Below are positions 1-64,000 of a DNA stretch of 64,000 nucleotides, one piece after another. The stretch's first letter is position 1, and each line of letters begins with the position of its first letter. The stretch lies in the NCBI GenBank assembly GCA_902779875.1, contig CACZCX010000004.1:1-64000 (forward strand), given 5' to 3'. The notes below the pieces were generated by a model. That model searched no databases. It was not told the origin of the DNA and saw only the letters and a list, made by a program, of their open reading frames with translations. The stretch is from an uncultured Bacteroidales bacterium (lineage in GTDB: Bacteria; Bacteroidota; Bacteroidia; Bacteroidales; Bacteroidaceae). A program made the position numbers and the translations under genes.

Positions 1-28
1 CCCACTCACCATAATCCTTGATAACGTA

Positions 29-124
29 TAATTACGCACGAACCTGGCCGGGCGCAATAAGAACCGTCCCCAATATGCGTTTAATTACGCACGAACCTGG
101 CAAGGCGCAATAAGAACCGTCCCC
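29..124. repeat. Two direct 43-bp repeats carrying the AGAACCGTCCC core
   Basis: Units at 29-71 and 82-124 (period 53) differ at only two bases. Each ends in the 11-mer AGAACCGTCCC, which is the core of the palindromic elements at 4080-4444, 41654-41817 and 58525-58647. Here the units are in direct orientation and lack the flanking complementary arms, so they look like decayed or half copies of that family. No ORF crosses them. Confidence 0.8.
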
Positions 125-127
125 GAT

Positions 128-176
128 AAAAAAATAAGGAGGTGAACCAGCAGGGTCCACCTCCTAAATTTTTTTA
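128..176 (-). terminator. Bidirectional hairpin terminator
   Basis: The 8-bp arms AGGAGGTG (137-144) and CACCTCCT (158-165) are flanked by an A-run on the left and a T-run on the right, so the hairpin can end transcription in both directions. It lies just after the stop codon of the minus-strand small membrane protein gene at 187-354. Confidence 0.75.
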
Positions 177-186
177 ATTGGTTAGC

Positions 187-354
187 TTATTTCTTTCCCA
201 GGAAGATGTGCAGCAGAAGACCGGCTACCATAACACACATGGCTGCGATCTGAACACCGTTGTGGTTCTTGCCGTCGGAGAATGAGCTCCAGACGAGTAT
301 AGCTGCTCCAAGGATCACTACTAAAGCTCCCAGATACTTTTTGAAGTTGTTCAT
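187..354 (-). CDS. Small two-TM membrane protein (55 aa)
   Basis: A 55-residue reading frame starting MNNFKKYLGALVV and ending HIFLGKK. It has two hydrophobic segments, about residues 8-24 and 34-52, separated by a short polar loop (SDGKNHNG). This N-in, two-helix layout with a Lys-rich start and tail resembles small inner-membrane proteins common in Bacteroidales, but I cannot name the family or a function. A longer frame in another phase (182-388) overlaps it but has no hydrophobic pattern and is a shadow. The start ATG at 354 follows an A-rich leader without Shine-Dalgarno, as is usual in this phylum, and a terminator follows directly at 128-176. It is divergent from the ribosomal protein operon. 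Confidence 0.75.
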   Translation of the reverse strand: MNNFKKYLGALVVILGAAILVWSSFSDGKNHNGVQIAAMCVMVAGLLLHIFLGKK

Positions 355-514
355 TGTTATGTTGTTTATATTTGTTTCTAACGTGCAAATTAAAGGGTTT
401 TTCTTTGAAATACGAAGTAATAATCCATTTTTCTACCTAATGTTTATTAATATTAAGACTACTGAATTATGTGATTTTCTTGCTGGTAAATGGTGAATAA
501 GTCAAATATTTTAG

Positions 515-522
515 TACCTTTG
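515..522 (+). promoter_or_regulatory. Bacteroidetes -7 box upstream of rpsF
   Basis: TACCTTTG matches the TAnnTTTG consensus of the Bacteroidota housekeeping sigma factor. It lies 45 nt before the rpsF start. The -33 TTTG box is not well conserved here, so this is a partial match. Confidence 0.6.
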
Positions 523-567
523 CATCCGCATTTTGCAAACACTATCTATTTATTTAATTAAAAACAA

Positions 568-900
568 ATGAATCAGTACGAAACCGTTTTCATTTTGACT
601 CCCGTTTTATCTGATGTTCAGATGAAGGAAGCGGTAGAGAAATTCAAGGAGGGCGCTGAGATTGTCAATGAAGAGAACTGGGGCATGCGCAAGCTGGCCT
701 ATCCTATTGAGAAGAAGTCAACTGGCTTCTACGAGTTTATCGAATTCAACGCTGAGCCTTCAGTTGTTGAGAAACTGGAAGTTAACTTCCGTCGTGACGA
801 GCGCGTTATCCGCTTCCTGACCACAAAGCAGGACAAGTACGCAGCTGAGTACGCAGCAAAGAGAAGAAGTCTTAGGCAGTCTAAATCAGAGGAGGCATAA
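568..900 (+). CDS. rpsF: 30S ribosomal protein S6
   Basis: A 110-residue protein starting [16 protein letters not shown], the typical S6 opening (beta strand of the RRM-like fold), with the conserved segment [20 protein letters not shown]6 binds 16S rRNA as a heterodimer with S18, whose gene follows after 2 nt. The three-gene order rpsF-rpsR-rplI is the classic ribosomal operon of this phylum. Length is normal for the family. The start is fixed by the family N-terminus and by the TACCTTTG promoter box 45 nt upstream. Confidence 0.98.
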
Positions 901-902
901 TT

Positions 903-1172
903 ATGGCAGAACAGACATCAGAGATCAGATATCTGGCACCCCAGACAACTGACGTTAAGAAGAAGAAATATTGCCGTTTCAAGAAGGCAGGTATCAAGTA
1001 TATCGATTATAAGGATCCTGAGTTCCTCAAGAGATTCCTTAACGAGCAGGGTAAGCTTCTGCCCCGTCGCATCACCGGTACTTCACTCAAGTTCCAGCGT
1101 CGCGTGGCTCAGGCTGTTAAGAGAGCACGTCATCTCGCACTTCTGCCTTACGTAACTGATATGATGAAGTAA
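903..1172 (+). CDS. rpsR: 30S ribosomal protein S18
   Basis: An 89-residue basic protein with the S18 hallmark [23 protein letters not shown] in its middle and the [18 protein letters not shown] segment near the end. It binds 16S rRNA in the platform of the small subunit together with S6. It starts 2 nt after the rpsF stop, behind a rare good Shine-Dalgarno (GAGGAGG), which fits tight coupling with rpsF. The N-terminal extension ([14 protein letters not shown]) is usual in Bacteroidales. Confidence 0.98.
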
Positions 1173-1196
1173 TAATCTTTAAAGAAAAGAAAGACT

Positions 1197-1646
1197 ATGG
1201 AGATTATACTTAAGGAAGATATTCAGAATCTTGGATACAAGAACGATATAGTAAAGGTTAAGGACGGTTACGGTCGTAACTATCTGATTCCCCAGGGTAA
1301 GGCTGTCATCGCTACTGAGTCAGCTAAGAAGATCCTGGCTGAGAACGAGCGTCAGCGCGCTCACAAGCTGGCTAAGATCAAGGCCGATGCTGAGGCTCTG
1401 GCCGCTAAGCTGAACGGTATCAAGCTCACTCTTACCGCTAAGGTTAACGAGGACGGCACAATCTTTGGTGGCGTTGGTGCCGCTCAGGTTGCTGAGGCTC
1501 TCGCTGCTAAGGGCTTTGAGATCGATCGCAAGATCATCGCTGCCGAGACCGTTAAGGCTGTTGGTCAGTACACTGCTGTCATCAACCTTCACAAGGAGGT
1601 TAAGGCTGAGGTTACCTTCGAGGTTGCAGCTGAGTCAGCTGAGTAA
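1197..1646 (+). CDS. rplI: 50S ribosomal protein L9
   Basis: A 149-residue protein with the N-terminal 23S rRNA-binding domain (MEIILKEDIQNLGYKND, then GYGRNYLIPQGKA), a long Lys/Ala-rich central helix (about residues 40-75) and the C-terminal domain. L9 stabilises the base of the L1 stalk and helps keep reading frame. It is the last gene of the rpsF-rpsR-rplI operon and is followed by an intrinsic terminator. Length and domain order are normal. Confidence 0.98.
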   Translation: MEIILKEDIQNLGYKNDIVKVKDGYGRNYLIPQGKAVIATESAKKILAENERQRAHKLAKIKADAEALAAKLNGIKLTLTAKVNEDGTIFGGVGAAQVAEALAAKGFEIDRKIIAAETVKAVGQYTAVINLHKEVKAEVTFEVAAESAE

Positions 1647-1673
1647 TTGAATTCTGTTTAACTACAGATATGG

Positions 1674-1706
1674 GGAGGATGTTCTTTGGGACATCCTCCT
1701 TTCTTA
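1674..1706 (+). terminator. Intrinsic terminator after rplI
   Basis: The 9-bp arms GGAGGATGT (1674-1682) and ACATCCTCC (1691-1699) are followed by a T-rich tract. It closes the ribosomal protein operon. A near-consensus -7 box (TAATTTCG, 1720-1727) for mtaB starts 14 nt later. Confidence 0.85.
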
Positions 1707-1734
1707 TTTATTATTTTGCTAATTTCGCATCGCA

Positions 1735-3057
1735 ATGGGCAATGGTGAATTCACACTTGAGGGCCGCAGCGCCTCTTTCTATACTCTGGGTTGCAAACTC
1801 AACTTCTCGGAGACATCGACAATTATGCGCCAGCTGTTCGAGGCGGGTGCACATAAGGCCGTTAAGGGTGAGAAGGCCGATATATGTGTGATCAACACCT
1901 GCTCGGTTACCGAGGTGGCCGATAAGAAGTGCCGCCAGGCCATCCATAAGATCATACGCGAGAATCCCGATGCATATATCGTGGTGACCGGCTGCTACGG
2001 TCAGCTTCAGCCCGGCGTTGTGGCCGATATCCCCGGCGTGGACATCGTTCTTGGACAGGATCAGAAGGGTAGCGTGCTGGAGAACCTGAACGGACTCGTC
2101 AAGCGTGACCACGGCATTTCCAAGACCGTGGGTACGAATGATATAAAGAACTTTGTCCCTTCATGCTCACGTGGCGACCGTACCCGTTTCTTCCTCAAGG
2201 TCCAGGACGGTTGCGATTATTACTGTACCTACTGCACAGTGGCTTATGCGCGTGGTCACAGCCGCAACCCGTCTATTGAGAGTCTTGTGGATCAGGCTTG
2301 TGAGGCAGGTCAGGAGGGTGGACGTGAGATCGTGATTACCGGCGTGAACATCGGTGATTTTGGAAAATCAACAGGTGAAAGGTTCATTGACCTGATTCGT
2401 GAGTTGGATAAGGTGGATGATATTGCACGTTACCGTATTTCGTCGATTGAACCCAATCTGCTTACTGATGAGGTGATTGACTTTGTGGCTCAGTCACGTG
2501 CGTTCATGCCGCATTTCCATATTCCTCTGCAGAGCGGCTCCAATGAGGTGCTCAAACTCATGCATCGCCGTTATGAGCGTGAGCTTTTTGCCGCTAAGGT
2601 TGAGCGCATCAAGAGCGTCATGCCCCATGCGTTCATCGGCGTGGATGTGATTGTGGGTATGCGTGGTGAGACCGATGAGCTGTTTGAGGATGCTTACCGC
2701 TTTATCGAGGGACTGGATGTGACCCAGCTTCATGTGTTCAGCTACTCGGAGCGTCCGGGTACCGCAGCTCTCAGGATTCCTTATAAGGTGTCGCCTCAGA
2801 CCAAACATGAGCGTAGCCAGCGGCTTCTGGAGTTATCGGACCTTAAGACCAGGGCTTTTTATGAGTCGCATATCGGCCAGGAAGCGACTGTGCTGGTCGA
2901 GAGGCCAAGGCGCGGCATGCCGGCTCACGGATTTACCGACAATTATATAAGGGTGGAGCTTGATTCGGCTCAGGTGCAGGAGAACAGCCTCGTAAGGGTG
3001 CTTATGGGCGGGTTCAATGCTGCCGGCGATGCTCTCACCGCTACTGTCATAAAGTGA
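1735..3057 (+). CDS. mtaB: tRNA (N6-L-threonylcarbamoyladenosine-37) methylthiotransferase MtaB
   Basis: A 440-residue radical-SAM enzyme that adds a methylthio group to t6A37 of tRNAs reading ANN codons. The N-terminal UPF0004 domain holds the three cysteines for the auxiliary 4Fe-4S cluster (C20, C56, C87). The radical-SAM triad is C160, C164 and C167 in CDYYCTYC. The segment RISSIEPNLLTDEVIDF and the HIPLQSGSNEVLKLMHRRY motif are typical, and a C-terminal TRAM-like domain follows from about residue 375. MtaB is favoured over MiaB/RimO by the opening YTLGCKLNFSET. The substrate t6A is made by the TsaC/Sua5 pathway; a YciO/TsaC-family gene lies at 11.3 kb. The start lies 8 nt after a -7-like box, so the mRNA may be leaderless. 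Confidence 0.93.
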   Translation: MGNGEFTLEGRSASFYTLGCKLNFSETSTIMRQLFEAGAHKAVKGEKADICVINTCSVTEVADKKCRQAIHKIIRENPDAYIVVTGCYGQLQPGVVADIPGVDIVLGQDQKGSVLENLNGLVKRDHGISKTVGTNDIKNFVPSCSRGDRTRFFLKVQDGCDYYCTYCTVAYARGHSRNPSIESLVDQACEAGQEGGREIVITGVNIGDFGKSTGERFIDLIRELDKVDDIARYRISSIEPNLLTDEVIDFVAQSRAFMPHFHIPLQSGSNEVLKLMHRRYERELFAAKVERIKSVMPHAFIGVDVIVGMRGETDELFEDAYRFIEGLDVTQLHVFSYSERPGTAALRIPYKVSPQTKHERSQRLLELSDLKTRAFYESHIGQEATVLVERPRRGMPAHGFTDNYIRVELDSAQVQENSLVRVLMGGFNAAGDALTATVIK

Positions 3058-3058
3058 T

Positions 3059-4081
3059 ATGAAGGTTGCTATAGTCATATTGAACTGGAACGGCAGCGCA
3101 ATGCTCAGGCGCTACCTGCCTACGCTGATCAAATGCTCCCGTATGGACGGGGTGCAGGTGATCGTGGCCGATAATGACTCCAAGGATGACTCCATGGAGA
3201 TGATGCAGCGTGAGTTCCCTGAGATTCCGCTCATCCGCCTGGAAAGGAACTGGGGTTTTGCCGGAGGTTACAATATGGCGCTACGCCAGGTCGAGGCGGA
3301 GTATTACATCCTGCTGAATTCCGATGTGGAGGTATCGGAAGACTGGCTCCTGCCGCTCGTGAGCTATATGGACGTGCATCCCGATGATGCTGCCTGCCAG
3401 CCCAAGCTACTGGATTTCAAAGATCCTGAGCGATTCGAGTATGCGGGCGGTGCCGGCGGATATATGGACCGCCTGGGTTATATGTTTTGCCGTGGACGTG
3501 TGTTTGATACCATAGAGAAAGATAACGGTCAGTATGATACCATAGAGCCTGTATTCTGGGCAACCGGGGCCTGCCTGATGATACGCAGCGCCGATTACTG
3601 GGCTGTCGGTGGTCTGGATGACCGTTTCTTTGCCCATCAGGAGGAGATTGACCTCTGCTGGCGTCTGCGTAGCCGTGGACGCGGCATCGTTTGTATCCCG
3701 GAGAGTACCGTATATCATGTGGGTGGTGCGACTCTGAATAAATCCAATCCCTACAAGACTTTCCTCAATTTCCGCAATAACCTGCTCATGCTCTACAAGA
3801 ACCTTCCGGACAGCGAGCTCCGTAAGGTCATGAGAGCACGTTTCTGGCTTGACGGATTGGCTGCACTCATGTTCCTGGCCAAGTTCCACTGGGGCGATTT
3901 CAGGGCTGTGCTGCGTGCACGCCGTGAGTTCCGCCGCCTCAAGCCCGAGTTCCTTGAGAGCCGCCAGGAGAACCTCCGTAAAGCTTCAACCGCAGACATC
4001 CCCGAGCAAGCAAAATTCAGTCTCCTCTGGCGCTACTACGCAAAACGCCAGAAAACCTACAATCAACTGCTATCAGAATAG
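3059..4081 (+). CDS. Glycosyltransferase family 2
   Basis: A 340-residue GT-A fold enzyme beginning MKVAIVILNWNG. It has the nucleotide-sugar site VIVADNDSKDDS (about 34-45), the DXD-like NSD at residues 87-89, and the acceptor/catalytic segment DRFFAHQEEIDLCWRLRSRG (about 199-218). This pattern is that of rhamnosyltransferase-type GT2 enzymes that build surface polysaccharides on the cytoplasmic face of the inner membrane; sugar and acceptor cannot be told. No membrane segment is obvious, though the region near residue 265 is hydrophobic. It starts 1 nt after mtaB and is surely cotranscribed with it. Its TAG stop codon overlaps the first bases of the palindromic element at 4080. Confidence 0.88.
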   Translation: MKVAIVILNWNGSAMLRRYLPTLIKCSRMDGVQVIVADNDSKDDSMEMMQREFPEIPLIRLERNWGFAGGYNMALRQVEAEYYILLNSDVEVSEDWLLPLVSYMDVHPDDAACQPKLLDFKDPERFEYAGGAGGYMDRLGYMFCRGRVFDTIEKDNGQYDTIEPVFWATGACLMIRSADYWAVGGLDDRFFAHQEEIDLCWRLRSRGRGIVCIPESTVYHVGGATLNKSNPYKTFLNFRNNLLMLYKNLPDSELRKVMRARFWLDGLAALMFLAKFHWGDFRAVLRARREFRRLKPEFLESRQENLRKASTADIPEQAKFSLLWRYYAKRQKTYNQLLSE

Positions 4082-4444
4082 GGGCACAAAAGGGACGGTT
4101 CTATCTGTGCCCTTGTGAAAATAATCCTAGGTGTACAGAACTTTTGGGGTATCGGTATCGGAGTTTCCCATTCGCAGAAGCAGAACTGTCGATTGGGGGA
4201 TCATCAGTGCAGCAGCGTAAAGCGGAGAGCCCTGGAGGATCCCGTTAAGAACGGCGCATGTCTGACGAACGTTAGACCCCGAAGGGGGCTATAAGGAGGA
4301 GTTCGACGTTTAGGGTCCGGAGGGGCTCGGAGTAGCTGCGGAACGTTGTCACCCAATTGACAGTTCTGCGCTGTTTCTGATACCGATACCCCAAAAGTTC
4401 TCTTGGAAAAAGGGCACAGATAGAACCGTCCCTTTTGTGCCCCT
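4080..4444. repeat. REPIN-like element with perfect 35-bp inverted ends
   Basis: The left arm (4080-4114) and right arm (4410-4444) are exact reverse complements over 35 bp. Each arm also folds on itself: GGGCACA and TGTGCCC enclose the core GGGACGGTTCT (4092-4102; complement 4422-4432). The same core and arm design recur at 41654-41817 and 58525-58647. This is the layout of REPINs, paired REP sequences spread by RAYT (Y1 tyrosine) transposases; no such transposase lies in the window. The element begins inside the stop codon of the upstream glycosyltransferase. Its interior holds a second, nested structure (4139-4402). Confidence 0.75.
4139..4402. other. Nested, highly structured segment inside the repeat element
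   Basis: The ends of this segment form a second inverted repeat of about 21 bp (AACTTTTGGGGTATCGGTAT near 4139; complement ending near 4401). It continues after a bulge into an imperfect stem of about 18/20 bp (GCAGAACTGTC with GACAGTTCTGC). Inside are further local hairpins such as CCGTTaagAACGG, CCCCgaaGGGG and GTCT...AGAC, plus a degenerate direct repeat around 4268-4325. No ORF of note. The shape suggests a multibranched RNA or single-stranded DNA fold; function unknown. Confidence 0.5.
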
Positions 4445-4470
4445 AATGAATGTTAAAGTGTAAAATTTGC

Positions 4471-4501
4471 TTGGAATATTGTAAAGTGCGCTTTACATTT
4501 G
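4471..4501 (+). promoter_or_regulatory. Promoter with overlapping palindromic candidate operator
   Basis: TTGG (4471-4474), exactly 19 nt, then TACATTTG (4494-4501) fits the Bacteroidetes TTTG-N19-TAnnTTTG promoter closely. The spacer and -7 box are overlapped by TGTAAAG-TGCG-CTTTACA (4480-4497), a 7-bp inverted repeat. Related half sites lie on both sides (TTAAAGTGTAAAA from 4453; AAACTTTACAA from 4509). A repressor bound here would block RNA polymerase. The XRE protein encoded at the end of the same gene set is the obvious candidate. Confidence 0.6.
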
Positions 4502-4521
4502 TTGCGTCAAACTTTACAATT

Positions 4522-5499
4522 ATGAGAGATTATCGGAAACATCTAACGCTCTTGCCTCACAGATGGCAGACAGGGGCCTTGTTTGCAGCCGGTGTTTTGG
4601 CTGTGGTTTATTATTGTCTGTTTACTTACACCATCAGGTCATTGGAACACCCCAGTGATACATATCGGTTGTATTGGTTGGGGATTTTACATCTTCCTGT
4701 TTCGGTTGCATTGATGATAGCATGCCTATCGAAAGAAAAAGAGGAGGATGAGTATATTTCATCCGTGCGTTATCGCGCCCTTGCCATAGCTATGTTCCTG
4801 TATTTTGTGTTGAGAGCCAGTGGGGAGATGATGTATGGTTCCCTTCATTTTTTTGTTTTCAATCGGAATTTAGCGGGTATGAATGTTATAGCCGATATTA
4901 TGGGGTCTTCTGCATTCAGGATAACACGTCAGATTATCGGTTTTATCGGCTCTGTGAACTTCACGATGGTTATTTATATCATTCTTGTTAAGGTATTGAA
5001 ACGCCTGGGCATTGAAAACGGCAACAAATCGATTCTGCTTCCCAACAATTATAAGAAAGTTGGTTGGTACCTTCTCATTGTTTCAATGGTAATGATTGTT
5101 GCGATCGTTATCCTGGACGCGATATTCGGACATTTACATGAAATGTATGAGAAACACTCAACGTTGTTGCGACTGATGATATTGATTCCATATATTGCCC
5201 TGATATTCATATGCCTGAGCAAAGAGAAGCAGGAGGATGAGTTTATACGCCTTATCAGGGTACGCATTTTGATTTATTTTGCAATATTCTATCTGGTTGT
5301 AGGAATGATTAGTGGACTGTCAGAAAATCTGTGGCAATTGTACCAGTTCCGAACGATGAACAATCGTGCATATGTCGCACAGCTTTTTGTGCTGATCATG
5401 AGATTGTTGTCCTGGTTCCCGTTGTTGGTTGTCGTTTATTCGCAGGTCCTGAAAAAGGTGCTGGCTAAGAATACAATCGAGAGTGGTAATGAAGAGTGA
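4522..5499 (+). CDS. Internally duplicated 8-TM membrane protein, copy 1
   Basis: I do not recognise a named family. From the ATG at 4522 the protein has 325 residues and about eight hydrophobic segments arranged as 4+4. The two halves are related: CLSKEKEEDEYI (68-79) and CLSKEKQEDEFI (231-242) each follow a TM segment and precede a basic VRYRAL or VRVRIL stretch, and both halves begin with a LLP motif before the first helix. The start is chosen by comparison with the next gene, which opens MKDYRKHLTLLPHKWQ while this one opens MRDYRKHLTLLPHRWQ; an upstream ATG at 4450 would place the promoter inside the gene. A sensor or signalling role beside the XRE regulator is a guess. Confidence 0.75.
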   Translation: MRDYRKHLTLLPHRWQTGALFAAGVLAVVYYCLFTYTIRSLEHPSDTYRLYWLGILHLPVSVALMIACLSKEKEEDEYISSVRYRALAIAMFLYFVLRASGEMMYGSLHFFVFNRNLAGMNVIADIMGSSAFRITRQIIGFIGSVNFTMVIYIILVKVLKRLGIENGNKSILLPNNYKKVGWYLLIVSMVMIVAIVILDAIFGHLHEMYEKHSTLLRLMILIPYIALIFICLSKEKQEDEFIRLIRVRILIYFAIFYLVVGMISGLSENLWQLYQFRTMNNRAYVAQLFVLIMRLLSWFPLLVVVYSQVLKKVLAKNTIESGNEE

Positions 5500-5518
5500 T
5501 AACGAGTAATTTGGTTAT

Positions 5519-6547
5519 ATGAAAGATTATCGGAAACATTTGACTTTGCTGCCTCATAAATGGCAGAATGTGGGATTCGCGGCGTTGGCCATTGTTGCTG
5601 TTTGCTCTGTGCTTTTCTTCTGTTTGCATGTTATGCTGGAAAGCCAGATTGCCTATTTTCGATTGTTAAGGACAGGTGACCTGCTTCTTACTGTCGGCAT
5701 GTTGCTTGTTTGTTTTTCGGGTGAGAAGGTCGAGGACGAGTATATTACTTCGGCAAGATATCGGGCATTGACCATTGTTGTTATTCTACTCTTTATTTCA
5801 AGGGCAACAAAAGAGATGATAACCGGTGGCTATATTCTGTCTGATACTGTTTTTGACGCTATTGGACAGATGGTGAATGAGAGCCGGCTTTCTGTTGTCA
5901 ACAATTCCGTATCTGTCAGGCTTTTCTATAAAGCAACGTATTGGCTGTCCAATTACTATGTTTTGGCACTTCTGTATATAGTTCTTCTGAAACTTATGGT
6001 ACGGTTCGGTAACGGCAACGGATTCAAGTCGATGCTTCTTCCGTTCCGTTGTAAGAAGGCCGGTTGGTATATACTGATTACATCGGCTGTACTTATTCCG
6101 TTGGTAATATATTATCTGGGAAATGTACTGGTTAACAGCATGGATGTGATAGGACGTACTCCTGACAGGCAGGTCTATATTGGGATTTATATCACTGTAA
6201 GCAGACTTATAGTATTGCTGCCGTATATCGGATTGTTGATGGTTTGTCTCTCCCGTGAGGATCATGAGGATGAGTTCATCAGTCATATCAGAGCAAGGAT
6301 GCTGGCCTATTTCGTCATCTACTATCTGATAGCGGAGTTGTTAGCCAGACAGTGCTCTTTTACATTGTCTATGATTATGGTCAGACACCAAGGCTCTTGG
6401 AATCCAGGTGCACTTTATGACATAATAGAGGGAGTTAGAAACACATTGGCCCCGTTGACCTGGGTGCCGTTGGTAGCGCTGGTGTATGCGTTGGTGCTGA
6501 GGAAGGTGTTGGCTAAGAACTTAATTGAGAGCGGCAATGAAGAATAA
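5519..6547 (+). CDS. Internally duplicated 8-TM membrane protein, copy 2
   Basis: A 342-residue paralogue of the preceding gene with the same MKDYRKHLTLLPHKWQ opening, the same 4+4 hydrophobic layout and the same repeated cytosolic motif: CFSGEKVEDEYI in the first half and CLSREDHEDEFI in the second. Both copies end with LAKN-IESGNEE. The gene starts 19 nt after copy 1, so the pair arose by tandem duplication and is probably cotranscribed from the promoter at 4471-4501. Its 3' end overlaps the start of the XRE regulator by 11 nt, which implies translational coupling. Function is unknown. Confidence 0.78.
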   Translation: MKDYRKHLTLLPHKWQNVGFAALAIVAVCSVLFFCLHVMLESQIAYFRLLRTGDLLLTVGMLLVCFSGEKVEDEYITSARYRALTIVVILLFISRATKEMITGGYILSDTVFDAIGQMVNESRLSVVNNSVSVRLFYKATYWLSNYYVLALLYIVLLKLMVRFGNGNGFKSMLLPFRCKKAGWYILITSAVLIPLVIYYLGNVLVNSMDVIGRTPDRQVYIGIYITVSRLIVLLPYIGLLMVCLSREDHEDEFISHIRARMLAYFVIYYLIAELLARQCSFTLSMIMVRHQGSWNPGALYDIIEGVRNTLAPLTWVPLVALVYALVLRKVLAKNLIESGNEE

Positions 6548-6725
6548 TATACGTGTTGAGCGGGCGGTCCTCAGGATTTCGCAGCAGGATCTGGCAAATG
6601 CCATTGGGGTTTCACGCCAGACGATATTCGCAATTGAGAACGGAAAGTTCATTCCTTCGACGGAGCTGGCGCTCAAACTGTCGGCCTATTTTGGCAAGAG
6701 CGTGAACGATCTGTTCCAGTTGTAA
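6537..6725 (+). CDS. Small XRE-family (Cro/CI-type) transcriptional regulator
   Basis: A 62-residue protein, almost entirely a helix-turn-helix domain: QQDLANAIGVSRQTIFAIEN holds the two HTH helices, and KLSAYFGKSVNDLF ends the five-helix fold. It has no ligand domain, as in the short YozG-like regulators that often sit next to membrane protein genes. The start ATG at 6537 lies inside the end of the upstream gene; an in-frame ATG 12 nt earlier is possible but less likely. It probably represses its own operon through the TGTAAAG/CTTTACA palindrome at 4480-4497. This is inference from position only. Confidence 0.85.
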   Translation: MKNNIRVERAVLRISQQDLANAIGVSRQTIFAIENGKFIPSTELALKLSAYFGKSVNDLFQL

Positions 6726-6740
6726 GCTCTGTAACATCGG

Positions 6741-6773
6741 AATCCTGAGTGAGGAATTTGTCAGGATTTTTTT
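6741..6773 (+). terminator. Intrinsic terminator after the XRE gene
   Basis: Arms AATCCTGA (6741-6748) and TCAGGATT (6761-6768) are followed by a run of seven T. It separates the plus-strand operon from the convergent ABC ATPase gene, whose stop lies at 6772. Confidence 0.8.
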
Positions 6774-8226
6774 AAAGTCCGGAATGACGCACCAGTGTGT
6801 AGGTGTGGTCTATGGTAGTGGGGAGCTCCTCCGGATAGTGAGTGACTATGATAAGGGTCTTCTGCGGTTGAGCGCAGAAGGCCTTTATTATTTCCATTAC
6901 CAGTGTTCGGTTCTTGCGGTCCAGTCCGTGGAGCGGTTCGTCGAGAATCAGAAGGGTGGGGTTCTTTACGAACGCGCGGGCGAGCAGGATCATGCGCTGC
7001 TCTCCGCTCGAGAGTTCCAGGAAGTCGCGGCCTTCAAGGCTGGTTATTCCGAATATGTTCATCCAAACGCGGCATGCCTCTCTTTCCTGGTCGGTAATTT
7101 TTTTATACAAACCGATGGTATCGTGAAGGCCCGATGCCACTATGTCGAGTGCTGGATAGCGGCGGCAGTAGGAGCGGTGCATCTCGGGCGATACGTATCC
7201 TATGTGCTTTTTTATCTCCCAGATGCTCTCGCCGGTGCCGCGCGGACGGCCGAACAGGGCTATGTCACAGGCGTATGACTGGGGATTATCGGCATAGACC
7301 ATGCTCAGAAGGGCGGATTTACCGCTTCCGTTAGGTCCCAGTAGCGCCCAGTGCTCACCCTTGCGGATAGTCCAGTCAAGGCGGTCCAGGATGCGTCGGG
7401 AGCCATACTGGAGGGTTACCTGGTTGCAGCGTACTATTTCATCGGACTCCATGTCAGTCTCGGGCAGAGAGTGCATGAGGTCTACGAGATCCTGGCTGAG
7501 AAGGGGCTGGGGGAGCGGTTTCTCAGGCCTGGCCAGATAGTTCTCAACGGGCATCACGGTGCTTGGGCATCGGTCCTGAACCTCTATGATATGGGTTATG
7601 AACGGCGGGATGTCCTCGCGACGGGATACCACGAGCACGATCTGCATGTTCCAGTCATGGATGAGGGTCTCCAGAAGGCGGCAGAGCATGTCGCGGGTCT
7701 GGACGTCAAGACCTATGAAGGGGCTGTCTATGATGACCATGCGGGGGCGTACGGCTAAGGCACGGGCCAGCTGGTATTTGCGCATTTCGCCGCTGGAGAG
7801 TGTCACAAGCTGCTTGTCCCATATGAACGGGAGGTCGAACAGGGTGTAGAGGCGCTCTTTCCAGACGGGGTCCTTGATTGCGGGGAATGCGTCACGGACT
7901 ATGGCCGATTCACCCATCTCGGTCATGTTCCAGCGCTGCTGGTAGAAATAGGTGCTGTCGGCGCTGCCGTAGCTGTCGCGGAACGTGATGTTGCGGATAT
8001 CGGACCCGGTGACATCGGTCCCGTATTCCACTTCACGGTTGTTCATGAGTGGATACTGGCGGAGCATGGTGTTTACCAGGAGGGTCTTGCCGCTGCCGTT
8101 GGGACCTACGATGGCGGTCTGCCAGCCTTTACCTATGCTTATGTTGATAGGGCAGGAGAGCCTGTATCTGGGGTCGCAGGCCACGCCTTCGGTTATTCTC
8201 AGTACGAATCCGCTGTTCTGTTCCAT
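6772..8226 (-). CDS. ModF-like ATPase with two ABC domains and no membrane part
   Basis: A 484-residue protein made of two nucleotide-binding domains. NBD1 has Walker A GPNGSGKT (41-48) and signature LSSGE (143-147), but its Walker B ends D167-S168 in MVIIDSP where a catalytic Glu is expected. NBD2 is complete: GPNGSGKS (297-304), LSSGE (405-409) and LLILDEP with D429-E430. This fits an asymmetric ATPase with one degenerate site. The layout matches the ModF/PhrA group, whose role is poorly defined; no permease or binding protein gene is adjacent, so a role outside transport is possible. It stands alone, divergent from the methyltransferase gene and convergent with the XRE operon. Confidence 0.82.
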   Translation of the reverse strand: MEQNSGFVLRITEGVACDPRYRLSCPINISIGKGWQTAIVGPNGSGKTLLVNTMLRQYPLMNNREVEYGTDVTGSDIRNITFRDSYGSADSTYFYQQRWNMTEMGESAIVRDAFPAIKDPVWKERLYTLFDLPFIWDKQLVTLSSGEMRKYQLARALAVRPRMVIIDSPFIGLDVQTRDMLCRLLETLIHDWNMQIVLVVSRREDIPPFITHIIEVQDRCPSTVMPVENYLARPEKPLPQPLLSQDLVDLMHSLPETDMESDEIVRCNQVTLQYGSRRILDRLDWTIRKGEHWALLGPNGSGKSALLSMVYADNPQSYACDIALFGRPRGTGESIWEIKKHIGYVSPEMHRSYCRRYPALDIVASGLHDTIGLYKKITDQEREACRVWMNIFGITSLEGRDFLELSSGEQRMILLARAFVKNPTLLILDEPLHGLDRKNRTLVMEIIKAFCAQPQKTLIIVTHYPEELPTTIDHTYTLVRHSGL

Positions 8227-8276
8227 TTTTGCTTAATGATGTGCGAAGATAATGCAAAATGCGCTACCTTAGCACC

Positions 8277-8981
8277 ATGATTCCCGCTTTATATCTTATT
8301 CCCAATCTGCTGGGTGAGACTCCCGTTGAGCAGGTTCTGCCTGCATATAACCACGAGATTATTATGGGCATCCGTCACTTTATTGTGGAGGATGTGCGCA
8401 CTGCACGCCGTTTCCTCAAGCTGGTGGACCGCTCAATCGATATTGACCAGCTGACATTCTACACGCTCAACAAACATACCAGGCCCGATGAGATCGCGGG
8501 CATGCTGAAACCGCTCGAGGAGGGTTTCCCGATGGGCGTGATATCCGAGGCGGGGTGTCCGGCCGTGGCCGATCCGGGGGCCGATGTGGTGGCTATAGCC
8601 CAGCGTAAGAATCTTAAGGTGGTTCCGCTCGTGGGGCCGTCGAGCATAATACTGGCCGTGATGGGTTCAGGGTTTAACGGACAGAGTTTCGCGTTCAACG
8701 GATACCTTCCCATCGAACCCGACGAGCGCGTAAAGACTCTTAAGAAACTGGAACAGCGCGCATATAGCGAAGGGCAGACTCAGCTCTTTATCGAGACGCC
8801 CTATCGCAACTCAAGAATGATGGCCGATATTCTCAAGGCCTGCCGCCCTCAAACGCGTCTGTGCATAGCTGCAGGGCTTACTACTGACCAGGAATATATC
8901 TGTACTCGCACCGTGAAGGAGTGGGGTGGCAAACTGCCCAACCTGGACAAGATTCCCACAATCTTCCTGATCTACAAATAA
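8277..8981 (+). CDS. RsmI-like SAM-dependent methyltransferase (tetrapyrrole methylase fold)
   Basis: A 234-residue protein with the TP-methylase fold: LYLIPNLLGETPVEQVLP at the start, GVISEAGCPAVADPGADVV (SAM loop) and LVGPSSIILAVMGSGFNGQ in the middle, and FIETPYRNSRMM near the end. It is shorter than and divergent from E. coli RsmI, which 2'-O-methylates C1402 of 16S rRNA; Bacteroidota often carry this second paralogue, and its substrate is unproven. I chose the ATG at 8277 over 8259 because the family N-terminus aligns there and a -7-like box, TACCTTAG (8265-8272), lies between the two. That spacing predicts a leaderless or nearly leaderless mRNA. Confidence 0.8.
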   Translation: MIPALYLIPNLLGETPVEQVLPAYNHEIIMGIRHFIVEDVRTARRFLKLVDRSIDIDQLTFYTLNKHTRPDEIAGMLKPLEEGFPMGVISEAGCPAVADPGADVVAIAQRKNLKVVPLVGPSSIILAVMGSGFNGQSFAFNGYLPIEPDERVKTLKKLEQRAYSEGQTQLFIETPYRNSRMMADILKACRPQTRLCIAAGLTTDQEYICTRTVKEWGGKLPNLDKIPTIFLIYK

Positions 8982-8986
8982 CCATC

Positions 8987-9010
8987 CCAGCCAATTCATT
9001 GGCTGGTTGC
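8987..9010 (+). terminator. Hairpin between two convergent genes
   Basis: The inverted repeat CCAGCCAAT (8987-8995) and ATTGGCTGG (8998-9006) encloses only two bases and is followed by TTGCTTT. It lies between the methyltransferase stop and the stop of the minus-strand peptidase and may serve both strands. Confidence 0.65.
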
Positions 9011-9011
9011 T

Positions 9012-11210
9012 TTATAGGTTCTCCCTAAAGAAGCGGAGGATGCGGTTGAACAGGTGGTAACGGGTGGCGGGATCCTTGATGCCGTGATCCTTTCCGGGAT
9101 ATACCTGTATGTCAAAATCAATGCCGTTCTCAATCAGCTTGCTTGTGTAGGCTGCTGTGTGGCTGAAATAGACGTTGTCGTCATCCAGACCGTGGATTAT
9201 GAGCAGCTTGCCGTGGAGTTTGCCGGCACGCTCTATGGGAGAAGACTCCAGATAGCCCTGGGCATTCTCCTTAGGCTGCTGGAGGAACCGCTCGGTATAG
9301 ATGGCATCGTAGAGGCGCCAGTCAGTCACGGGAGCCACGGCAACGCCGCACTTGAATACGGGTGTGCCCTCACTCATGGACATCAGGGTGTTGTAGCCTC
9401 CGTAGCTCCAGCCCCATATGGCTATGCGCTCAGAATCGATATACGGAAGTGAGCCAAGGTACTGCGCAGCAGCTACCTGATCCTTGCTCTCAAGCACTCC
9501 CAGATGCTTGTATACCTGCTTCTTGAAGTCGGCTCCGCGACGGTCTGTGCCACGTCCGTCTACGACCGCAACGGCATAACCCTGTTTTACCAGGAGTGAC
9601 TCGAATGTGCCGCCGGGATAGAAACCTGCCTCCCACTGGTTCAGGACCTTGTTGGAGCCGGGGCCGCTGTACTGGAACATTACGAGCGGGCAGGGCTTGG
9701 ATTCACTGGCATCGGCGGGTTTGACCATCCAGCCGTAGAGGGTAATGCCATCCGGGGTCTCGAATGAGAATGTCTCCTTATGTGCCAGATTGTAAACCAG
9801 CTTGTTGGCCTCAACCTCGTCATTGGACTCGACTGTGCTCAGGGTCTTTCCGGCATCGCTTATTATCGTGATGCGGGTGGGGGTGTTCAGATCGGACCAT
9901 GAGTTCATGAAGTACTTGAGGTCGGCGCTGAACACTGCGTGGCTGGTGCCCTGCTCGGGAGTGAGGCGGGTCTTGCGGCCCTTGGCATCCTGCTTCCATA
10001 CGGCGCAGTCATAGATGCCGCTCTCGTTGCTCTCATAGAACACGATTCCCTTCTTGGCGTCATAGCCATGGAATGCCAGCACGTCAAAGTCACCGCTCGT
10101 GATCTGACGCTTGAGCTTGCCCAGGAGGTCATACTGATAGAGGTGGCGGTGTCCGTCTCGCTCGCTGAGCATGATGAATCCGTCGGGGTAAACTTTGGTA
10201 TCGTTGTACTCGAATTCGTCAATGAACCGCTCGTCATCCTGACGCAGTATGATGGTGCAGAGGGTGGAGCGGGGATTGCCAGAGTATATCTCCAGTCTGT
10301 TCTGGTTGCGGTTCAGGGTGAATATGAGAAGGTCGTTATCGGCATTCTCCACGAACTTTATACGCGGAATATAGGTGGTGGTATCCAGCTTGAGTCCCAT
10401 GTCGCGTGTTACGGAGCTCTTTATGTCGAATGACTGGACCGATACTTTCGATGTAGCCGCACCGGCAGTGGGATACTTCTGTGAATTATAGCTCAGAAGG
10501 TTCTGTGAGTATGAGTCGCGGTCCACCTGTGTCAGGTAGAAGGGGAGGTTGAAACTGTCCACATGCGACTCGTCAAAACGGATCCAGGCGAGCATGCGGC
10601 TGTCGGCGCTGAACTCGAACGCGCGGGTGAGCCCGAACTCCTCCTCGTAGGCCCAGTCGGCAACGCCGTAACGTATCTTGCCGGCCTCACCGTCCTTGGT
10701 TACCTGTACTTCAGCATTATTGAATAACATTTTGATTATAAAGATGTTATTGTTGCGCACAAATGCTATGTTATGACCATCGGGAGAGAATGCGGGACAC
10801 ATGACCGGACCCTCAGTCATGGGGTCGATCTTGTTGTTGCGGATGGTGAATATGTAGTACTCAGCCTTGAATGAACGGCGGTAGATCTTCTCGGTGTTGG
10901 TCTGGAGAAGTATCACATCCTCGGTAGGAGAGAGTATGAAACCGTCAAATGAGGGCAGACGGACTCCGCGTACGCTGCGCAGGTCCAGTACGGTGTCGGT
11001 TACCTGACCCGTCTTGAACGAGTTCCTGAGTATGAGACGGTTGTCTACGCTTGTCAGATAGTGCTCTCCGTCGGCCATGGGGGTGACATCGGAAGGACCT
11101 CTTACCTCAAAGGTGTCGTCAATCACGTTCTCCAGGGTCAACCTTTTCTGCTGTGCATTCATCATAAGGGTTGTCGTTAGGGCTGCAGCCACAAGTATTA
11201 TCTTTTTCAT
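9012..11210 (-). CDS. Dipeptidyl peptidase IV-type serine peptidase (family S9B), exported
   Basis: A 732-residue protein with a signal peptide (about residues 1-20, cleavage near MNAQ|Q), an N-terminal beta-propeller (DPPIV_N) and a C-terminal alpha/beta-hydrolase domain. The catalytic triad is visible: Ser602 in GWSYGGY, Asp677 in LDDDNVYF and His709 in KDHGI. The YEEEFG motif at 188-193 matches the Glu pair that holds the substrate N-terminus in DPP IV, so removal of X-Pro/X-Ala dipeptides from periplasmic peptides is likely. Related Bacteroidales enzymes serve peptide nutrition. It lies 47 nt downstream of the YciO/TsaC-family gene on the same strand, so it may be the last gene of that operon. 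Confidence 0.92.
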   Translation of the reverse strand: MKKIILVAAALTTTLMMNAQQKRLTLENVIDDTFEVRGPSDVTPMADGEHYLTSVDNRLILRNSFKTGQVTDTVLDLRSVRGVRLPSFDGFILSPTEDVILLQTNTEKIYRRSFKAEYYIFTIRNNKIDPMTEGPVMCPAFSPDGHNIAFVRNNNIFIIKMLFNNAEVQVTKDGEAGKIRYGVADWAYEEEFGLTRAFEFSADSRMLAWIRFDESHVDSFNLPFYLTQVDRDSYSQNLLSYNSQKYPTAGAATSKVSVQSFDIKSSVTRDMGLKLDTTTYIPRIKFVENADNDLLIFTLNRNQNRLEIYSGNPRSTLCTIILRQDDERFIDEFEYNDTKVYPDGFIMLSERDGHRHLYQYDLLGKLKRQITSGDFDVLAFHGYDAKKGIVFYESNESGIYDCAVWKQDAKGRKTRLTPEQGTSHAVFSADLKYFMNSWSDLNTPTRITIISDAGKTLSTVESNDEVEANKLVYNLAHKETFSFETPDGITLYGWMVKPADASESKPCPLVMFQYSGPGSNKVLNQWEAGFYPGGTFESLLVKQGYAVAVVDGRGTDRRGADFKKQVYKHLGVLESKDQVAAAQYLGSLPYIDSERIAIWGWSYGGYNTLMSMSEGTPVFKCGVAVAPVTDWRLYDAIYTERFLQQPKENAQGYLESSPIERAGKLHGKLLIIHGLDDDNVYFSHTAAYTSKLIENGIDFDIQVYPGKDHGIKDPATRYHLFNRILRFFRENL

Positions 11211-11257
11211 ATGGAATCTGTTTTCTTTTAGTATAAACGTATGGGGCGTTTGTTATA

Positions 11258-11869
11258 TTATTCGTCCAGGACGCCCTTGCCCTGACGTATTATATCCTGG
11301 TCACCGTCCACGCAGTAGACCACCGTGGAGTACTCGAAACCGCCTGCACCGCCGTTGATGACGATATCCACGTCATCGCCCAGACGCTCGTCGATCAGCT
11401 CAGGGTCGGTCAGGTAGCCTATGTCGTCATTCTCGTCATAGGGAATGGTGGTGGAGAGGAGGGGAGCGCCCAGCTGGCGGCAGATTTCGCGTGTTATGTC
11501 ATTGTCGGGCACGCGTATGCCTACCTCCTTGCGGTTGCTGAATATCTTGGGCAGACGGCTTCCGGCCTTGAGGACGAATGTGAAGGGGCCCGGGAGGTTA
11601 CGCTTCATGGTCTTGAAGGTGGAGTTGTCTATCTGCACGTACTGGCTTATGTCGCTCAAATCATAGCATACGATCGAGAAACGGTGTTTCTGCGGGTTCA
11701 GGCCCTTGATACGGCATATGCGCTCTATGGGGCGCTCCTTGAGGGCGTGGCATCCCATGGCGTATGCGGTATCGGTGGGGAATATTATCACTCCGCCGCC
11801 GTTCAGCACATCCAGTACGCGGTCCAGGTCGCGCTGGCTGGGGTTCTTCTCATAAAGTCTGATCAGCAT
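11258..11869 (-). CDS. YciO/TsaC/Sua5-family protein (putative threonylcarbamoyl-AMP synthase)
   Basis: A 203-residue YrdC-fold protein with GGGVIIFPTDTAYAMGC (ATP/threonine site), the ERICRIKGL segment, LPGPFTFVLKA and the GIRVPD motif. Members of this fold make threonylcarbamoyl-AMP for t6A37 of tRNA. The wording of the motifs (DLSDISQY, DPELIDERL, VDIVINGG) is closer to E. coli YciO than to TsaC, and YciO proteins have weak or no proven synthase activity. The annotation as t6A enzyme is therefore tentative unless no other TsaC exists in the genome. It overlaps miaA by 20 nt, so the two are translationally coupled. Confidence 0.82.
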   Translation of the reverse strand: MLIRLYEKNPSQRDLDRVLDVLNGGGVIIFPTDTAYAMGCHALKERPIERICRIKGLNPQKHRFSIVCYDLSDISQYVQIDNSTFKTMKRNLPGPFTFVLKAGSRLPKIFSNRKEVGIRVPDNDITREICRQLGAPLLSTTIPYDENDDIGYLTDPELIDERLGDDVDIVINGGAGGFEYSTVVYCVDGDQDIIRQGKGVLDE

Positions 11870-12785
11870 GGGTTATCTCCTTTATGTAATCTGTTATGCC
11901 CTGTACATCATCGGGATGGAACCAGCGGGTATCCCTGTCCCTCTTGAACCAGGTCATCTGTTTGCGTGAATATATGCGTGTGTTCTGTTTTATCTTGTCC
12001 AGGGCAAACTCCAGCGTCATGGGCTTGCCGTCGGGCGTCAGTGCACCGTCCATCCAGCTGAAGAGCTCCTTCATGCCCACGGTGTTGAGCGAATTGAGCC
12101 CCCGGCGCGGGTACATGCGGCGAGCCTCGTCTAAAAGTCCGTTGCTGACCATGAGGTCCACGCGGCGGTTTATACGCTCGTACAGCTCCTCGCGGGGTCT
12201 TGTAAGTCCGATGCGCACGATACGGAACGGACGCTCGGCCTTCTTGCCCTTGCGGAGGTCGGAGTAGGGGTGACCGGTCAGATAACAGACCTCCAGAGCG
12301 TGAATCACACGCTTGGGATTCTTTCTGTCCACCTCCTTATAGTAGTCCGGATCCAGAATCCTTAGCTCCTGGACCAGCGGCTCCAGTCCCTCCTTCCCGT
12401 AACGCTCCAGAAGGGGTTGCCGGATATCGTCGGGAATGGTTGGAATCTGGTCTATACCATAGCAGAGGGCATCTATGTACATCATTGAGCCTCCTGTGAC
12501 CAGTAGAATGTCATGTGTCGCGAATAGCTTGTCCGCGAGCGACAGGGTATCTTCTTCGTACCTGGCTGCGCTGTAGTAGTCGTCAAGTGAGAGGTTTCCG
12601 ACCAGGTAATGCTCCACACGCTCCCTCTCGGCGGGGGTAGGGGCTGCCGTACATATGGGTATGTCGGCATACATCTGCCTGGAATCGGCCGAAATGATAG
12701 GGGTATGAAACAAATCGGCGAGGGTCAGGCACAATTCAGTCTTCCCCACGCCGGTTGGTCCTAATATGACGACTAGATACTTCAC
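11850..12785 (-). CDS. miaA: tRNA dimethylallyltransferase
   Basis: A 311-residue P-loop enzyme that transfers a dimethylallyl group to N6 of A37 in tRNAs reading UNN codons. The Walker A is GPTGVGKT (9-16). SADSRQMY follows with the catalytic Asp and the substrate-binding Ser, then VTGGSMMYIDAL, KNPKRVIHALEV and, near the end, IYSRKQMTWFKRD. All are standard MiaA motifs and the length is normal. The gene overlaps the YciO/TsaC-family gene downstream and starts 3 nt after the pRiA4b-like gene, within the lpx-led minus-strand operon. Confidence 0.96.
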   Translation of the reverse strand: MKYLVVILGPTGVGKTELCLTLADLFHTPIISADSRQMYADIPICTAAPTPAERERVEHYLVGNLSLDDYYSAARYEEDTLSLADKLFATHDILLVTGGSMMYIDALCYGIDQIPTIPDDIRQPLLERYGKEGLEPLVQELRILDPDYYKEVDRKNPKRVIHALEVCYLTGHPYSDLRKGKKAERPFRIVRIGLTRPREELYERINRRVDLMVSNGLLDEARRMYPRRGLNSLNTVGMKELFSWMDGALTPDGKPMTLEFALDKIKQNTRIYSRKQMTWFKRDRDTRWFHPDDVQGITDYIKEITHADQTL

Positions 12786-12787
12786 AC

Positions 12788-13360
12788 TTAGTAAAGATCG
12801 TCTATGGAATCAAGGCTCACGGTGCCGCCGCCGTCGCCGCCACCCTCCATGCCGAATCCTTCCTCGTCGAGCTCATCGGAGTCAAATCCCTCATCGCCGT
12901 AGAAGTTCTCGTCTACGTCCATGACGGGGTTGGCCTTGGCCATCTCATCAAAGTCAACGGTCTGTTTGGGAGGATTGCCCTGGCTTGCGGTGCACTTGGC
13001 CTCAGCAAGAGTCTTGCCGGTGATAATCTCCTTTAATTCAATGAAAAAGCAGCGTTCTGTTAAAGGATCGAACACGTAGATGAGACGCTGTTTTTCGTCT
13101 TCAATAAGTTCATCGAGGGGAGTGTTGGCCATTACCCAGTTGTCAACCTCGGAGCTGGTGTTCATCTCCTCGCGTGTTATCTCCTCACGCTTCTCCCAGT
13201 TGTCCTCACAGATAAAGAATGAGGTCATCTGGTCATCAGGATAGCCTACAGATTTCAGTATAGCATTGCTGAAATCCAGGAATGACGCTGATGAACTGAT
13301 CTGGATCTCACGATAGAAGTCATCGACCTCATCGGAAATGAAAATGAATCTGTAAATCAT
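12788..13360 (-). CDS. pRiA4b ORF-3-like domain protein with acidic tail
   Basis: A 190-residue protein whose first part (MIYRFIFISDEVDDFYREIQ, then FICEDNWEKREEIT and LIYVFDPLTERCFFIELKEI) matches the plasmid pRiA4b ORF-3-like family, also called the IS1096 passenger TnpR family; the biochemical role of the family is unknown. From about residue 140 it becomes acidic and Gly-rich (DVDENFYGDEGFDSDEL and a GGGDGGG stretch), which looks disordered. It sits 11 nt after lpxA and 3 nt before miaA. In this phylum it is a conserved housekeeping neighbour of lpxA, so the transposon-derived name is misleading. Confidence 0.8.
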   Translation of the reverse strand: MIYRFIFISDEVDDFYREIQISSSASFLDFSNAILKSVGYPDDQMTSFFICEDNWEKREEITREEMNTSSEVDNWVMANTPLDELIEDEKQRLIYVFDPLTERCFFIELKEIITGKTLAEAKCTASQGNPPKQTVDFDEMAKANPVMDVDENFYGDEGFDSDELDEEGFGMEGGGDGGGTVSLDSIDDLY

Positions 13361-13371
13361 ATCGTTATGTT

Positions 13372-14148
13372 TTATTTAGTCGTGATAATACCTCTTTCCG
13401 ATGTCTCCACGAAGTTGATTATGTACTGAACCTCGGGTTTCTGTGATATGGGGTCCTCCTTGAGGGCTGCGATGGCCTGGCTTACGTTCAGACCGTTCTG
13501 GTAGATGATACGGTAAGCGTTGTGTATGGCCTCGATGGTCTCGCTGCTGAATCCCCTGCGGCGCAGTCCAACGATGTTAAGGCCAGCGTAGATTACCGGA
13601 TGACGGCCGCCTATCACGTAGGGCGGGATATCCTTGCTGCAGCCTGAACCGCCCTGTACCATCACGTAACCGCCGATGTGGCAGAACTGATGTACGAGCA
13701 CGCAGGCGCTCAGGATGGCGCAGTCATCAATCACTACCTCACCGGCTATCTTGGAGCTGTTGCCTATGATGCAGTTGCTGCCGATAACGCAGTCGTGAGC
13801 CACGTGCATGTTCTCCATGAGGAGGTTGTTGCTTCCCACCACTGTCTTGCCCTTGGAGGCGGTACCGCGGTTGATGGTCACGTTCTCGCGTATGCGGTTG
13901 TTGTCACCTATCTCGGCTGTGGTATCCTCGCCACGGAACTTGAGGTCCTGGGGGATGCCGCCTATCACGGCTCCCGGATGGATCTGGTTGCCGTTACCTA
14001 TGCGTGAACCGTACATGATGTTCACGTGAGGCATGATGATGTTGTTGTCGCCTATGACCACATTCTTGTCGATGAAACAGAAGGGGCCTATCTCGACGTT
14101 CTCGCCAATCTGGGCGGAGGGGTCAACGTATGCTAAAGGACTTATCAT
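13372..14148 (-). CDS. lpxA: UDP-N-acetylglucosamine acyltransferase (first step of lipid A synthesis)
   Basis: A 258-residue left-handed beta-helix protein built of hexapeptide repeats such as IGENVE, IGDNNI and IGNGNQ. The loop NLLMENMHVAHDCVIGSNC carries the catalytic His in the MHVAHD motif. The C-terminal helical part (GLNIVGLRRRGFSSETIEAI) is typical of LpxA. It acylates UDP-GlcNAc at the 3 position with an acyl-ACP, in the cytoplasm. It overlaps the lpxC-fabZ stop by 4 nt (ATGA), so translation is coupled with the enzyme that supplies its partners. Confidence 0.96.
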   Translation of the reverse strand: MISPLAYVDPSAQIGENVEIGPFCFIDKNVVIGDNNIIMPHVNIMYGSRIGNGNQIHPGAVIGGIPQDLKFRGEDTTAEIGDNNRIRENVTINRGTASKGKTVVGSNNLLMENMHVAHDCVIGSNCIIGNSSKIAGEVVIDDCAILSACVLVHQFCHIGGYVMVQGGSGCSKDIPPYVIGGRHPVIYAGLNIVGLRRRGFSSETIEAIHNAYRIIYQNGLNVSQAIAALKEDPISQKPEVQYIINFVETSERGIITTK

Positions 14149-15536
14149 TCTTTCTCTCTTTTTACGATTTGTACCATGAATTCGGACTCTGCAACCAGTT
14201 TGTCGGCTACAAAGGCGTATCCCTTGATTGATAGTATGTTATGACGTATGGGTGCAGTCCTTACGACACGCATCAGAAGGGTGTCGCCGGGAACTACGGC
14301 CTGACGGAAACGGGTGTTGTCGATCTTGACGAACATAGCCTCGTATTCCTTGGGTGATTCTGTGTACTGGAGTGCCAGGGTTCCGCCCAGCTGTGCCATG
14401 GCCTCTACAATGAGGACGCCCGGCATGATGGGGTGCTCGGGGAAGTGACCGGTAAAGAAGAACTCGTTGTTGGTTACGTTCTTTACACCCTCGGCATAGA
14501 GGTCGGTGAGTGCGATCACCTTATCCAGAAGCTGCATGGGGAAACGGTGGGGCATCACGGCCTGGATCTGCTGCAGGTTCATTACCGGCGGAACAGAGGG
14601 GTCGTAGGCGGGTGCCTGGACATCGTTAAGCATTATGTTCTTGCGCAGTATGCGTGCGAACTTGTTGTTGATGGTATGACCGGGGCGGGTGGCTATGATA
14701 CGGCCCTTGATGGGTTTGCCTACCAGTGCAAGGTCACCTATTATGTCAAGCAGCTTGTGGCGTGCGGGCTCGTTGTCCCACTGAAGGGGCTTGTGCATGA
14801 TGTAACCCAGTTTGGTGGCATCCATGGTGGGAACGCCCATAACCTGGCAGATCATGTCATAGCGCTCCTGGGAGAGCTCACGCTCGTAGATCACGATGGC
14901 GTTGTCCAGGTCGCCTCCTTTGATGAGGCCTGCGCCGAGCAGAGGCTCAATCTCGCGTACAAACACGAATGTGCGGCTCTTGGCTATCTCGGTGGGGAAG
15001 TCATTCATATCATCGAGCGAAGCGTACTGGTTGTACAGGATCTTGGAGTCGTATGATATGAGTACGTTTACGCAGAACTCGTTGTCGGGGAGCAGTATGA
15101 TTGACGAACCGGTCTTCTCATCCTTGACCTCTATCTTGTTCTTGACTACATAGAAGTCCTTGAGGGCGTCCAGCTCCTTGATTCCTACGCGTTCTATGTT
15201 CTCCACGTAGTCAATGGCGCTGCCGTCCAGGATAGGGAACTCGGGTCCGTTCACCTCAATATGGCAGTTGTCTATTCCTGCAGCGTAGAGGGCGGCAAGA
15301 CCGTGCTCTACAGTGCTTACCTTCACGTTACCCTTGAACAGTACCGTGCCGCGCTGTGTCTCACGCACATTCTCGGCTACAGCCTCGATAACGGGCTGGC
15401 TCTCCAGGTCTGTTCTCTGTATCTTGTAACCGTAGTCGGCGGGTGCGGGATTGAATGTCACAGTCAGGTCAAGACCTGTGTGAAGTCCCTTGCCGCTGAG
15501 TGAGAAACTACTCTTTAAAGTCTTCTGTTTGTACAT
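14145..15536 (-). CDS. lpxC-fabZ: Fused LpxC deacetylase and FabZ dehydratase
   Basis: A 463-residue bifunctional protein. LpxC (about residues 1-300) is the zinc-dependent UDP-3-O-acyl-GlcNAc deacetylase, the committed step of lipid A synthesis; VEHGLAAL and ARHKLLDIIGDLAL hold zinc ligands and catalytic residues. FabZ (about 318-463) is the 3-hydroxyacyl-ACP dehydratase; GHFPEHPIMPGVLIVEAMAQ carries the catalytic His and Glu. The fusion is a known feature of Bacteroidota and links use of 3-hydroxyacyl-ACP between lipid A and phospholipid synthesis. It lies between lpxD (23 nt upstream) and lpxA (4-nt overlap). Confidence 0.97.
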   Translation of the reverse strand: MYKQKTLKSSFSLSGKGLHTGLDLTVTFNPAPADYGYKIQRTDLESQPVIEAVAENVRETQRGTVLFKGNVKVSTVEHGLAALYAAGIDNCHIEVNGPEFPILDGSAIDYVENIERVGIKELDALKDFYVVKNKIEVKDEKTGSSIILLPDNEFCVNVLISYDSKILYNQYASLDDMNDFPTEIAKSRTFVFVREIEPLLGAGLIKGGDLDNAIVIYERELSQERYDMICQVMGVPTMDATKLGYIMHKPLQWDNEPARHKLLDIIGDLALVGKPIKGRIIATRPGHTINNKFARILRKNIMLNDVQAPAYDPSVPPVMNLQQIQAVMPHRFPMQLLDKVIALTDLYAEGVKNVTNNEFFFTGHFPEHPIMPGVLIVEAMAQLGGTLALQYTESPKEYEAMFVKIDNTRFRQAVVPGDTLLMRVVRTAPIRHNILSIKGYAFVADKLVAESEFMVQIVKREKE

Positions 15537-15559
15537 GTTATGCTATTTTGCTTAAAGCA

Positions 15560-16603
15560 TTATTTGCTCTCAAGTTTTGCTTTCAGTTCCTCGATCTCCT
15601 TCTTGAGCTCGCGGATGGTTGAGTCCATCTCAGGGAGCTGTCGCATGAGTATCGATGAGCGCAGGAAACCGCGGTACGGCATAGCGGGATAACCCATTAT
15701 GTTCTGTCCGTCCTCCACGTTGCTAAGGGCTCCGGTTTTGGCGCCGAAGTTCACCTTGTTGCCTATGGAGAGATGGCCTGAGATACCGCTCTGGCCGCCT
15801 ATCATGCACCATGCTCCTACCTTGCTGGATCCGGCAATACCGGTCTGGGCCGATATGACCGTATGCTCGCCTACGGAGACGTTGTGTGCAATCTGCACCA
15901 TATTGTCAAGCTTGACACCCTTGTGGACGATGGTACGTCCCATTGTGGAACGGTCTACGCAGGTGTTTGCACCTATCTCTACATCATCCTCAAGCTCAGC
16001 GATACCTATCTGGGGTATCTTGTTGTAGCCGTTGGGTGTGGGCGCGAATCCGAATCCGTCGGCTCCGACCACGCTGCCGGCATGCAGTATGCATCGGTTT
16101 CCAACCTTACAGCCGTAATAGACGGTAACGTTGGGATAGAGAATGCAGTCAGCACCCACAGTTGCACCCTCGCCGATGTTCACGTGAGGATAGATCTGGG
16201 TGTTGTCGCCTACCGTCGCGCCGTCCTCGACCACTGCAAAAGGTCCTATATAGACGTTCTTGCCTATCTTGGCCTTGTCCGAGACCGATGCAAGCGAGCT
16301 GATACCCGTGCGGCCCGGTTTCATGGATGCGTAGAGCGACATGAGCTTGGCCAGGCTCTCATAGGCGTTGTCAACCCTTACGAGAGTGGCGCTTACAGGC
16401 TGCTCGGCGACAAAATCCCTGTTCACCAGTACGACGCTTGACTTGGTGGTGTATAAATAGTGTGTGTACTTTACATTGGAAAGAAAAGAGAGTGCACCCT
16501 CTGCACCCTCCTCAATTTTGGCGAAAGTATGTACGGCTGCGTTTTCGTTACCGTCAACGGTGCCGTTCAGAAATTCCGCTATCTGTTTTGCTGTAAATTC
16601 CAT
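15560..16603 (-). CDS. lpxD: UDP-3-O-(3-hydroxyacyl)glucosamine N-acyltransferase
   Basis: A 347-residue protein with an N-terminal uridine-binding domain ([18 protein letters not shown] onward), a central left-handed beta-helix of hexapeptide repeats ([17 protein letters not shown] and so on) with the catalytic His in [14 protein letters not shown], and a C-terminal coiled helix ([18 protein letters not shown]) that helps trimerisation. It adds the N-linked hydroxyacyl chain in lipid A synthesis. It is the first lpx gene of the operon and has its own -7 box at 16630-16637. Confidence 0.97.
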
Positions 16604-16629
16604 GCTGAATCAATCTTTATATAAGACTG

Positions 16630-16637
16630 CAAATATA
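16630..16637 (-). promoter_or_regulatory. Internal promoter before lpxD
   Basis: On the minus strand, TATATTTG matches the TAnnTTTG -7 consensus and lies 26 nt before the lpxD start, in the 39-nt gap after pyrF. It would let the lpx genes be transcribed apart from pyrF. A clear -33 box is not seen. Confidence 0.5.
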
Positions 16638-16642
16638 TAATT

Positions 16643-17461
16643 TTATTTTAAGAATGAAGCCATTTCCTGCTGAACCTCCTGAGCTTTCAGGGCGGCTACA
16701 GCGGCGAATGACTCGGTCTTATCGGCGTAAATGATTGCACGGCTGCTGTTTACTATCAGTCCGCACTTGCTGTTCATACCGTATTTGCATACGTCGGCAA
16801 GTGAACCTCCCTGTGCGCCGATACCCGGGACGAGCAGGAAGCTGTCGGGGACGGTGCGGCGTATATCGGTCAGCATCTCGGCGCGTGTGGCGCCTACCAC
16901 ATACATCATGTTATCGGCGTTGCCACCCCACTCAAGTGACTTGCGGAGTACGTTCTGATAGAGAGGTGTGCCCTCGGAGTCCTTGATATACTGGAAATCA
17001 TCGGCACCCTTGTTGCTGGTAAGCGCGAGCAGGATTACCCAGTTGCCTTCGTGCCCCAGGAAGGGTGTCACGCTGTCCTGACCCATGTAGGGAGCCACCG
17101 TTACGGCATCGGCCTTCATCTCGTCAAAGAAACTCCCGGCGTACATCATTGAGGTGTTGCCTATGTCACCGCGCTTGGCGTCGGCAATGATGAACTGGTC
17201 GGGATAGTTGGTGCGGATATAGTCTATGGTCTTGTAGAGTGCCTGGATGCCCTTGAGACCTGCGCCCTCATAGAATGCCAGGTTGGGCTTGTAGGCTATA
17301 CAGTAAGGTGCGGTGGCATCAACGATGGCCTTGTTGAAGGCAAAGATGGGATCCTCCTCCTTGAGCAGGTGCTCGGGGATCTTCTTGAGGTCGGTGTCCA
17401 GACCGACGCACAGGAATGACTTCTTGCGCTTGATGTTACTGTAAAGTTCGTCTCTTGTCAT
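16643..17461 (-). CDS. pyrF: Orotidine 5'-phosphate decarboxylase (type 2)
   Basis: A 272-residue TIM-barrel enzyme that makes UMP from [20 protein letters not shown] near the start and [19 protein letters not shown] with the catalytic Lys/Asp tetrad mark the type 2 (long) form found in this phylum and in actinobacteria. The C-terminal [15 protein letters not shown] is the phosphate-binding loop. It lies 24 nt after prfA on the same strand. Length is normal. Confidence 0.96.
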
Positions 17462-17485
17462 AATCTGATTCTATTGGAAAAATAT

Positions 17486-18595
17486 TTACATTTCTGTCTC
17501 TTTCATCCTCTCTGCGTTCTCGGCTATGGTAAGCTTGTCAATGCAGTCCTGAATGTCGCCGTCCATGAAGGCCGGCAGATTATATATGGTGTAATTTATG
17601 CGGTGGTCGGTTATGCGACCCTGCGGATAGTTGTATGTACGGATCTTGGCCGAACGGTCACCGGTCGATACCATGGTCTTGCGTCGGGCGGCAATGTCAT
17701 CCATGTATTTCTGATGCTCGCGGTCGTAGATCATGGTGCGCAGACGTGACAGGGCGCGCTCCTTGTTCTTGGGCTGGTCACGGGTCTCGGTGCACTCAAT
17801 GAGTATCTCCTCGACGACTCCGGTGTTGGGATTTTTCCAATTGTAACGTAAGCGCACACCGGACTCTACCTTGTTCACGTTCTGTCCGCCGGCACCTCCG
17901 CTTCGGAATGTATCCCATTTTATCTCTCCCTCGTTAATCTCAACTTCAAAGGCATCGGCCTCAGGGAGTACGGCGACCGTGGCGGCCGATGTATGGATGC
18001 GTCCCTGGGTCTCGGTGGCTGGTACGCGCTGTACGCGGTGCACTCCCGACTCATACTTGAGCGTTCCGTAGACCTTGTCACCGCTCACGGTGAATATTAT
18101 CTCCTTGAATCCGCCGGCAGCTCCCTCGGAACAGGATGACACTGCTGTCTTCCATCCCTTGGTCTCACAGTACTTCATGTACATGCGGTAAAGGTCACCT
18201 GCAAACAGGGCAGCCTCGTCGCCTCCCGTACCGCCGCGTATCTCCATGATGACATCCTTGTCATCCTGCGGATCGGCGGGAATGAGCATCTGCTTTATCT
18301 CCTCCTCAAGCTGCGGCAGGCGTGCATTGGCGCTGTCCAGCTCCTCACGTGCCATCTGGCGCATCTCGGGATCGTTCTCGGAGAGCAGCTCACGAGCTTC
18401 CTCAATGCTTTTCTGCAGCTGTATGTACTCCTTGCGTGCCGCAACGACCGGCTCCAGGTCACGGTATTCACGGTTCAGCTTGACGAACCGTTTCATATCG
18501 GAAATGACTGACGGGTCCGTTATGAGCAGACTAACCTCCTGGAAGCGTGCCTCCAGACCGTCAAGTTTGTCAAGCAGACTCTCTGATGCAGCCAT
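17486..18595 (-). CDS. prfA: Peptide chain release factor 1
   Basis: A 369-residue class I release factor. The tripeptide PAT at 192-194 matches the RF1 PxT anticodon-like motif for UAA/UAG, and GGQ at 236-238 (in SGGAGGQNVNKVES) is the peptidyl-hydrolase motif. The N-terminal coiled coil (residues 1-110) and the GGTGGDEAALFAGDLYRMY segment are typical. The start ATG overlaps the stop of the upstream dehydrogenase (TAATG), so the two genes are coupled. Confidence 0.97.
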   Translation of the reverse strand: MAASESLLDKLDGLEARFQEVSLLITDPSVISDMKRFVKLNREYRDLEPVVAARKEYIQLQKSIEEARELLSENDPEMRQMAREELDSANARLPQLEEEIKQMLIPADPQDDKDVIMEIRGGTGGDEAALFAGDLYRMYMKYCETKGWKTAVSSCSEGAAGGFKEIIFTVSGDKVYGTLKYESGVHRVQRVPATETQGRIHTSAATVAVLPEADAFEVEINEGEIKWDTFRSGGAGGQNVNKVESGVRLRYNWKNPNTGVVEEILIECTETRDQPKNKERALSRLRTMIYDREHQKYMDDIAARRKTMVSTGDRSAKIRTYNYPQGRITDHRINYTIYNLPAFMDGDIQDCIDKLTIAENAERMKETEM

Positions 18596-19575
18596 TATTT
18601 CTTTCTGTCTACCTTATTTACGAATGCAACAGGACCGCCCTCATAGAAGTTGATGATGTTGCGTGACACGAATTCCGCCATCTCGTTGCGGACATCATAG
18701 GTCTGAGTGCCCACGTGCGGGGTTATGACGGCGTTCTCGCATGCCAGTATCTCGGGACTGACCTTGTCACCGAACTCGAACACGTCCAGTCCGGCGCCCC
18801 ATATACGCCCTGTCTTAAGGGCATCGGCCAGGGCAAGCTCGTCGACAATGGGACCGCGTGCGGTATTGACCAGGATGGCGGTGGGTTTCATGAGCTCTAT
18901 CTGCTCCTTGCCTATCATGTGCCATGTCTCCTTGGAGTAGGGGACGTTGACCGATATGAAATCCGATGTCCTGAGCAACTCTTCAAAACTTACGTATGTG
19001 GCGTCATACTCCTTCTCGATCTCAGGGCTTACGCGGTGACGGTTGTAGTATATCACCTTCATGCAGCTTGCCTTGGCGCGGCGTGCCAGTGCCTGTCCTA
19101 TGCGTCCCATGCCCAGGATACCCAGGGTCTTGCCGCCCAGTGAATAACCTAAGTTAGCCAGCAGTGTCCATTCCAGTGCACCCGGTATGCGCAGACGGCG
19201 GTCAACATCGGTGATGCGGCGTGCTACGGCCAGCATCAGTCCGAATGCCAGATCGGCTGTGGGCTCCGTTACAGGGCCCGGGGTATTGGTGACAGCAATT
19301 CCGAGCTCGGTTGCTGTGGGGATATCTATGTTGTCGAATCCTACTGCATAGTTGCTCACCAGTTCCAGACGGGGCAGGCCGCGCTCCATGAGCTTGCGGT
19401 CAACCGGGAAATTGAACATGGACTGCAGTACGTCATACTCGGGGAGCATCTCGTAGACCTCGTCATATGTGAAGGTCTCGCGTCCCTCAGGAGGGAAGGT
19501 TACGTCATACTTTTCAATCAGTTCCTTGTATCCTGTACGGAACATGTTATATGTAACCAATACACGTTTCTTCAT
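18595..19575 (-). CDS. NAD-dependent D-2-hydroxyacid dehydrogenase
   Basis: A 326-residue member of the D-isomer 2-hydroxyacid dehydrogenase family. It has the substrate loop NYAVGFDNID, the Rossmann motif GILGMGRIGQA, the catalytic Arg in NTARGPIVDE, a Glu in the DVFEFGDKVSPE segment and the catalytic His in VITPHVGTQT. Candidates for substrate are glyoxylate/hydroxypyruvate, a branched 2-keto acid or phosphoglycerate; the sequence does not decide. It is the first gene of the minus-strand operon and has a good -7 box (TATCTTTG) 18 nt upstream. Confidence 0.88.
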   Translation of the reverse strand: MKKRVLVTYNMFRTGYKELIEKYDVTFPPEGRETFTYDEVYEMLPEYDVLQSMFNFPVDRKLMERGLPRLELVSNYAVGFDNIDIPTATELGIAVTNTPGPVTEPTADLAFGLMLAVARRITDVDRRLRIPGALEWTLLANLGYSLGGKTLGILGMGRIGQALARRAKASCMKVIYYNRHRVSPEIEKEYDATYVSFEELLRTSDFISVNVPYSKETWHMIGKEQIELMKPTAILVNTARGPIVDELALADALKTGRIWGAGLDVFEFGDKVSPEILACENAVITPHVGTQTYDVRNEMAEFVSRNIINFYEGGPVAFVNKVDRKK

Positions 19576-19592
19576 CCCAAAAAAATTTTTTG

Positions 19593-19600
19593 CAAAGATA
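19593..19600 (-). promoter_or_regulatory. -7 box for the dehydrogenase-prfA operon
   Basis: TATCTTTG on the minus strand, 18 nt before the ATG at 19575, matches TAnnTTTG. It is divergent from the GH9 promoter, and the two share the 188-nt intergenic region. Confidence 0.55.
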
Positions 19601-19725
19601 CAGCATGCGTATAGCAGAAAAAAACAGTTAACTTATTTTTTATCCACAGCTTTAGCATATCGCAGTGATATACTTAAAGGTCCTTAAAAATTTGTTCCTC
19701 TCAATATTTTATGAGAACCATTTAC

Positions 19726-19733
19726 TATTTTTG
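19726..19733 (+). promoter_or_regulatory. -7 box for the GH9/exporter operon
   Basis: TATTTTTG matches TAnnTTTG and lies 30 nt before the chosen GH9 start at 19764. No other good promoter was found between here and 37.8 kb, so it may drive the whole eight-gene run. The -33 element is not evident. Confidence 0.5.
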
Positions 19734-19763
19734 GAATCACTTACGAAATCAAACTCCAACGAA

Positions 19764-22397
19764 ATGAAACGATTACTGCCAATTATTGTCACTTTGTGCA
19801 CTTTGGTCTCCTGTGCACCACCGAGCGAGACCGGAAAACTTGAAATCAATGACCTGGGCTATTTTGAGGCCAGAGGTGTAAATGTCCTGGTTTACTCCAA
19901 CAATTACCAGGGAATATTCTGTGATGAGAAGACGGCTGGAATAGAGCTTGTTCAGCGCGGTGTCCGTATCGCTACGGGCGGTGCCGTACGTCTTATGAAC
20001 ACTCCCGAGCAGTGGGACATCTACGCAACCCTTACAGACCGTGAGGTAGACACGCTGGGTAACCGCATCACATGCAAGTTCAGGTATCCCGACTACGACT
20101 TTGACTATGCCATAACCGTAAAACAGGACGGACGCGGCGTGCGTATGTCAGTCATACTGGACAAACCCCTTCCTGAGAACCTTACAGGTAAGGCGGGACT
20201 CAATATGGAGTTCTTTCCCGCAACATATTTCGGCAAGACCTATCTCATGGACGGCCAGTCGGAGATATTCCCCCGATATCCGTCAAGCACTACCGAGATG
20301 CGTCCCCTCAAGGAAAAGATCACCCAGTTCTACGGACTGTCCACTTTCGATGACCGCGGACGTGACGAGTTCATAGTACCGTCTCCCATATCGACCGGTC
20401 ACACTCTTGTCCTGGCTCCTGAGGATGACAACCTGCGTGTCAGGTTCGAGTCCGATACCGAGCTCAACCTCTACGACGGCCGCAACCTGTCACAGAACGG
20501 AACGTTCGTTGTACGTTCTTTTCTGCCCGCAGGCAAGACCGGAACTGTACTGGAGTGGTATATGGAACCCAACCAGTCACCTATCTGGATAAGGGAACCC
20601 AACATCGGCATATCACAGATTGGTTACACTCCCGCCCAGAAAAAGGTGGCAGTGATAGAGCTTGACCGCAATGACCGCGTGGCTCACAAGGCCAAGATAT
20701 ACCGCATCAACGCCGACGGCAGCACCAAGCTGGTACGCGAGCCCAAGGTAACGGAGTGGGGTGTGTTCTATGACCGATACAACTACGCCCAGTGCGATTT
20801 CAGCGATGTGCGTGAGCCCGGCACCTATCTGATAGAGTATAACGGCTATCGCTCCAATCCTTTCCCCATCAACGTAAACGTATATGAGGGCAAGTGGCAT
20901 AACACCATGGATGTATGGCTTCCTGTACAGATGGACCATATGCTGGTAAACGAGGCCTACCGTGTATGGCACGGACGTTCACATATGGACGATGCCGTCC
21001 AGGCTCCCACCAACTACCAGCAGCAGGACGGCTACCGTATGGGTAACACCACCAACACCAAATACAAGCCCTACGAGCATATTCCCGGCCTGGCAGTGGG
21101 CGCGTGGTATGATGCAGGTGACTTTGACATACAGTCGGGAACAGTGATAGGACTGACCAGCCAGCTGGCCGAGCTTTGGGACCTGATGCGTCCGGAGCGT
21201 GACGAGACATACATCGACCAGAAGACCCAGTTCGTGGATATACACCGCCCCGACGGTCTGCCCGATATGATACAGCAGATTGAGCACGGAGCCCTGAACC
21301 TCTGTGCCCAGATAGAGAACATAGGATTCATCGCAGGCGGTATAGTACAGGGCACCATGCACCAGTATCACCATCTGGGTGATGCCGTAACCATCACCGA
21401 CGGTTACATATATGATCCCAAACTCAAGCCATACGAGGTACGTGACAACCGTTATTCAGGTACTTTGGATGACCGTTTCGCATTCACCAACAATGGTGGC
21501 AATCCCATGGGTAACGTAAGCGTTTGCGCCGCTCTGGCGCAGGCCGCCCGAGTACTCAAACCTTATATACCTGCAACAGCCGAGCGTTGCCGCAAGCTGG
21601 CTCTCAAGCTTTGGAATGACATGGATAGTTATCTGGCACGTAATCCGGGTGCGATGCAGCAGAATGCCGGTCAGATGCGCGGCGGACGCGGAATGGGAGG
21701 TGACCGTTCACAGGCTGCCATCCAGCTCTGGCTGCTCACCGGCGATGACAAGTACAAGGATCTGTTCCTCCCGGGCGTGCTGCGTCAGATAGAGATGGCC
21801 AAGAACGCACCTCAGGGTGCCGATGACAACCGCACCATGGGTGGCAGCGCTATGCGCGCACCGCGTGTGAACCTGACGACCGCACTCTCGCTGCTGCCAT
21901 ATATGGATGAGGAGTTCAAGGAAAAGGTACGTGAGGTGATTCCCGTATTCGTGGAGGATGCCAAGCGCACTGCAGAGTCAACCCCGTACGGCGTGCCTGT
22001 AGCAGGCGGTACATGGGGCGGCAGCGAGCGCGTAATCAGCTGGGCTCAGAACAACTACATGGTATGGCGATATTTCCCCGATATGATTGATCCCGAGATG
22101 GTCCTTTCAGGTCTTAACTTCATATACGGCAACCATCCGTACTCGAACGTGTCATTCGTGACAGCAGTGGGCGTGAACTACAAGCAGGTGGCATACGGCA
22201 ATAACCGCGCCGACCACACCTTCATCCCCGGCGGTATAGCTCCGGGTCTGGTACTGCTCAAGCCCGACCTGCTGGAGCATAAGGATGACTATCCGTTCCT
22301 TTGGGGTGAGAACGAGTGCTGCACCAGAACCGTACCTTCATATGTGACCCTCTCCATAGGTGCGGAGGAGATAGCTGCAGCTATGAACAAACGATGA
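19764..22397 (+). CDS. Glycoside hydrolase family 9 lipoprotein
   Basis: An 877-residue cell-surface or periplasmic beta-glucanase candidate. The start at 19764 gives a clean lipoprotein signal with Cys17 in LVSC; the longer frame from 19665 has none and would run through the promoter. After an N-terminal beta-rich domain (about 30-275) comes a CelD_N-type Ig-like domain (IGISQIGYTPAQKKVAV onward, about 280-375), then the (alpha/alpha)6 catalytic domain. Catalytic Asp residues lie in DAGD (450-453), and the likely acid Glu851 is in WGENECC near the C-terminus. GH9 enzymes are mostly endo- or exo-glucanases; the exact substrate is unknown. It ends only 14 nt before an ABC ATPase gene, unlike usual polysaccharide-utilisation loci, and no SusC/SusD pair is present. 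Confidence 0.88.
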   Translation: MKRLLPIIVTLCTLVSCAPPSETGKLEINDLGYFEARGVNVLVYSNNYQGIFCDEKTAGIELVQRGVRIATGGAVRLMNTPEQWDIYATLTDREVDTLGNRITCKFRYPDYDFDYAITVKQDGRGVRMSVILDKPLPENLTGKAGLNMEFFPATYFGKTYLMDGQSEIFPRYPSSTTEMRPLKEKITQFYGLSTFDDRGRDEFIVPSPISTGHTLVLAPEDDNLRVRFESDTELNLYDGRNLSQNGTFVVRSFLPAGKTGTVLEWYMEPNQSPIWIREPNIGISQIGYTPAQKKVAVIELDRNDRVAHKAKIYRINADGSTKLVREPKVTEWGVFYDRYNYAQCDFSDVREPGTYLIEYNGYRSNPFPINVNVYEGKWHNTMDVWLPVQMDHMLVNEAYRVWHGRSHMDDAVQAPTNYQQQDGYRMGNTTNTKYKPYEHIPGLAVGAWYDAGDFDIQSGTVIGLTSQLAELWDLMRPERDETYIDQKTQFVDIHRPDGLPDMIQQIEHGALNLCAQIENIGFIAGGIVQGTMHQYHHLGDAVTITDGYIYDPKLKPYEVRDNRYSGTLDDRFAFTNNGGNPMGNVSVCAALAQAARVLKPYIPATAERCRKLALKLWNDMDSYLARNPGAMQQNAGQMRGGRGMGGDRSQAAIQLWLLTGDDKYKDLFLPGVLRQIEMAKNAPQGADDNRTMGGSAMRAPRVNLTTALSLLPYMDEEFKEKVREVIPVFVEDAKRTAESTPYGVPVAGGTWGGSERVISWAQNNYMVWRYFPDMIDPEMVLSGLNFIYGNHPYSNVSFVTAVGVNYKQVAYGNNRADHTFIPGGIAPGLVLLKPDLLEHKDDYPFLWGENECCTRTVPSYVTLSIGAEEIAAAMNKR

Positions 22398-22411
22398 TTT
22401 CATAAACAGAC

Positions 22412-23293
22412 ATGTCGATTACAATAAAAGGTTTAAGTCATTACTATCCTAACGGCAAGAAAGCGTTAAACAACATCAATCTGGAGATTCCTTCGGGCAT
22501 GTTCGGTCTTCTGGGACCTAACGGTGCCGGAAAGTCCACGCTGATGCGTATACTGGTAACCCTGATGGAACCCTCGGAAGGTGAGATCGATGTCTGCGGC
22601 TACGACATACGCACACAGCGTAAGGAGGTTAGGCGCATACTGGGATATCTGCCTCAGGATTTCCGCTTCTTTGCCAAATATAAGGTCCGTGAATTCCTGG
22701 ACTATGCTGCGGCTCTCTCCGGCATGACCAACTCGTCGGAACGGGACAAGGCAGTGGACAACATGCTTGAACAGGTGGGCCTGTATGAGGTGCGTGACCG
22801 TTATGCTCAGAACCTGTCGGGCGGTATGAAGAGACGTCTGGGTATAGCCCAGGCACTTATCCATCAGCCCAAGGTGCTGGTGGTGGACGAGCCTACCACC
22901 GGACTTGACCCCGAGGAGCGTATCAGGTTCCGTAACCTGCTCAGCGAGGCCAGCTCAAAGGATACCACGATCATACTCTCTACTCATATAGTAGGTGACA
23001 TATCGAGTTCATGTACCGAGATGGCCATGCTCAACCAGGGACAGGTCATGTTCCGCGGATCGCCTGCCGGAATGCTCAAGGAGACCGAGGGCAAGGTATG
23101 GCGTCTCAAGGTCAACAACGACCAGTATGCGGAGATTAATCAGAAATATGCGGTGATATCAACCATTCCGGACGGACTGGGCTGGGATATCCAGGTGGTG
23201 GCCAAGAGCCTTCCCGGGTATGATGCGGTGAACTATCCGCCGAACCTGGAGCATGCATATGTTTATTTTATGGAAGTTAAGGATAAGGATTGA
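22412..23293 (+). CDS. ABC-2 type transporter ATPase (module A)
   Basis: A 293-residue nucleotide-binding protein: Walker A GPNGAGKS (35-42), Q-loop YLPQDF, signature LSGGMK (135-140), Walker B with D159-E160, and H-loop STH. The C-terminal 70 residues are the variable domain of ABC-2 exporters. It pairs with the permease fusion whose ATG overlaps its stop codon (TGATG). Its core (SGMFGLLGPNGAGKST, LDPEERIRFRNLL) is closely related to the NBD fused to the RND pump at 32358, showing that the two ABC modules of the locus are paralogous. Confidence 0.95.
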   Translation: MSITIKGLSHYYPNGKKALNNINLEIPSGMFGLLGPNGAGKSTLMRILVTLMEPSEGEIDVCGYDIRTQRKEVRRILGYLPQDFRFFAKYKVREFLDYAAALSGMTNSSERDKAVDNMLEQVGLYEVRDRYAQNLSGGMKRRLGIAQALIHQPKVLVVDEPTTGLDPEERIRFRNLLSEASSKDTTIILSTHIVGDISSSCTEMAMLNQGQVMFRGSPAGMLKETEGKVWRLKVNNDQYAEINQKYAVISTIPDGLGWDIQVVAKSLPGYDAVNYPPNLEHAYVYFMEVKDKD

Positions 23294-26200
23294 TGGGAGG
23301 TATAACTAACATACGCATAGTAGCCAAGTACGAGACGAAACTGCTTGTCCGTGGCTGGTTCTTCAAGGTATTCTCTATTCTGTCACTGCTTGCGTCAGTG
23401 ATATTGGGATCCATATACATTCTCTCGCAGTTCCAAAGGCCGGAGATGGTGAACAGGTCGGTCATCCCCTACATATTCATGCTGGTCATGAACGTGGGAC
23501 AGGCCGTAGTGTCGGTGTTCCTTGCATCGGAATACCTTAAACGTGACAAGCAGCTCGATACGTCGGAGGTGTTCTATACCCGTCCGCTGAGCAATGCCGA
23601 GTATCTTCTGGGCAAGATGTGGGCCACGCTCAAGGTGTTCTTCATACTCGACCTGATCATAGCCGCGATAGCATTGGTCATGAGCCTCATCAAATACGGC
23701 TTTGAGCTGGACTATCTGGGTTATATATGGTATTTCCTGCTGCTCAATGTGCCTACGCTGGTATTCATAGTAGGTCTGTCGACCACACTCATGCTGCTGC
23801 TCAACAACCAGGCCATCACGATGGTCGTGCTGCTGGCCTACATAGGAGTGACGCTGTTCTACATAGACAACCTCTACTATTACCTGTTTGATTACATCGG
23901 ATTCAACCTGCCCATGCTCAAGTCCGTGGTAACCGGATTCAGCGGACTCTCCAGGCTCATCAACCACCGCATGTGCTATCTGCTTCTGGGAATGGGACTG
24001 ATACTGACCGATGTATCCCTGTTCCATCGTCTTGCCAACTCCCGTTACAGCCTGCTGCCCTGGCGTATTGCTGCAGCACTGCTGCTCCTGGGCGGACTTT
24101 TTGCAGGTTACAGGCACGTTCATATGTATAAGGTCGATGAGGGATTCAGGGCCGATATGATAGAACTTGACAACCGATACGTGCACATAGGAGGCGCCGT
24201 GGCTGACTCATGCCGTCTGGATGTCACCCAGAACGGTGACTCGCTCAGCGTAAAAGCCCATTTGACGGTAAGCCCCAAGGAGAACACCTCACAGCTGGTG
24301 TTCACCCTCAACCCCGGATTCGGTATCAGTAACGTGAGCGCTGCCGGACACAGCATGAGCTATGAGAGGCTCATGCACCTTATAGTACTGACATTCCCTG
24401 AGCCGCTGTCTGCCGGCGAGCCGGTGGAGCTCCTTATGGAGTACGGCGGTATGGCCGACGAGCGTATCTGTTATCTCGATATATCCGATGAGAAGATGGT
24501 TGAGAACAGCAAGGTTCTCTCCATGCTCAACGTAGGCAAGCGTTATCTTTTCCAGGACAGGGATTATACCATGCTCACTCCCGAGAGTTACTGGTATCCG
24601 CGTCCCGGTGTGGCATACAGTAACGAGAGCCCCGAGTGGCAGTTGTCATATTTTACCGGATTCACTGTCAGCGTGACTCCCAATCCCGGACTCAGGCCTA
24701 TCTCACAGGGCTCCTGCACAGCCAGTACCGACTCCACAATGTTCACATTCAGGCCGGAGTCACCGCTGCCGTCGGTATCGCTCATGATAGGAGACTACAG
24801 CCCCAAGTCAATCACCGTGGACTCCACTGAGTATACGGTATGGAAACTGGGGGAGTGGGACGACCAGTTCTCTGTGTTTGACTCCATCAGTGACACCGTA
24901 CCTTATATCATACGTGACACACGCCGTACCATGGAACTGAATGTTGACATGAAGTATCCGTTCAGCCGTTTCTCCATAATCGAGGTTCCGGCGCACTTCA
25001 CATCATACAAGCGCGTGTTCACATCGGCCTACGAACAGCTTCAGCCTGAGATGGCCCTCGTACATGAGAGAGGTTATGACATGAGGATGTTCCAGTTCGA
25101 GAACATGAAACGTCAGTACTCCGGCGGAATGGGTCCCGGCCGTCGCCGTAACCAGAACATGTCGGATAAGGAGATACTGAACAACATGCTGGTGAGCGCC
25201 GTATACTTCATGATGCAGTCCGGTGATTTCTCGGGTTCCAACCGTGGCGGACAGTTTACCATGACACAGGTTGACAATCCGTACTATTTCCGTCCGTTGT
25301 TCTACAACTTCAGGTACAACATCTATTCATCGGACTGGCCTATGGCAAACCGAATGGTGGAGTCCGTCACCACCGCAGGTACAGACCAGGGATCGGCCTG
25401 GATAAGACGTATGAACGGACTCTCCGAGGATGAGAAAGCCCTCATCCTGATGGGCAAGTACGGATTCGACCGAATCATGTCGGACCAGGAGTGGGAGGAC
25501 CTGGCGGATAATGCGCTGGCTCTCAAGACTAAGGATTTCTTTGCTCCCATATCGGCCGTGATGGGTTATGAGGCTATGGTTGATTCCATAACCGCATGGA
25601 GTAGGGAGAAGGAGTTCACCAACGTATCGTTTGACTGGATTCTGGACCGCATACAGAGTCATTCAGGCGTGAGTCTCAAGGATAAGATCGAGGCATGGAA
25701 TCAGCCTGCAAGGCTCTCCTGCTACAAGATAGGCACTCCCCAGCTTATAACCGTTACGACCGATACGGCCGATATCTACCAGGCGGAGGTAACGCTTGAG
25801 AACATATCGGACAACCCCGGTTACGTGAACCTGGAGTTTATGTTCTACGAGCTGGAGAACGCAGGTGACGAGGATAAACCCACCAGCATGGTGGTAAGCG
25901 TGGGAGCGCACGAGACCCGCAGGATCGTGACCCACTGGTTCAACTCTCCCAGCGTGATAACCATAAACACCATGCTCTCATCGAACCTGCCGCATGACGT
26001 AAGCCTGAACAATGCCGACTGGAGCACCAACATAGCCCAGGAGCTTACTCCCGAGGGCGTCTATACCATACGCGGTGGCGTGGACAACGCATCGGAGGGT
26101 GAGATCATCGTTGACAATGAGGATGCCAGCCTGTTCTCTCTGTCAAGACCGCTCAGGACCGGATACCTCTCCAAGTGGATAGACAAGGCCAGGGAGAACA

Positions 26201-26676
26201 AAAACGAGTTCGTATACGAGGGATTCTCCGATTGGCGTACCTACAGCCAGTGGACCCTTGTTACCGACCAGAAACTCTATGGTGACTACATACGCTCGGC
26301 TTATATCATATCGCCGGGTGACGGTGCCCAGTACGCACGCTGGAGCGTCCCCGTGCCGGTTGCAGGCGTATATGACGTCTTTTTCCATGTGTCAAGCAGT
26401 CTCTACGAGAACAACCGTAACCGCCGTTGGAACAATAACTTCAACAACGGACGTAACAACAACGGCCGCCGTGTGACCAATGACTACAACTTTGAGATAG
26501 AGCAGTTCAATATGCAGGACCGCGTATCGCTCAACATGTTCCGCGCCGAGGACGGCTGGAACCTGCTGGGAACGTTCCGGTTCGAGGCCGACACAGTGAA
26601 TGTAACGCTTAACAACCGCTCCGGCGTAACCGTGATTGTGGCCGATGCCGTTAAGCTGGTTAAACGGGAAAGATAA
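23293..26676 (+). CDS. ABC-2 permease fused to an M1-peptidase-like ectodomain and a golvesin-like domain
   Basis: A 1127-residue three-part protein. Residues 1 to about 270 form an ABC-2 type permease with six or more TM segments and a long first loop (SEYLKRDKQLDTSEVFYTRP). Residues 280-860 look like the extracytoplasmic part of the ABC permease/M1 aminopeptidase fusions known in Bacteroidota, but no HExxH zinc motif and no GxMEN motif can be found, so it is probably not an active peptidase. From about 937 (IIVDNEDASLF) to the end is a golvesin/xanthan-lyase C-terminal-like beta domain, ending VIVADAVKLVKR, with an Asn/Arg-rich loop near 1038-1065. The start ATG at 23293 overlaps the ATPase stop; a TTG 3 nt upstream is less likely. 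Confidence 0.82.
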   Translation: MGGITNIRIVAKYETKLLVRGWFFKVFSILSLLASVILGSIYILSQFQRPEMVNRSVIPYIFMLVMNVGQAVVSVFLASEYLKRDKQLDTSEVFYTRPLSNAEYLLGKMWATLKVFFILDLIIAAIALVMSLIKYGFELDYLGYIWYFLLLNVPTLVFIVGLSTTLMLLLNNQAITMVVLLAYIGVTLFYIDNLYYYLFDYIGFNLPMLKSVVTGFSGLSRLINHRMCYLLLGMGLILTDVSLFHRLANSRYSLLPWRIAAALLLLGGLFAGYRHVHMYKVDEGFRADMIELDNRYVHIGGAVADSCRLDVTQNGDSLSVKAHLTVSPKENTSQLVFTLNPGFGISNVSAAGHSMSYERLMHLIVLTFPEPLSAGEPVELLMEYGGMADERICYLDISDEKMVENSKVLSMLNVGKRYLFQDRDYTMLTPESYWYPRPGVAYSNESPEWQLSYFTGFTVSVTPNPGLRPISQGSCTASTDSTMFTFRPESPLPSVSLMIGDYSPKSITVDSTEYTVWKLGEWDDQFSVFDSISDTVPYIIRDTRRTMELNVDMKYPFSRFSIIEVPAHFTSYKRVFTSAYEQLQPEMALVHERGYDMRMFQFENMKRQYSGGMGPGRRRNQNMSDKEILNNMLVSAVYFMMQSGDFSGSNRGGQFTMTQVDNPYYFRPLFYNFRYNIYSSDWPMANRMVESVTTAGTDQGSAWIRRMNGLSEDEKALILMGKYGFDRIMSDQEWEDLADNALALKTKDFFAPISAVMGYEAMVDSITAWSREKEFTNVSFDWILDRIQSHSGVSLKDKIEAWNQPARLSCYKIGTPQLITVTTDTADIYQAEVTLENISDNPGYVNLEFMFYELENAGDEDKPTSMVVSVGAHETRRIVTHWFNSPSVITINTMLSSNLPHDVSLNNADWSTNIAQELTPEGVYTIRGGVDNASEGEIIVDNEDASLFSLSRPLRTGYLSKWIDKARENKNEFVYEGFSDWRTYSQWTLVTDQKLYGDYIRSAYIISPGDGAQYARWSVPVPVAGVYDVFFHVSSSLYENNRNRRWNNNFNNGRNNNGRRVTNDYNFEIEQFNMQDRVSLNMFRAEDGWNLLGTFRFEADTVNVTLNNRSGVTVIVADAVKLVKRER

Positions 26677-26691
26677 AATACAAACTTATAT

Positions 26692-28182
26692 ATGAAACGA
26701 AAATTACTATTGATGACGGCAGTCATGGCGCTCACGACAGCGTCAGTGCCGGGGACCGATGCCAGGGCGCAGATAGTCCTTACTATGGAGGATGCGTTGG
26801 AGTACAGTTCACTTCACAACCCTGATCTGATCAACTCCCGTATGAGCATGGAACGTTACGAACAGAACCTGATTGCCCAGAAGGCGTCGCTCAAGTCGAG
26901 GTTCTCCCTTAACCTGCAGCCTATCACTTTCTCGCAGTCACGTCAGTTTGACAACCGTTTCTCCGACTGGTACACCAACCGCTCGCTGTCATCGTCGGGA
27001 ACATTCAGCATCTCTCAGCCCATTATCTGGACCGATGCCACTCTGTCACTGAACAACAGCCTGTCATGGCAGAGAAACGAGTCCTCTATCAACGGAGGTA
27101 CAAGCAACCAGGCATTCAGTAACAGTCTTTACCTTAGTCTGACACAGCCTATCTTCACCTACAACAGGACCAAGATGAACCTGCGCCAGATCGAGATGAA
27201 CTACGAGAACGCACGCATAAGCTACGCTTTGCAGCTGCTTAACGTGGAGCGCAACATCACAAGCCAGTTCTACAGCCTGTTCATGTCACAGCAGAACCTT
27301 GAGATCAGTGAGTCTGAGCTGGAGAATGCCGAGAAGAACTTCAATATCATCAAGGATAAGGTTGAGGCAGACCTGGTGACTAAGGATGAATACTACCAGG
27401 CAGAGCTTAACCTGGCCCAGTCCCGCTCAAGCCTTGAGAACCAGAGGGTAAGCCTGGAGAATGCCAAGGATAACTTCAAGCAGGCTCTCGGTATTCCTTT
27501 GGATGAGGATATAAGGGTGGTATGCGATGTTGAGGCTGAGCCGGTCCTGGTAAGCTTTGACAAGGCTCTTGAGAGTGCCACTACCACCAGACTGGAACTC
27601 AGACAGCGCGAGATATCACGCGAACAGCAGGAGATGTCCATGATACAGGTCAAGGACAATGACAGCTTTAGCGGTAACATATCACTTTCACTGGGTGTCA
27701 TGGGTGACGATCCGGATTTCCCGCATATCTATGACAATCCCACGAACAACCCGCGCGTATCGGTCTCATTCAGCGTACCTATCTTTGACTGGGGCGCACG
27801 CAAGGCTCGCATCAAGGCCGCTGAGATAGAACGCAAGATGTTCGAACTGAGCGCTGAGGAGGAGCTTAAGAGCATTGAGATGAACGTACGCAGCACCTGC
27901 CGCAGCCTTGACAACCTGCTCGGACAGATAGCGATCGCTGAGCAGAGTCAGAAAAACGCACAGCTTACCTATGACCTCAACGAGGAGCGTTACCGCAACG
28001 GCGAGCTCACAGGTATGCAGATGAACCAGTTCCAGACTCAGCTGTCCAACAGCAAGATGTCATACACACAGGCTATCATCAACTATAAGGTCCAGCTTCT
28101 GAACATCAAGATCCTGACCCTCTATGATTTTGAGAAGGATGCCCCCGTGGTACCCATAACCTATGATCGGAATAATAAGTAA
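26692..28182 (+). CDS. TolC-family outer membrane efflux channel
   Basis: A 496-residue protein with a signal peptide (cleavage near ARA|QIVLT, residue about 27) and the two-fold OEP repeat of long helical hairpins: MEDALEYSSLHNPDLINSR in repeat one and SFSVPIFDWGARKARIKAAE in repeat two. As a trimer it would form the outer membrane exit duct and periplasmic tunnel for the RND/ABC pumps encoded next to it. Unlike many in the phylum it has no lipobox. It starts 15 nt after the permease fusion and 12 nt before the adaptor gene. Confidence 0.93.
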   Translation: MKRKLLLMTAVMALTTASVPGTDARAQIVLTMEDALEYSSLHNPDLINSRMSMERYEQNLIAQKASLKSRFSLNLQPITFSQSRQFDNRFSDWYTNRSLSSSGTFSISQPIIWTDATLSLNNSLSWQRNESSINGGTSNQAFSNSLYLSLTQPIFTYNRTKMNLRQIEMNYENARISYALQLLNVERNITSQFYSLFMSQQNLEISESELENAEKNFNIIKDKVEADLVTKDEYYQAELNLAQSRSSLENQRVSLENAKDNFKQALGIPLDEDIRVVCDVEAEPVLVSFDKALESATTTRLELRQREISREQQEMSMIQVKDNDSFSGNISLSLGVMGDDPDFPHIYDNPTNNPRVSVSFSVPIFDWGARKARIKAAEIERKMFELSAEEELKSIEMNVRSTCRSLDNLLGQIAIAEQSQKNAQLTYDLNEERYRNGELTGMQMNQFQTQLSNSKMSYTQAIINYKVQLLNIKILTLYDFEKDAPVVPITYDRNNK

Positions 28183-28194
28183 AAAGACAAGTAT

Positions 28195-29253
28195 ATGAAA
28201 TCAGGAATCAGCGCAGTAACACTGACAGCGCTTGCACTCCTCACAGTAGGGTGCAGGCAGGAGAACACCATGAACCGTAATGAGATACCCACACCGGTAT
28301 CAGTATCGGACATCACCTACGGTTCAATAAGCAGGATATTCACCACCAACAGCACGGCCGTATCGAATGCCGAGGCTGAGCTCACTACCGAGATGGCCGG
28401 TAAGTACCACCTCCAGAAGAACCCCGCCACCGGCAAGCCCTACAAGCTGGGTGACAAGGTAAAGAAGGGTGCCCTCATAATACGTATTGAGGACAAGTCA
28501 TATGAGAACGGCATCTCTATAGAGACCAAGCGTCTCAACCTGGAGCTGGCAGAGCAGGAGCAGGTCAAGACCAAGTCACTCTATGACAAGGGCGGTGCCA
28601 CTCTTACCGAGGTCAAGAACTCCGATATCAAGATCATGAACTCGCGTCTGGATTATGAGAACGCCGAGATGAATCTTGAGAAGATGAACATACGCGCTCC
28701 GTTTGACGGCGTCATAGTGAACCTGCCTCATTTCTCGAACGAGGCCAAGGTCAACAGCGGTACATCGGTCGTAACCATCATGGACTACAGCTCCATGCTG
28801 CTTGAGATCAACCTGCCTGAGAGCGCCATCAGTGAGGTTAAGGTAGGCCAGAAGGCTAACATAACCCATTATACGCTCCCCGGTGACACCATCATAGGTG
28901 AGATCACCGAGCTCTCTCCGGCCATCAGCTCAGAGACACGTACCTTCAAGGGCAAACTCGTTATCGACAACAGGAACCTGCTCATAAGACCGGGTATGTT
29001 CGTAAAGGCCGATATCGTAACCGAGAGCCACGAGTCGACAATCGTAATCCCCAAGAACATAGTACGCAACGAGCGTAACCGCCGCACCGTATTCGTAGTG
29101 GACCAGGGCATAGCAAGAGCCAAGCAGGTAAGACTGGGCCTGGAGGAGAAGAACCGCGTAGAGGTACTCGGCGGACTTGATAAGGACGACCAGCTGGTAA
29201 TCCGTGGTTTTGAGACCCTGAGAGACGGTTCTAAGGTTAAGATTCAAAGATAA
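28195..29253 (+). CDS. RND/HlyD-type membrane-fusion adaptor lipoprotein
   Basis: A 352-residue periplasmic adaptor. The N-terminus is a lipoprotein signal with Cys20 in LTVGC. It then has a lipoyl-like domain split around a short alpha-hairpin (LNLELAEQEQVKTKSLYDKGGATLTEV), the return strand MNIRAPFDGVIVN, a beta-barrel domain and a membrane-proximal domain with RPGMFVKADIV. It bridges the inner-membrane pumps and the TolC channel. There is one adaptor for two RND permeases, as in the MdtABC/MuxABC systems. It lies 12 nt from its neighbours on both sides. Confidence 0.93.
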   Translation: MKSGISAVTLTALALLTVGCRQENTMNRNEIPTPVSVSDITYGSISRIFTTNSTAVSNAEAELTTEMAGKYHLQKNPATGKPYKLGDKVKKGALIIRIEDKSYENGISIETKRLNLELAEQEQVKTKSLYDKGGATLTEVKNSDIKIMNSRLDYENAEMNLEKMNIRAPFDGVIVNLPHFSNEAKVNSGTSVVTIMDYSSMLLEINLPESAISEVKVGQKANITHYTLPGDTIIGEITELSPAISSETRTFKGKLVIDNRNLLIRPGMFVKADIVTESHESTIVIPKNIVRNERNRRTVFVVDQGIARAKQVRLGLEEKNRVEVLGGLDKDDQLVIRGFETLRDGSKVKIQR

Positions 29254-29265
29254 ACTTGAGGTAGG

Positions 29266-32200
29266 ATGAAAAAACTGGTAAGTTGGGCAGTCCGTAACCC
29301 GGTCACCGTCACCATGGCGGTACTGGCTATACTGCTGCTCGGAAAAATATCATATGACAGGCTGAGCGTGGAACTGCTCCCGAGCATGAACAGCCCGCGT
29401 CTGTTCGTTGAGATAGATGCAGGCGAGCGTCCGCCCGAAGAGATAGAGAAACAGTTCGTCCGCAGCATGGAATCCCAGATAGCGCGTCAGAGTGACGTGC
29501 GCTCGGTATCATCGGTCGTAAAGGTAGGTACTGCCCGTATAACCGTCGAGTACGCCTGGAGAAAGAACATGGACGAGGCGTTCCTGGATCTGGAGAAAGC
29601 CATGAGCAGTTTCTCGCAGGACAGCCGTGTCACGGACCTCAGGATATCGCAGAAGGATCCCACCACAGCTCCTATCATGATCATCGGTTTCTCCAACCCG
29701 GATATAACCGATATGGCCGAGCTGCGCAAGGTGGCTGACTCATATGTATGCAACGAACTCATGAGAGTGGAGGGCGTGGCCGATGTCTCACTGGCCGGTG
29801 ACGAGTTCACCAACCTAATCATCGAGGCCGATCCCTACAAGCTCCAGGCTTTCGGCATAACCGTTGACAATATCTCGTCACGTATCCAGGAGAACAACCA
29901 GAGGGTATCGGGCGGAAGGATATCGGAACAGGGTTTCCAGTATCTGGTGACCGGTTCCAACACCCTGACCGATGAGTTCGCGTTCGGCAATATCATTGTA
30001 GGTTACAAGAACACCGAGGCCGGACAGGGCCGTCAGATAGGTGAGTTCGAGTCGGCCAGCATGGCCCCCATCTACCTGCGTGACGTAGCCGACATCCGCT
30101 TTGAGAACCGCGAGCCTGAGAATATAGTAAGGGTGAATGGCAACCGCAGCATAGGCATATCGGTATTCAAGGAGATGGACTACAACACCGTCAAGGCTGT
30201 TGACGGAGTCAAGACAAGCCTTGCCAAGATACAGAAGTCTCTGCCCGGTTATGATTTCAGGATCATAAGCGACCAGGCGACCTTCATCAACAACTCCATA
30301 GGTGAGGTCAAGAACAGCGCCCTGCTGGGTATACTGCTGGCTGTAATCGTGCTGTTCGTGTTCCTGCGCAGGATAGGGACCACCCTTATTGTGGCTGTGT
30401 CAATACCTGTATCCATCATCGCTACCTTCAACCTCATGTTCTTCAGCGGTCTGACCATAAACATACTGACCCTGGGAGGACTTGCGCTAGGTGCGGGTAT
30501 GCTTGTGGATAACGCCATCGTGGTCATAGAGAGCATATTCCGTAACCAGGAACGTGGGCTCTCGGTCCGTGATGCTGCTGTGACCGGAACATCCGAGGTT
30601 GCCGGTGCCGTATCGGCATCGACCCTTACCACCATCGTGGTGTTCCTGCCTATCGTATATCTGCACGGAGCCACAGGTGAGCTGTTCAAGGATGAGGCGT
30701 GGACGGTGACATTCTCACTGATATCGTCACTCTTTGTGGCCATCCTGGTCATTCCTACGCTTTATGAGCGCATATTCTCACGTAAGAAAAGACAGCCGGT
30801 CAAGAATTTCAGCTCAATCAACATCACGGGATACTCCCAGTTCCTCAAGAAACTGGTTGAGAAACGCTGGATGGTCATACTCTGCTCACTTATCCTGGTC
30901 GTAGGAACTGTGTTCCTGCTCCCGTTCGTGGGTACCGAGTTCATGCCTAAGACCGATGCGAACACCATCAACGTGAAGGTCCGTATGGCCGAGGGTACCA
31001 GTCTGGAGCGTACATCATCGACGCTTGAGAGCATTGAGAACCTGGTATACGACCTCTCACAGGATCCCGATTGCGTCATCTACACCCATGTGGGCCCCGG
31101 TGCGTCATCACAGAACCTGGATTTTGAGGGCGAGAATACAGCTACCCTCAAGATACAGCTCTCCAAGGCATCGGCCGTAACCCCCGATTATCTTACCGAG
31201 GTGCTCTCGTCATACATAGACGGAGTGGAGGGTATGGAACTCTCATTCACACAGGATGAAAACTCCCTGAACTCCATGATGGGAACCGAGGATGCTCCGC
31301 TCGTTGTGGAGATAAAGGGTGAGGACCTGGACCTTCTTGCAGCCCTGACTGCTCAGGTCAAGACCGCGGTTGACTCAATCGACTGCCTCTATAACGTGGA
31401 GAGCTCGCTGGCAGGCGGTGCACCGGAGATCATCATCACCGTGGACCGTGCCCTGGCAGGTATGAACAATATCAACGTATCGACCATAATCACCCAGATT
31501 CAGCAGCATCTCGCCGGTCGTGAAGCCGGTCAGATGGACTACAAGGGCGATATGAGGGATATCAGTATCAAGGTTCCCGGCGTGTCACTCTCTGACCTGA
31601 ACAATATGGTCATTACATCGGGCCAGAAGGATTTCCGCCTTGTGGAGCTCGCTCAGATAAGCGAGAGCACCGCACCCAAGGAGATATCACGACTCAACCA
31701 GAACCGTGTGACCCGCGTCACTGCCGATATAGACGAGTCCGTATCACTTGACAAGGCTGCACAGCGCACAAGGGAGGCCGTTCAGGGTATTGAACTGCCT
31801 CAGAACTACTCCATAACCGTGACAGGTGAGGAGGAGCGCAGAGCCGAATCCATGAACAGCCTGCTGTTGGCACTCGTACTGTCAATAGTACTGGTATACA
31901 TGGTTATGGCATCGCAGTTCGAGTCACTGCTGCATCCGTTCACCATCCTGCTTACCATTCCTCTGGCATTGGTGGGAGCGGTGCTTATGTTCCTTGTGAC
32001 AGGCATAACAGTGAATATAATGGGTATCATAGGTATGGTGATGCTTGCAGGTATCGCGGTTAACAACTCCATCATACTTGTAGACCGTATAGGACAGCTC
32101 AAGGAGTCTGGACTGAGTCTTACCGATGCCATCGCCGAGGCAGGACAGCAGCGAATCCGTCCTATCCTCATGACCAGCCTTACCACCATCCTGGCACTCG

Positions 32201-32361
32201 TGCCTATGGCACTTGGACTGGGCGACGGTGCATCACTGAGCTCACCTATGGCCATTGCCGTGATAGGCGGTCTGTTCACATCGACTCTTCTGAGCCTTGT
32301 GGTGATACCTTGTGTTTATTACGTATTTGAGAGCGCCAAGATTAGAATAACCGGAAAATGA
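29266..32361 (+). CDS. RND efflux permease (HAE-1-like), first of two
   Basis: A 1031-residue RND permease with 12 predicted TM helices and two large periplasmic loops. The TM4 motif GMLVDNAIVVIES has Asp415, equivalent to AcrB Asp407, with Asn in place of the second Asp, as is common in this branch. The second half shows the TM10 motif GIAVNNSIILVDR. Substrates are unknown. It probably pairs with the next RND protein as a heteromeric pump, and its stop overlaps the start of that gene by 4 nt (ATGA). Confidence 0.93.
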   Translation: MKKLVSWAVRNPVTVTMAVLAILLLGKISYDRLSVELLPSMNSPRLFVEIDAGERPPEEIEKQFVRSMESQIARQSDVRSVSSVVKVGTARITVEYAWRKNMDEAFLDLEKAMSSFSQDSRVTDLRISQKDPTTAPIMIIGFSNPDITDMAELRKVADSYVCNELMRVEGVADVSLAGDEFTNLIIEADPYKLQAFGITVDNISSRIQENNQRVSGGRISEQGFQYLVTGSNTLTDEFAFGNIIVGYKNTEAGQGRQIGEFESASMAPIYLRDVADIRFENREPENIVRVNGNRSIGISVFKEMDYNTVKAVDGVKTSLAKIQKSLPGYDFRIISDQATFINNSIGEVKNSALLGILLAVIVLFVFLRRIGTTLIVAVSIPVSIIATFNLMFFSGLTINILTLGGLALGAGMLVDNAIVVIESIFRNQERGLSVRDAAVTGTSEVAGAVSASTLTTIVVFLPIVYLHGATGELFKDEAWTVTFSLISSLFVAILVIPTLYERIFSRKKRQPVKNFSSINITGYSQFLKKLVEKRWMVILCSLILVVGTVFLLPFVGTEFMPKTDANTINVKVRMAEGTSLERTSSTLESIENLVYDLSQDPDCVIYTHVGPGASSQNLDFEGENTATLKIQLSKASAVTPDYLTEVLSSYIDGVEGMELSFTQDENSLNSMMGTEDAPLVVEIKGEDLDLLAALTAQVKTAVDSIDCLYNVESSLAGGAPEIIITVDRALAGMNNINVSTIITQIQQHLAGREAGQMDYKGDMRDISIKVPGVSLSDLNNMVITSGQKDFRLVELAQISESTAPKEISRLNQNRVTRVTADIDESVSLDKAAQRTREAVQGIELPQNYSITVTGEEERRAESMNSLLLALVLSIVLVYMVMASQFESLLHPFTILLTIPLALVGAVLMFLVTGITVNIMGIIGMVMLAGIAVNNSIILVDRIGQLKESGLSLTDAIAEAGQQRIRPILMTSLTTILALVPMALGLGDGASLSSPMAIAVIGGLFTSTLLSLVVIPCVYYVFESAKIRITGK

Positions 32362-35300
32362 AGTTTAAGTCTTTCATTGACAGAAGAGTAACTATATGCA
32401 TGCTTCTGGTGGCGCTCACGCTGCTGGGATACTTCTCGTACAAGCAGTTGCCGGTTGAGCTGCTGCCCAATACGGAACTGCCCCAGCTTTATGTGACGGC
32501 CTCGTCAAGAAGCGACCTCACTCCGGCTTACATGGAGCAGCAGGTGGTCATACCCCTTGAGGGAGCCATCAGCGCTGTAGGTGGTGTGGAGAACATGGAA
32601 TCGACGGCATCGGGCCGACAGGGATCCATAAGGGTTGACTTCAAGCGTGGAACCAACCTCAAGATGACCACTGTCAAGCTACAGGAGAAAATCAGTTCCA
32701 TACGTTCCGATTTTCCGTCCGATGTCACAGTCAATGTCCAACAGGCCAATGTAAACGGAATCAGCAACCAGTTCATGTCGCTTCAGGTGCGTGGATCGGG
32801 TGGTGTGGACCGTCTGAGAGCCATCGTGGACAAGGATGTGGTTCCCAGACTTGAGAGTATTGACGGCATTGCCGGAGTTACTGTGTATGGCGGTAGGGTC
32901 AAGTCCATTGAGATAAGGTCCAACCCTGAGGCCATGCAGGCTCTGCATATATCGAACTCACAGATAAGCCAGGCTCTGAGCCAGTACAACCAGGATCGTA
33001 CGTTCCTGGGCTTTATCAGTGAGCCCGACAAGAAGTATTACGTGCAGCTTGACGCCAACTATGATGACGTCTCACAGGTAGAGAACCTGGTGGTGGCACA
33101 GGGCCCCGTCTATCTTAAGAACGTGGCCACGGTGTTCTTTGACTACAAGGAGGAGACTACCATAAGCCGTGTGAACGGAATGGACGCCATCTCCGTGTCA
33201 CTGGTGAACGGATCGGGTGAGAACCTTCTGGATCTCTCCAAGCGTACGCTTAAGCGCATAGAGGAGGTGAACCGCGAGGTTGCCGCCCAGGACCTTCAGC
33301 TGGTCATCCAGTCCAACTCGGCCGATCAGATAAGCAACAACATATCGCAGATCGTGAAACTGGCCCTGATAGGAGGTCTTCTGGCTATAGTGGTACTGTG
33401 GTTCTTCCTTCAGAACTTCAGCCTGGTGTTTTTCATCGCACTCTCCATCCCGGTTTCAATATTATCGGCATTCAACATATTCTATGCGGCCGATGTCTCC
33501 ATAAATACCCTTACCCTGATAGGTATGGCTCTGGCTATCGGTATGTTGCTGGATAGCAGTATAGTGGTGCTGGAGAACATATACCGTCTGGCCTCTATGG
33601 GAATGCCGCCCAGACTGGCGGCCCTGCAGGGTGTCAAGGAGGTGCGTAAGGCCCTTATAGCCTCTACGCTAACCACCATTACGGTCTTCCTGCCGTTCGT
33701 ATTCTCCGATGAGCCCATGATCAAGCTCCTTGGTAGGAACATAGGTATCTCCATCATATCCACGCTCATATTCTCGCTGTTCGTGGCTGTGACGTTCATA
33801 CCTATGGCGACAGCAGCCATGATGGAACGCGGAGGCGGCGTGAGCGTGTTCTTCCGCAAGATGTCCATTCACGACCGTCCGCTGCAGATGTACTCCACAC
33901 TGCTCAAGACCTGTCTGCGTGATCCCGGACCTACCATCGGAACGGCAGTAGCGGTGCTTGTGATAGCCTTCATATTCGCGCTTTCACGTAACACCGGTCA
34001 GAACCGTCAGATAGACAGTGATCGTATCAACGTGAACATAACCATGCCCAGCGGAAGCACCATTGAGGAGACCGATGCAGCCACTGCCACACTTGAGGAG
34101 CGTTTGGACAGCCTTGTCTACAAGAAGGATGTCATAAGCCGCATCCAGGAGGACCAGGCCTCGATCACCGTGACGCTCAAGGAGGGTTACAACAAGAAGG
34201 GTGGTGTGACCATCAGCCAGCTTGTGGAGCAGCTCAGCGATGAGCTTGCCCTGGAGAATGAGATCGATGTACGTGTAACCCCGGGTTATGCCCGCGGCAA
34301 CCAGAGCGCATCGGGACTCAGCTCCCTGACCCGTTTCATGAGCGTGCTCGGCGTGGGCGACAATACCGAGAGAATAGTTGTGAAGGGTTCCGATACCGAG
34401 ACCATGCGTGTGGTATCCAACAACCTGCGATACTATCTGGAACAGTTGGATTTTGTACGTGACGTCAGGGTCGACAACCCGGGCGGACGCCGTGAGGTGC
34501 AGCTCACATTCGATCCCGTGACGCTGGCATCGTACAACATATCCAACCAGGCTATCACCACCGCGCTCGGTTCGTTGAACCGCTCCACCAGCACGGGAGC
34601 CAGCTTCAAGGTAGGTACTGATGAGTATGACATCGTCATCATGGAGGACCTTACCGAGGAAGAGGAGGAGATGGGACGTTGGGAGAAGACTCTCGATGAC
34701 CTGCGTCGTGTGGTTGTGACCGATGCAAACGGCGGCACACACGAGCTCCAGCAGCTTGCCAATATCCGTCTGAGCCGCGGCCCGTCGGAGGTAAGGCGCG
34801 TGAACCGTGACCGCAGGGTCAACGTGACCTATTCCATATCACAGAGTGAGGACCTGCCCAAGGATGTGCTTGACGGCTATCACGAGCAGATTGATGACCT
34901 GATCGCCAACTACAACCTGCCTTCGGGTCTGGCACTCGAGGCACAGCGCGGCGATGACTCCACCAGCGAGTTCAAGTTCCTGATACTGGCATCGATCATA
35001 CTCATATTCATGATATTGGCATCGGCCTTCGAGTCACTCACAACGCCTATTGTATTGCTGTTCTCCATACCTCTGGCCGCCATCGGTTCGCTGCTCGCCC
35101 TGCTCCTGTCGGGTAACAGCCTGATGAACGCCAACACCCTGACCGGATTCCTTATCCTGCTGGGTATAGTGGTGAACAACGGTATCATACTCATAGACTA
35201 CTCGTCGACACTGCGCCGTCGTGGCTATGGCCGTATGAGAGCCATCATGACCAGCGGTTACTCGCGTCTGAGACCTATCTGTATAACCACAATCACTACG

Positions 35301-37058
35301 ATTGTCACGCTCATACCTATGGCTATGGGCGACAACGAGTATGCGGGTGCCATAGGTGCTCCGTTCGCCCTCACGGTTATAGGAGGTCTGACCTTCTCGG
35401 CCGTGCTTACGCTTCTGCTCATTCCTACGCTCTATATATCGTTCGAGAACATGAGGGCATGGTATAAGGGACTTGGCCGATACACCCATATCCTGCATGC
35501 CATAATCTACGGAGTGGGCCTCATCATGATATTTACCGGTGTGAGCGGAATATTCCGTATACTGCTCTACATCATAATCCTGACGGTTGCCATACCCGGT
35601 GTTACCTACTTCGTGAAGAGCTCCGTAAGGATAGCGCGCAAGAACATAGTAAGCTCCGACGAGCCTATAGTCATTGAGGTACGCAACCTCGTAAAGGTCT
35701 ATGACTGGTACAGCCTGTTCCTGCGTCAGTGGAGGAGCGGACTCAACATACGCCGCCGCCTGGGTCTTGCACGCACATACCACCACGCAAAGGATTTCAT
35801 CGGTCTTTTGTGGCAGGTAGTGGTGTTCGGATACACAGGCTATCTGGCAGGATGGTATTTTGAGAAACAGTTCTGGATACTGCTTATGACAATCATAACC
35901 CTGGCCGGCATTAACAACATCATCAAGGCCGTCCTGGAGTATGTGTCATACAAGTTCAAGCATGGAGGCGGCATAACCATAAAGATAAAGAAGATACTCT
36001 ACTGGGTACTGCCCGCATGCGCCATGCTGTTCCTGAACACCCGCATTGAGAGCAAGGGAGTGATGGTATTCATTGCTATCGTATGGATACTGGGACTCTG
36101 CATCCGCAAGACATCGGACTACCTCTATGTGAACAACATAAACGTGGAGCGTCTCAAGGGCGAGACTGCCGGAATAAGACGCGCATGGTTCCTGTTCGTA
36201 AAGAGCATTCCCATCATCGGCAAGCGCAAGAAACCGTTCAAGGCCCTGCGTGGTGTGTCGTTTGAGATACACAGCGGTATGTTCGGCCTGCTTGGCCCGA
36301 ACGGAGCCGGTAAGTCCACGTTCATGCGTATCGTGACCGGTATCCTGCGTCAGAGCTACGGTACGGTATTCATTAACGGTATGGACACCCTCAAGTACAG
36401 GGAGGAGCTCCAGAGCCTTATAGGATTCCTGCCTCAGGAGTTCGGCATGTACGAGTCCATGAGCGCATGGGATTTCCTGGATTACCAGGCCATACTCAAG
36501 GGTATTACCGATGAGACCGTCCGTAAGGAGAGACTGGAATACGTGCTCACAGCCGTACATATGTATGAGCAGAGGAACTCTGAGATAGGTTCGTTCTCAG
36601 GCGGTATGAAGCAGCGTATAGGTATTGCGCTCATACTGCTCAACCTGCCGCGCATACTTGTGGTCGATGAGCCTACAGCCGGTCTTGACCCCAGAGAGCG
36701 TATACGTTTCCGTAACCTGCTTGTAGAGCTGAGCCGTGACCGTATCGTCATATTCTCGACCCATATCATTGAGGATATCGCAAGCTCCTGTAACCAGGTG
36801 GTTGTCATTGAGAAGGGTACCCTCAAGTACTTTGGACTGCCCTCCGAGATGGTCAACCTGGCCAAGGATAAGGTCTGGCTGTTTGACATTGAGGCCTCGC
36901 GTCTGGGTGAACTTGACGAGAAGCTTATTGCCAACCACATCCAGGACGGTGACAAGATCAAGGTTCGTTACATATCGCCTGAGTGTCCCTTCCCGGGAGC
37001 TGAGAAGGCTGAACCCAACCTTGAGGATGCATACCTATGTCTATTAAAGAATCTTTAA
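32358..37058 (+). CDS. RND permease fused to an ABC ATPase that is split by a membrane insertion
   Basis: A 1566-residue protein. Residues 1 to about 1030 are a full RND permease; TM4 has LLDSSIVVLENI with Asp399, and TM10 has GIVVNNGIILIDY. Two more TM helices follow (about 1038-1085). Residues 1104-1118 (IVIEVRNLVKVYDWY) read as the first strand and A-loop Tyr of an ABC NBD. About 173 residues with four predicted TM helices then intervene. The NBD resumes at 1293 (PFKALRGVSFEIHSGMFG) with Walker A GPNGAGKS (1313-1320), Q-loop FLPQEF, signature FSGGMK (1413-1418), D1437-E1438 and STH. All added TM counts are even, so the NBD stays cytosolic. The NBD is a paralogue of the one at 22412. One continuous ORF; no frameshift seen. 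Confidence 0.9.
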   Translation: MKFKSFIDRRVTICMLLVALTLLGYFSYKQLPVELLPNTELPQLYVTASSRSDLTPAYMEQQVVIPLEGAISAVGGVENMESTASGRQGSIRVDFKRGTNLKMTTVKLQEKISSIRSDFPSDVTVNVQQANVNGISNQFMSLQVRGSGGVDRLRAIVDKDVVPRLESIDGIAGVTVYGGRVKSIEIRSNPEAMQALHISNSQISQALSQYNQDRTFLGFISEPDKKYYVQLDANYDDVSQVENLVVAQGPVYLKNVATVFFDYKEETTISRVNGMDAISVSLVNGSGENLLDLSKRTLKRIEEVNREVAAQDLQLVIQSNSADQISNNISQIVKLALIGGLLAIVVLWFFLQNFSLVFFIALSIPVSILSAFNIFYAADVSINTLTLIGMALAIGMLLDSSIVVLENIYRLASMGMPPRLAALQGVKEVRKALIASTLTTITVFLPFVFSDEPMIKLLGRNIGISIISTLIFSLFVAVTFIPMATAAMMERGGGVSVFFRKMSIHDRPLQMYSTLLKTCLRDPGPTIGTAVAVLVIAFIFALSRNTGQNRQIDSDRINVNITMPSGSTIEETDAATATLEERLDSLVYKKDVISRIQEDQASITVTLKEGYNKKGGVTISQLVEQLSDELALENEIDVRVTPGYARGNQSASGLSSLTRFMSVLGVGDNTERIVVKGSDTETMRVVSNNLRYYLEQLDFVRDVRVDNPGGRREVQLTFDPVTLASYNISNQAITTALGSLNRSTSTGASFKVGTDEYDIVIMEDLTEEEEEMGRWEKTLDDLRRVVVTDANGGTHELQQLANIRLSRGPSEVRRVNRDRRVNVTYSISQSEDLPKDVLDGYHEQIDDLIANYNLPSGLALEAQRGDDSTSEFKFLILASIILIFMILASAFESLTTPIVLLFSIPLAAIGSLLALLLSGNSLMNANTLTGFLILLGIVVNNGIILIDYSSTLRRRGYGRMRAIMTSGYSRLRPICITTITTIVTLIPMAMGDNEYAGAIGAPFALTVIGGLTFSAVLTLLLIPTLYISFENMRAWYKGLGRYTHILHAIIYGVGLIMIFTGVSGIFRILLYIIILTVAIPGVTYFVKSSVRIARKNIVSSDEPIVIEVRNLVKVYDWYSLFLRQWRSGLNIRRRLGLARTYHHAKDFIGLLWQVVVFGYTGYLAGWYFEKQFWILLMTIITLAGINNIIKAVLEYVSYKFKHGGGITIKIKKILYWVLPACAMLFLNTRIESKGVMVFIAIVWILGLCIRKTSDYLYVNNINVERLKGETAGIRRAWFLFVKSIPIIGKRKKPFKALRGVSFEIHSGMFGLLGPNGAGKSTFMRIVTGILRQSYGTVFINGMDTLKYREELQSLIGFLPQEFGMYESMSAWDFLDYQAILKGITDETVRKERLEYVLTAVHMYEQRNSEIGSFSGGMKQRIGIALILLNLPRILVVDEPTAGLDPRERIRFRNLLVELSRDRIVIFSTHIIEDIASSCNQVVVIEKGTLKYFGLPSEMVNLAKDKVWLFDIEASRLGELDEKLIANHIQDGDKIKVRYISPECPFPGAEKAEPNLEDAYLCLLKNL

Positions 37059-37071
37059 AAGGAATTGACCG

Positions 37072-37785
37072 ATGTCAGTATTTAAGACAGTGAAATCTTT
37101 CGCCCGATTGAGCGCATACAATATGAGGATAATATTCTCAGGCAAGTTCATATGGTTCCTGCTTGTAGGACTTGCCCTGTTTTTCTTCCTCATGTTCACC
37201 GCCGCCTCAAGGGGCTCCACATTGAGTCATGGCATGGTATATAGCCAGCTTATAATACCCGGACTCCTGCTGGTGTTCTATCCGGCATGTTTCGGTATCC
37301 AGAATGACGCCGATCACCGCATACTGGAGCTTCTGTTCGGTATTCCCAACTACATGTATAAGGTATGGCTGTTCCGCCTGGTCATGATCTACGTGGAGGT
37401 CTACCTTATCCTTGTGGCTTATGCCTTCCTGGCCAGGATCCTGCTATATCCTGTGCAGCCGTTCTCCATGGCGGCACAGCTTATGATACCGGTTATGCTG
37501 TTCGGTAACCTGGCGTTTCTCTATTCTACGCTCATACGTAACGGAAACGCCGCTGCCGTGCTCTCCATACTCACGGTGATACTGGCGCTCATACTGGCCA
37601 GCCTGCCTCTTGTCAAGAACAAGGTGTGGGATGTTACGATAAATCCCTATGAGGAACCCGAGAATATAAATGCAGCCATTTGGAGCCTGATCCTTTTAAA
37701 GAACAGGCTCCTCATGGTGGTCTCGGGAATAGTATTCCTTATGTCGGGACTTCTGGGACTGCAGAACCGCGGAAAGTTCCTCTGA
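37072..37785 (+). CDS. ABC-2 type permease (module B)
   Basis: A 237-residue integral membrane protein with about six TM helices (for example FIWFLLVGLALFFFLMFTA near the start and AVLSILTVILALILASLPLV later). The polar loop GIQNDADHRILELLFGIP after TM2 is typical of ABC-2 permeases. No ATPase gene of its own follows; the most likely partner is the ABC domain at the C-terminus of the RND fusion, which ends 13 nt upstream. It is the last gene of the locus and converges with the GIN-domain gene; no clear terminator is seen in the 28-nt gap. Confidence 0.85.
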   Translation: MSVFKTVKSFARLSAYNMRIIFSGKFIWFLLVGLALFFFLMFTAASRGSTLSHGMVYSQLIIPGLLLVFYPACFGIQNDADHRILELLFGIPNYMYKVWLFRLVMIYVEVYLILVAYAFLARILLYPVQPFSMAAQLMIPVMLFGNLAFLYSTLIRNGNAAAVLSILTVILALILASLPLVKNKVWDVTINPYEEPENINAAIWSLILLKNRLLMVVSGIVFLMSGLLGLQNRGKFL

Positions 37786-37813
37786 TCCCTTGAAAGAATG
37801 ATTGCTTAGATGA

Positions 37814-38617
37814 TTACCATCTGATCGTTCCGCTTCCGGTCTTGCTCTTGGAGATATGCCTGAAACTAAGGTTTCCGGTAATATCGCCGGAGCCGATGAC
37901 CCGGGCGACAGCGTTACGTGTGGAACCGCTTATCCTTACGTCGCCTGAACCGGCAACCGATGCGGAGAGTTCGTTCTCTATATCAACGTCGCTGATGCTT
38001 ACGTCACCTGAACCGGCTACAGATACCTCCAGGTTCTCTGCAACTATGCGGCGTGCGGTCCAGTCACCTGATCCTGCCAGGCTGACCTTAGCCTGATTTG
38101 CTGCTATCGAACCGAGTTTGATATCGCCTGAACCGGCTACGCTTGATGTAAGGTCGGCGCACTCAATGTTACGGGCTGTGATATCGCCGCTGCCGGTTAC
38201 ACGCAGTGTGAGGTCGTTGTCAGTCTCAATATCGCCGGAACAGATTATGCTGCCGCTTCCGGTCATGACAAGTTCCGATATATCGGGAGAACCCACTCTT
38301 ACGCGGAGTCTTACGTTGCGGTATCTCATAGGTTCAAGAGAGATGTCAAGCACACCGCGGTTCACGCGGGTATAGACGCGGCGCAGATACTCCTCATCAC
38401 CCTCAACGGTAACATAGCAGGAACGTGACTGCTCGTAGATAACGTCAAAGGGGCACGAACAGGTGATGGCCTCGAAATCGCGAACGTTACGGTCCTCCAT
38501 CTCACAGTCCGAGAAGTCCATGTTCTTGTTGGAGAGCCATACAATCTGTGCATCAACCATATCACAGGAGTGAAAAACAGCGCAGAGCGCCAGGATAAGA
38601 AATGCTTTTACTTTCAT
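37814..38617 (-). CDS. GIN-domain (DUF2807) exported protein
   Basis: A 267-residue protein with a signal sequence and a probable lipobox at Cys18 (FHSC; not ideal). After a segment ending CSCPFDVIYEQ comes a beta-helix of eight repeats marked by GSGD/GSGS (MTGSGSI, VTGSGDI, VAGSGDI, LAGSGDW and so on). This is the putative auto-transporter adhesin head GIN domain, common in Bacteroidota, thought to be exported; its function is not established. Single-gene unit, convergent with the exporter locus. Confidence 0.85.
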   Translation of the reverse strand: MKVKAFLILALCAVFHSCDMVDAQIVWLSNKNMDFSDCEMEDRNVRDFEAITCSCPFDVIYEQSRSCYVTVEGDEEYLRRVYTRVNRGVLDISLEPMRYRNVRLRVRVGSPDISELVMTGSGSIICSGDIETDNDLTLRVTGSGDITARNIECADLTSSVAGSGDIKLGSIAANQAKVSLAGSGDWTARRIVAENLEVSVAGSGDVSISDVDIENELSASVAGSGDVRISGSTRNAVARVIGSGDITGNLSFRHISKSKTGSGTIRW

Positions 38618-38690
38618 ATGTCGTATTGTTTTAGTTATCGGGTTACGACTTAAAGACGCAGTGTCTGTAGTTTTGTTAATAGGTCACAAT

Positions 38691-38728
38691 AAAAAAATAC
38701 ACAGCCGGACCAACGTTCAGCTGTGTAT
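38691..38728 (-). terminator. Intrinsic terminator after metA
   Basis: On the minus strand the arms ATACACAGC and GCTGTGTAT are followed by a run of seven T. It ends the metY-metA transcript 27 nt after the metA stop. Confidence 0.85.
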
Positions 38729-38755
38729 TACAGGTCTTTTTCCACACTTGGCGTG

Positions 38756-39673
38756 TTATTTTATCTCCTGCAGGTTATAAGGAGTCTCCTGATAGACGTA
38801 GTAGTTGAGCCAGTTGGAGTAGAGCAGGTTGGCATGTGCTCTCCAGCGGTCCAGCGGTCCCTTGTCAGGGTCGTCGTCACGGTAGTAGTGTCTGGGCTTG
38901 GCTATATCCAGTCCCTTGTCCAGGTCACGTCTGTACTCAGTATCGAGAGTATAGGGTGAGTATTCCGGATGACCGGTTATGAATATCTCACGGCCGTGAC
39001 GGGCTGAGACCAGGAACACTCCGGCCTCATCGGACTCAGATAGAAGCTCAAGCTCGGGAACGCGGAGTATATCCTCCCTGCGGACCTCGGAATGACGGCT
39101 GTGAGGTGCGTAGAACTCGTCGTCGAATCCGCGGAACAGGGGTACGTACTCACGCAGAACGGTATGACGGAACACGCCGAAACGTTTCTCGTCCAGTCCG
39201 TACTTGGGGATTCCGTAAAAGTGGTTAAGGGCCGCAAGTGCAGCCCAACAAATGTAGAGTGAGGATGTAACGTGGGTGCGAGCCCAATCCAAAATCTCTG
39301 TCAGTTCATCCCAGTATTCCACATCTGTAAATTCCATCTGTTCCAAAGGAGCGCCGGTTACTATGAAACCGTCGAATTTCTGGTCCTTAAGGCTCTCAAA
39401 AGTCTCGTAGAACACTTTCATGTGCTCTACGGGAGTGTTTTTCGAGGTATGTCCCTTTATCTTCATGAACTTGAGTTCAATCTGCAGGGGGGTGTTTGAG
39501 AGCAGCCGTATTAGGTCCGTCTCAGTCGTGAGCTTGACCGGCATGAGGTTGAGTACCACGATCCTGAGCGGACGGATATCCTGATGCGAGGCCCTTTCAG
39601 TGTCCATTACAAAGATGTTCTCATTCTTGAGAATCTCAATGGCGGGTAGTTTATCAGGAAGTTTTAACGGCAT
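38756..39673 (-). CDS. metA: Homoserine O-acyltransferase, predicted acetyl-CoA-specific
   Basis: A 305-residue MetA-family enzyme. The catalytic residues fall at the standard positions: Cys142 (YICWAALAAL), His235 and Glu237 (GHPEYSP). Residue 111 is Glu (GAPLEQMEF). Work on MetA enzymes shows that Glu here selects acetyl-CoA whereas Gly, as in E. coli, selects succinyl-CoA. The product should therefore be O-acetylhomoserine, which is exactly the substrate of the metY product encoded 26 nt upstream in the same operon. Length is normal. Confidence 0.94.
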   Translation of the reverse strand: MPLKLPDKLPAIEILKNENIFVMDTERASHQDIRPLRIVVLNLMPVKLTTETDLIRLLSNTPLQIELKFMKIKGHTSKNTPVEHMKVFYETFESLKDQKFDGFIVTGAPLEQMEFTDVEYWDELTEILDWARTHVTSSLYICWAALAALNHFYGIPKYGLDEKRFGVFRHTVLREYVPLFRGFDDEFYAPHSRHSEVRREDILRVPELELLSESDEAGVFLVSARHGREIFITGHPEYSPYTLDTEYRRDLDKGLDIAKPRHYYRDDDPDKGPLDRWRAHANLLYSNWLNYYVYQETPYNLQEIK

Positions 39674-39699
39674 AGTACAGATGTTTTTTAATTAATAAC

Positions 39700-40989
39700 T
39701 TAAATCTTGGCAAAAGCCTGGTCAAGGTCGGCTATGATGTCATCAATATGCTCCACACCTATTGACAGACGAACGGTGGTAGGAGTGATGTGCTGCTCGG
39801 CGAGCTCCTTTGAGGTCATCTGAGAGTGTGTGGTGGTGTAAGGATGTATTACAAGGCTCTTTACATCGGCCACGTTGGCAAGCAGTGAGAATATCTGCAG
39901 AGAGTCAATGAACTTCCATGTATCCTCCTGGGTGCCGTTGATCTCAAAGGTAAAGATTGAGCCGCCACCATTTGGGAAATACTTCTTGTAGAGCTCATGA
40001 TCCGGATGATCCTGGAGTGAGGGGTGGTTTACCTTGGCAACCTTGGGGTTCTTGGCCAGGTAATCAACGACCTTGAGTGCGTTCTCAACATGACGCTCTA
40101 TGCGCAGAGGCAGAGACTCTACACCCTGAAGCAGGATCCAAGCGTTGAAGGGGCTGATGGCAGCACCGGTGTCACGCAGGATGACGGCACGGATACGGGT
40201 TACGAAAGCGGCTGCACCGGCTACATCGGCAAATACTGCGCCGTGGTATGAAGGATCGGGCTTGGCCAGAGTGGGGTACTTGTCGGGGTTGGCCTTCCAG
40301 TTGAATGTGCCGCCGTCAACGATTACGCCACCGAGTGATGAACCGTGACCACCGATGAACTTGGTTGCGGAGTGAACCACGATATCTGCTCCGTGCTCGA
40401 GCGGACGGATAAGGATAGGTGCGAAAGTGTTGTCCACGATAAATACTATTCCGTGCTTGTGGGCTACGGCGGCTACAGCCTCCAGATTTGTAACGTCACT
40501 GTTGGGGTTACCGAATGTCTCGGCATAGATTGCCTTGGTGTTGGGGCGGATGGCTGCCTCAAGAGCCTCCAGGTCATTCACCTTAACTATGGTGTTGCTT
40601 ATGCCCTGTGTGGCAAGTGTGTGTGTTATCAGGTTGAATGAACCACCGTACAGGTTATCGGCTGCAACGATGTGGTCGCCGGCCTGTGCAATGTTCTGCA
40701 GGGCGTATGTTACTGCTGCTGCACCTGATGCAACTGCGAGTCCTGCAACACCACCCTCAAGGGCTGCGATGCGCTTTTCCAGTACATCCTGGGTTGAGTT
40801 GGTCAGACGGCCGTAAATGTTGCCGGCATCGCGCAGGCCGAAACGGTCAGCTGCATGCTGTGAGTTACGGAACACATATGATGTGGTCTGATATATAGGT
40901 ACTGCGCGTGCATCGGACGCGGGATCGGGCTGCTCCTGGCCTACATGAAGTGCCAGTGTCTCAAGATGGAGTTTGTTGTTGTTTGCCAT
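39700..40989 (-). CDS. metY: O-acetylhomoserine sulfhydrylase (aminocarboxypropyltransferase)
   Basis: A 429-residue PLP enzyme of the Cys/Met metabolism family. The PLP lysine is in HSATKFIGGHG, and YGRLTNSTQDVLEKRIAALEGG, AETFGNPNSDVTNLE and GVEHIDDIIADLDQAF are typical of O-acetylhomoserine sulfhydrylases. It makes homocysteine directly from O-acetylhomoserine and sulfide. It forms an operon with metA and is divergent from an Lrp-type regulator. Its promoter box is at 41040-41047. Confidence 0.95.
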   Translation of the reverse strand: MANNNKLHLETLALHVGQEQPDPASDARAVPIYQTTSYVFRNSQHAADRFGLRDAGNIYGRLTNSTQDVLEKRIAALEGGVAGLAVASGAAAVTYALQNIAQAGDHIVAADNLYGGSFNLITHTLATQGISNTIVKVNDLEALEAAIRPNTKAIYAETFGNPNSDVTNLEAVAAVAHKHGIVFIVDNTFAPILIRPLEHGADIVVHSATKFIGGHGSSLGGVIVDGGTFNWKANPDKYPTLAKPDPSYHGAVFADVAGAAAFVTRIRAVILRDTGAAISPFNAWILLQGVESLPLRIERHVENALKVVDYLAKNPKVAKVNHPSLQDHPDHELYKKYFPNGGGSIFTFEINGTQEDTWKFIDSLQIFSLLANVADVKSLVIHPYTTTHSQMTSKELAEQHITPTTVRLSIGVEHIDDIIADLDQAFAKI

Positions 40990-41039
40990 AGTCGTATTCT
41001 TTTTTTGTTGTTAATTCGTTTTTGTTTCTTTTGACGATG

Positions 41040-41047
41040 CAAAGTTA
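41040..41047 (-). promoter_or_regulatory. metY promoter
   Basis: On the minus strand, TTGG, 19 nt, TAACTTTG (-7 box 41047-41040) fits the Bacteroidetes promoter consensus well, 50 nt before the metY start. It overlaps the region used by the divergent Lrp-gene promoter, so one regulator could act on both. Confidence 0.65.
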
Positions 41048-41098
41048 TGGCGAAAAGAAAATGTCACCAACAAGAATTGGAATTCAAGAAAATATAAC

Positions 41099-41106
41099 TA
41101 CATTTG
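41099..41106 (+). promoter_or_regulatory. Promoter of the Lrp-type regulator
   Basis: ATTG (41076-41079), 19 nt, then TACATTTG (41099-41106) matches TTTG-N19-TAnnTTTG well. It lies 43 nt before the gene start and is divergent from the metY promoter. Confidence 0.65.
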
Positions 41107-41149
41107 CGCATAATTGTAGAAACAAAAACAATCAAATAGCCTTAACAAC

Positions 41150-41650
41150 ATGGAACAGCAGAAAATTTCAACACTTATTGAGCCCAAAGCCGGTGAACTT
41201 GACATGACAGACATCCAGATACTGACCTGTCTGCAGGATAATTCAAGGCTTACGACTAAGGAACTCGCTGCAAAGGTACATCTTTCTACGACACCTGTGT
41301 TCGAAAGACAGAAACGTTTGGAGCGTGAAGGTTATATACGTAAGTATATAGCAGTTCTGGACCCCGAGAAACTCAATCTGGGATTCGTGGTGTTCTGCTG
41401 TGTAAAGCTGCGTATTATGACACGTGAGACCGCCCAGCACTTTGAGCAGGCCGTCCTTAATATGAGAGAGGTGGCGGAGTGCTACAACATATCGGGTGAG
41501 TTCGACTATCTGCTCAAGGTCTACAGTCCCGATATGCGCAGTTACAAGGAGTTCATCATGAACGTGCTCGGTACCACCGATACAGTGGGCTCCATCCAGT
41601 CCATGTTCGTAATGAACCCCATCAAGAAAACCTTCGGCCTCTCAATCTGA
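41150..41650 (+). CDS. Lrp/AsnC-family transcriptional regulator
   Basis: A 166-residue regulator with an N-terminal winged HTH (LDMTDIQILTCLQDNSRLTT, ELAAKVHLSTTPVFERQKRLE) and a C-terminal RAM ligand-binding domain (FVVFCCVKLRIMTR to the end, with AECYNISGEFDYLLKVYSPD). Such proteins form octamers that sense amino acids. Its position divergent from metY-metA suggests control of methionine synthesis, but no operator can be proven here. An 18-residue leader precedes the usual family start; a second ATG at 41204 is possible. A terminator hairpin follows inside the repeat element at 41654-41817. Confidence 0.9.
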   Translation: MEQQKISTLIEPKAGELDMTDIQILTCLQDNSRLTTKELAAKVHLSTTPVFERQKRLEREGYIRKYIAVLDPEKLNLGFVVFCCVKLRIMTRETAQHFEQAVLNMREVAECYNISGEFDYLLKVYSPDMRSYKEFIMNVLGTTDTVGSIQSMFVMNPIKKTFGLSI

Positions 41651-41653
41651 CGA

Positions 41654-41817
41654 GGGAGCCAAAGGGGGCCAAAGGGGACGGTTCTATTTGGTACCCTTTT
41701 TTCATAACAGAAGCAGCGACGGTATTTGATCCGTCGCTGCTATCTTTTTGGTTATCAGTATACTGACCCGAAAAGGGTACCAAATAGAACCGTCCCCTTT
41801 GGCTCCCTTTGGCTCCC
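41654..41817. repeat. REPIN-like element with 47-bp inverted ends
   Basis: Left arm 41654-41700 and right arm 41771-41817 are reverse complements with one mismatch in 47. Each contains the core GGGACGGTTCT (41675-41685; complement 41786-41796) and folds on itself (GGGxCCAAA with TTTGGxxCCC). The arms also carry a near-tandem 10-mer (AAAGGGAGCC). The element starts 4 nt after the Lrp-gene stop and ends 3 nt before the purM stop, filling the whole convergent gap. The interior contains a terminator-like hairpin and the 12-bp palindrome TCAGTATACTGA (41755-41766). Confidence 0.78.
41712..41749 (+). terminator. Intrinsic terminator inside the repeat element
   Basis: Arms AGCAGCGACGG (41712-41722) and CCGTCGCTGCT (41731-41741), 11 bp perfect, are followed by ATCTTTTT. 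It most likely ends the Lrp-regulator transcript. It sits exactly in the centre of the REPIN-like arms, so either the element carried it in or the arms arrived on both sides of it. Confidence 0.75.
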
Positions 41818-41820
41818 GGA

Positions 41821-42984
41821 TCAATATTCGAATGTGCCGTACTCGCTGTTGATGGTCAGGTGGGTGTGGTCCGATGCCTCCACGCGGCCAATGACCTGAG
41901 CGTCGATTCCGAATGACTTGCTGATTTCGATTACCTGCTGAGCGTATTCCTTGGGCAGATATACCTCAAAGCGGTGACCGCAGTTGAATACCTTGTACAT
42001 CTCCTTCCATTCGGTCTTGCTCTGCTCCTGGATGGTGCGGAACAGGGGAGGAACGGGGAACAGGTTGTCCTTGATCACGTGTACGCCGTCAACAAAGTGC
42101 AGTATCTTGGTCTGTGCACCGCCTGAGCAGTGAACCATACCGTGTATCTGGGGACGCAGCGCATCGAGCAGTTTCTTAACCACCGGGGCATAGGTGCGGG
42201 TGGGTGAGAGAACCAGCTTGCCTGCATCGAGAGGTGAATCCTGTACCTTGTCGGTCAGGCTCAGGCCTCCTGAGTAAACCAGGTCCTCGGGTACTGCGTG
42301 GTCATATGTCTCGGGATATTTATTGGCAATCTCCTTATTGAATACGTCATGACGGGCGCTGGTAAGGCCGTTGCTGCCCATACCGCCGTTGTACTCCTTC
42401 TCATAGGTGGCCTTGCCGAACGATGCCAGACCCACTATCACATCGCCGGGACGAATGTTGGCGTTGTCAATCACGTCGCTGCGTTTCATGCGGCAGGTAA
42501 CGGTGCTGTCCACGATGATGGTACGTACCAGATCGCCTACATCGGCAGTCTCACCGCCAGTGGCGTATGCTCCCACGCCCATCTCGCGGAGCTCTGCAAG
42601 AAGTTCATCGGTACCGTTTATGATGGCACTGATTACGCTACCCGGTACCAGATTCTTGTTACGGCCGATGGTAGAGCTTACAAGGATGTTATCGACTGCA
42701 CCTACGCAGAGCAGGTCATCGATATTCATTATAAGGGCATCCTGTGCAATGCCTTTCCATACTGACAGGTCACCGGTCTCCTTCCAGTAGGCGTAAGCCA
42801 GTGAAGACTTGGTGCCTGCACCGTCGGCGTGCATTATGTTGCAGTACTCGGGGTCACCTCCCAGAATGTCAGGGATGATCTTGCAGAAAGCCTTGGGATA
42901 AAGGCCCTTGTCAATGTTCTTGATGGCGTTGTGTACATCCTCCTTGGATGCCGATACGCCGCGAAGCATATATCTTTCGTTCAT
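41821..42984 (-). CDS. purM: Phosphoribosylformylglycinamidine cyclo-ligase (AIR synthetase)
   Basis: A 387-residue PurM-fold enzyme of purine synthesis. The ATP-binding core is visible: HADGAGTKSSLAYAYW, QDALIMNIDDLLCVGA, ATGGETADVGDLVRT and GLASFGKATYEKEYNGGMGSNGLT. The C-terminal half has MVHCSGGAQTKILHFV and the metal site region. The variant is longer than E. coli PurM (345 aa), as usual in Bacteroidota. It is followed downstream by the repeat element and preceded by aroE; purC lies two genes upstream on the same strand. Confidence 0.94.
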   Translation of the reverse strand: MNERYMLRGVSASKEDVHNAIKNIDKGLYPKAFCKIIPDILGGDPEYCNIMHADGAGTKSSLAYAYWKETGDLSVWKGIAQDALIMNIDDLLCVGAVDNILVSSTIGRNKNLVPGSVISAIINGTDELLAELREMGVGAYATGGETADVGDLVRTIIVDSTVTCRMKRSDVIDNANIRPGDVIVGLASFGKATYEKEYNGGMGSNGLTSARHDVFNKEIANKYPETYDHAVPEDLVYSGGLSLTDKVQDSPLDAGKLVLSPTRTYAPVVKKLLDALRPQIHGMVHCSGGAQTKILHFVDGVHVIKDNLFPVPPLFRTIQEQSKTEWKEMYKVFNCGHRFEVYLPKEYAQQVIEISKSFGIDAQVIGRVEASDHTHLTINSEYGTFEY

Positions 42985-42999
42985 AGTCAGAATTATACT

Positions 43000-44064
43000 T
43001 TACTCGTTCCAGATGTTCCAGGCAGCTACAGCCTGCTGTTCAAGCATATCCTTGCCACCCTTGGCCTGGGCTCCGTGCTCGCGTCCCTTCTTCATGAAGA
43101 GGGTCTCGTCGGGGTTGGCTATCACATCCAGCAGCAGATGCTTGTCAGTGACGAATCCGTAGGGGATATCGGGAGCCTGGTCCACATTGGGCCACATACC
43201 CAGAGGAGTGCAGTTCACGATCACGTCATAATCATCCATCACTGACGGTGAGAGCTCATAGTAGCCCATGATATCAAATGTGGAGTTGCGTGATACGAAC
43301 CTGGTCTCCAGTCCCAGCTGCTCCAAAGCGTACTTGACGGCCTGTGAGACGCCGCCCGTGCCCAGGATGAGAGCCTTTCTGTGACCCTCAAGCAGTTCCT
43401 TGAAAGAGACTGTGAAACCAATCCAGTCGGTGTTGTAACCTACCAGTTCGGTCTTGCCGTCCACGTGCAGCACCTTAACCGTATTTACGGCTCCGATGGC
43501 CTGGGCGGTCTCGTCAAGACGTGTCAGGTAGGGGATAATATCCTGTTTATAAGGTATTGTTACGTTGAATCCGCAAAGTTTGGGGTTTGAAGTGATACTG
43601 TCAAGCTGCTCTATGCTCTCAAGCTCATAGTTCTCATAGTAGGCACTCATGCCGTTCTCACTGAAGAACTTGTTGAATCGGGCCTTGGAGGCAGAATGTC
43701 CCAGAGGCTTTCCTATCAGACCGAACAGGCGGTCGTACTTGAGGTCATCGGCCGATACGGTATAGGTGCTTTTTGCGGGCTCCGGCTCTATGACAGTCTC
43801 GGGTTCCTCAGGTTCCGGCTCAAAGGTCTGTTCTGCCTCAACCGGCTCTTCAGCCTCCTGAGTCGGCTCAGACTGCCATGACCACTGGGGCTTGGTAGGC
43901 TCAGACGGTTCAATGGGCGGAAAGCCGTCATCCTCTTTCTGCGTAGTACGGTCCGTGGTGCTGTCACCGAACGGACTGTCACCGGGGTTGTTCAGCTTCT
44001 TGTTTACAGCCTGAACAAGCAGGAAAAAGAAAACGCCTAAAAACAGGACAAAACCGAAACCCAT
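43000..44064 (-). CDS. aroE: Shikimate dehydrogenase with N-terminal membrane anchor and acidic linker
   Basis: A 354-residue protein. Residues 1-21 form one hydrophobic helix (GFVLFLGVFFFLLVQAV). Residues 22-107 are a Pro/Glu/Thr-rich, acidic, probably disordered linker. The AroE enzyme starts near 108: GLIGKPLGHSASKARFN, NVTIPYK with catalytic Lys173, GYNTDWIGF with Asp213, and the NADP loop GTGGVSQAV (235-243). The enzyme part is about 247 residues, a normal full AroE. No Met, GTG or TTG start is available between the helix and the enzyme, so the anchored form seems to be the only product. The anchor with N-out/C-in topology would keep the enzyme at the cytoplasmic face. It lies 6 nt from purC. 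Confidence 0.88.
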   Translation of the reverse strand: MGFGFVLFLGVFFFLLVQAVNKKLNNPGDSPFGDSTTDRTTQKEDDGFPPIEPSEPTKPQWSWQSEPTQEAEEPVEAEQTFEPEPEEPETVIEPEPAKSTYTVSADDLKYDRLFGLIGKPLGHSASKARFNKFFSENGMSAYYENYELESIEQLDSITSNPKLCGFNVTIPYKQDIIPYLTRLDETAQAIGAVNTVKVLHVDGKTELVGYNTDWIGFTVSFKELLEGHRKALILGTGGVSQAVKYALEQLGLETRFVSRNSTFDIMGYYELSPSVMDDYDVIVNCTPLGMWPNVDQAPDIPYGFVTDKHLLLDVIANPDETLFMKKGREHGAQAKGGKDMLEQQAVAAWNIWNE

Positions 44065-44070
44065 AACTCC

Positions 44071-45015
44071 TTACTTTTTAGCAAGCCACTCGGTAACGTT
44101 CTTCTCAATGCGGGCAGCCAGGTCGGTGCCGCTCTCCTTGACGAATTTCTCACCTACGATATGCTCGTAGAGTTCGATATAACGCTCCGATACGCTTTCA
44201 GCGTACTCATCGGTAATCTCAGGCATAACCTGACCGGGCTGGTTCATGAAGTTATGCTCAATGAGCCACTGGCGAACGAACTCCTTGGAGAGCTGCTTCT
44301 GGGGCTCACCCTTCTCGAACTTCTCCTGATAGCCGTCGGCGTAGAAGTAACGTGAGCTGTCGGGGGTGTGGATCTCATCGATCAGGTAAACCTTGCCGTC
44401 ACGCTTACCGAACTCGTACTTGGTATCAACCAGGATGAGTCCTTTCTGTGCGGCAATCTCGGTACCGCGCTTAAAGAGGGCGCGTGTGTACTGCTCCATA
44501 ACCTCGTAATCCTCCTTGCTTACCAGGCCCTGCCTGATGATCTCCTCCTTGGAGATGTTCTCGTCATGACCCTCCTCAGCCTTGGTGGTGGGGGTGATGA
44601 GGGGCTCGGGGAACTTCTGGTTCTCCTTCATGCCCTCGGGCAGTATGTTGCCGCAAAGGTTACGGCATCCGTTCTTGTAGTCGCGCCAAGCAGAACCTGT
44701 CAGGTAACCGCGGATGATCATCTCCACGCGGAATCCCTCGCACTTGAGACCTACGGTAACCATAGGATCGGGAGTGGCGAGCTTCCAGTTGGGGCAGATG
44801 TCGGCGGTGGCATCCAGGAACTTGGCTGCTATCTGGTTGAGCACCTGACCCTTGAAGGGGATACCCTTGGGCAGGATAACGTCAAAGGCCGAAATACGGT
44901 CAGTGGCAACCATGACCATCAGGTCATCGTTAATGTTATACACATCACGGACCTTACCGTGATAAACACTCTTCTGTCCTTTGAACTCGAAATCAGTTCT
45001 TGTCAACGCTTTGCT
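44071..45015 (-). CDS. purC: Phosphoribosylaminoimidazole-succinocarboxamide synthase (SAICAR synthetase)
   Basis: A 314-residue enzyme that joins CAIR and aspartate. The family start is [15 protein letters not shown], then YHGKVRDVY (ATP loop), [36 protein letters not shown] and [12 protein letters not shown] with [15 protein letters not shown] set the start at 45015; a longer frame to 45081 adds 22 basic residues that overlap the end of phoH and do not belong to the family. The chosen start still overlaps phoH by 23 nt. This long form of PurC is typical for the phylum. Confidence 0.94.
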
Positions 45016-45991
45016 CATTGTTATCTTTTTTAAAAATTCTTTTCTCGTCTTTATGTGCCTGTTCGTATCGGTCGTACGCATCGACCACGCGTGTAACCAG
45101 CTTGTGGCGCACTATATCCTTCTTGGTCATGCGTATGATGCTGAGCCCCTCAACGCCTTCAAGTATGTCAAGGGCCTGTACCAGACCCGATATCTGCGTA
45201 GGCGGCAGGTCTATCTGGGTGAGGTCACCGGTGACTATCATCTTGGTGTTCCAGCCCATACGTGTAAGGAACATCTTGATCTGCTGCGGGGTGGTGTTCT
45301 GAGCCTCGTCAAGAATCACAACCGCATCATTCAGGGTACGTCCGCGCATGAAAGCCAGAGGTGCAATCTGAATAATGTTCAGGTCCATGTACTCCTTGAG
45401 CTTGGCTGTGGGAATCATGTCCTGGAGGGCGTCGTAGAGAGGCTGGAGGAACGGGTCGATCTTTTCGCGCATATCGCCGGGCAGGAATCCCAGCTTCTCG
45501 CCGGCCTCGACAGCGGGACGGCACAGCACGATACGCTTGACCTCCTTGTTCTTGAGGGCGCGTACGGCAAGCGCGATTGCCGTGTAGGTCTTACCTGAAC
45601 CGGCAGGGCCGATGGCAAACAGCATGTCGTGGTCAGTATAATCCGTGACCAGTTTTTTCTGATTTACGCTGCGGGGGAGTATGGGGCGGCCTGTTACACC
45701 GAACAGTATGACCTCGGAGTCTTTCTGGCCCGACGGGTCCTGGCCGTTCACAATGTCGACAATCACCTCTTCCTTGAGTGAGTTGTACTTGGCGCAGTAT
45801 TCCTCAAGTCTGAGTACAGCCTGTTCCAGACGCGATATCTCCTCGTCATCACCCATGATACGGAGCACGTTGCCGCGACCTACTATGCGAAGCTTGGGGA
45901 ACAAAGCCTTGAGCAGTTGCATATTAGTGTTGTTGACTCCGTAGAACACCGCGGGGTCAGCGTCATTCAGGACAAGGTGCTTTTCTATCAT
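44993..45991 (-). CDS. phoH: PhoH-family ATPase
   Basis: A 332-residue PhoH-like protein (YbeZ type). It has an N-terminal KH-like region (residues 1-100), then the P-loop [18 protein letters not shown], the conserved [38 protein letters not shown] (Walker B) and [13 protein letters not shown]. PhoH proteins bind RNA and are linked to ribosome and RNA maintenance; the exact role is unsettled. Its end overlaps purC. The -7 box TAACTTTG lies 20 nt upstream at 46011-46018. Confidence 0.93.
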
Positions 45992-46010
45992 AAAATCAGT
46001 TATCGTGCCG

Positions 46011-46018
46011 CAAAGTTA
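46011..46018 (-). promoter_or_regulatory. -7 box for phoH-purC-aroE-purM
   Basis: TAACTTTG on the minus strand, 20 nt before the phoH ATG, matches TAnnTTTG. A TTTG lies upstream but at 23 nt rather than 19. Confidence 0.5.
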
Positions 46019-46067
46019 CCCAATTATTGTGTAATAAACGGCAAAACTCAAGCCAAAAACAATGGCT

Positions 46068-46826
46068 TTACTGTTTTACGACAGGGCGGATGTTGAGACC
46101 CAGATATCTTTCCTGATAGATCTCTCTTTCAAGCACGTCTATCTTGGTAGTGTGGTTGAGTCTCATTACGTTTGCGTTGGTGGGTGAGGCGGTCTTGATG
46201 GTGTTCAGCCAGTAGAAACCCCACTTCTTGTTGTGAAGGTTTTTCTCGTAGTCCATGAGTCCGGCCAGGGGCATGAAAATGCTGTTGCCCTCGTGTTCCC
46301 TCATCTTGCTTGTGAGCAGGAAACCGGGCTTGCCTTTATACTTGCAGTATCTGACCGTACATTTCATGAGCTCCAGATACTGGTCCTCGGTGGGAGTCTT
46401 CCAGTTTCCGCCCATATAGTGTGCTACGGGGTCATCGGACTCCTGCATCTTGGAGAGGTTGTCGGGTTGTCTTGATACTGCCATGCTCTCTACGGTGCAG
46501 TATTTTGATATTCTGTGTCCACGCTCGTCATACCAGGCGTAGTTGGTCTCCTTGTACTCATCCTTGATGACGGTGTCGGCCCATGCCAGGTAGTAGCCGG
46601 TCTCTGAGGGGTTGTTGGCGCCCAGGTTGCACTTGGCCCAGAGTGTTCCGGAATAGAAACCCATGTCAACTGCCTCATACATAACGCTGTCTGCGCCCAT
46701 CACGAGCACAATACCCTTGTTGAGGTCGCTGTCAGAAATCTGTAATACCTCATCTTCCTTTTCGCAACCGGATAATACAGACAAGGAGGTGAGCAGAAGT
46801 GAGGTAGCAATCAAATACTTTTTCAT
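46068..46826 (-). CDS. Lipoprotein with FISUMP-like domain
   Basis: A 252-residue lipoprotein (Cys21 in VLSGC). The pattern VDMGFYSGTLWAKCNLGANNP, then GYYLAWAD, NWKTPTEDQYLELM and a C-terminal GLNIRPVVKQ is that of the Fibrobacter succinogenes major paralogous (FISUMP)-like domain found in many Bacteroidota surface lipoproteins. The role is unknown. It is a single gene with a near-consensus -7 box (TAACTTCG on the minus strand near 46875-46882). Confidence 0.75.
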   Translation of the reverse strand: MKKYLIATSLLLTSLSVLSGCEKEDEVLQISDSDLNKGIVLVMGADSVMYEAVDMGFYSGTLWAKCNLGANNPSETGYYLAWADTVIKDEYKETNYAWYDERGHRISKYCTVESMAVSRQPDNLSKMQESDDPVAHYMGGNWKTPTEDQYLELMKCTVRYCKYKGKPGFLLTSKMREHEGNSIFMPLAGLMDYEKNLHNKKWGFYWLNTIKTASPTNANVMRLNHTTKIDVLEREIYQERYLGLNIRPVVKQ

Positions 46827-46917
46827 TTGGAGTAGGTGTTTGTTTTGGTTAGTGTCTTTTTTAGGTTACGGCTGCGAAGTTATTAAAAATCCGTTCAGAT
46901 TGAACCTTGTGGCCTGA

Positions 46918-47607
46918 TTATCTGACGGCACAATACATACGGCACACGCCGAACATGAACTGACGGGCGCGAACGGTGCTGAATCCTGCCTCACGCAGCA
47001 TGGGTATGAATTTCTCCGGCAGGGGGAACTTGAGTATTGAGTCGGGCAGATATGTGAACGCTCCGGTGTTGCCAGTCATGCCTGCGCCGATCTTGGGCAG
47101 GACCTTGAGCGAGTAAAACTTGTAGAAGCTGAAAATAAGCCTGTTCTTGGGGTAGGAGAGTTCCAGTATGACCAGCTTTCCGCCGGGTTTGAGCACACGG
47201 CGCATCTCCCTGAGGCCCTGCATGAGATTCTCAAAGTTGCGCACACCGAACGCCACGCATACACGGTCAAAGGTCTCATCCTCAAAACGGAGGTTCTCCG
47301 CATCGCCCACCTCGAGTTCTATGGGCAGCCCCTGACATTTGGCGCGACCCACCTCAAGCATGCCCTCTGAGAGGTCGATGCCCGTGACCTGCGTACCTGC
47401 GGCGGCCTTACGTGTCACCGCAATGGCAAAGTCGGCTGTACCGGTGGCTACATCAAGCACGCGTATGGGCGTCTTGGTATCGGCTATCTCACGTACCGCC
47501 TTACGGCGCCATGAACGGTCGGCTCCGAATGATGATATGTGGTTGAATCGGTCGTACTTGACTGCGATGTCATCAAAAAGTTCGCGTATTCCTTCTTTCT
47601 TGGGCAT
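46918..47607 (-). CDS. ubiE: Demethylmenaquinone methyltransferase
   Basis: A 229-residue class I SAM methyltransferase of the UbiE/MenG family: FDDIAVKYDRFNHISSFGAD at the start, RVLDVATGTADFAI (SAM motif I), VGDAENLRFEDETFDRVCVAFGVRNFENL and LKPGGKLVILELSYPK. It does the last step of menaquinone synthesis. It sits 2 nt downstream of menA, which makes its substrate, so here the menaquinone role is clear. A weak hairpin with T-run follows at 46884-46905. Confidence 0.95.
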   Translation of the reverse strand: MPKKEGIRELFDDIAVKYDRFNHISSFGADRSWRRKAVREIADTKTPIRVLDVATGTADFAIAVTRKAAAGTQVTGIDLSEGMLEVGRAKCQGLPIELEVGDAENLRFEDETFDRVCVAFGVRNFENLMQGLREMRRVLKPGGKLVILELSYPKNRLIFSFYKFYSLKVLPKIGAGMTGNTGAFTYLPDSILKFPLPEKFIPMLREAGFSTVRARQFMFGVCRMYCAVR

Positions 47608-47609
47608 AA

Positions 47610-48506
47610 TTACATGAGTATATATCCGGTGCCTGCGAGCAGGGCAAAAATGAAAGTCGATATCACCAGCATGGGCAGCATGGGGTCGAGTGCCTTGGAG
47701 TCAAGCCTCCATACTCCCGTGAGATGCTTTATGTAAAGAGGTGCGGTGAGCACGTAGAGGTAGGGCAGAAGGCCCCTGGTCCTCAGGATGGTGAACGTGA
47801 GCATGAGCAGCCATCCCGTTATAATAAGTATGGTGTGGTAGATTTTGGCGTTTTTCTTACCTATCCTTAAGGGAATCGTGGTGCGGTTGGCGGCATCGGA
47901 CTCCATGTCACGGATGTTGTTCACGTTGAGCACTCCCACTGAGAACAGCCCGATGGCGGCTCCGGGCAGGAGAGTCCATAATCCGATATCGTGTGACGCC
48001 ACGAAATAACCGCCGGTTACGGGAACAAGACCGAAGAATGTGAACACGAACAGGTCGCCCAGGCCACGGTAACCGTAGGGGTTCTTGCCCAAAGTGTAGT
48101 GCATGGCCGCCCAGATGGCAAGTCCGCCCAGGACTACCAGTGATTCCGATTCAATGCAGAATATGGTCTTGAATGAGGCTCTAATCATACCCAGGCCGAG
48201 TATCATGCAGACCAGGACCGTGATCCTTATGCATGAACGCATCTCATCCTCTGTGAGTCCGCCCTCCTGCATGCTGTACTGCGGACCGTTACGGTCGTCG
48301 CTGTCCACTCCGCTGAGCCAGTCACCGAGCTCATTTGACAAATTTGAAAGTATTTGCAACGAAACCGTAGTCATTACAGTGAGCAGAATCACATACCAGG
48401 GCACGTCATGACCCTGGCAGGCCAGCATCAGACCCAGCGCTATCCCCGCCGTAGAGAGCGGCAGAGTCCTGAGCCTCATAGATCGGATTACAGCTTTTGA
48501 ATTCAT
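47610..48506 (-). CDS. menA: 1,4-dihydroxy-2-naphthoate polyprenyltransferase
   Basis: A 298-residue UbiA-family integral membrane prenyltransferase with about nine TM helices. The first Asp-rich motif is NLSNELGDWLSGVDSDDRNG, and the second lies in NVNNIRDMESDAANRTTI. It attaches the isoprenoid chain to DHNA at the inner membrane to give demethylmenaquinone. It forms a two-gene operon with ubiE/menG. Confidence 0.95.
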   Translation of the reverse strand: MNSKAVIRSMRLRTLPLSTAGIALGLMLACQGHDVPWYVILLTVMTTVSLQILSNLSNELGDWLSGVDSDDRNGPQYSMQEGGLTEDEMRSCIRITVLVCMILGLGMIRASFKTIFCIESESLVVLGGLAIWAAMHYTLGKNPYGYRGLGDLFVFTFFGLVPVTGGYFVASHDIGLWTLLPGAAIGLFSVGVLNVNNIRDMESDAANRTTIPLRIGKKNAKIYHTILIITGWLLMLTFTILRTRGLLPYLYVLTAPLYIKHLTGVWRLDSKALDPMLPMLVISTFIFALLAGTGYILM

Positions 48507-48579
48507 ACTGCAAAGTTAAGAAATAAAAACGCACATTACGCAGGTTCAAACGTATTGGAGCGAGTGAGTATACGAACGA

Positions 48580-48680
48580 GACCGCGGTCCCGGAGGGCCA
48601 CCTTTCGCGAAGCGAAATAAAAAAAGGAGGAGCTGGAAAACCCTTGGGTTTTCCTCGAGTCCGTCCAGGTGCCTCCAAAC
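48580..48680. repeat. Chain of small palindromes with an inverted tRNA-Cys 3'-end copy
   Basis: This stretch holds GACCGCGGTC (48580-48589), TTTCGCgaaGCGAAA (48603-48617) and GGAAAACCCttGGGTTTTCC (48635-48654). It ends with CGAGTCCGTCCAGGTGCC onward (48656-48680), which matches the tRNA-Cys 3' half and acceptor (minus strand 48735-48712) with one inserted and two changed bases but in the opposite orientation. GGAGG and CTGG upstream also pair with CCAG and CCTCC of that copy. No ORF of note. Confidence 0.65.
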
Positions 48681-48708
48681 AAAAAATCGGCCCGAAAAGG
48701 GTCGATTT
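48681..48708 (-). terminator. Terminator after tRNA-Cys
   Basis: On the minus strand AAATCG(a)CCC, a TTTTC loop, GGG(c)CGATT then a T-run. It lies directly downstream of the tRNA 3' end and in the loop of the larger inverted repeat formed by the tRNA copy. Confidence 0.75.
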
Positions 48709-48714
48709 CTTGCT

Positions 48715-48788
48715 TGGAGGTACCTGGCGGACTCGAACCGCCGTACTCGGTTTTGCAGACCGATACCTAGCCGCTCGGTCAAGGTACC
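48715..48788 (-). tRNA. tRNA-Cys (anticodon GCA)
   Basis: Read on the minus strand: acceptor GGTACCT pairs with AGGTACC, D arm ACC/GGT, anticodon arm TCGGT-CTGCAAA-ACCGA with anticodon GCA, T arm GGCGG-TTCGAGT-CCGCC, discriminator T, and an encoded CCA. Length is 71 nt without CCA. The -7 box at 48806-48813 on the minus strand is the likely promoter. Confidence 0.95.
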
Positions 48789-48805
48789 ATTTGCGTTTGC
48801 GGTTG

Positions 48806-48813
48806 CAAAGGTA
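48806..48813 (-). promoter_or_regulatory. -7 box for tRNA-Cys
   Basis: TACCTTTG on the minus strand, 17 nt before the tRNA 5' end, matches TAnnTTTG exactly. Confidence 0.55.
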
Positions 48814-49048
48814 ATCAAAGTTTTGATATCCTCCCTAAGCTATACCAATTTTATTTTCAAAAAAGTTAACCCTCACTGCAAATAGCTAAAACATAAAACG
48901 ATTTGACGTTTTAGCTACAATGATGGAACATTGACGAATTATTTTGAAAAGTGATAATTGATTGTGAAATGAGTTAATATATACTTTTGTTACCGGATAA
49001 AACGCAAATACTTTATCAGATACCCTTTTCCAATAATTGAAAGAAACA
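48814..49048. other. AT-rich intergenic region without a recognised gene
   Basis: No ORF with family features and no RNA gene could be found. There is an imperfect inverted repeat AGCTAAAACataaaacgattTGACGTTTTAGCT near 48882-48916. The composition is clearly more AT-rich than the surrounding genes. Confidence 0.5.
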
Positions 49049-49085
49049 ACTCCCTTTTGAAGTCAAATTCAAAAGGGAGTGTTTT
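49049..49085 (-). terminator. Strong terminator after clpB, usable in both directions
   Basis: Perfect 13-bp arms ACTCCCTTTTGAA (49049-49061) and TTCAAAAGGGAGT (49068-49080) with a 6-nt loop. It lies 8 nt after the clpB stop and has T-rich flanks on both sides. Confidence 0.85.
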
Positions 49086-49088
49086 ATT

Positions 49089-51245
49089 TTAGCCGAATAT
49101 CAGCTCTCCGTTACGTGCAGAAGCCGTTACAGGCTTGCTACGGTCAATCTCACCAGACAGGATCATTGTAGAGAGACGGTTGAGCAGCAGCGTCTGCATG
49201 GCACGTTTTACAGGACGTGCACCGAACTCCGGATCATATCCGGCCTTTGACATGAGGTCTATCGCGGAATCATCGACAGTAAGATTGATTCCGTTTTCGG
49301 CAAGCATACGGCATACGCTCTGAGCCTGGAGTTTTACGATGTCATGAATCTCCGACTCGCGCAGCGGCATGAATACCACAGTCTCGTCAATACGGTTCAG
49401 GAACTCCGGACGTATGGTCTGCTTGAGCATGTCGAGCAGATGATGGCGTGTCTCGTCAAGCCACTCCTGGCGGCTGGCATCGGAGGCGCCTATCTGAGCC
49501 GAACGCTCACGTATGTAATCACTGCCCAGGTTGCTTGTCATTATTATAATGGTGTTCTTGAAGTTTACCGTACGGCCCTTGTTGTCGGTCAGACGGCCGT
49601 CATCAAGTACCTGAAGCAGTATGTTGAATACATCGGGGTGAGCCTTCTCAATCTCATCGAACAGTACGACGGAGTAGGGCTTGCGGCGTACGGCCTCGGT
49701 GAGCTGTCCGCCCTCGTCATAACCTACGTATCCGGGAGGTGCTCCAATGAGTCGGGTCACTGAGAATTTCTCCTGATATTCGCTCATATCTATCCTGGTC
49801 ATGAGCTTCTCGTCATTGAACAGGTATTCGGCCAGAGCCTTGGCCAGCTCGGTCTTACCTACACCGGTGGTGCCCAGGAATATGAAACTGCCTATGGGTC
49901 GTTTGGGGTCCTGCAGTCCGGCACGGCTACGGCGGACTGCGTTGGCAACGGCGCTTATGGCCTCCTCCTGACCGATGACACGCTTGTGCAGCTCATCTTC
50001 AAGGTGCAGAAGCTTTTCGCGCTCGCTCTCCAGCATACGGTTCACGGGTATTCCGGTCCAGCGCGATACGACCTCGGCTATATCATCGGCGGTGACCTCC
50101 TCCTTGACCAGGGCGCTGTCTCCCTGCTTGCTGTGAAGTTCCTCCTGGATGCGGGCTATATCGGCCTCAAGTTCCTTGAGCTTGCCGTAACGGATCTCGG
50201 CCACACGGCCGTAGTTGCCGTCACGCTCGGCGTTATCGGCCTCTATCTTAAGCTGTTCTATGCTCTGCTTGTCCTGCTGTATCTTTGATACAAGGGCCTT
50301 CTCGGACTCCCACTTGCCGCGTATCTCCTTCTCCTGGCCCTGCAGCTGCTCAATCTCGGCGTTGAGCTGCTTGAGCTTGACTGTGTCGTTCTCGCGCTTG
50401 ATGGCGGCACGCTCTATCTCGAGCTGCTTGAGTCGACGGGTAATCTCATCGAGCTCCTCAGGTACGGAGTTGCGCTCCATACGCAGTTTGGCGGCGGCCT
50501 CATCCATAAGGTCAATGGCCTTGTCGGGGAGGAATCGCTCGGTGATGTAACGGTTGGAGAGCTCTACGGCGGCTATCACGGCCTCATCCATGATACGGAC
50601 CTTGTGATGGTTCTCGTAGCGCTCCTTGATTCCGCGCAGTATGGAGATTGAGCTCTGTACGTCGGGTTCATCGACCATGACGGTCTGGAATCGGCGCTCC
50701 AGGGCCTTGTCCTTTTCAAAGTACTTCTGATACTCGTTCAGGGTGGTGGCACCTATGGCGCGCAGATCACCGCGGGCCAGGGCAGGCTTGAGGATGTTGG
50801 CGGCATCCATGGCGCCCTCGCCGGCTCCGGCACCCACCAGAGTGTGTATCTCATCTATGAACAGGATGTAGTTTCCGTCGGACTGGATGACCTCGTTGAT
50901 TACGCCCTTGAGACGCTCCTCAAATTCACCTTTGTACTTGGCACCGGCCACGAGGGCACCCATGTCGAGCGAATATACTGTCTTTGACTTAAGGTTCTCG
51001 GGTACGTCACCGCGTACGATACGCTGGGCGAGACCCTCTATGATGGCGGTCTTACCTGTACCCGGTTCACCTATTAATATAGGATTGTTCTTGGTTCGGC
51101 GGCTCAGAATCTGGAGAACACGCCTTATCTCCTCGTCACGGCCTATCACCGGATCGAGCTTACCCTTACGCGCACGCTCATTAAGGTTAATGGCGAACTG
51201 CTCCAGGTTCTGGGGTTTGTTCTGATTGTTCTGGTTGTATTCCAT
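49089..51245 (-). CDS. clpB: ClpB-type disaggregase lacking the N-terminal domain
   Basis: A 718-residue AAA+ protein. After a short Asn/Gln-rich tail ([13 protein letters not shown]) it goes straight into D1: Walker A GEPGTGKT (59-66), [11 protein letters not shown], then the coiled-coil M domain (about 255-375), and D2 with [21 protein letters not shown] and TSNLGSD. The M domain identifies ClpB rather than ClpA/ClpC. The usual 140-150-residue Clp_N substrate domain is absent; upstream DNA does not encode it in any frame. The start at 51245 is chosen for the AAA-proximal extension; an ATG at 51311 adds 22 residues of non-family sequence. Upstream inverted repeats may be regulatory. With DnaK/J it would resolve aggregates. 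Confidence 0.9.
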
Positions 51246-51300
51246 AGTCTTATAATTTTGATTTCTATGGAATGACACGCAACAAACAAGCCACAATCCG

Positions 51301-51323
51301 TTCTGCGACAAAATGTCGTAGAA
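51301..51323. promoter_or_regulatory. Inverted repeat upstream of clpB
   Basis: TTCTGCGACA-AAA-TGTCGTAGAA has 10-bp arms with one mismatch and a 3-nt spacer. A second, smaller palindrome (CTGACAG...CAATCAG, 51337-51355) lies next to it. No TAnnTTTG box is seen in this gap, so clpB may be under separate heat-shock-type control. The binding protein is unknown. Confidence 0.45.
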
Positions 51324-51380
51324 TTTGGATGTACTGCTGACAGATTGACAATCAGCGCTTTAGCAAAAGTTTGGTAATGA

Positions 51381-52115
51381 TTAAGCCAGTCTTTGCTTAA
51401 CTATCTCATACATAAGGACTCCGGCGGCGACGGAGACGTTCAGGGACTCTATCTTGCCCAGGATAGGTATGCGTGCCCATTCGTCACACAGGGCCAGATG
51501 CTCCTGCGGTATACCTTTGTCCTCGGCTCCCATGATGAGGCATACGGGACCGGTGTAATCACCTTTGGTGTAGTCCTTGTCGCCCTTCTCTGTTGCGCCT
51601 ACAATGCGGATTCCGCTGTTCTTGAGGAACCTTATGGTCTGAGATATCTGGTTCTCACGGCACACTGGCAGGGTGTGGAGTGCACCGGCCGATGTCTTGA
51701 TGGCATCGGCATTCACGCTTACGCTGTTACGTGACGGGATTATTATGGCGTCCACGCCCGCGCACTCGGCGGTACGGGCAATGGCTCCGAAGTTACGTAC
51801 GTCGGTCACGCCGTCCAGCAGTACAAAGAAGGGGTCCTTGCCCTCCTCAAAGAGCATGGGTACCAGATCCTCCACGTGCTGGTATGTAATCTGGGTGGTG
51901 AATGCAATCACACCCTGGTGGTTCTTGCGTGTTATGCGGTTAAGTTTCTCTACGGGAACGCGCTGAACAGGTATGTCCAGTCCCTTGATTGCTGCGAACA
52001 GTTCACGTGAAAGCTCGCTCTGCATATCTTTTTTAACGAGCAGTCGGTCAATCTCCTTACCGGCCTCTACGGCCTCAATCACGGCACGTATGCCGAATAT
52101 CATTTCATCTTCCAT
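51381..52115 (-). CDS. rlmB: 23S rRNA (guanosine-2'-O-)-methyltransferase (SpoU/TrmH family)
   Basis: A 244-residue SPOUT enzyme with an N-terminal substrate-binding domain (FGIRAVIEAVEAGKEIDRLL) and the knotted SAM domain. Motif 1 is NFGAIARTAE, motif 2 IMGAEDKGI and motif 3 IESLNVSVAAGVLMYE. RlmB methylates G2251 in the peptidyl-transferase region; assignment to that site rather than another rRNA target is by family. It overlaps the recN end by 11 nt. Confidence 0.92.
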   Translation of the reverse strand: MEDEMIFGIRAVIEAVEAGKEIDRLLVKKDMQSELSRELFAAIKGLDIPVQRVPVEKLNRITRKNHQGVIAFTTQITYQHVEDLVPMLFEEGKDPFFVLLDGVTDVRNFGAIARTAECAGVDAIIIPSRNSVSVNADAIKTSAGALHTLPVCRENQISQTIRFLKNSGIRIVGATEKGDKDYTKGDYTGPVCLIMGAEDKGIPQEHLALCDEWARIPILGKIESLNVSVAAGVLMYEIVKQRLA

Positions 52116-53775
52116 TGTTGTCTATGAGTGCTTTGGCGTTGTCGAGAGCAGCCTGGGTGAGGGTGGATCCGCTCATCATGCAGGCTATCTCGCGTATGCG
52201 GTCGTCACCCTCCAGCACGGCCATGCGCGTGTGGGTGGCGTCGGATTCATCGGTCTTGAATACTTTGTAATGGCGTTGTCCCAGGGCTGCGATCTGAGGC
52301 AGGTGGGTTATGGCCAGCACCTGACGGCCCTCGCGTGCCATCTGTTTCATGAGCAGGGCCATCTTCTCGGCCACGGCGCCCGATACTCCGGTATCGATCT
52401 CATCAAATATGATGGTGGGCATGGAGCGTACGCCGGCCACAAGTGACTTGATGCAGAGCATGACGCGTGCAATCTCACCGCCCGATGCCACGGCAGCCAG
52501 TTCCTGCATGGGAACGGCCTTGTTGGCCGAGAACATGAACCGTACGTCGTCATGTCCGGTGCGGTCATATCCTTGTGAGGGCTGCAGGTCCACATTGAAC
52601 TGAACGTTGGGTATGCCCAGCGGCTGCAGCAGCTCCTTTATATCCTTTATAATTACGTCCGATGCCTTGCGGCGGGTGGCGGTCAGCTCCTGAGCCCGGG
52701 CCTCCATCTCCTTGCGGGCGGCATCGGTCTGGCGGGTGAGCTGTTCTATGTCAAACTCGTAGGACCCTGTGCGGTCCAGACGGGTGCGTATGCTCTCTGC
52801 AAGCTCCAGGAGCTGTGTTATATTCTCTTTCTTGTGCTTTTTGAGCAGCGAGTAGATAAGGTCCAGACGCTCGTTCACCTGTTCCAGTCGGGCAGGGTCA
52901 AAGCTAACGTCCTCCTCTAGGTCCTGTACGGTATCGGCAATATCCTTGAGCTCTATGATGCAGCTGTCCAGACGGTCGGCCAGCTCGGTACACTGACTGA
53001 AGTTCTTCTGGGCTGAGCGGAGTGACTGCAGTGCGGAGCGAAGGCGCTGAACCGACCCTTCCTCATCGGCGGTCATGATTTCCGATGCGCGGAACAGGTC
53101 CTGCTTAATCTCCTCGGCATGGTTCAGCATATCGGACTCCTGCTCAAGTTCCTCCTGCTCGCCCTCCTTGAGTCGTGCGCTGTCCAGACCCTCGAGCTGG
53201 AATTCCAGATACTCGCGGTCGGTGTTATCGGACTCGAACTCGGCCTTGAGGCTGGCCAGACGGTTCCTGAGTTCCGTCCACTTGTCAAAACTCTGTATGT
53301 AGAGTTCTTTGGCCTGGCTGTTGGAGGCTATGGTATCCACGACATCAAGCTGGAAGGACTGTGTGCCCAGTGCCAGGTTCTGATGCTGTGAGTGTATGTC
53401 TATGAGGCGGCACCCAAGGTCGCGCAGCTGTGTCAGTGTCACGGGGGTGTCGTTTATGAAGGCGCGGCTCTTGCCCTGTGAGGAGAGCTCACGGCGCATT
53501 ATGGTGTCATCGGGATCAAAATCCAGGTCGTTGTCCAGGAAGAACTGCTCAAGTCCGTATCCGTTTATGGAGAACCGTCCCTCGATGGTGCATTTGTCGG
53601 CACCCTGACTCAGGGTCTTGGAGTCGGCGCGGCCGCCGAGCAACAGGTTCATGGCGCCCAGTATGATGGACTTACCGGCACCGGTCTCACCGGTCATGAC
53701 CGAGAAGCCGTCGGAAAAGTCAATATCCAGACGGTCTATCAGAACGTAGTTGCGTATGTGTACCTCCTTAAGCAT
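52105..53775 (-). CDS. recN: DNA repair protein RecN
   Basis: A 556-residue SMC-like ATPase. N-terminal Walker A is GETGAGKSIILGAMNLLLGGRAD; long coiled-coil arms fill about residues 155-370; the C-terminal part has the signature VASGGEIARVMLCIK and Walker B TIIFDEIDTGVSG, then TRVLAITHLPQIA-type sequence. RecN holds DNA ends during double-strand break repair. Its ATG overlaps the stop of the upstream coaBC fusion (TGATG), as part of a tightly overlapping operon. Confidence 0.96.
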   Translation of the reverse strand: MLKEVHIRNYVLIDRLDIDFSDGFSVMTGETGAGKSIILGAMNLLLGGRADSKTLSQGADKCTIEGRFSINGYGLEQFFLDNDLDFDPDDTIMRRELSSQGKSRAFINDTPVTLTQLRDLGCRLIDIHSQHQNLALGTQSFQLDVVDTIASNSQAKELYIQSFDKWTELRNRLASLKAEFESDNTDREYLEFQLEGLDSARLKEGEQEELEQESDMLNHAEEIKQDLFRASEIMTADEEGSVQRLRSALQSLRSAQKNFSQCTELADRLDSCIIELKDIADTVQDLEEDVSFDPARLEQVNERLDLIYSLLKKHKKENITQLLELAESIRTRLDRTGSYEFDIEQLTRQTDAARKEMEARAQELTATRRKASDVIIKDIKELLQPLGIPNVQFNVDLQPSQGYDRTGHDDVRFMFSANKAVPMQELAAVASGGEIARVMLCIKSLVAGVRSMPTIIFDEIDTGVSGAVAEKMALLMKQMAREGRQVLAITHLPQIAALGQRHYKVFKTDESDATHTRMAVLEGDDRIREIACMMSGSTLTQAALDNAKALIDNNGR

Positions 53776-55856
53776 CAGTCTGAGGTCTTAATGTTGTTCC
53801 ATTCGTTGGAGAGCGAGGGGTTCACCTGGCTCAGAAGTTCCTTGACCTTCTGGCGTTCCGATGCAATCCCGTAGCTGTATATGCTCAAGAGCTCGTTTTT
53901 CTTGATCTCGGTAAAGAGAGTGGGGAGCGACGATGTGCTCTTGGCGTTCTTGGTCTCGCTGAGCAGGGCCAGGCTCTCAGTTATGGTGGCGCGTCCGCGG
54001 TCGGCGTTGGCGGTCATGTCATCCAGGCCCAGACGGTGGTAGGAGTACTGGAGCTGGCGGAATGAGGCCAGGTTGCCGTTCATGTAGTCGTTGATGAGTG
54101 AGTAGCGGTTGGCTTTGGTGTCGAAAGAACGCCATCCGCTGCCCAGTGACTGGGCGCTGGCGGCTATGTTCTCCACCTGACGCAGTATGTCGGTGCCGCC
54201 GTTGAGTGACATGGTGTCAAAATCAAGGCCGATGATAAGCAGGCTGTAGTAGGCCAGTATGGCCGTGAGGTTGTTGTCAGGGGTGAGTCCCTGCGAATAC
54301 TCTATGCGGTCCTGCTCCGTGTAGTTGAACTCCACCTCGGTGTCACGGAAGTTGAAAACGGTGGTGTTGTAGGTGGAATTGTATACGGGACGGCTGCTCT
54401 GCACTGTCAGCTCACAACTCATCTTGCCGCTCTGCGGGTCGTATGAGTTTACTACTAGGTTGAAGTTGCACTGTATGCGCTCCTTGTCCGAGAAGTGATA
54501 GCCGGTCCAGACCTGAGTGGAGAGGAACTGCTTGATGGCGTTCTCCAGTGACTGGAACACATCCTTGTCGGTGCCCTGTATCTTGGAGGTGTTGACCGAG
54601 AGGGTGGGGCTGAGCTCCTGAGCCTGTGCCTTGAGGGGCATAAAGAGGAACAGAAGACAGAACAGCAGGCCTGCGAGCTTGCTTATGATGGCCTTGGCCA
54701 CATCCTTCTTGGACTGCAGCGGCAGCTCCCGGCTCTCCTTGCGGTCTATGAGCGTAACCTTGTTGGTGTCATAACCGAATCCGGCGCCCTCGTCACGCAG
54801 CGAGTTGAGCACGATGAAATCCAGGTTCTTGCGCTCCAGCTTGTCCTGGGCGTTGCTGAACTCATGGTCGGTTTCAAGCGCGAATCCCACCATCTTCTGG
54901 TCGGGTCGCTTAATGGCACCCAGCGATGCGGCTATATCGGGATTGGGCTTGAGCCTGAGGGTGATCTCACCTTTGCGCTTGATCTTGGTGTCCGATGTCT
55001 CCACGGGCGTGAAGTCGGCAACTGCGGCGCACAGGATGGCGGCATCGGATGTGGGGAAATGCTTCATGGCCTCCTCATACATCTGCTGTGCCGACTGTAT
55101 GTCTATCCTTTCTATGTTGGGATTTACGGTCTTGATATTTACGGGACCGGCTATGAGAGTGACCCGGGCACCGCGTGCTGCGCACTCCTCGGCCAGCGCG
55201 AATCCCATCTTGCCGGTTGACCAGTTGCCTATGAACCTTACAGGGTCGATAGGCTCATACGTGGGTCCCGCTGTTATCAGGATTTTTTTTTTTGAAAGCT
55301 CCGACTGACTCCGGAAATAGTCCTCGAGTGCCGATACGATGACATCGGGCTCCTGCATGCGGCCCTTGCCTGTGAGCTGGCTGGCAAGCTCACCCTCGGC
55401 AGGCTCAATGAATATGTTGCCTATGGACTGAAGGGTCTCGATGTTGCGCTGTGTAACGGGGTGGCGGTACATGTCCAGGTCCATGGCGGGGGCTACGAAT
55501 ACCGGAGCCTTCATGGAGAAGTATGTGGTGGCCAGCATGTTGTCGGCCACTCCGCTTGCCATCTTACCCAGTGTGGCGGCGGTGCAGGGTGCTATGAGCA
55601 TGGCATCGGCCCACTGACCAAGGTCCACATGGCTGTTCCATGAACCGTCCCTGCGGTCAAAGAACTCGCTTACCACCGGCTTGCGGGTGAGTGTGGAGAG
55701 GGTGAGGGGGGTGATGAACTCCTTGGCTGCAGGTGTCATTACCACCTGAACCTCGGCTCCCTTCTTTATGAGCAGACGTACCAGATAGGCGGCCTTGTAG
55801 GCTGCTATGCTTCCGGTCACGCCCAGAACTATATGTTTTCCGCTGAGTATATCCAT
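53775..55856 (-). CDS. coaBC: CoaBC fused in frame to an exported DUF4835 domain
   Basis: A 693-residue protein. Residues 1-185 are CoaC (4'-phosphopantothenoylcysteine decarboxylase; VTGSIAAYKA, catalytic His76 in SHVDLG, APAMD, GKGRM). Residues 188-395 are CoaB (ITAGPTYEPIDPVRFI, NWSTGKMG, KPNPDI). The CoaBC end (SKKDVAKAIISKL) runs without a stop into a perfect signal-peptide-like stretch (394-412, cleavage near AQA|QE) and then a DUF4835 domain (413-693), which in other Bacteroidota is a separate exported protein encoded between coaBC and recN. The only Met near the junction is M406, inside the hydrophobic stretch. The T11 run at 55283-55293 falls at the CoaC/CoaB border. Both coaBC and recN/dnaQ neighbours overlap by 1 nt. 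Confidence 0.88.
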   Translation of the reverse strand: MDILSGKHIVLGVTGSIAAYKAAYLVRLLIKKGAEVQVVMTPAAKEFITPLTLSTLTRKPVVSEFFDRRDGSWNSHVDLGQWADAMLIAPCTAATLGKMASGVADNMLATTYFSMKAPVFVAPAMDLDMYRHPVTQRNIETLQSIGNIFIEPAEGELASQLTGKGRMQEPDVIVSALEDYFRSQSELSKKKILITAGPTYEPIDPVRFIGNWSTGKMGFALAEECAARGARVTLIAGPVNIKTVNPNIERIDIQSAQQMYEEAMKHFPTSDAAILCAAVADFTPVETSDTKIKRKGEITLRLKPNPDIAASLGAIKRPDQKMVGFALETDHEFSNAQDKLERKNLDFIVLNSLRDEGAGFGYDTNKVTLIDRKESRELPLQSKKDVAKAIISKLAGLLFCLLFLFMPLKAQAQELSPTLSVNTSKIQGTDKDVFQSLENAIKQFLSTQVWTGYHFSDKERIQCNFNLVVNSYDPQSGKMSCELTVQSSRPVYNSTYNTTVFNFRDTEVEFNYTEQDRIEYSQGLTPDNNLTAILAYYSLLIIGLDFDTMSLNGGTDILRQVENIAASAQSLGSGWRSFDTKANRYSLINDYMNGNLASFRQLQYSYHRLGLDDMTANADRGRATITESLALLSETKNAKSTSSLPTLFTEIKKNELLSIYSYGIASERQKVKELLSQVNPSLSNEWNNIKTSD

Positions 55857-56620
55857 TATCTGGACTGCAGTTTGATTCTTGTAAGTACCTGCTTGGTGTT
55901 GAGGGCAAAGTCACCCTGGAGAATCCAAGAGTAGTATCCGGGGTCACGCTTGAATACCTCAACCACAGGTATGTCCTTGTATTTGCCAAAGTTGAAGACC
56001 TCCTGTCCCTTGTCATTCAGGACGATGCGGCCTGCAAAGTCCACGTTCTTGGTGAACGATGAGAACTCAGAGAGCCATCCCATGTCATTCTTGAGGTCAT
56101 CGGGATAGCGGTCCAACTGCGCCATGAGCACCTCATAGGTGGCACGGGTGTCGCCGTCGGCGCTGTGGGCATCGGTCAGTTCCTTTCCGCAATAGAACTT
56201 GTAGGCTGCGGAGAGGGTGCGCTGCTCCATCTTGTGGAATATGACCTGCACGTCAATGAAACGGTGACGGCTCAGGTCTATGTCTACGCCGGCGCGGAGG
56301 AACTCCTCGGCCAGCAGAGGCACGTCAAAACGGTTCGAATTGAATCCGGCTATATCACTGCCCTCAAAGTCGCGGGCTATCTCCTTGGCAATCTCCTTGA
56401 AGGTGGGGCAGTCCCTGACATCGTCATCGGTGATGCCGTGAACGGCTGTGGCACCCTCAGGTATATGCATCTCCGGGTTTACGCGGCGGGTGTGCATATC
56501 CTCGTTGCCGTTGGGTGAGACCTTGATATAAGAGATCTCTACTATGCGGTCCTGTACGGTGTTCGTGCCTGTGGTCTCCAGGTCAAAGAACACTATGGGT
56601 TTTTCTAAGTTCAGTTTCAT
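55856..56620 (-). CDS. DnaQ-like 3'-5' exonuclease (DEDDh)
   Basis: A 254-residue protein with the exonuclease motifs: Exo I FFDLETTGT (Asp, Glu), Exo II GFNSNRFDVPLLAEE and Exo III HSADGDTRATYEV (His and Asp of DEDDh). A C-terminal extension (FGKYKDIPVVEVFKRDPGYYSWILQGDF) matches the small domain often found after this type of exonuclease. It may proofread for the replicase or act in repair; it starts on the dnaN stop codon (TGATG), which fits a replication role. Confidence 0.9.
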   Translation of the reverse strand: MKLNLEKPIVFFDLETTGTNTVQDRIVEISYIKVSPNGNEDMHTRRVNPEMHIPEGATAVHGITDDDVRDCPTFKEIAKEIARDFEGSDIAGFNSNRFDVPLLAEEFLRAGVDIDLSRHRFIDVQVIFHKMEQRTLSAAYKFYCGKELTDAHSADGDTRATYEVLMAQLDRYPDDLKNDMGWLSEFSSFTKNVDFAGRIVLNDKGQEVFNFGKYKDIPVVEVFKRDPGYYSWILQGDFALNTKQVLTRIKLQSR

Positions 56621-56976
56621 CAGTCGTTAAGTACCATTGGCATAAGGAGCATGAGGAGGTTCTCGCCCTTGGCCTGCTCAGTAGGAACAATCACACCGGC
56701 GCGTGAGGGGTCAGCCAGCTGTATGGTGATCTCCTGTCCGGGAATGTTGTTGAGAATATCAATCAGGAAGGCTGCCTTGAATCCTATGCTCATGGCAACG
56801 CCCTCATACTGGCATGAGAGGCTCTCCTTGGCCGATGTAGAGAAATCTATGTCCTGAGCGGAGATATCGACCTTGTCCTTGTCTATGCGCAGCTTGATAA
56901 GACCGCTGCTCGGTGGGGGTTGTTCTGCGGAATCACCGATCCGTAGTTGGGGTAACGGCCGTCGATCAGGCGGCAT
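56620..56976 (-). CDS. dnaN: C-terminal part of DnaN (sliding clamp), out of frame with its N-terminal part
   Basis: Useful clamp sequence starts at SSGLIKLRIDKDKVDISAQD (about nt 56910) and runs to the normal end LLMLLMPMVLND. It is the second and third part of domain III: SAQDIDFSTSAKES, CQYEGVAMSIGFKAAFLIDILNN and LADPSRAGVIVP. The first 20 or so residues of the ORF (MPPDRRPLPQ) are out-of-frame reading of the upstream piece. Together with 56883-57680 it is one broken dnaN, not a separate gene. Confidence 0.8.
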   Translation of the reverse strand: MPPDRRPLPQLRIGDSAEQPPPSSGLIKLRIDKDKVDISAQDIDFSTSAKESLSCQYEGVAMSIGFKAAFLIDILNNIPGQEITIQLADPSRAGVIVPTEQAKGENLLMLLMPMVLND

Positions 56977-57680
56977 ACCATGCGGAACTCGGGAAGTGAG
57001 AACCTTGCAATGCGGCTGTCAAATTCGATGGTGATCTCATCGGCCTCCTTGCCTATAAGTGAACGGAAGAGTGATGCGGGCTTCTTGGGCAGTATGAATG
57101 ATGACTTGCCGTCGGCCTTTACGTTGCTGTTGCGGCTGCATACCAGCTTGTGGCCATCCGATGCTACGAATGTGGCACCCTCCTCGTTTATGTCAAAGTA
57201 GATACCGTTCATGACGGGACGGAGCTCGTCATCGGCGGTTGCGAATATTGTCCTGGCCAGTCCGTCCGAAAGGATCTGGGCCGATATGCTCAGTGATACG
57301 GCGCCCTCCTGCAGAACAGCGGGGGTGGGGTATTCATCGGCGTTCTGACCTACCATCTGATACTCACCGTTCTGGTACTTTACGGTCACCTCATAGCTGC
57401 TCTCGTTGATGATGAACTTGAGCGGCTGCTCGGGGATCTCTTTGAGAGCGTCCAGCAGGGTCTTGGCGGGAAGTGCTATCTGGCCGTCCTTATCGGACTC
57501 GACAATGTCAACGACGGTCTCAAGGGTAGTGTCGTTGTCGGCGGCTGTAACGGTCAGCTTGCCTGCCTCGATGCGGAACAGGAAATCTTCAAGGATAGGA
57601 TAGATGGCTTTAGGGTTAATAACGCGGCTGATAGCCTGCAAACGGCTTGATAATGCAGAACTTGAAACTGAGAAATTCAT
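56883..57680 (-). CDS. dnaN: N-terminal part of DnaN (DNA polymerase III beta sliding clamp), truncated by a frameshift
   Basis: A 265-residue ORF starting MNFSVSSSALSSRLQAISRV. It covers clamp domains I and II and the start of III (DALKEIPEQPLKFIINE, GQNADEYPTP, TADDELRPVMNGIYFD, VCRLIDGRYPNYGSVIPQNN). After NNPH (nt 56913-56924) it leaves the family and ends nine codons later. Compared with other Bacteroidales clamps, about 23 residues (the segment around VDR-LLSALRRV-VFSSQ) are missing at this point and the frame changes, so about 70 nt have been lost. A normal clamp has about 374 residues and is essential. It is the first gene of the dnaN-dnaQ-coaBC-recN-rlmB operon. Confidence 0.85.
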   Translation of the reverse strand: MNFSVSSSALSSRLQAISRVINPKAIYPILEDFLFRIEAGKLTVTAADNDTTLETVVDIVESDKDGQIALPAKTLLDALKEIPEQPLKFIINESSYEVTVKYQNGEYQMVGQNADEYPTPAVLQEGAVSLSISAQILSDGLARTIFATADDELRPVMNGIYFDINEEGATFVASDGHKLVCSRNSNVKADGKSSFILPKKPASLFRSLIGKEADEITIEFDSRIARFSLPEFRMVCRLIDGRYPNYGSVIPQNNPHRAAVLSSCA

Positions 57681-57743
57681 ATATTCGACTGTTTTGTTTT
57701 TTAGCGTTTGTCAGGTCCTCCGTAGGGGACTTGTAGGTTCTTA

Positions 57744-57751
57744 CAAAGATA
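57744..57751 (-). promoter_or_regulatory. -7 box upstream of dnaN
   Basis: TATCTTTG on the minus strand, 64 nt before the dnaN ATG, matches TAnnTTTG. It would drive the whole overlapping operon down to rlmB. Confidence 0.5.
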
Positions 57752-57851
57752 GGGAAAAGTAATGGTAAGTGGAAAAAATAGCCGTGAAAAATATAAAGCG
57801 GAATGAGGAAAAGGATTAAATTCGCGCTAACAATCAAAAAACAAATACGAA

Positions 57852-58235
57852 ATGGATATTACAGGTAAAATTATCGCAGTTCTCGAGCCCCGTTCAGGCG
57901 TTGCCAAGGCATCGGGCAATCCGTGGAAAATACAGGAATACGTACTTGAGACAATTGGCGAGCAGTATCCCAAAAAGATGATGTTCAGCATCTTCGGTGA
58001 GGACAAGATCCAGCAGGCCGCCATCAACATAGGTGACGAGGTTGTAGTAAGTTTTGATGTCAACGCCCGCGAGTTCAACGGCCGCTGGTACAACGATATC
58101 CGTGCCTGGCGCGTAAGCCACGACGTAAACGGTGCCGCTCCCGCTCAGCAGCCCTACGCTCCCGCCGGTTCCGCTCCCGCAGCCGCACCCGATCCATTTG
58201 CACCATCAAATGAAAAGGATGACCTGCCATTCTGA
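57852..58235 (+). CDS. DUF3127 OB-fold protein with SSB-like acidic tip
   Basis: A 127-residue protein. Residues 1-90 are a DUF3127 domain (MDITGKIIAVLEPRSGVAKA, FGEDKIQQAAINIGDEVVVSFDVNAREFNGRWYNDIRAWR), an OB-fold related to single-stranded DNA-binding proteins. A Pro/Ala-rich linker (about 97-118) leads to the terminal DDLPF, very like the DDDIPF tip by which SSB recruits partner proteins. The architecture OB + linker + acidic hydrophobic tip points to single-strand binding or a related role, but this is inference. It is a single gene, divergent from dnaN, with a strong hairpin after it. Confidence 0.85.
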   Translation: MDITGKIIAVLEPRSGVAKASGNPWKIQEYVLETIGEQYPKKMMFSIFGEDKIQQAAINIGDEVVVSFDVNAREFNGRWYNDIRAWRVSHDVNGAAPAQQPYAPAGSAPAAAPDPFAPSNEKDDLPF

Positions 58236-58256
58236 TAAGGTTTCCATCTGCACCCA

Positions 58257-58303
58257 GTAAAACTAAACCCAGACAGCAAAGCGTTGTCTGGGTTTAGTTT
58301 TAC
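58257..58303 (+). terminator. Perfect 19-bp hairpin after the DUF3127 gene
   Basis: Left arm 58257-58275 (GTAAAACTAAACCCAGACA) and right arm 58285-58303 pair perfectly around a 9-nt loop. U-rich bases lie within the right arm rather than after it. It probably ends the transcript in either direction. Confidence 0.75.
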
Positions 58304-58524
58304 CCGGCCTGGAAGGCCGGCAGAGTGGAGCGGTATGAAATGAAATGGAATACCGCGGAACGGGTTTGGGGCGCCGCCGCCCCAAACTAAAAAAATGTCG
58401 TGTACCTGATACGCAGATAGGATCCTGTCCCGGACTTTCAAGGCCGCAGGCCAAGAAAGTCAAAACACAACCGAGCCGCGAAGCGGCGAGCAACCCGCTG
58501 CAAAGCGGCGAGCAACCCGCTGCA
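58304..58524. repeat. Chain of palindromes and a 22-bp tandem repeat
   Basis: Between the terminator and the REPIN-like element lie CCGGCCTggaAGGCCGG (58304-58320), a GC-rich hairpin GTTTGGGGC...GCCCCAAAC (58364-58387), GACTTTC...GAAAGTC (58433-58461, with GGCC/GGCC inside) and GCCGCgaaGCGGC. Two exact 22-bp tandem copies follow (58481-58502 and 58503-58524). No coding sequence was recognised. Confidence 0.7.
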
Positions 58525-58647
58525 AAGGGCGCAAAAGGGACGGTTCTATCTGTGCCCTTATGACACGTCAAGAACCGTCCCTAATTTATATGCTAAAAGC
58601 AGCTTAGCTCAAAAGGGCACAGATAGAACCGTCCCTTTTGTGCCCTT
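58525..58647. repeat. REPIN-like element with 35-bp inverted ends
   Basis: Left arm 58525-58559 and right arm 58613-58647 are reverse complements with one mismatch in 35, and are nearly identical to the arms at 4080-4114 and 4410-4444. The core GGGACGGTTCT is at 58537-58547 and its complement at 58625-58635; a third, partial copy of the core is at 58571-58581. The right end lies 2 nt from the rho stop codon. Confidence 0.78.
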
Positions 58648-58649
58648 GG

Positions 58650-60641
58650 TTACGAATTCATGCTGGCCAGGAACTCGGCGTTGTCGCGAGTTGCTTCCAG
58701 ACGTGACTTGACGAACTCCATAGCTTCGATGGGATTCATGTCGCTAAGGTACTTGCGCAGTATCCACATGCGGTCCAGAGTGGTCTGGTCAAGCAGCAGG
58801 TCGTCGCGACGGGTGCTTGATGCCACGATGTTCACGGCCGGGAAGATACGCTTGTTGCTCAGGTTGCGGTCAAGCTGGAGCTCCATGTTACCTGTACCCT
58901 TGAACTCCTCAAAGATGACCTCATCCATCTTGGAACCGGTATCGATGAGGGCGGTGGCTATGATAGTGAGCGATCCGCCGTTCTCGATGTTACGTGCGGC
59001 ACCGAAGAAACGTTTGGGCTTATGCAGCGCGTTGGCATCGACACCACCTGAAAGCACCTTGCCCGATGCAGGAGCAACGGTGTTGTAGGCGCGGGCCAGA
59101 CGTGTGATGGAGTCAAGGAATATGACAACATCGTGTCCGCACTCAACCATGCGCTTGGCCTTCTCGATAACGATGCTGGCAATCTTTACATGGTGCTCGG
59201 CGGGCTCGTCAAAGGTCGATGCAATAACCTCGGCCTTTACGCTGCGGGCCATATCGGTAACCTCCTCAGGGCGCTCGTCGATGAGCAGCATTATCATGTA
59301 AGCCTCAGGATGGTTGGCGGCTATAGAGTTTGCTATATCCTTGAGCAGTATGGTCTTACCGGTCTTAGGCTGAGCCACGATCAGGGCACGCTGTCCCTTG
59401 CCGATAGGAGCGAACATGTCAACCACGCGGGCGGAGAGATTGTCATTCTTGCCGTTGCACAGGGTGAACTTCTCATCCGGGAACAACGGAGTCAGGTGCT
59501 CGAACGGAACACGGTCACGTGCAACTGAGGGCTCCAGGCCGTTTATGCGGAACACCTTAACCAGCGGGAAGTATTTCTCACCCTCACGCGGCGGACGGAT
59601 TACACCTTCTACGACATCACCGGTCTTAAGACCGAAGAGCTTGATCTGTGACTGTGATACGTATATGTCATCGGGCGATGCCAGATAGTTGTAGTCCGAT
59701 GAACGCAGGAATCCGTAGTTATCGGGCATGATCTCAAGTACGCCCTCACCGCGGAGTACGTCACCGAAGTCATACATGCGCTCCTCCTGACGGCGACCGT
59801 TCTGCTGGAAGTTCTGGCGTCCGTTCTGCTGGCCGTTCTGGTTTTGCTGGAAGTTCTGACGTCCGTTCTGCTGGAACTGAGGCTCGTCGCGGAACTGCTC
59901 CTGACGCTGCTGTGCCGGGGCTTCCTGGATATCGGACTCTACGGGCTCGGCGGGCTGGATGGCAGGTTCTGCAACCTGTCTCATGGGCTCATCGTCCTGC
60001 TCGTAAGCGTCATTTACGGCCATAGTCACATTCTCGTCATCGATCTCGGGCAGGGGAACCTCAACCTGCTGCTTGCGGGGACGACCGCGGCGCTGCTGCT
60101 TGGAATCCTCCTGACGGGGCTCCTGAGGCATGGCTGCGGGCTCGTTCTGAACCGGCTCTGCTACGGGCTGCTCCACTGCTGCGGGCTGTTCCTGTGACTT
60201 GGATTTGTTGTTACGTGAACGGCTGCGTTTCTTTCCGTCCTGTGCCTCATTCTGCTGAGGCTTCTCCTCTACGGGAGCGGGTGAGGGGGCAGGTGCGGCG
60301 GCAGGTGCAGGTGCGGGTGCCTGAGCCTGAGGCTCCTTGGCCTCCTTTGTCTCTTTCTTGTCGGGCTTGGGAGCGTTCTGCTTCTTGTCGTTTGACTTGG
60401 CTTTACCCTTCTCGCCGTTGGCGGTGTAGACCTTCTCGGGCTCGTTCTTGCGGGTAACCTTGTTGCGGACCTTGGCAGTCTTCTCGGAATTGTTCTTGGA
60501 TGCGTGGATGGCCTGCTCGTCAAGAATATCGTACACGAGTGCGTTCTTGTCAGTTGATTTTGCGGATTTCAGACCCATCTCAGATGCAAGCGACTGGAGT
60601 TCCTCCAAGCTCTTACTCTTTAATTGAAGTATATCGTACAT
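58650..60641 (-). CDS. rho: Transcription termination factor Rho with large disordered insertion
   Basis: A 663-residue Rho (E. coli: 419). Residues 1-45 form the N-terminal Rho_N helical domain ([18 protein letters not shown]). About 50-290 is a low-complexity insertion: Lys/Ala/Pro-rich, then Gln/Asn/Arg-rich with repeated [11 protein letters not shown] units. The RNA-binding cold-shock domain follows ([20 protein letters not shown]), then the ATPase: Walker [29 protein letters not shown]-loop and R-loop ([20 protein letters not shown]). In Bacteroides thetaiotaomicron the Rho insertion has been reported to drive phase separation and gut fitness; a similar role here is inference. The leader is about 130 nt long. 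Confidence 0.96.
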
Positions 60642-60777
60642 TGTTGTTATAAGCCTTCGGGGCGTATGGAGCGCACGCAGTGCATGCCCACATGACCTGA
60701 AGTTTGTTAGATGAAAAATCGGATTGAGTGCCGCGGCCGATGGTCCTAAAGGCGGACTGAATTGCGGCTTACGGTTG

Positions 60778-60785
60778 CAAATGTA
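60778..60785 (-). promoter_or_regulatory. -7 box for rho, giving a long leader
   Basis: TACATTTG on the minus strand matches TAnnTTTG. Transcription from here gives a leader of about 130 nt before the rho ATG at 60641, long enough for autoregulation by Rho, as known in E. coli. No uORF of note was seen. Confidence 0.5.
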
Positions 60786-60825
60786 CTATAAAAATCTGAT
60801 ATGATGTGCCCGATGACTGTTTTTT

Positions 60826-62004
60826 TTACTTTTCAAGCTTTCCCGCAAGCTCCCTTATATCGGCCATATAGAACTGTTCGTCATAGTCGGTGGCAATCAG
60901 CATGCCGGTCTTGTCATCGATATGGAAACTCCATATGCGGGCATCGGGTACGAGCTCGGCTATGAACTGTCCGTTCCAGTCGAATACGCGTATGGTGACA
61001 TTAAGAGGTTTCTCCTCCTCCTCTTCCTCGTAGACGGTATTATGGTTGTACAGCACATATATCTTATCAGAGTAGAGCACCATCTGGTAGACGCCCTCAA
61101 CTGTCATAGACATCAGGTCTTCACGTTCGGAATACTTGCCATAATCCACAAAATCGGGGCATCTCACACCGAATATATCGCCCGATACAAGGTCGATGTA
61201 CGTCATGCGGTCCTGATAGGCATCGGCTATGACCACCTTGTTGCCGTCATCTGACATCCTTACTGTGGAATTATAGAGGATTTCCGCGTAATGATCCTCC
61301 TTGAAATTGGGGAAAACGGGATATATGTCATATTTTACGGTGTCGCCGTCCGGTTTTACAAGAGCGTACAACGGAGGGTAGAATTTGATTTCAGGTAACT
61401 GGAAGCCGTCTTTTATTCTGGCAGAGCCGTCGGGGTTCATCTCAATCGCCTCATAAGGGATTAAGATTTCATTATAGGTCACACCCGAATAGAGAAAGTG
61501 TGAGCCGTCGCCCCGGAACAGGGCGCTGAATCCGTTGGCTCTCTTTTCATACGGAGGCAGATCGAGAAGTCTTTCCGGTTTAAGGTTGGCCCCGTTGCGG
61601 ATCGAGCCGGTCAGGTTGTATCGGTATATATGGTCCTCATCCTTCAATATGAGATGGCGATCACCGTCAATTACGCTGTTCTGGTCACAGTATGAGACCG
61701 TGAGGAATTCGTTGCCGGCACGTCCGCTGGGCGAGAGCCTGGCGATCACGTTGCCTGAATAGTCAAACACCTTGATCAGTGACTGTTTGTCGCTGGTTAT
61801 GGCCACTATCATGGAGTCCACGGCTATTACGTCACGTACCCCGAAGCACTCCAGCTCCACAGGCTGCAGATGCAGGTCGTAACGGGGCGCATCGGTCGCA
61901 CATGTTATCTCACGCGGGGTATAGTAAACGGTTTTATTGTTATTGCACGATGCAAACAGTACGCCTGCCATGACGTAGGCGGCAACAAGGACGGACTTTT
62001 TCAT
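60826..62004 (-). CDS. Six-bladed beta-propeller lipoprotein (BF3164-like)
   Basis: A 392-residue lipoprotein with Cys20 in LFASC. The body is made of repeated beta-rich units with YNLTG, FDYSGNVIARLSPSGRAGNEF and FDWNGQFIAELVPDARIWSFHID, as in the TolB-like/NHL-type six-bladed propellers often called BF3164 family in this phylum. A Glu-rich loop (YEEEEEEK) lies near residue 330. Function unknown; probably periplasmic or surface-exposed. Single gene between rho and engB. Confidence 0.8.
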   Translation of the reverse strand: MKKSVLVAAYVMAGVLFASCNNNKTVYYTPREITCATDAPRYDLHLQPVELECFGVRDVIAVDSMIVAITSDKQSLIKVFDYSGNVIARLSPSGRAGNEFLTVSYCDQNSVIDGDRHLILKDEDHIYRYNLTGSIRNGANLKPERLLDLPPYEKRANGFSALFRGDGSHFLYSGVTYNEILIPYEAIEMNPDGSARIKDGFQLPEIKFYPPLYALVKPDGDTVKYDIYPVFPNFKEDHYAEILYNSTVRMSDDGNKVVIADAYQDRMTYIDLVSGDIFGVRCPDFVDYGKYSEREDLMSMTVEGVYQMVLYSDKIYVLYNHNTVYEEEEEEKPLNVTIRVFDWNGQFIAELVPDARIWSFHIDDKTGMLIATDYDEQFYMADIRELAGKLEK

Positions 62005-62052
62005 AGAGATAATTCGGTTTTTTAGATAGACGTAGGCGCAACCTGTTTGTTA

Positions 62053-62649
62053 TCAACTTTTGTTTATGCTGCTAATGTAGTCTAGCACATCGTCGCGGCC
62101 GGTCTTGTCGAGTGAGGAGGTGATGAAATGGGGCGGGAGCTCCTCCCACTGCTCCTCGAGGGTGGTGAGGAACTGCTTTACGTTATCGGAGAGCTTGCCT
62201 CGGCCCAGCTTATCGGCCTTGGTGAATATTATGCCGAACGGGACGGAGTTCTCGCCGAGCCACTCTATGAACTCCAGGTCTATCTTCTGGGGCTCGTGTC
62301 GGCTGTCTATCAGTACGAACAGTGAGGTGAGCTGGGGGCGCTCCAGTATGTAGTCGTTGATTATTTTGGTGAGCTGGTCCTGCTGGCTCTTGCCGCGCTT
62401 GGCGTATCCGTAGCCGGGAAGGTCAACCAGATACCACTCCTTGTTTATGAGGAAATGGTTAATGAGCAGCGTCTTACCGGGTGTGGCCGATGTCATGGCC
62501 AGTCCCTTGCGTCCTGTAAGCATGTTGATGAGACTGGATTTGCCCACGTTGGAACGGCCTATGAAAGCATATTCAGGCAGGTTATGGGCGGGGCATTTGT
62601 TTACGTCTGTGTTGCTTATTACGAATTCGGCGCTTTTTATCTCCATCAT
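62053..62649 (-). CDS. engB: Ribosome biogenesis GTPase EngB/YihA
   Basis: A 198-residue GTPase of the YihA/YsxC type: G1 [10 protein letters not shown] (about 32-41), G2 region SATPGKT, G3 DLPGYGYA, G4 FTKADKL and G5 region ITSSLDKTG. It helps assembly of the large ribosomal subunit. The opening ([29 protein letters not shown]) and length are normal. It is divergent from recR, with which it shares a short promoter region. Confidence 0.95.
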
Positions 62650-62697
62650 GTACAGGTTTTATACTGCGAATATAACTGTTTTTGGCCGAAAAAAAAG

Positions 62698-62705
62698 TAA
62701 ATTTG
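62698..62705 (+). promoter_or_regulatory. recR promoter -7 box
   Basis: TAAATTTG matches TAnnTTTG and lies 20 nt before the recR ATG at 62726. It supports this start over upstream in-frame ATGs, which read through engB antisense. Confidence 0.55.
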
Positions 62706-62725
62706 CAACACAACTGACATTAGGA

Positions 62726-63334
62726 ATGAATAGAGAATATCCGTCTGCGGCGCTCGAGAGGGCGGTGGGAGAGTTTTCCAAACTCCCCGGCATAGGCCGT
62801 AAGACCGCACTCAGACTGGTACTGCACCTGCTCTCCAAGTCCGATGAGGAGGTGGGCGCGTTCGGCCGTGTGTTCTCCACTCTCAAGCAGGATATCCATT
62901 ACTGCAAGGTGTGTCATAACATATCGGACTCCGATGTGTGCGAGATATGCGCCAACCCTAAGCGTGACAGCTCGACCATTTGCGTGGTTGAGAACGTGCA
63001 GGACGTGCTGGCCATTGAGAGCACCATGCAGTTCAACGGGCTCTACCATGTGTTGGGCGGCGTGATATCACCCATGGACGGCGTGGGGCCCCAGGACCTT
63101 CAGATTGCCAGCCTTGTGGAGAGAGTCCAGGAGGGTGGAGTCAGGGAGGTCATCCTGGCTCTGAGTCCTACCATGGAGGGCGATACCACCAACTTCTTCA
63201 TATCGCGTAAGCTGCAGCCGCTCGGCGTCAAACTGAGCGTGATAGCCCGTGGCGTGGCTGTGGGCAATAATCTGGAGTATGCCGATGAGGTGTCGCTGGG
63301 CCGTTCCATAGTGGACCGCATCCCGTTTGTCTGA
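62726..63334 (+). CDS. recR: Recombination protein RecR
   Basis: A 202-residue protein: helix-hairpin-helix [17 protein letters not shown], four-cysteine zinc finger ([16 protein letters not shown]), and a Toprim domain ([45 protein letters not shown]). With RecF/RecO it loads RecA at gaps. The start at 62726 is the family start; the longer frame from 62441 overlaps engB on the other strand and lacks family sequence. Length is typical. Confidence 0.96.
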
Positions 63335-63369
63335 CCTATTTGCTTTGTCTAGAAGACACATTATTATAT

Positions 63370-63807
63370 ATGAACACCAAGAAAATGTCCTTAAAGCTGC
63401 TCGTAGGATGGATCTCCATCTATGTGATCGCAGCTGTCACCTCTTTCCTGTTTGAACGCGGAATCCTGGAGCGCGGAGTCATAACCGAGGCCAGGACCAT
63501 CTACATCATGCTCACCGTAGGCGTGCTCGTGACACTTGCCATCATACCGCTGTCACTGCGCGGATTCAAGCGTATGGTTGACCGCCTGGACGAGAAGGAA
63601 TACCCCGAGTCAAAGATTCAGAAGATATACATGACATGCTCATGGCTCCGCATAGCCGCTTTCTTTGCTGTAGTGGAGTTCGGCGTGCTGTACTACTATC
63701 TCATAGATGATTCGATAGGAATCGACCTTGCCGCTATCGGCGCCATCTGCTCCCTTTTTGCATTCCCCACCAAGAACGGTGTGGAGCATGAAACCGGTTT
63801 CTATTGA
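63370..63807 (+). CDS. Small integral membrane protein
   Basis: A 145-residue protein with four hydrophobic segments, about residues 8-26, 39-58, 88-107 and 112-128, and a basic loop SLRGFKRMVDRLDEKEYPESK between the second and third. I cannot assign a family. The ATG at 63370 is preferred over a TTG at 63340. It follows recR by 35 nt and overlaps or abuts the next glycosyltransferase gene, so the three may form one operon. Confidence 0.75.
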   Translation: MNTKKMSLKLLVGWISIYVIAAVTSFLFERGILERGVITEARTIYIMLTVGVLVTLAIIPLSLRGFKRMVDRLDEKEYPESKIQKIYMTCSWLRIAAFFAVVEFGVLYYYLIDDSIGIDLAAIGAICSLFAFPTKNGVEHETGFY

Positions 63808-63811
63808 TTCT

Positions 63812-64000
63812 ATGCCATCGGTCAGTGTCATAATTGTCAGCTATAAGGTGCGCTACTACATAGAGCAGTGCCTTGAGTCGGTGCTGCGCTCGGTTCCCGA
63901 TGCGCAGGTACTGGTGGTTGACAACAAGTCCGATGACGGATCGGTGGAGTATCTCCGTGAACGTTTTCCTCAGATAGAGGTCATAGCCAATGACTTCAAC
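63812..64000 (+). CDS. Glycosyltransferase family 2, cut by the window end
   Basis: The first 63 residues of a GT2 enzyme: MPSVSVIIVSYKVRYYIEQ, then VLVVDNKSDDGSVEYLRERF with the nucleotide-binding Asp. It continues past the window. An in-frame ATG at 63788 adds eight residues and overlaps the upstream gene; 63812, 4 nt after that gene's stop, gives the common family start. It resembles the rhamnosyltransferase-like GT2 at 3059-4081 in opening motif only. Substrate unknown. Confidence 0.82.
   Translation, partial: MPSVSVIIVSYKVRYYIEQCLESVLRSVPDAQVLVVDNKSDDGSVEYLRERFPQIEVIANDFN

Follow-up and report, generated by a model that had tools for sequence, protein, structure and literature searches.

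The closest described systems each share part of the locus analysed here. In MdtABC and MuxABC, two different RND permeases and an adaptor are encoded in one operon, as in the present case. To our knowledge, neither MdtB nor MdtC carries an ABC domain. The available parts of two papers describe MdtBC as a heterotrimer of B2C composition, with power proposed to come from MdtB and binding to be the part of MdtC. Relay mutations matter more in MdtB, where they impair the pump (PMC4338810, PMC7015380). In our locus, by comparison, two relay residues are missing from both RND subunits. MdtB is the best PDB sequence match of each (RND1 and RND2). MacAB-TolC is similar in that an ATP-powered inner membrane component is combined with an adaptor and TolC. 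However, MacB, which has the type VII fold and works by mechanotransmission, is without an RND porter, whereas the fusion described here has one. A distinct fold and a unique mechanism are ascribed to MacB in the available part of PMC5985334.

Unlike in the type V ABC-2 exporters (NosFY, DrrAB, GldA-type), the NBD here forms part of an RND polypeptide, and an insertion with four predicted membrane helices divides it. An ABC-2 permease fused to an M1 peptidase is classified as TC 3.A.1.145 (available part of PMC3924187). This architecture resembles that of gene 2 of our operon, but it has no RND part, and the homologues of gene 2 match Peptidase_M1 only below the cut-off (up to E 4.2e-4). AcrB and other ordinary HAE-1 RND permeases share the full-length ACR_tran domain with both operon RNDs. 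The fusion differs from them in lacking the equivalents of D408 and K940 and in having six extra predicted membrane helices and an ABC NBD at the C-terminus. We also weighed Vibrio VarABCDEF as a mix of ABC and RND and dropped it, as it is an ABC tripartite pump. By fold, every piece of the fusion belongs to a known family. In the open-licence PMC literature, to which the search was confined, no paper was found that describes the RND-ABC fusion or its operon in its title or the opening of its abstract.

Layout of the operon and occurrence of the fusion

The window, a stretch of 64,000 nucleotides from an uncultured Bacteroidales bacterium, holds seven genes on one strand (Table 1). Their intergenic gaps are only -4 to 15 bases, with overlaps of 4 bases between genes 1 and 2 and between genes 5 and 6, and because of this spacing we infer that genes 1-7 form one transcription unit. 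Promoter and terminator scans were at chance level (20 versus 19.4 expected, and 14 versus 12.0).

Table 1. Positions of the genes and of the parts of the fused chain in the window
Feature	Position	Strand	Evidence
GH9-type glycosidase gene	19665-22397	+	Glyco_hydro_9 E 1.2e-12, CelD_N E 4.6e-10; ends 14 bases upstream of gene 1
Gene 1, stand-alone ABC ATPase, GldA/DrrA-like, 293 aa	22412..23293	+	Pfam ABC_tran E 5.9e-34
Gene 2, ABC-2-like permease with large extra domain and Golvesin_C end	23290..26676	+	Golvesin_C E 1.1e-9
Gene 3, TolC-type outer membrane channel	26692..28182	+	Pfam OEP E 7.2e-47
Gene 4, periplasmic adaptor (membrane fusion protein)	28195..29253	+	Pfam HlyD_D23 E 3.1e-22
Gene 5, RND1, unfused RND permease	29266..32361	+	ACR_tran E 1.4e-216, residues 5-1021
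RND1 D415-N416 in TM4	30508-30513	+	AcrB D407-D408 columns
RND1 N933 in TM10	32062-32064	+	AcrB K940 column
Gene 6, RND2-ABC fusion, 1566 aa	32358..37058	+	ORF, Pfam
RND2 permease part, residues 1-1029	32358..35444	+	ACR_tran 4-1029
RND2 D399-S400 in TM4	33552..33557	+	AcrB D407-D408 columns; second Asp lost
RND2 N940 in TM10	35175..35177	+	AcrB K940 column; Lys lost
Linker, residues 1030-1103, two extra predicted membrane helices	35445..35666	+	Model helices 1041-1061 and 1065-1089; hydropathy
NBD strand 1 and A-loop Tyr1115, residues 1104-1118	35667..35711	+	Model strand 1106-1115; aligned with N-terminal residues of solved NBDs
Insertion between NBD strands 1 and 2, residues 1119-1293, four predicted membrane helices	35712..36236	+	Model
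Remaining NBD, residues 1294-1566	36237..37055	+	Motif counts, 63 rows
Gene 7, type V (ABC-2) half permease, 237 aa, without own NBD	37072..37785	+	
Protein with repeated GSGDI/GSGDV motifs	37814-38617	-	

The seven-gene operon, with both its adaptor and its TolC gene, is conserved among relatives. In loci with room for the neighbouring gene, RND1 lies before the fusion in 47 of 47 and gene 7 after it in 47 of 47. In the case of gene 1, the NCBIfam models GldA and DrrA both match under their cut-offs. Besides gene 2, this ATPase might conceivably also act for gene 7. The TTG start of gene 2 is the choice of the ORF caller. Relatives of gene 2 match ABC2_membrane_2 at up to E 1.7e-6, and its extra domain is M1-peptidase-like at the sub-threshold level given above.

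Some observations were made at the borders of the operon and in single relatives. At locus L065, a stretch 86.6% identical to the GH9-type gene region also lies upstream of gene 1, and at L115 and L116 the ORFs upstream of gene 1 have different beginnings. The TolC position of one locus (L118:10392-11914, genome G446) is matched by tblastn and has no long ORF on the gene strand, possibly through a frameshift or an assembly error. The repeat protein downstream of gene 7, which we take to be of an adhesin-like type, is not part of the operon, since its homologue lies kilobases away in several relatives.

Gene 6 is a single uninterrupted ORF of 1566 codons, in which Pfam finds a whole RND permease (PF00873) followed by an ABC ATPase (ABC_tran, residues 1297-1441). 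An RND permease and an ABC ATPase are thus in one chain, which confirms the fusion that the original prediction had read from this ORF. Neither the stop codon nor the frameshift between the two parts that would have spoken against it was found. The same frame is open in many independent genomes, and an artefact of assembly or frameshift was rejected on this ground.

The search of protein databases that had been proposed at the outset found RND and ABC_tran in one chain in at least 120 proteins. Among the 120 of 4930 matches listed, 119 are 1544-1580 aa long and one is a 940-aa partial, and all 120 have both ACR_tran and ABC_tran. Ten of these listed entries are named: eight are called 'efflux RND transporter permease subunit', one 'multidrug efflux pump subunit AcrB/ABC-type multidrug transport system ATPase subunit' and one 'ATP-binding cassette domain-containing protein'. 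With eight of ten names referring to RND only, the fused ATPase is easily overlooked. One of the matching proteins listed is labelled Rikenellaceae.

Among 37 genomes of the same genus (our own included), the full-length fused frame was found in 24, was broken over contigs in two and did not show in 11. With the insertion as query, matches were found in 52 of 393 genomes and 33 of 207 genera of the order, which is about one in eight genomes. Open frames of 1515-1640 aa were present in 44 of these 52; in the other eight (504-1334 aa) the frames run off the contig, and in each the frame upstream of the match is as long as the remaining contig sequence allows. In the phylum, six of 395 genomes were counted, all at E 3.3e-41 or better. 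Another class of the phylum gave two of 245, both among these six. A tally at E 0.001 or better would give 207 of 395 phylum genomes; we did not use it because the remaining matches listed (E 8.9e-8 and weaker) always include the Walker A end of the query and their frames are mostly ordinary ABC ATPases. In the 393 genomes of the order, the insertion occurs only in long fused frames or in frames running off a contig, and an unfused form of it was seen in none of the 395 phylum, 393 order and 245 other-class genomes. An apparent unfused RND2 in genome G074 was rejected, as its contig ends within the RND part.

Named genomes accounted for 41 loci. Ordinary Firmicutes ABC genes make up two of them; the remaining 39 are from Bacteroidales MAGs (two named Tannerella sp.), many of which come from the rumen or elsewhere in the gut. 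A tree was built of 67 NBDs, 64 of them different. In it, a branch with support of 100/100 sets the 32 fused NBDs apart on one side, so that a single fusion event would be enough to explain them. The clade of gene 1 is their sister (94/86), where long branches meet and the tree program gave a warning; a derivation of the fused NBD from gene 1 is not claimed.

The proton relay of the RND subunits

In AcrB, the relay consists of D407 and D408 on TM4 and K940 on TM10, with R971 and T978 (available part of PMC8277102). The available part of PMC4359379 reports D407N, D408N, K940A and R971A each as inactive in proton translocation and efflux. The equivalents of D408 and K940 are absent from both RND subunits of the operon. 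RND1 has D-N on TM4 and N on TM10 in all 48 loci (43 distinct sequences). In the case of RND2, 66 of the 72 rows have letters in TM4 (44 distinct), and the pair is D-(S/N/T) in all 66; TM10 has N in 72 of 72 (50 distinct). Locus L110, which has a stop, is included in the counts, and L113 and L114, which are RND1 of the operons in G074 and G067, were counted with RND1 and not with the controls. Judged from the aligned columns, both permeases carry substitutions equal or similar to those that silence AcrB at two relay sites. Since the complete D407-D408/K940 relay was looked for and found in neither RND1 nor RND2, we do not call them ordinary RND antiporters.

For comparison, 52 control RNDs of the order were hand-picked from non-operon places ranked by likeness to the fusion, a choice that leans towards fusion-like RNDs; D-D and K were found in 50 of them and D-N and N in two. 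The latter two, L103 (G084:C16) and L157 (G073:C17), are unfused and lie in TolC-adaptor-RND clusters, and no ABC gene was seen in the 15-17 kb covered for each. RNDs with D-N and N can thus exist without an ABC partner, presumably with another coupling. Relay loss alone therefore does not show that ATP is the drive, and its value as a marker of ABC partnership is weakened.

Other charged positions were compared over the hand-marked helices TM2-6 and TM8-12. Both operon RNDs keep the Asp in the D407 column and two arginines in TM11. Columns 352 (Arg) and 1030 (Glu), both at helix ends, are mostly charged in the operon RNDs and mostly not in the controls, and no charged operon-specific column was found beside the relay in these helices. 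It is conceivable from the alignment that columns 352 and 1030 provide a new proton path.

These data bear on the possibility that the fusion is a scaffold only. The fused NBD would then power gene 7, the RND trimer would be driven by protons through a non-canonical relay, and the fusion would do no more than link the two machines so that substrate can pass from one to the other; gene fusions often replace co-localisation. The retained D407 and TM11 Arg equivalents would suit such an arrangement, as would the unfused D-N and N RNDs with no ABC gene nearby, but for both operon subunits, all sequences that have letters at these sites show both substitutions, compared with two of 52 controls, and single changes at these sites inactivate AcrB (PMC4359379, available part). 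Altogether, we regard a mere scaffold as somewhat unlikely.

The interrupted ABC domain and its neighbouring permease

The motifs of the NBD lie at residues 1313-1321 (Walker A), 1357-1363 (Q-loop), 1414-1420 (signature), 1433-1440 (Walker B) and 1467-1471 (H-loop). Together with the A-loop, the D-loop and the Walker B Glu, they are intact in 63 of 63 fused rows, in agreement with what had been claimed for this NBD. N1110, V1112, K1113 and Y1115 of strand 1, and W1152 and W1173 of the insertion, are likewise each present in 63 of 63 rows.

In the predicted NBD model, which is not a solved structure, 231 of 235 LptB residues align at 2.5 A when the alignment begins at residue 1104. The NBD fold including strand 1 is thus predicted to be present and to be interrupted. 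Residues 1104-1118, which the original prediction had assigned to the first NBD strand, take this place in the model, and the membrane-spanning insertion that it had placed inside the NBD appears as four predicted helices. With a pTM of just 0.64, the AlphaFold model leaves the position of the helix bundle relative to the NBD uncertain. Gene 7 is predicted to have the ABC-2 membrane-domain fold of type V; it had no Pfam match at E up to 1 in a search whose HMMER filters drop most weak matches.

Lying right after the A-loop in the model, the insertion could act as a nucleotide sensor that signals to the RND part, as might be expected if the NBD bound ATP to gate or assemble the pump and not to power each cycle. 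Such a role of the NBD is improbable, given that the hydrolytic residues, the Walker B Glu and the H-loop His among them, do not vary across 63 rows and that an ABC-2 permease follows the fusion wherever room exists. In a type V ABC-2 fold, the substrate normally crosses the membrane domain. Although its outer partners would be those of MacAB-TolC, a MacB-like device in which ATP hydrolysis moves the periplasmic RND porter and gene 7 is a lever with no substrate passage is very improbable in view of the type V fold predicted for gene 7.

A possible ATP-driven exporter

A takeover by ATP would be the simplest account of the locus, because an NBD that looks competent for hydrolysis is joined to an RND with an incomplete relay and adjoins an ABC-2 permease that has no NBD. 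It could well be, and from sequence we judge the matter evenly balanced, that the RND2-ABC fusion is the ATP-driven motor of a tripartite exporter, together with a two to one RND core and a gene 7 module. In the core, two fused RND2 chains would assemble with one RND1 into a heterotrimer like MdtB2C1; we infer this stoichiometry. The genes of the two RND paralogues lie side by side in all 47 loci that have room. With the fused RND2 in the two-copy role, two NBDs would lie under the trimer, as a dimeric ABC-2 module needs. These tethered NBDs would dimerise under two copies of gene 7, so that a single type V ABC module is complete. The effect of binding and hydrolysing ATP would be relayed through the helices of the insertion, and either the substrate would be carried through the inner membrane and reach the RND porter, or the porter cycle would be driven directly. 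The substrate, at a guess and by analogy with ABC-2 relatives lipids or envelope-active compounds, would leave through the adaptor and the TolC channel. Speaking against this reading are the retained D407 and TM11 Arg equivalents, the two controls with D-N and N, the conceivable proton path at columns 352 and 1030 and the chance that gene 1 acts for gene 7.

The dual energy coupling or scaffold of the original prediction is partly supported. Tentatively, the locus may represent a tripartite exporter of a new class. Its RND trimer would have lost the proton motor and be powered by ATP, with an ABC half-motor in the chains of two of the three protomers; the trimer would be welded to a dimeric ABC-2 transporter, and the ATPase fold would be threaded through the membrane by four helices.

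Tripartite pumps are sorted by their motor, namely RND with protons, ABC with ATP, and MFS, and the fusion straddles this division in one polypeptide. It makes testable whether an RND porter can be driven by something other than protonation of TM4, and its split NBD is a stringent test of the interruption that an ABC fold can tolerate. If the proposed mechanism is true, the RND2-ABC fusion systems of some gut Bacteroidota would show a trimer and a dimer coupled in nature and would be a new way of powering RND-class exporters.
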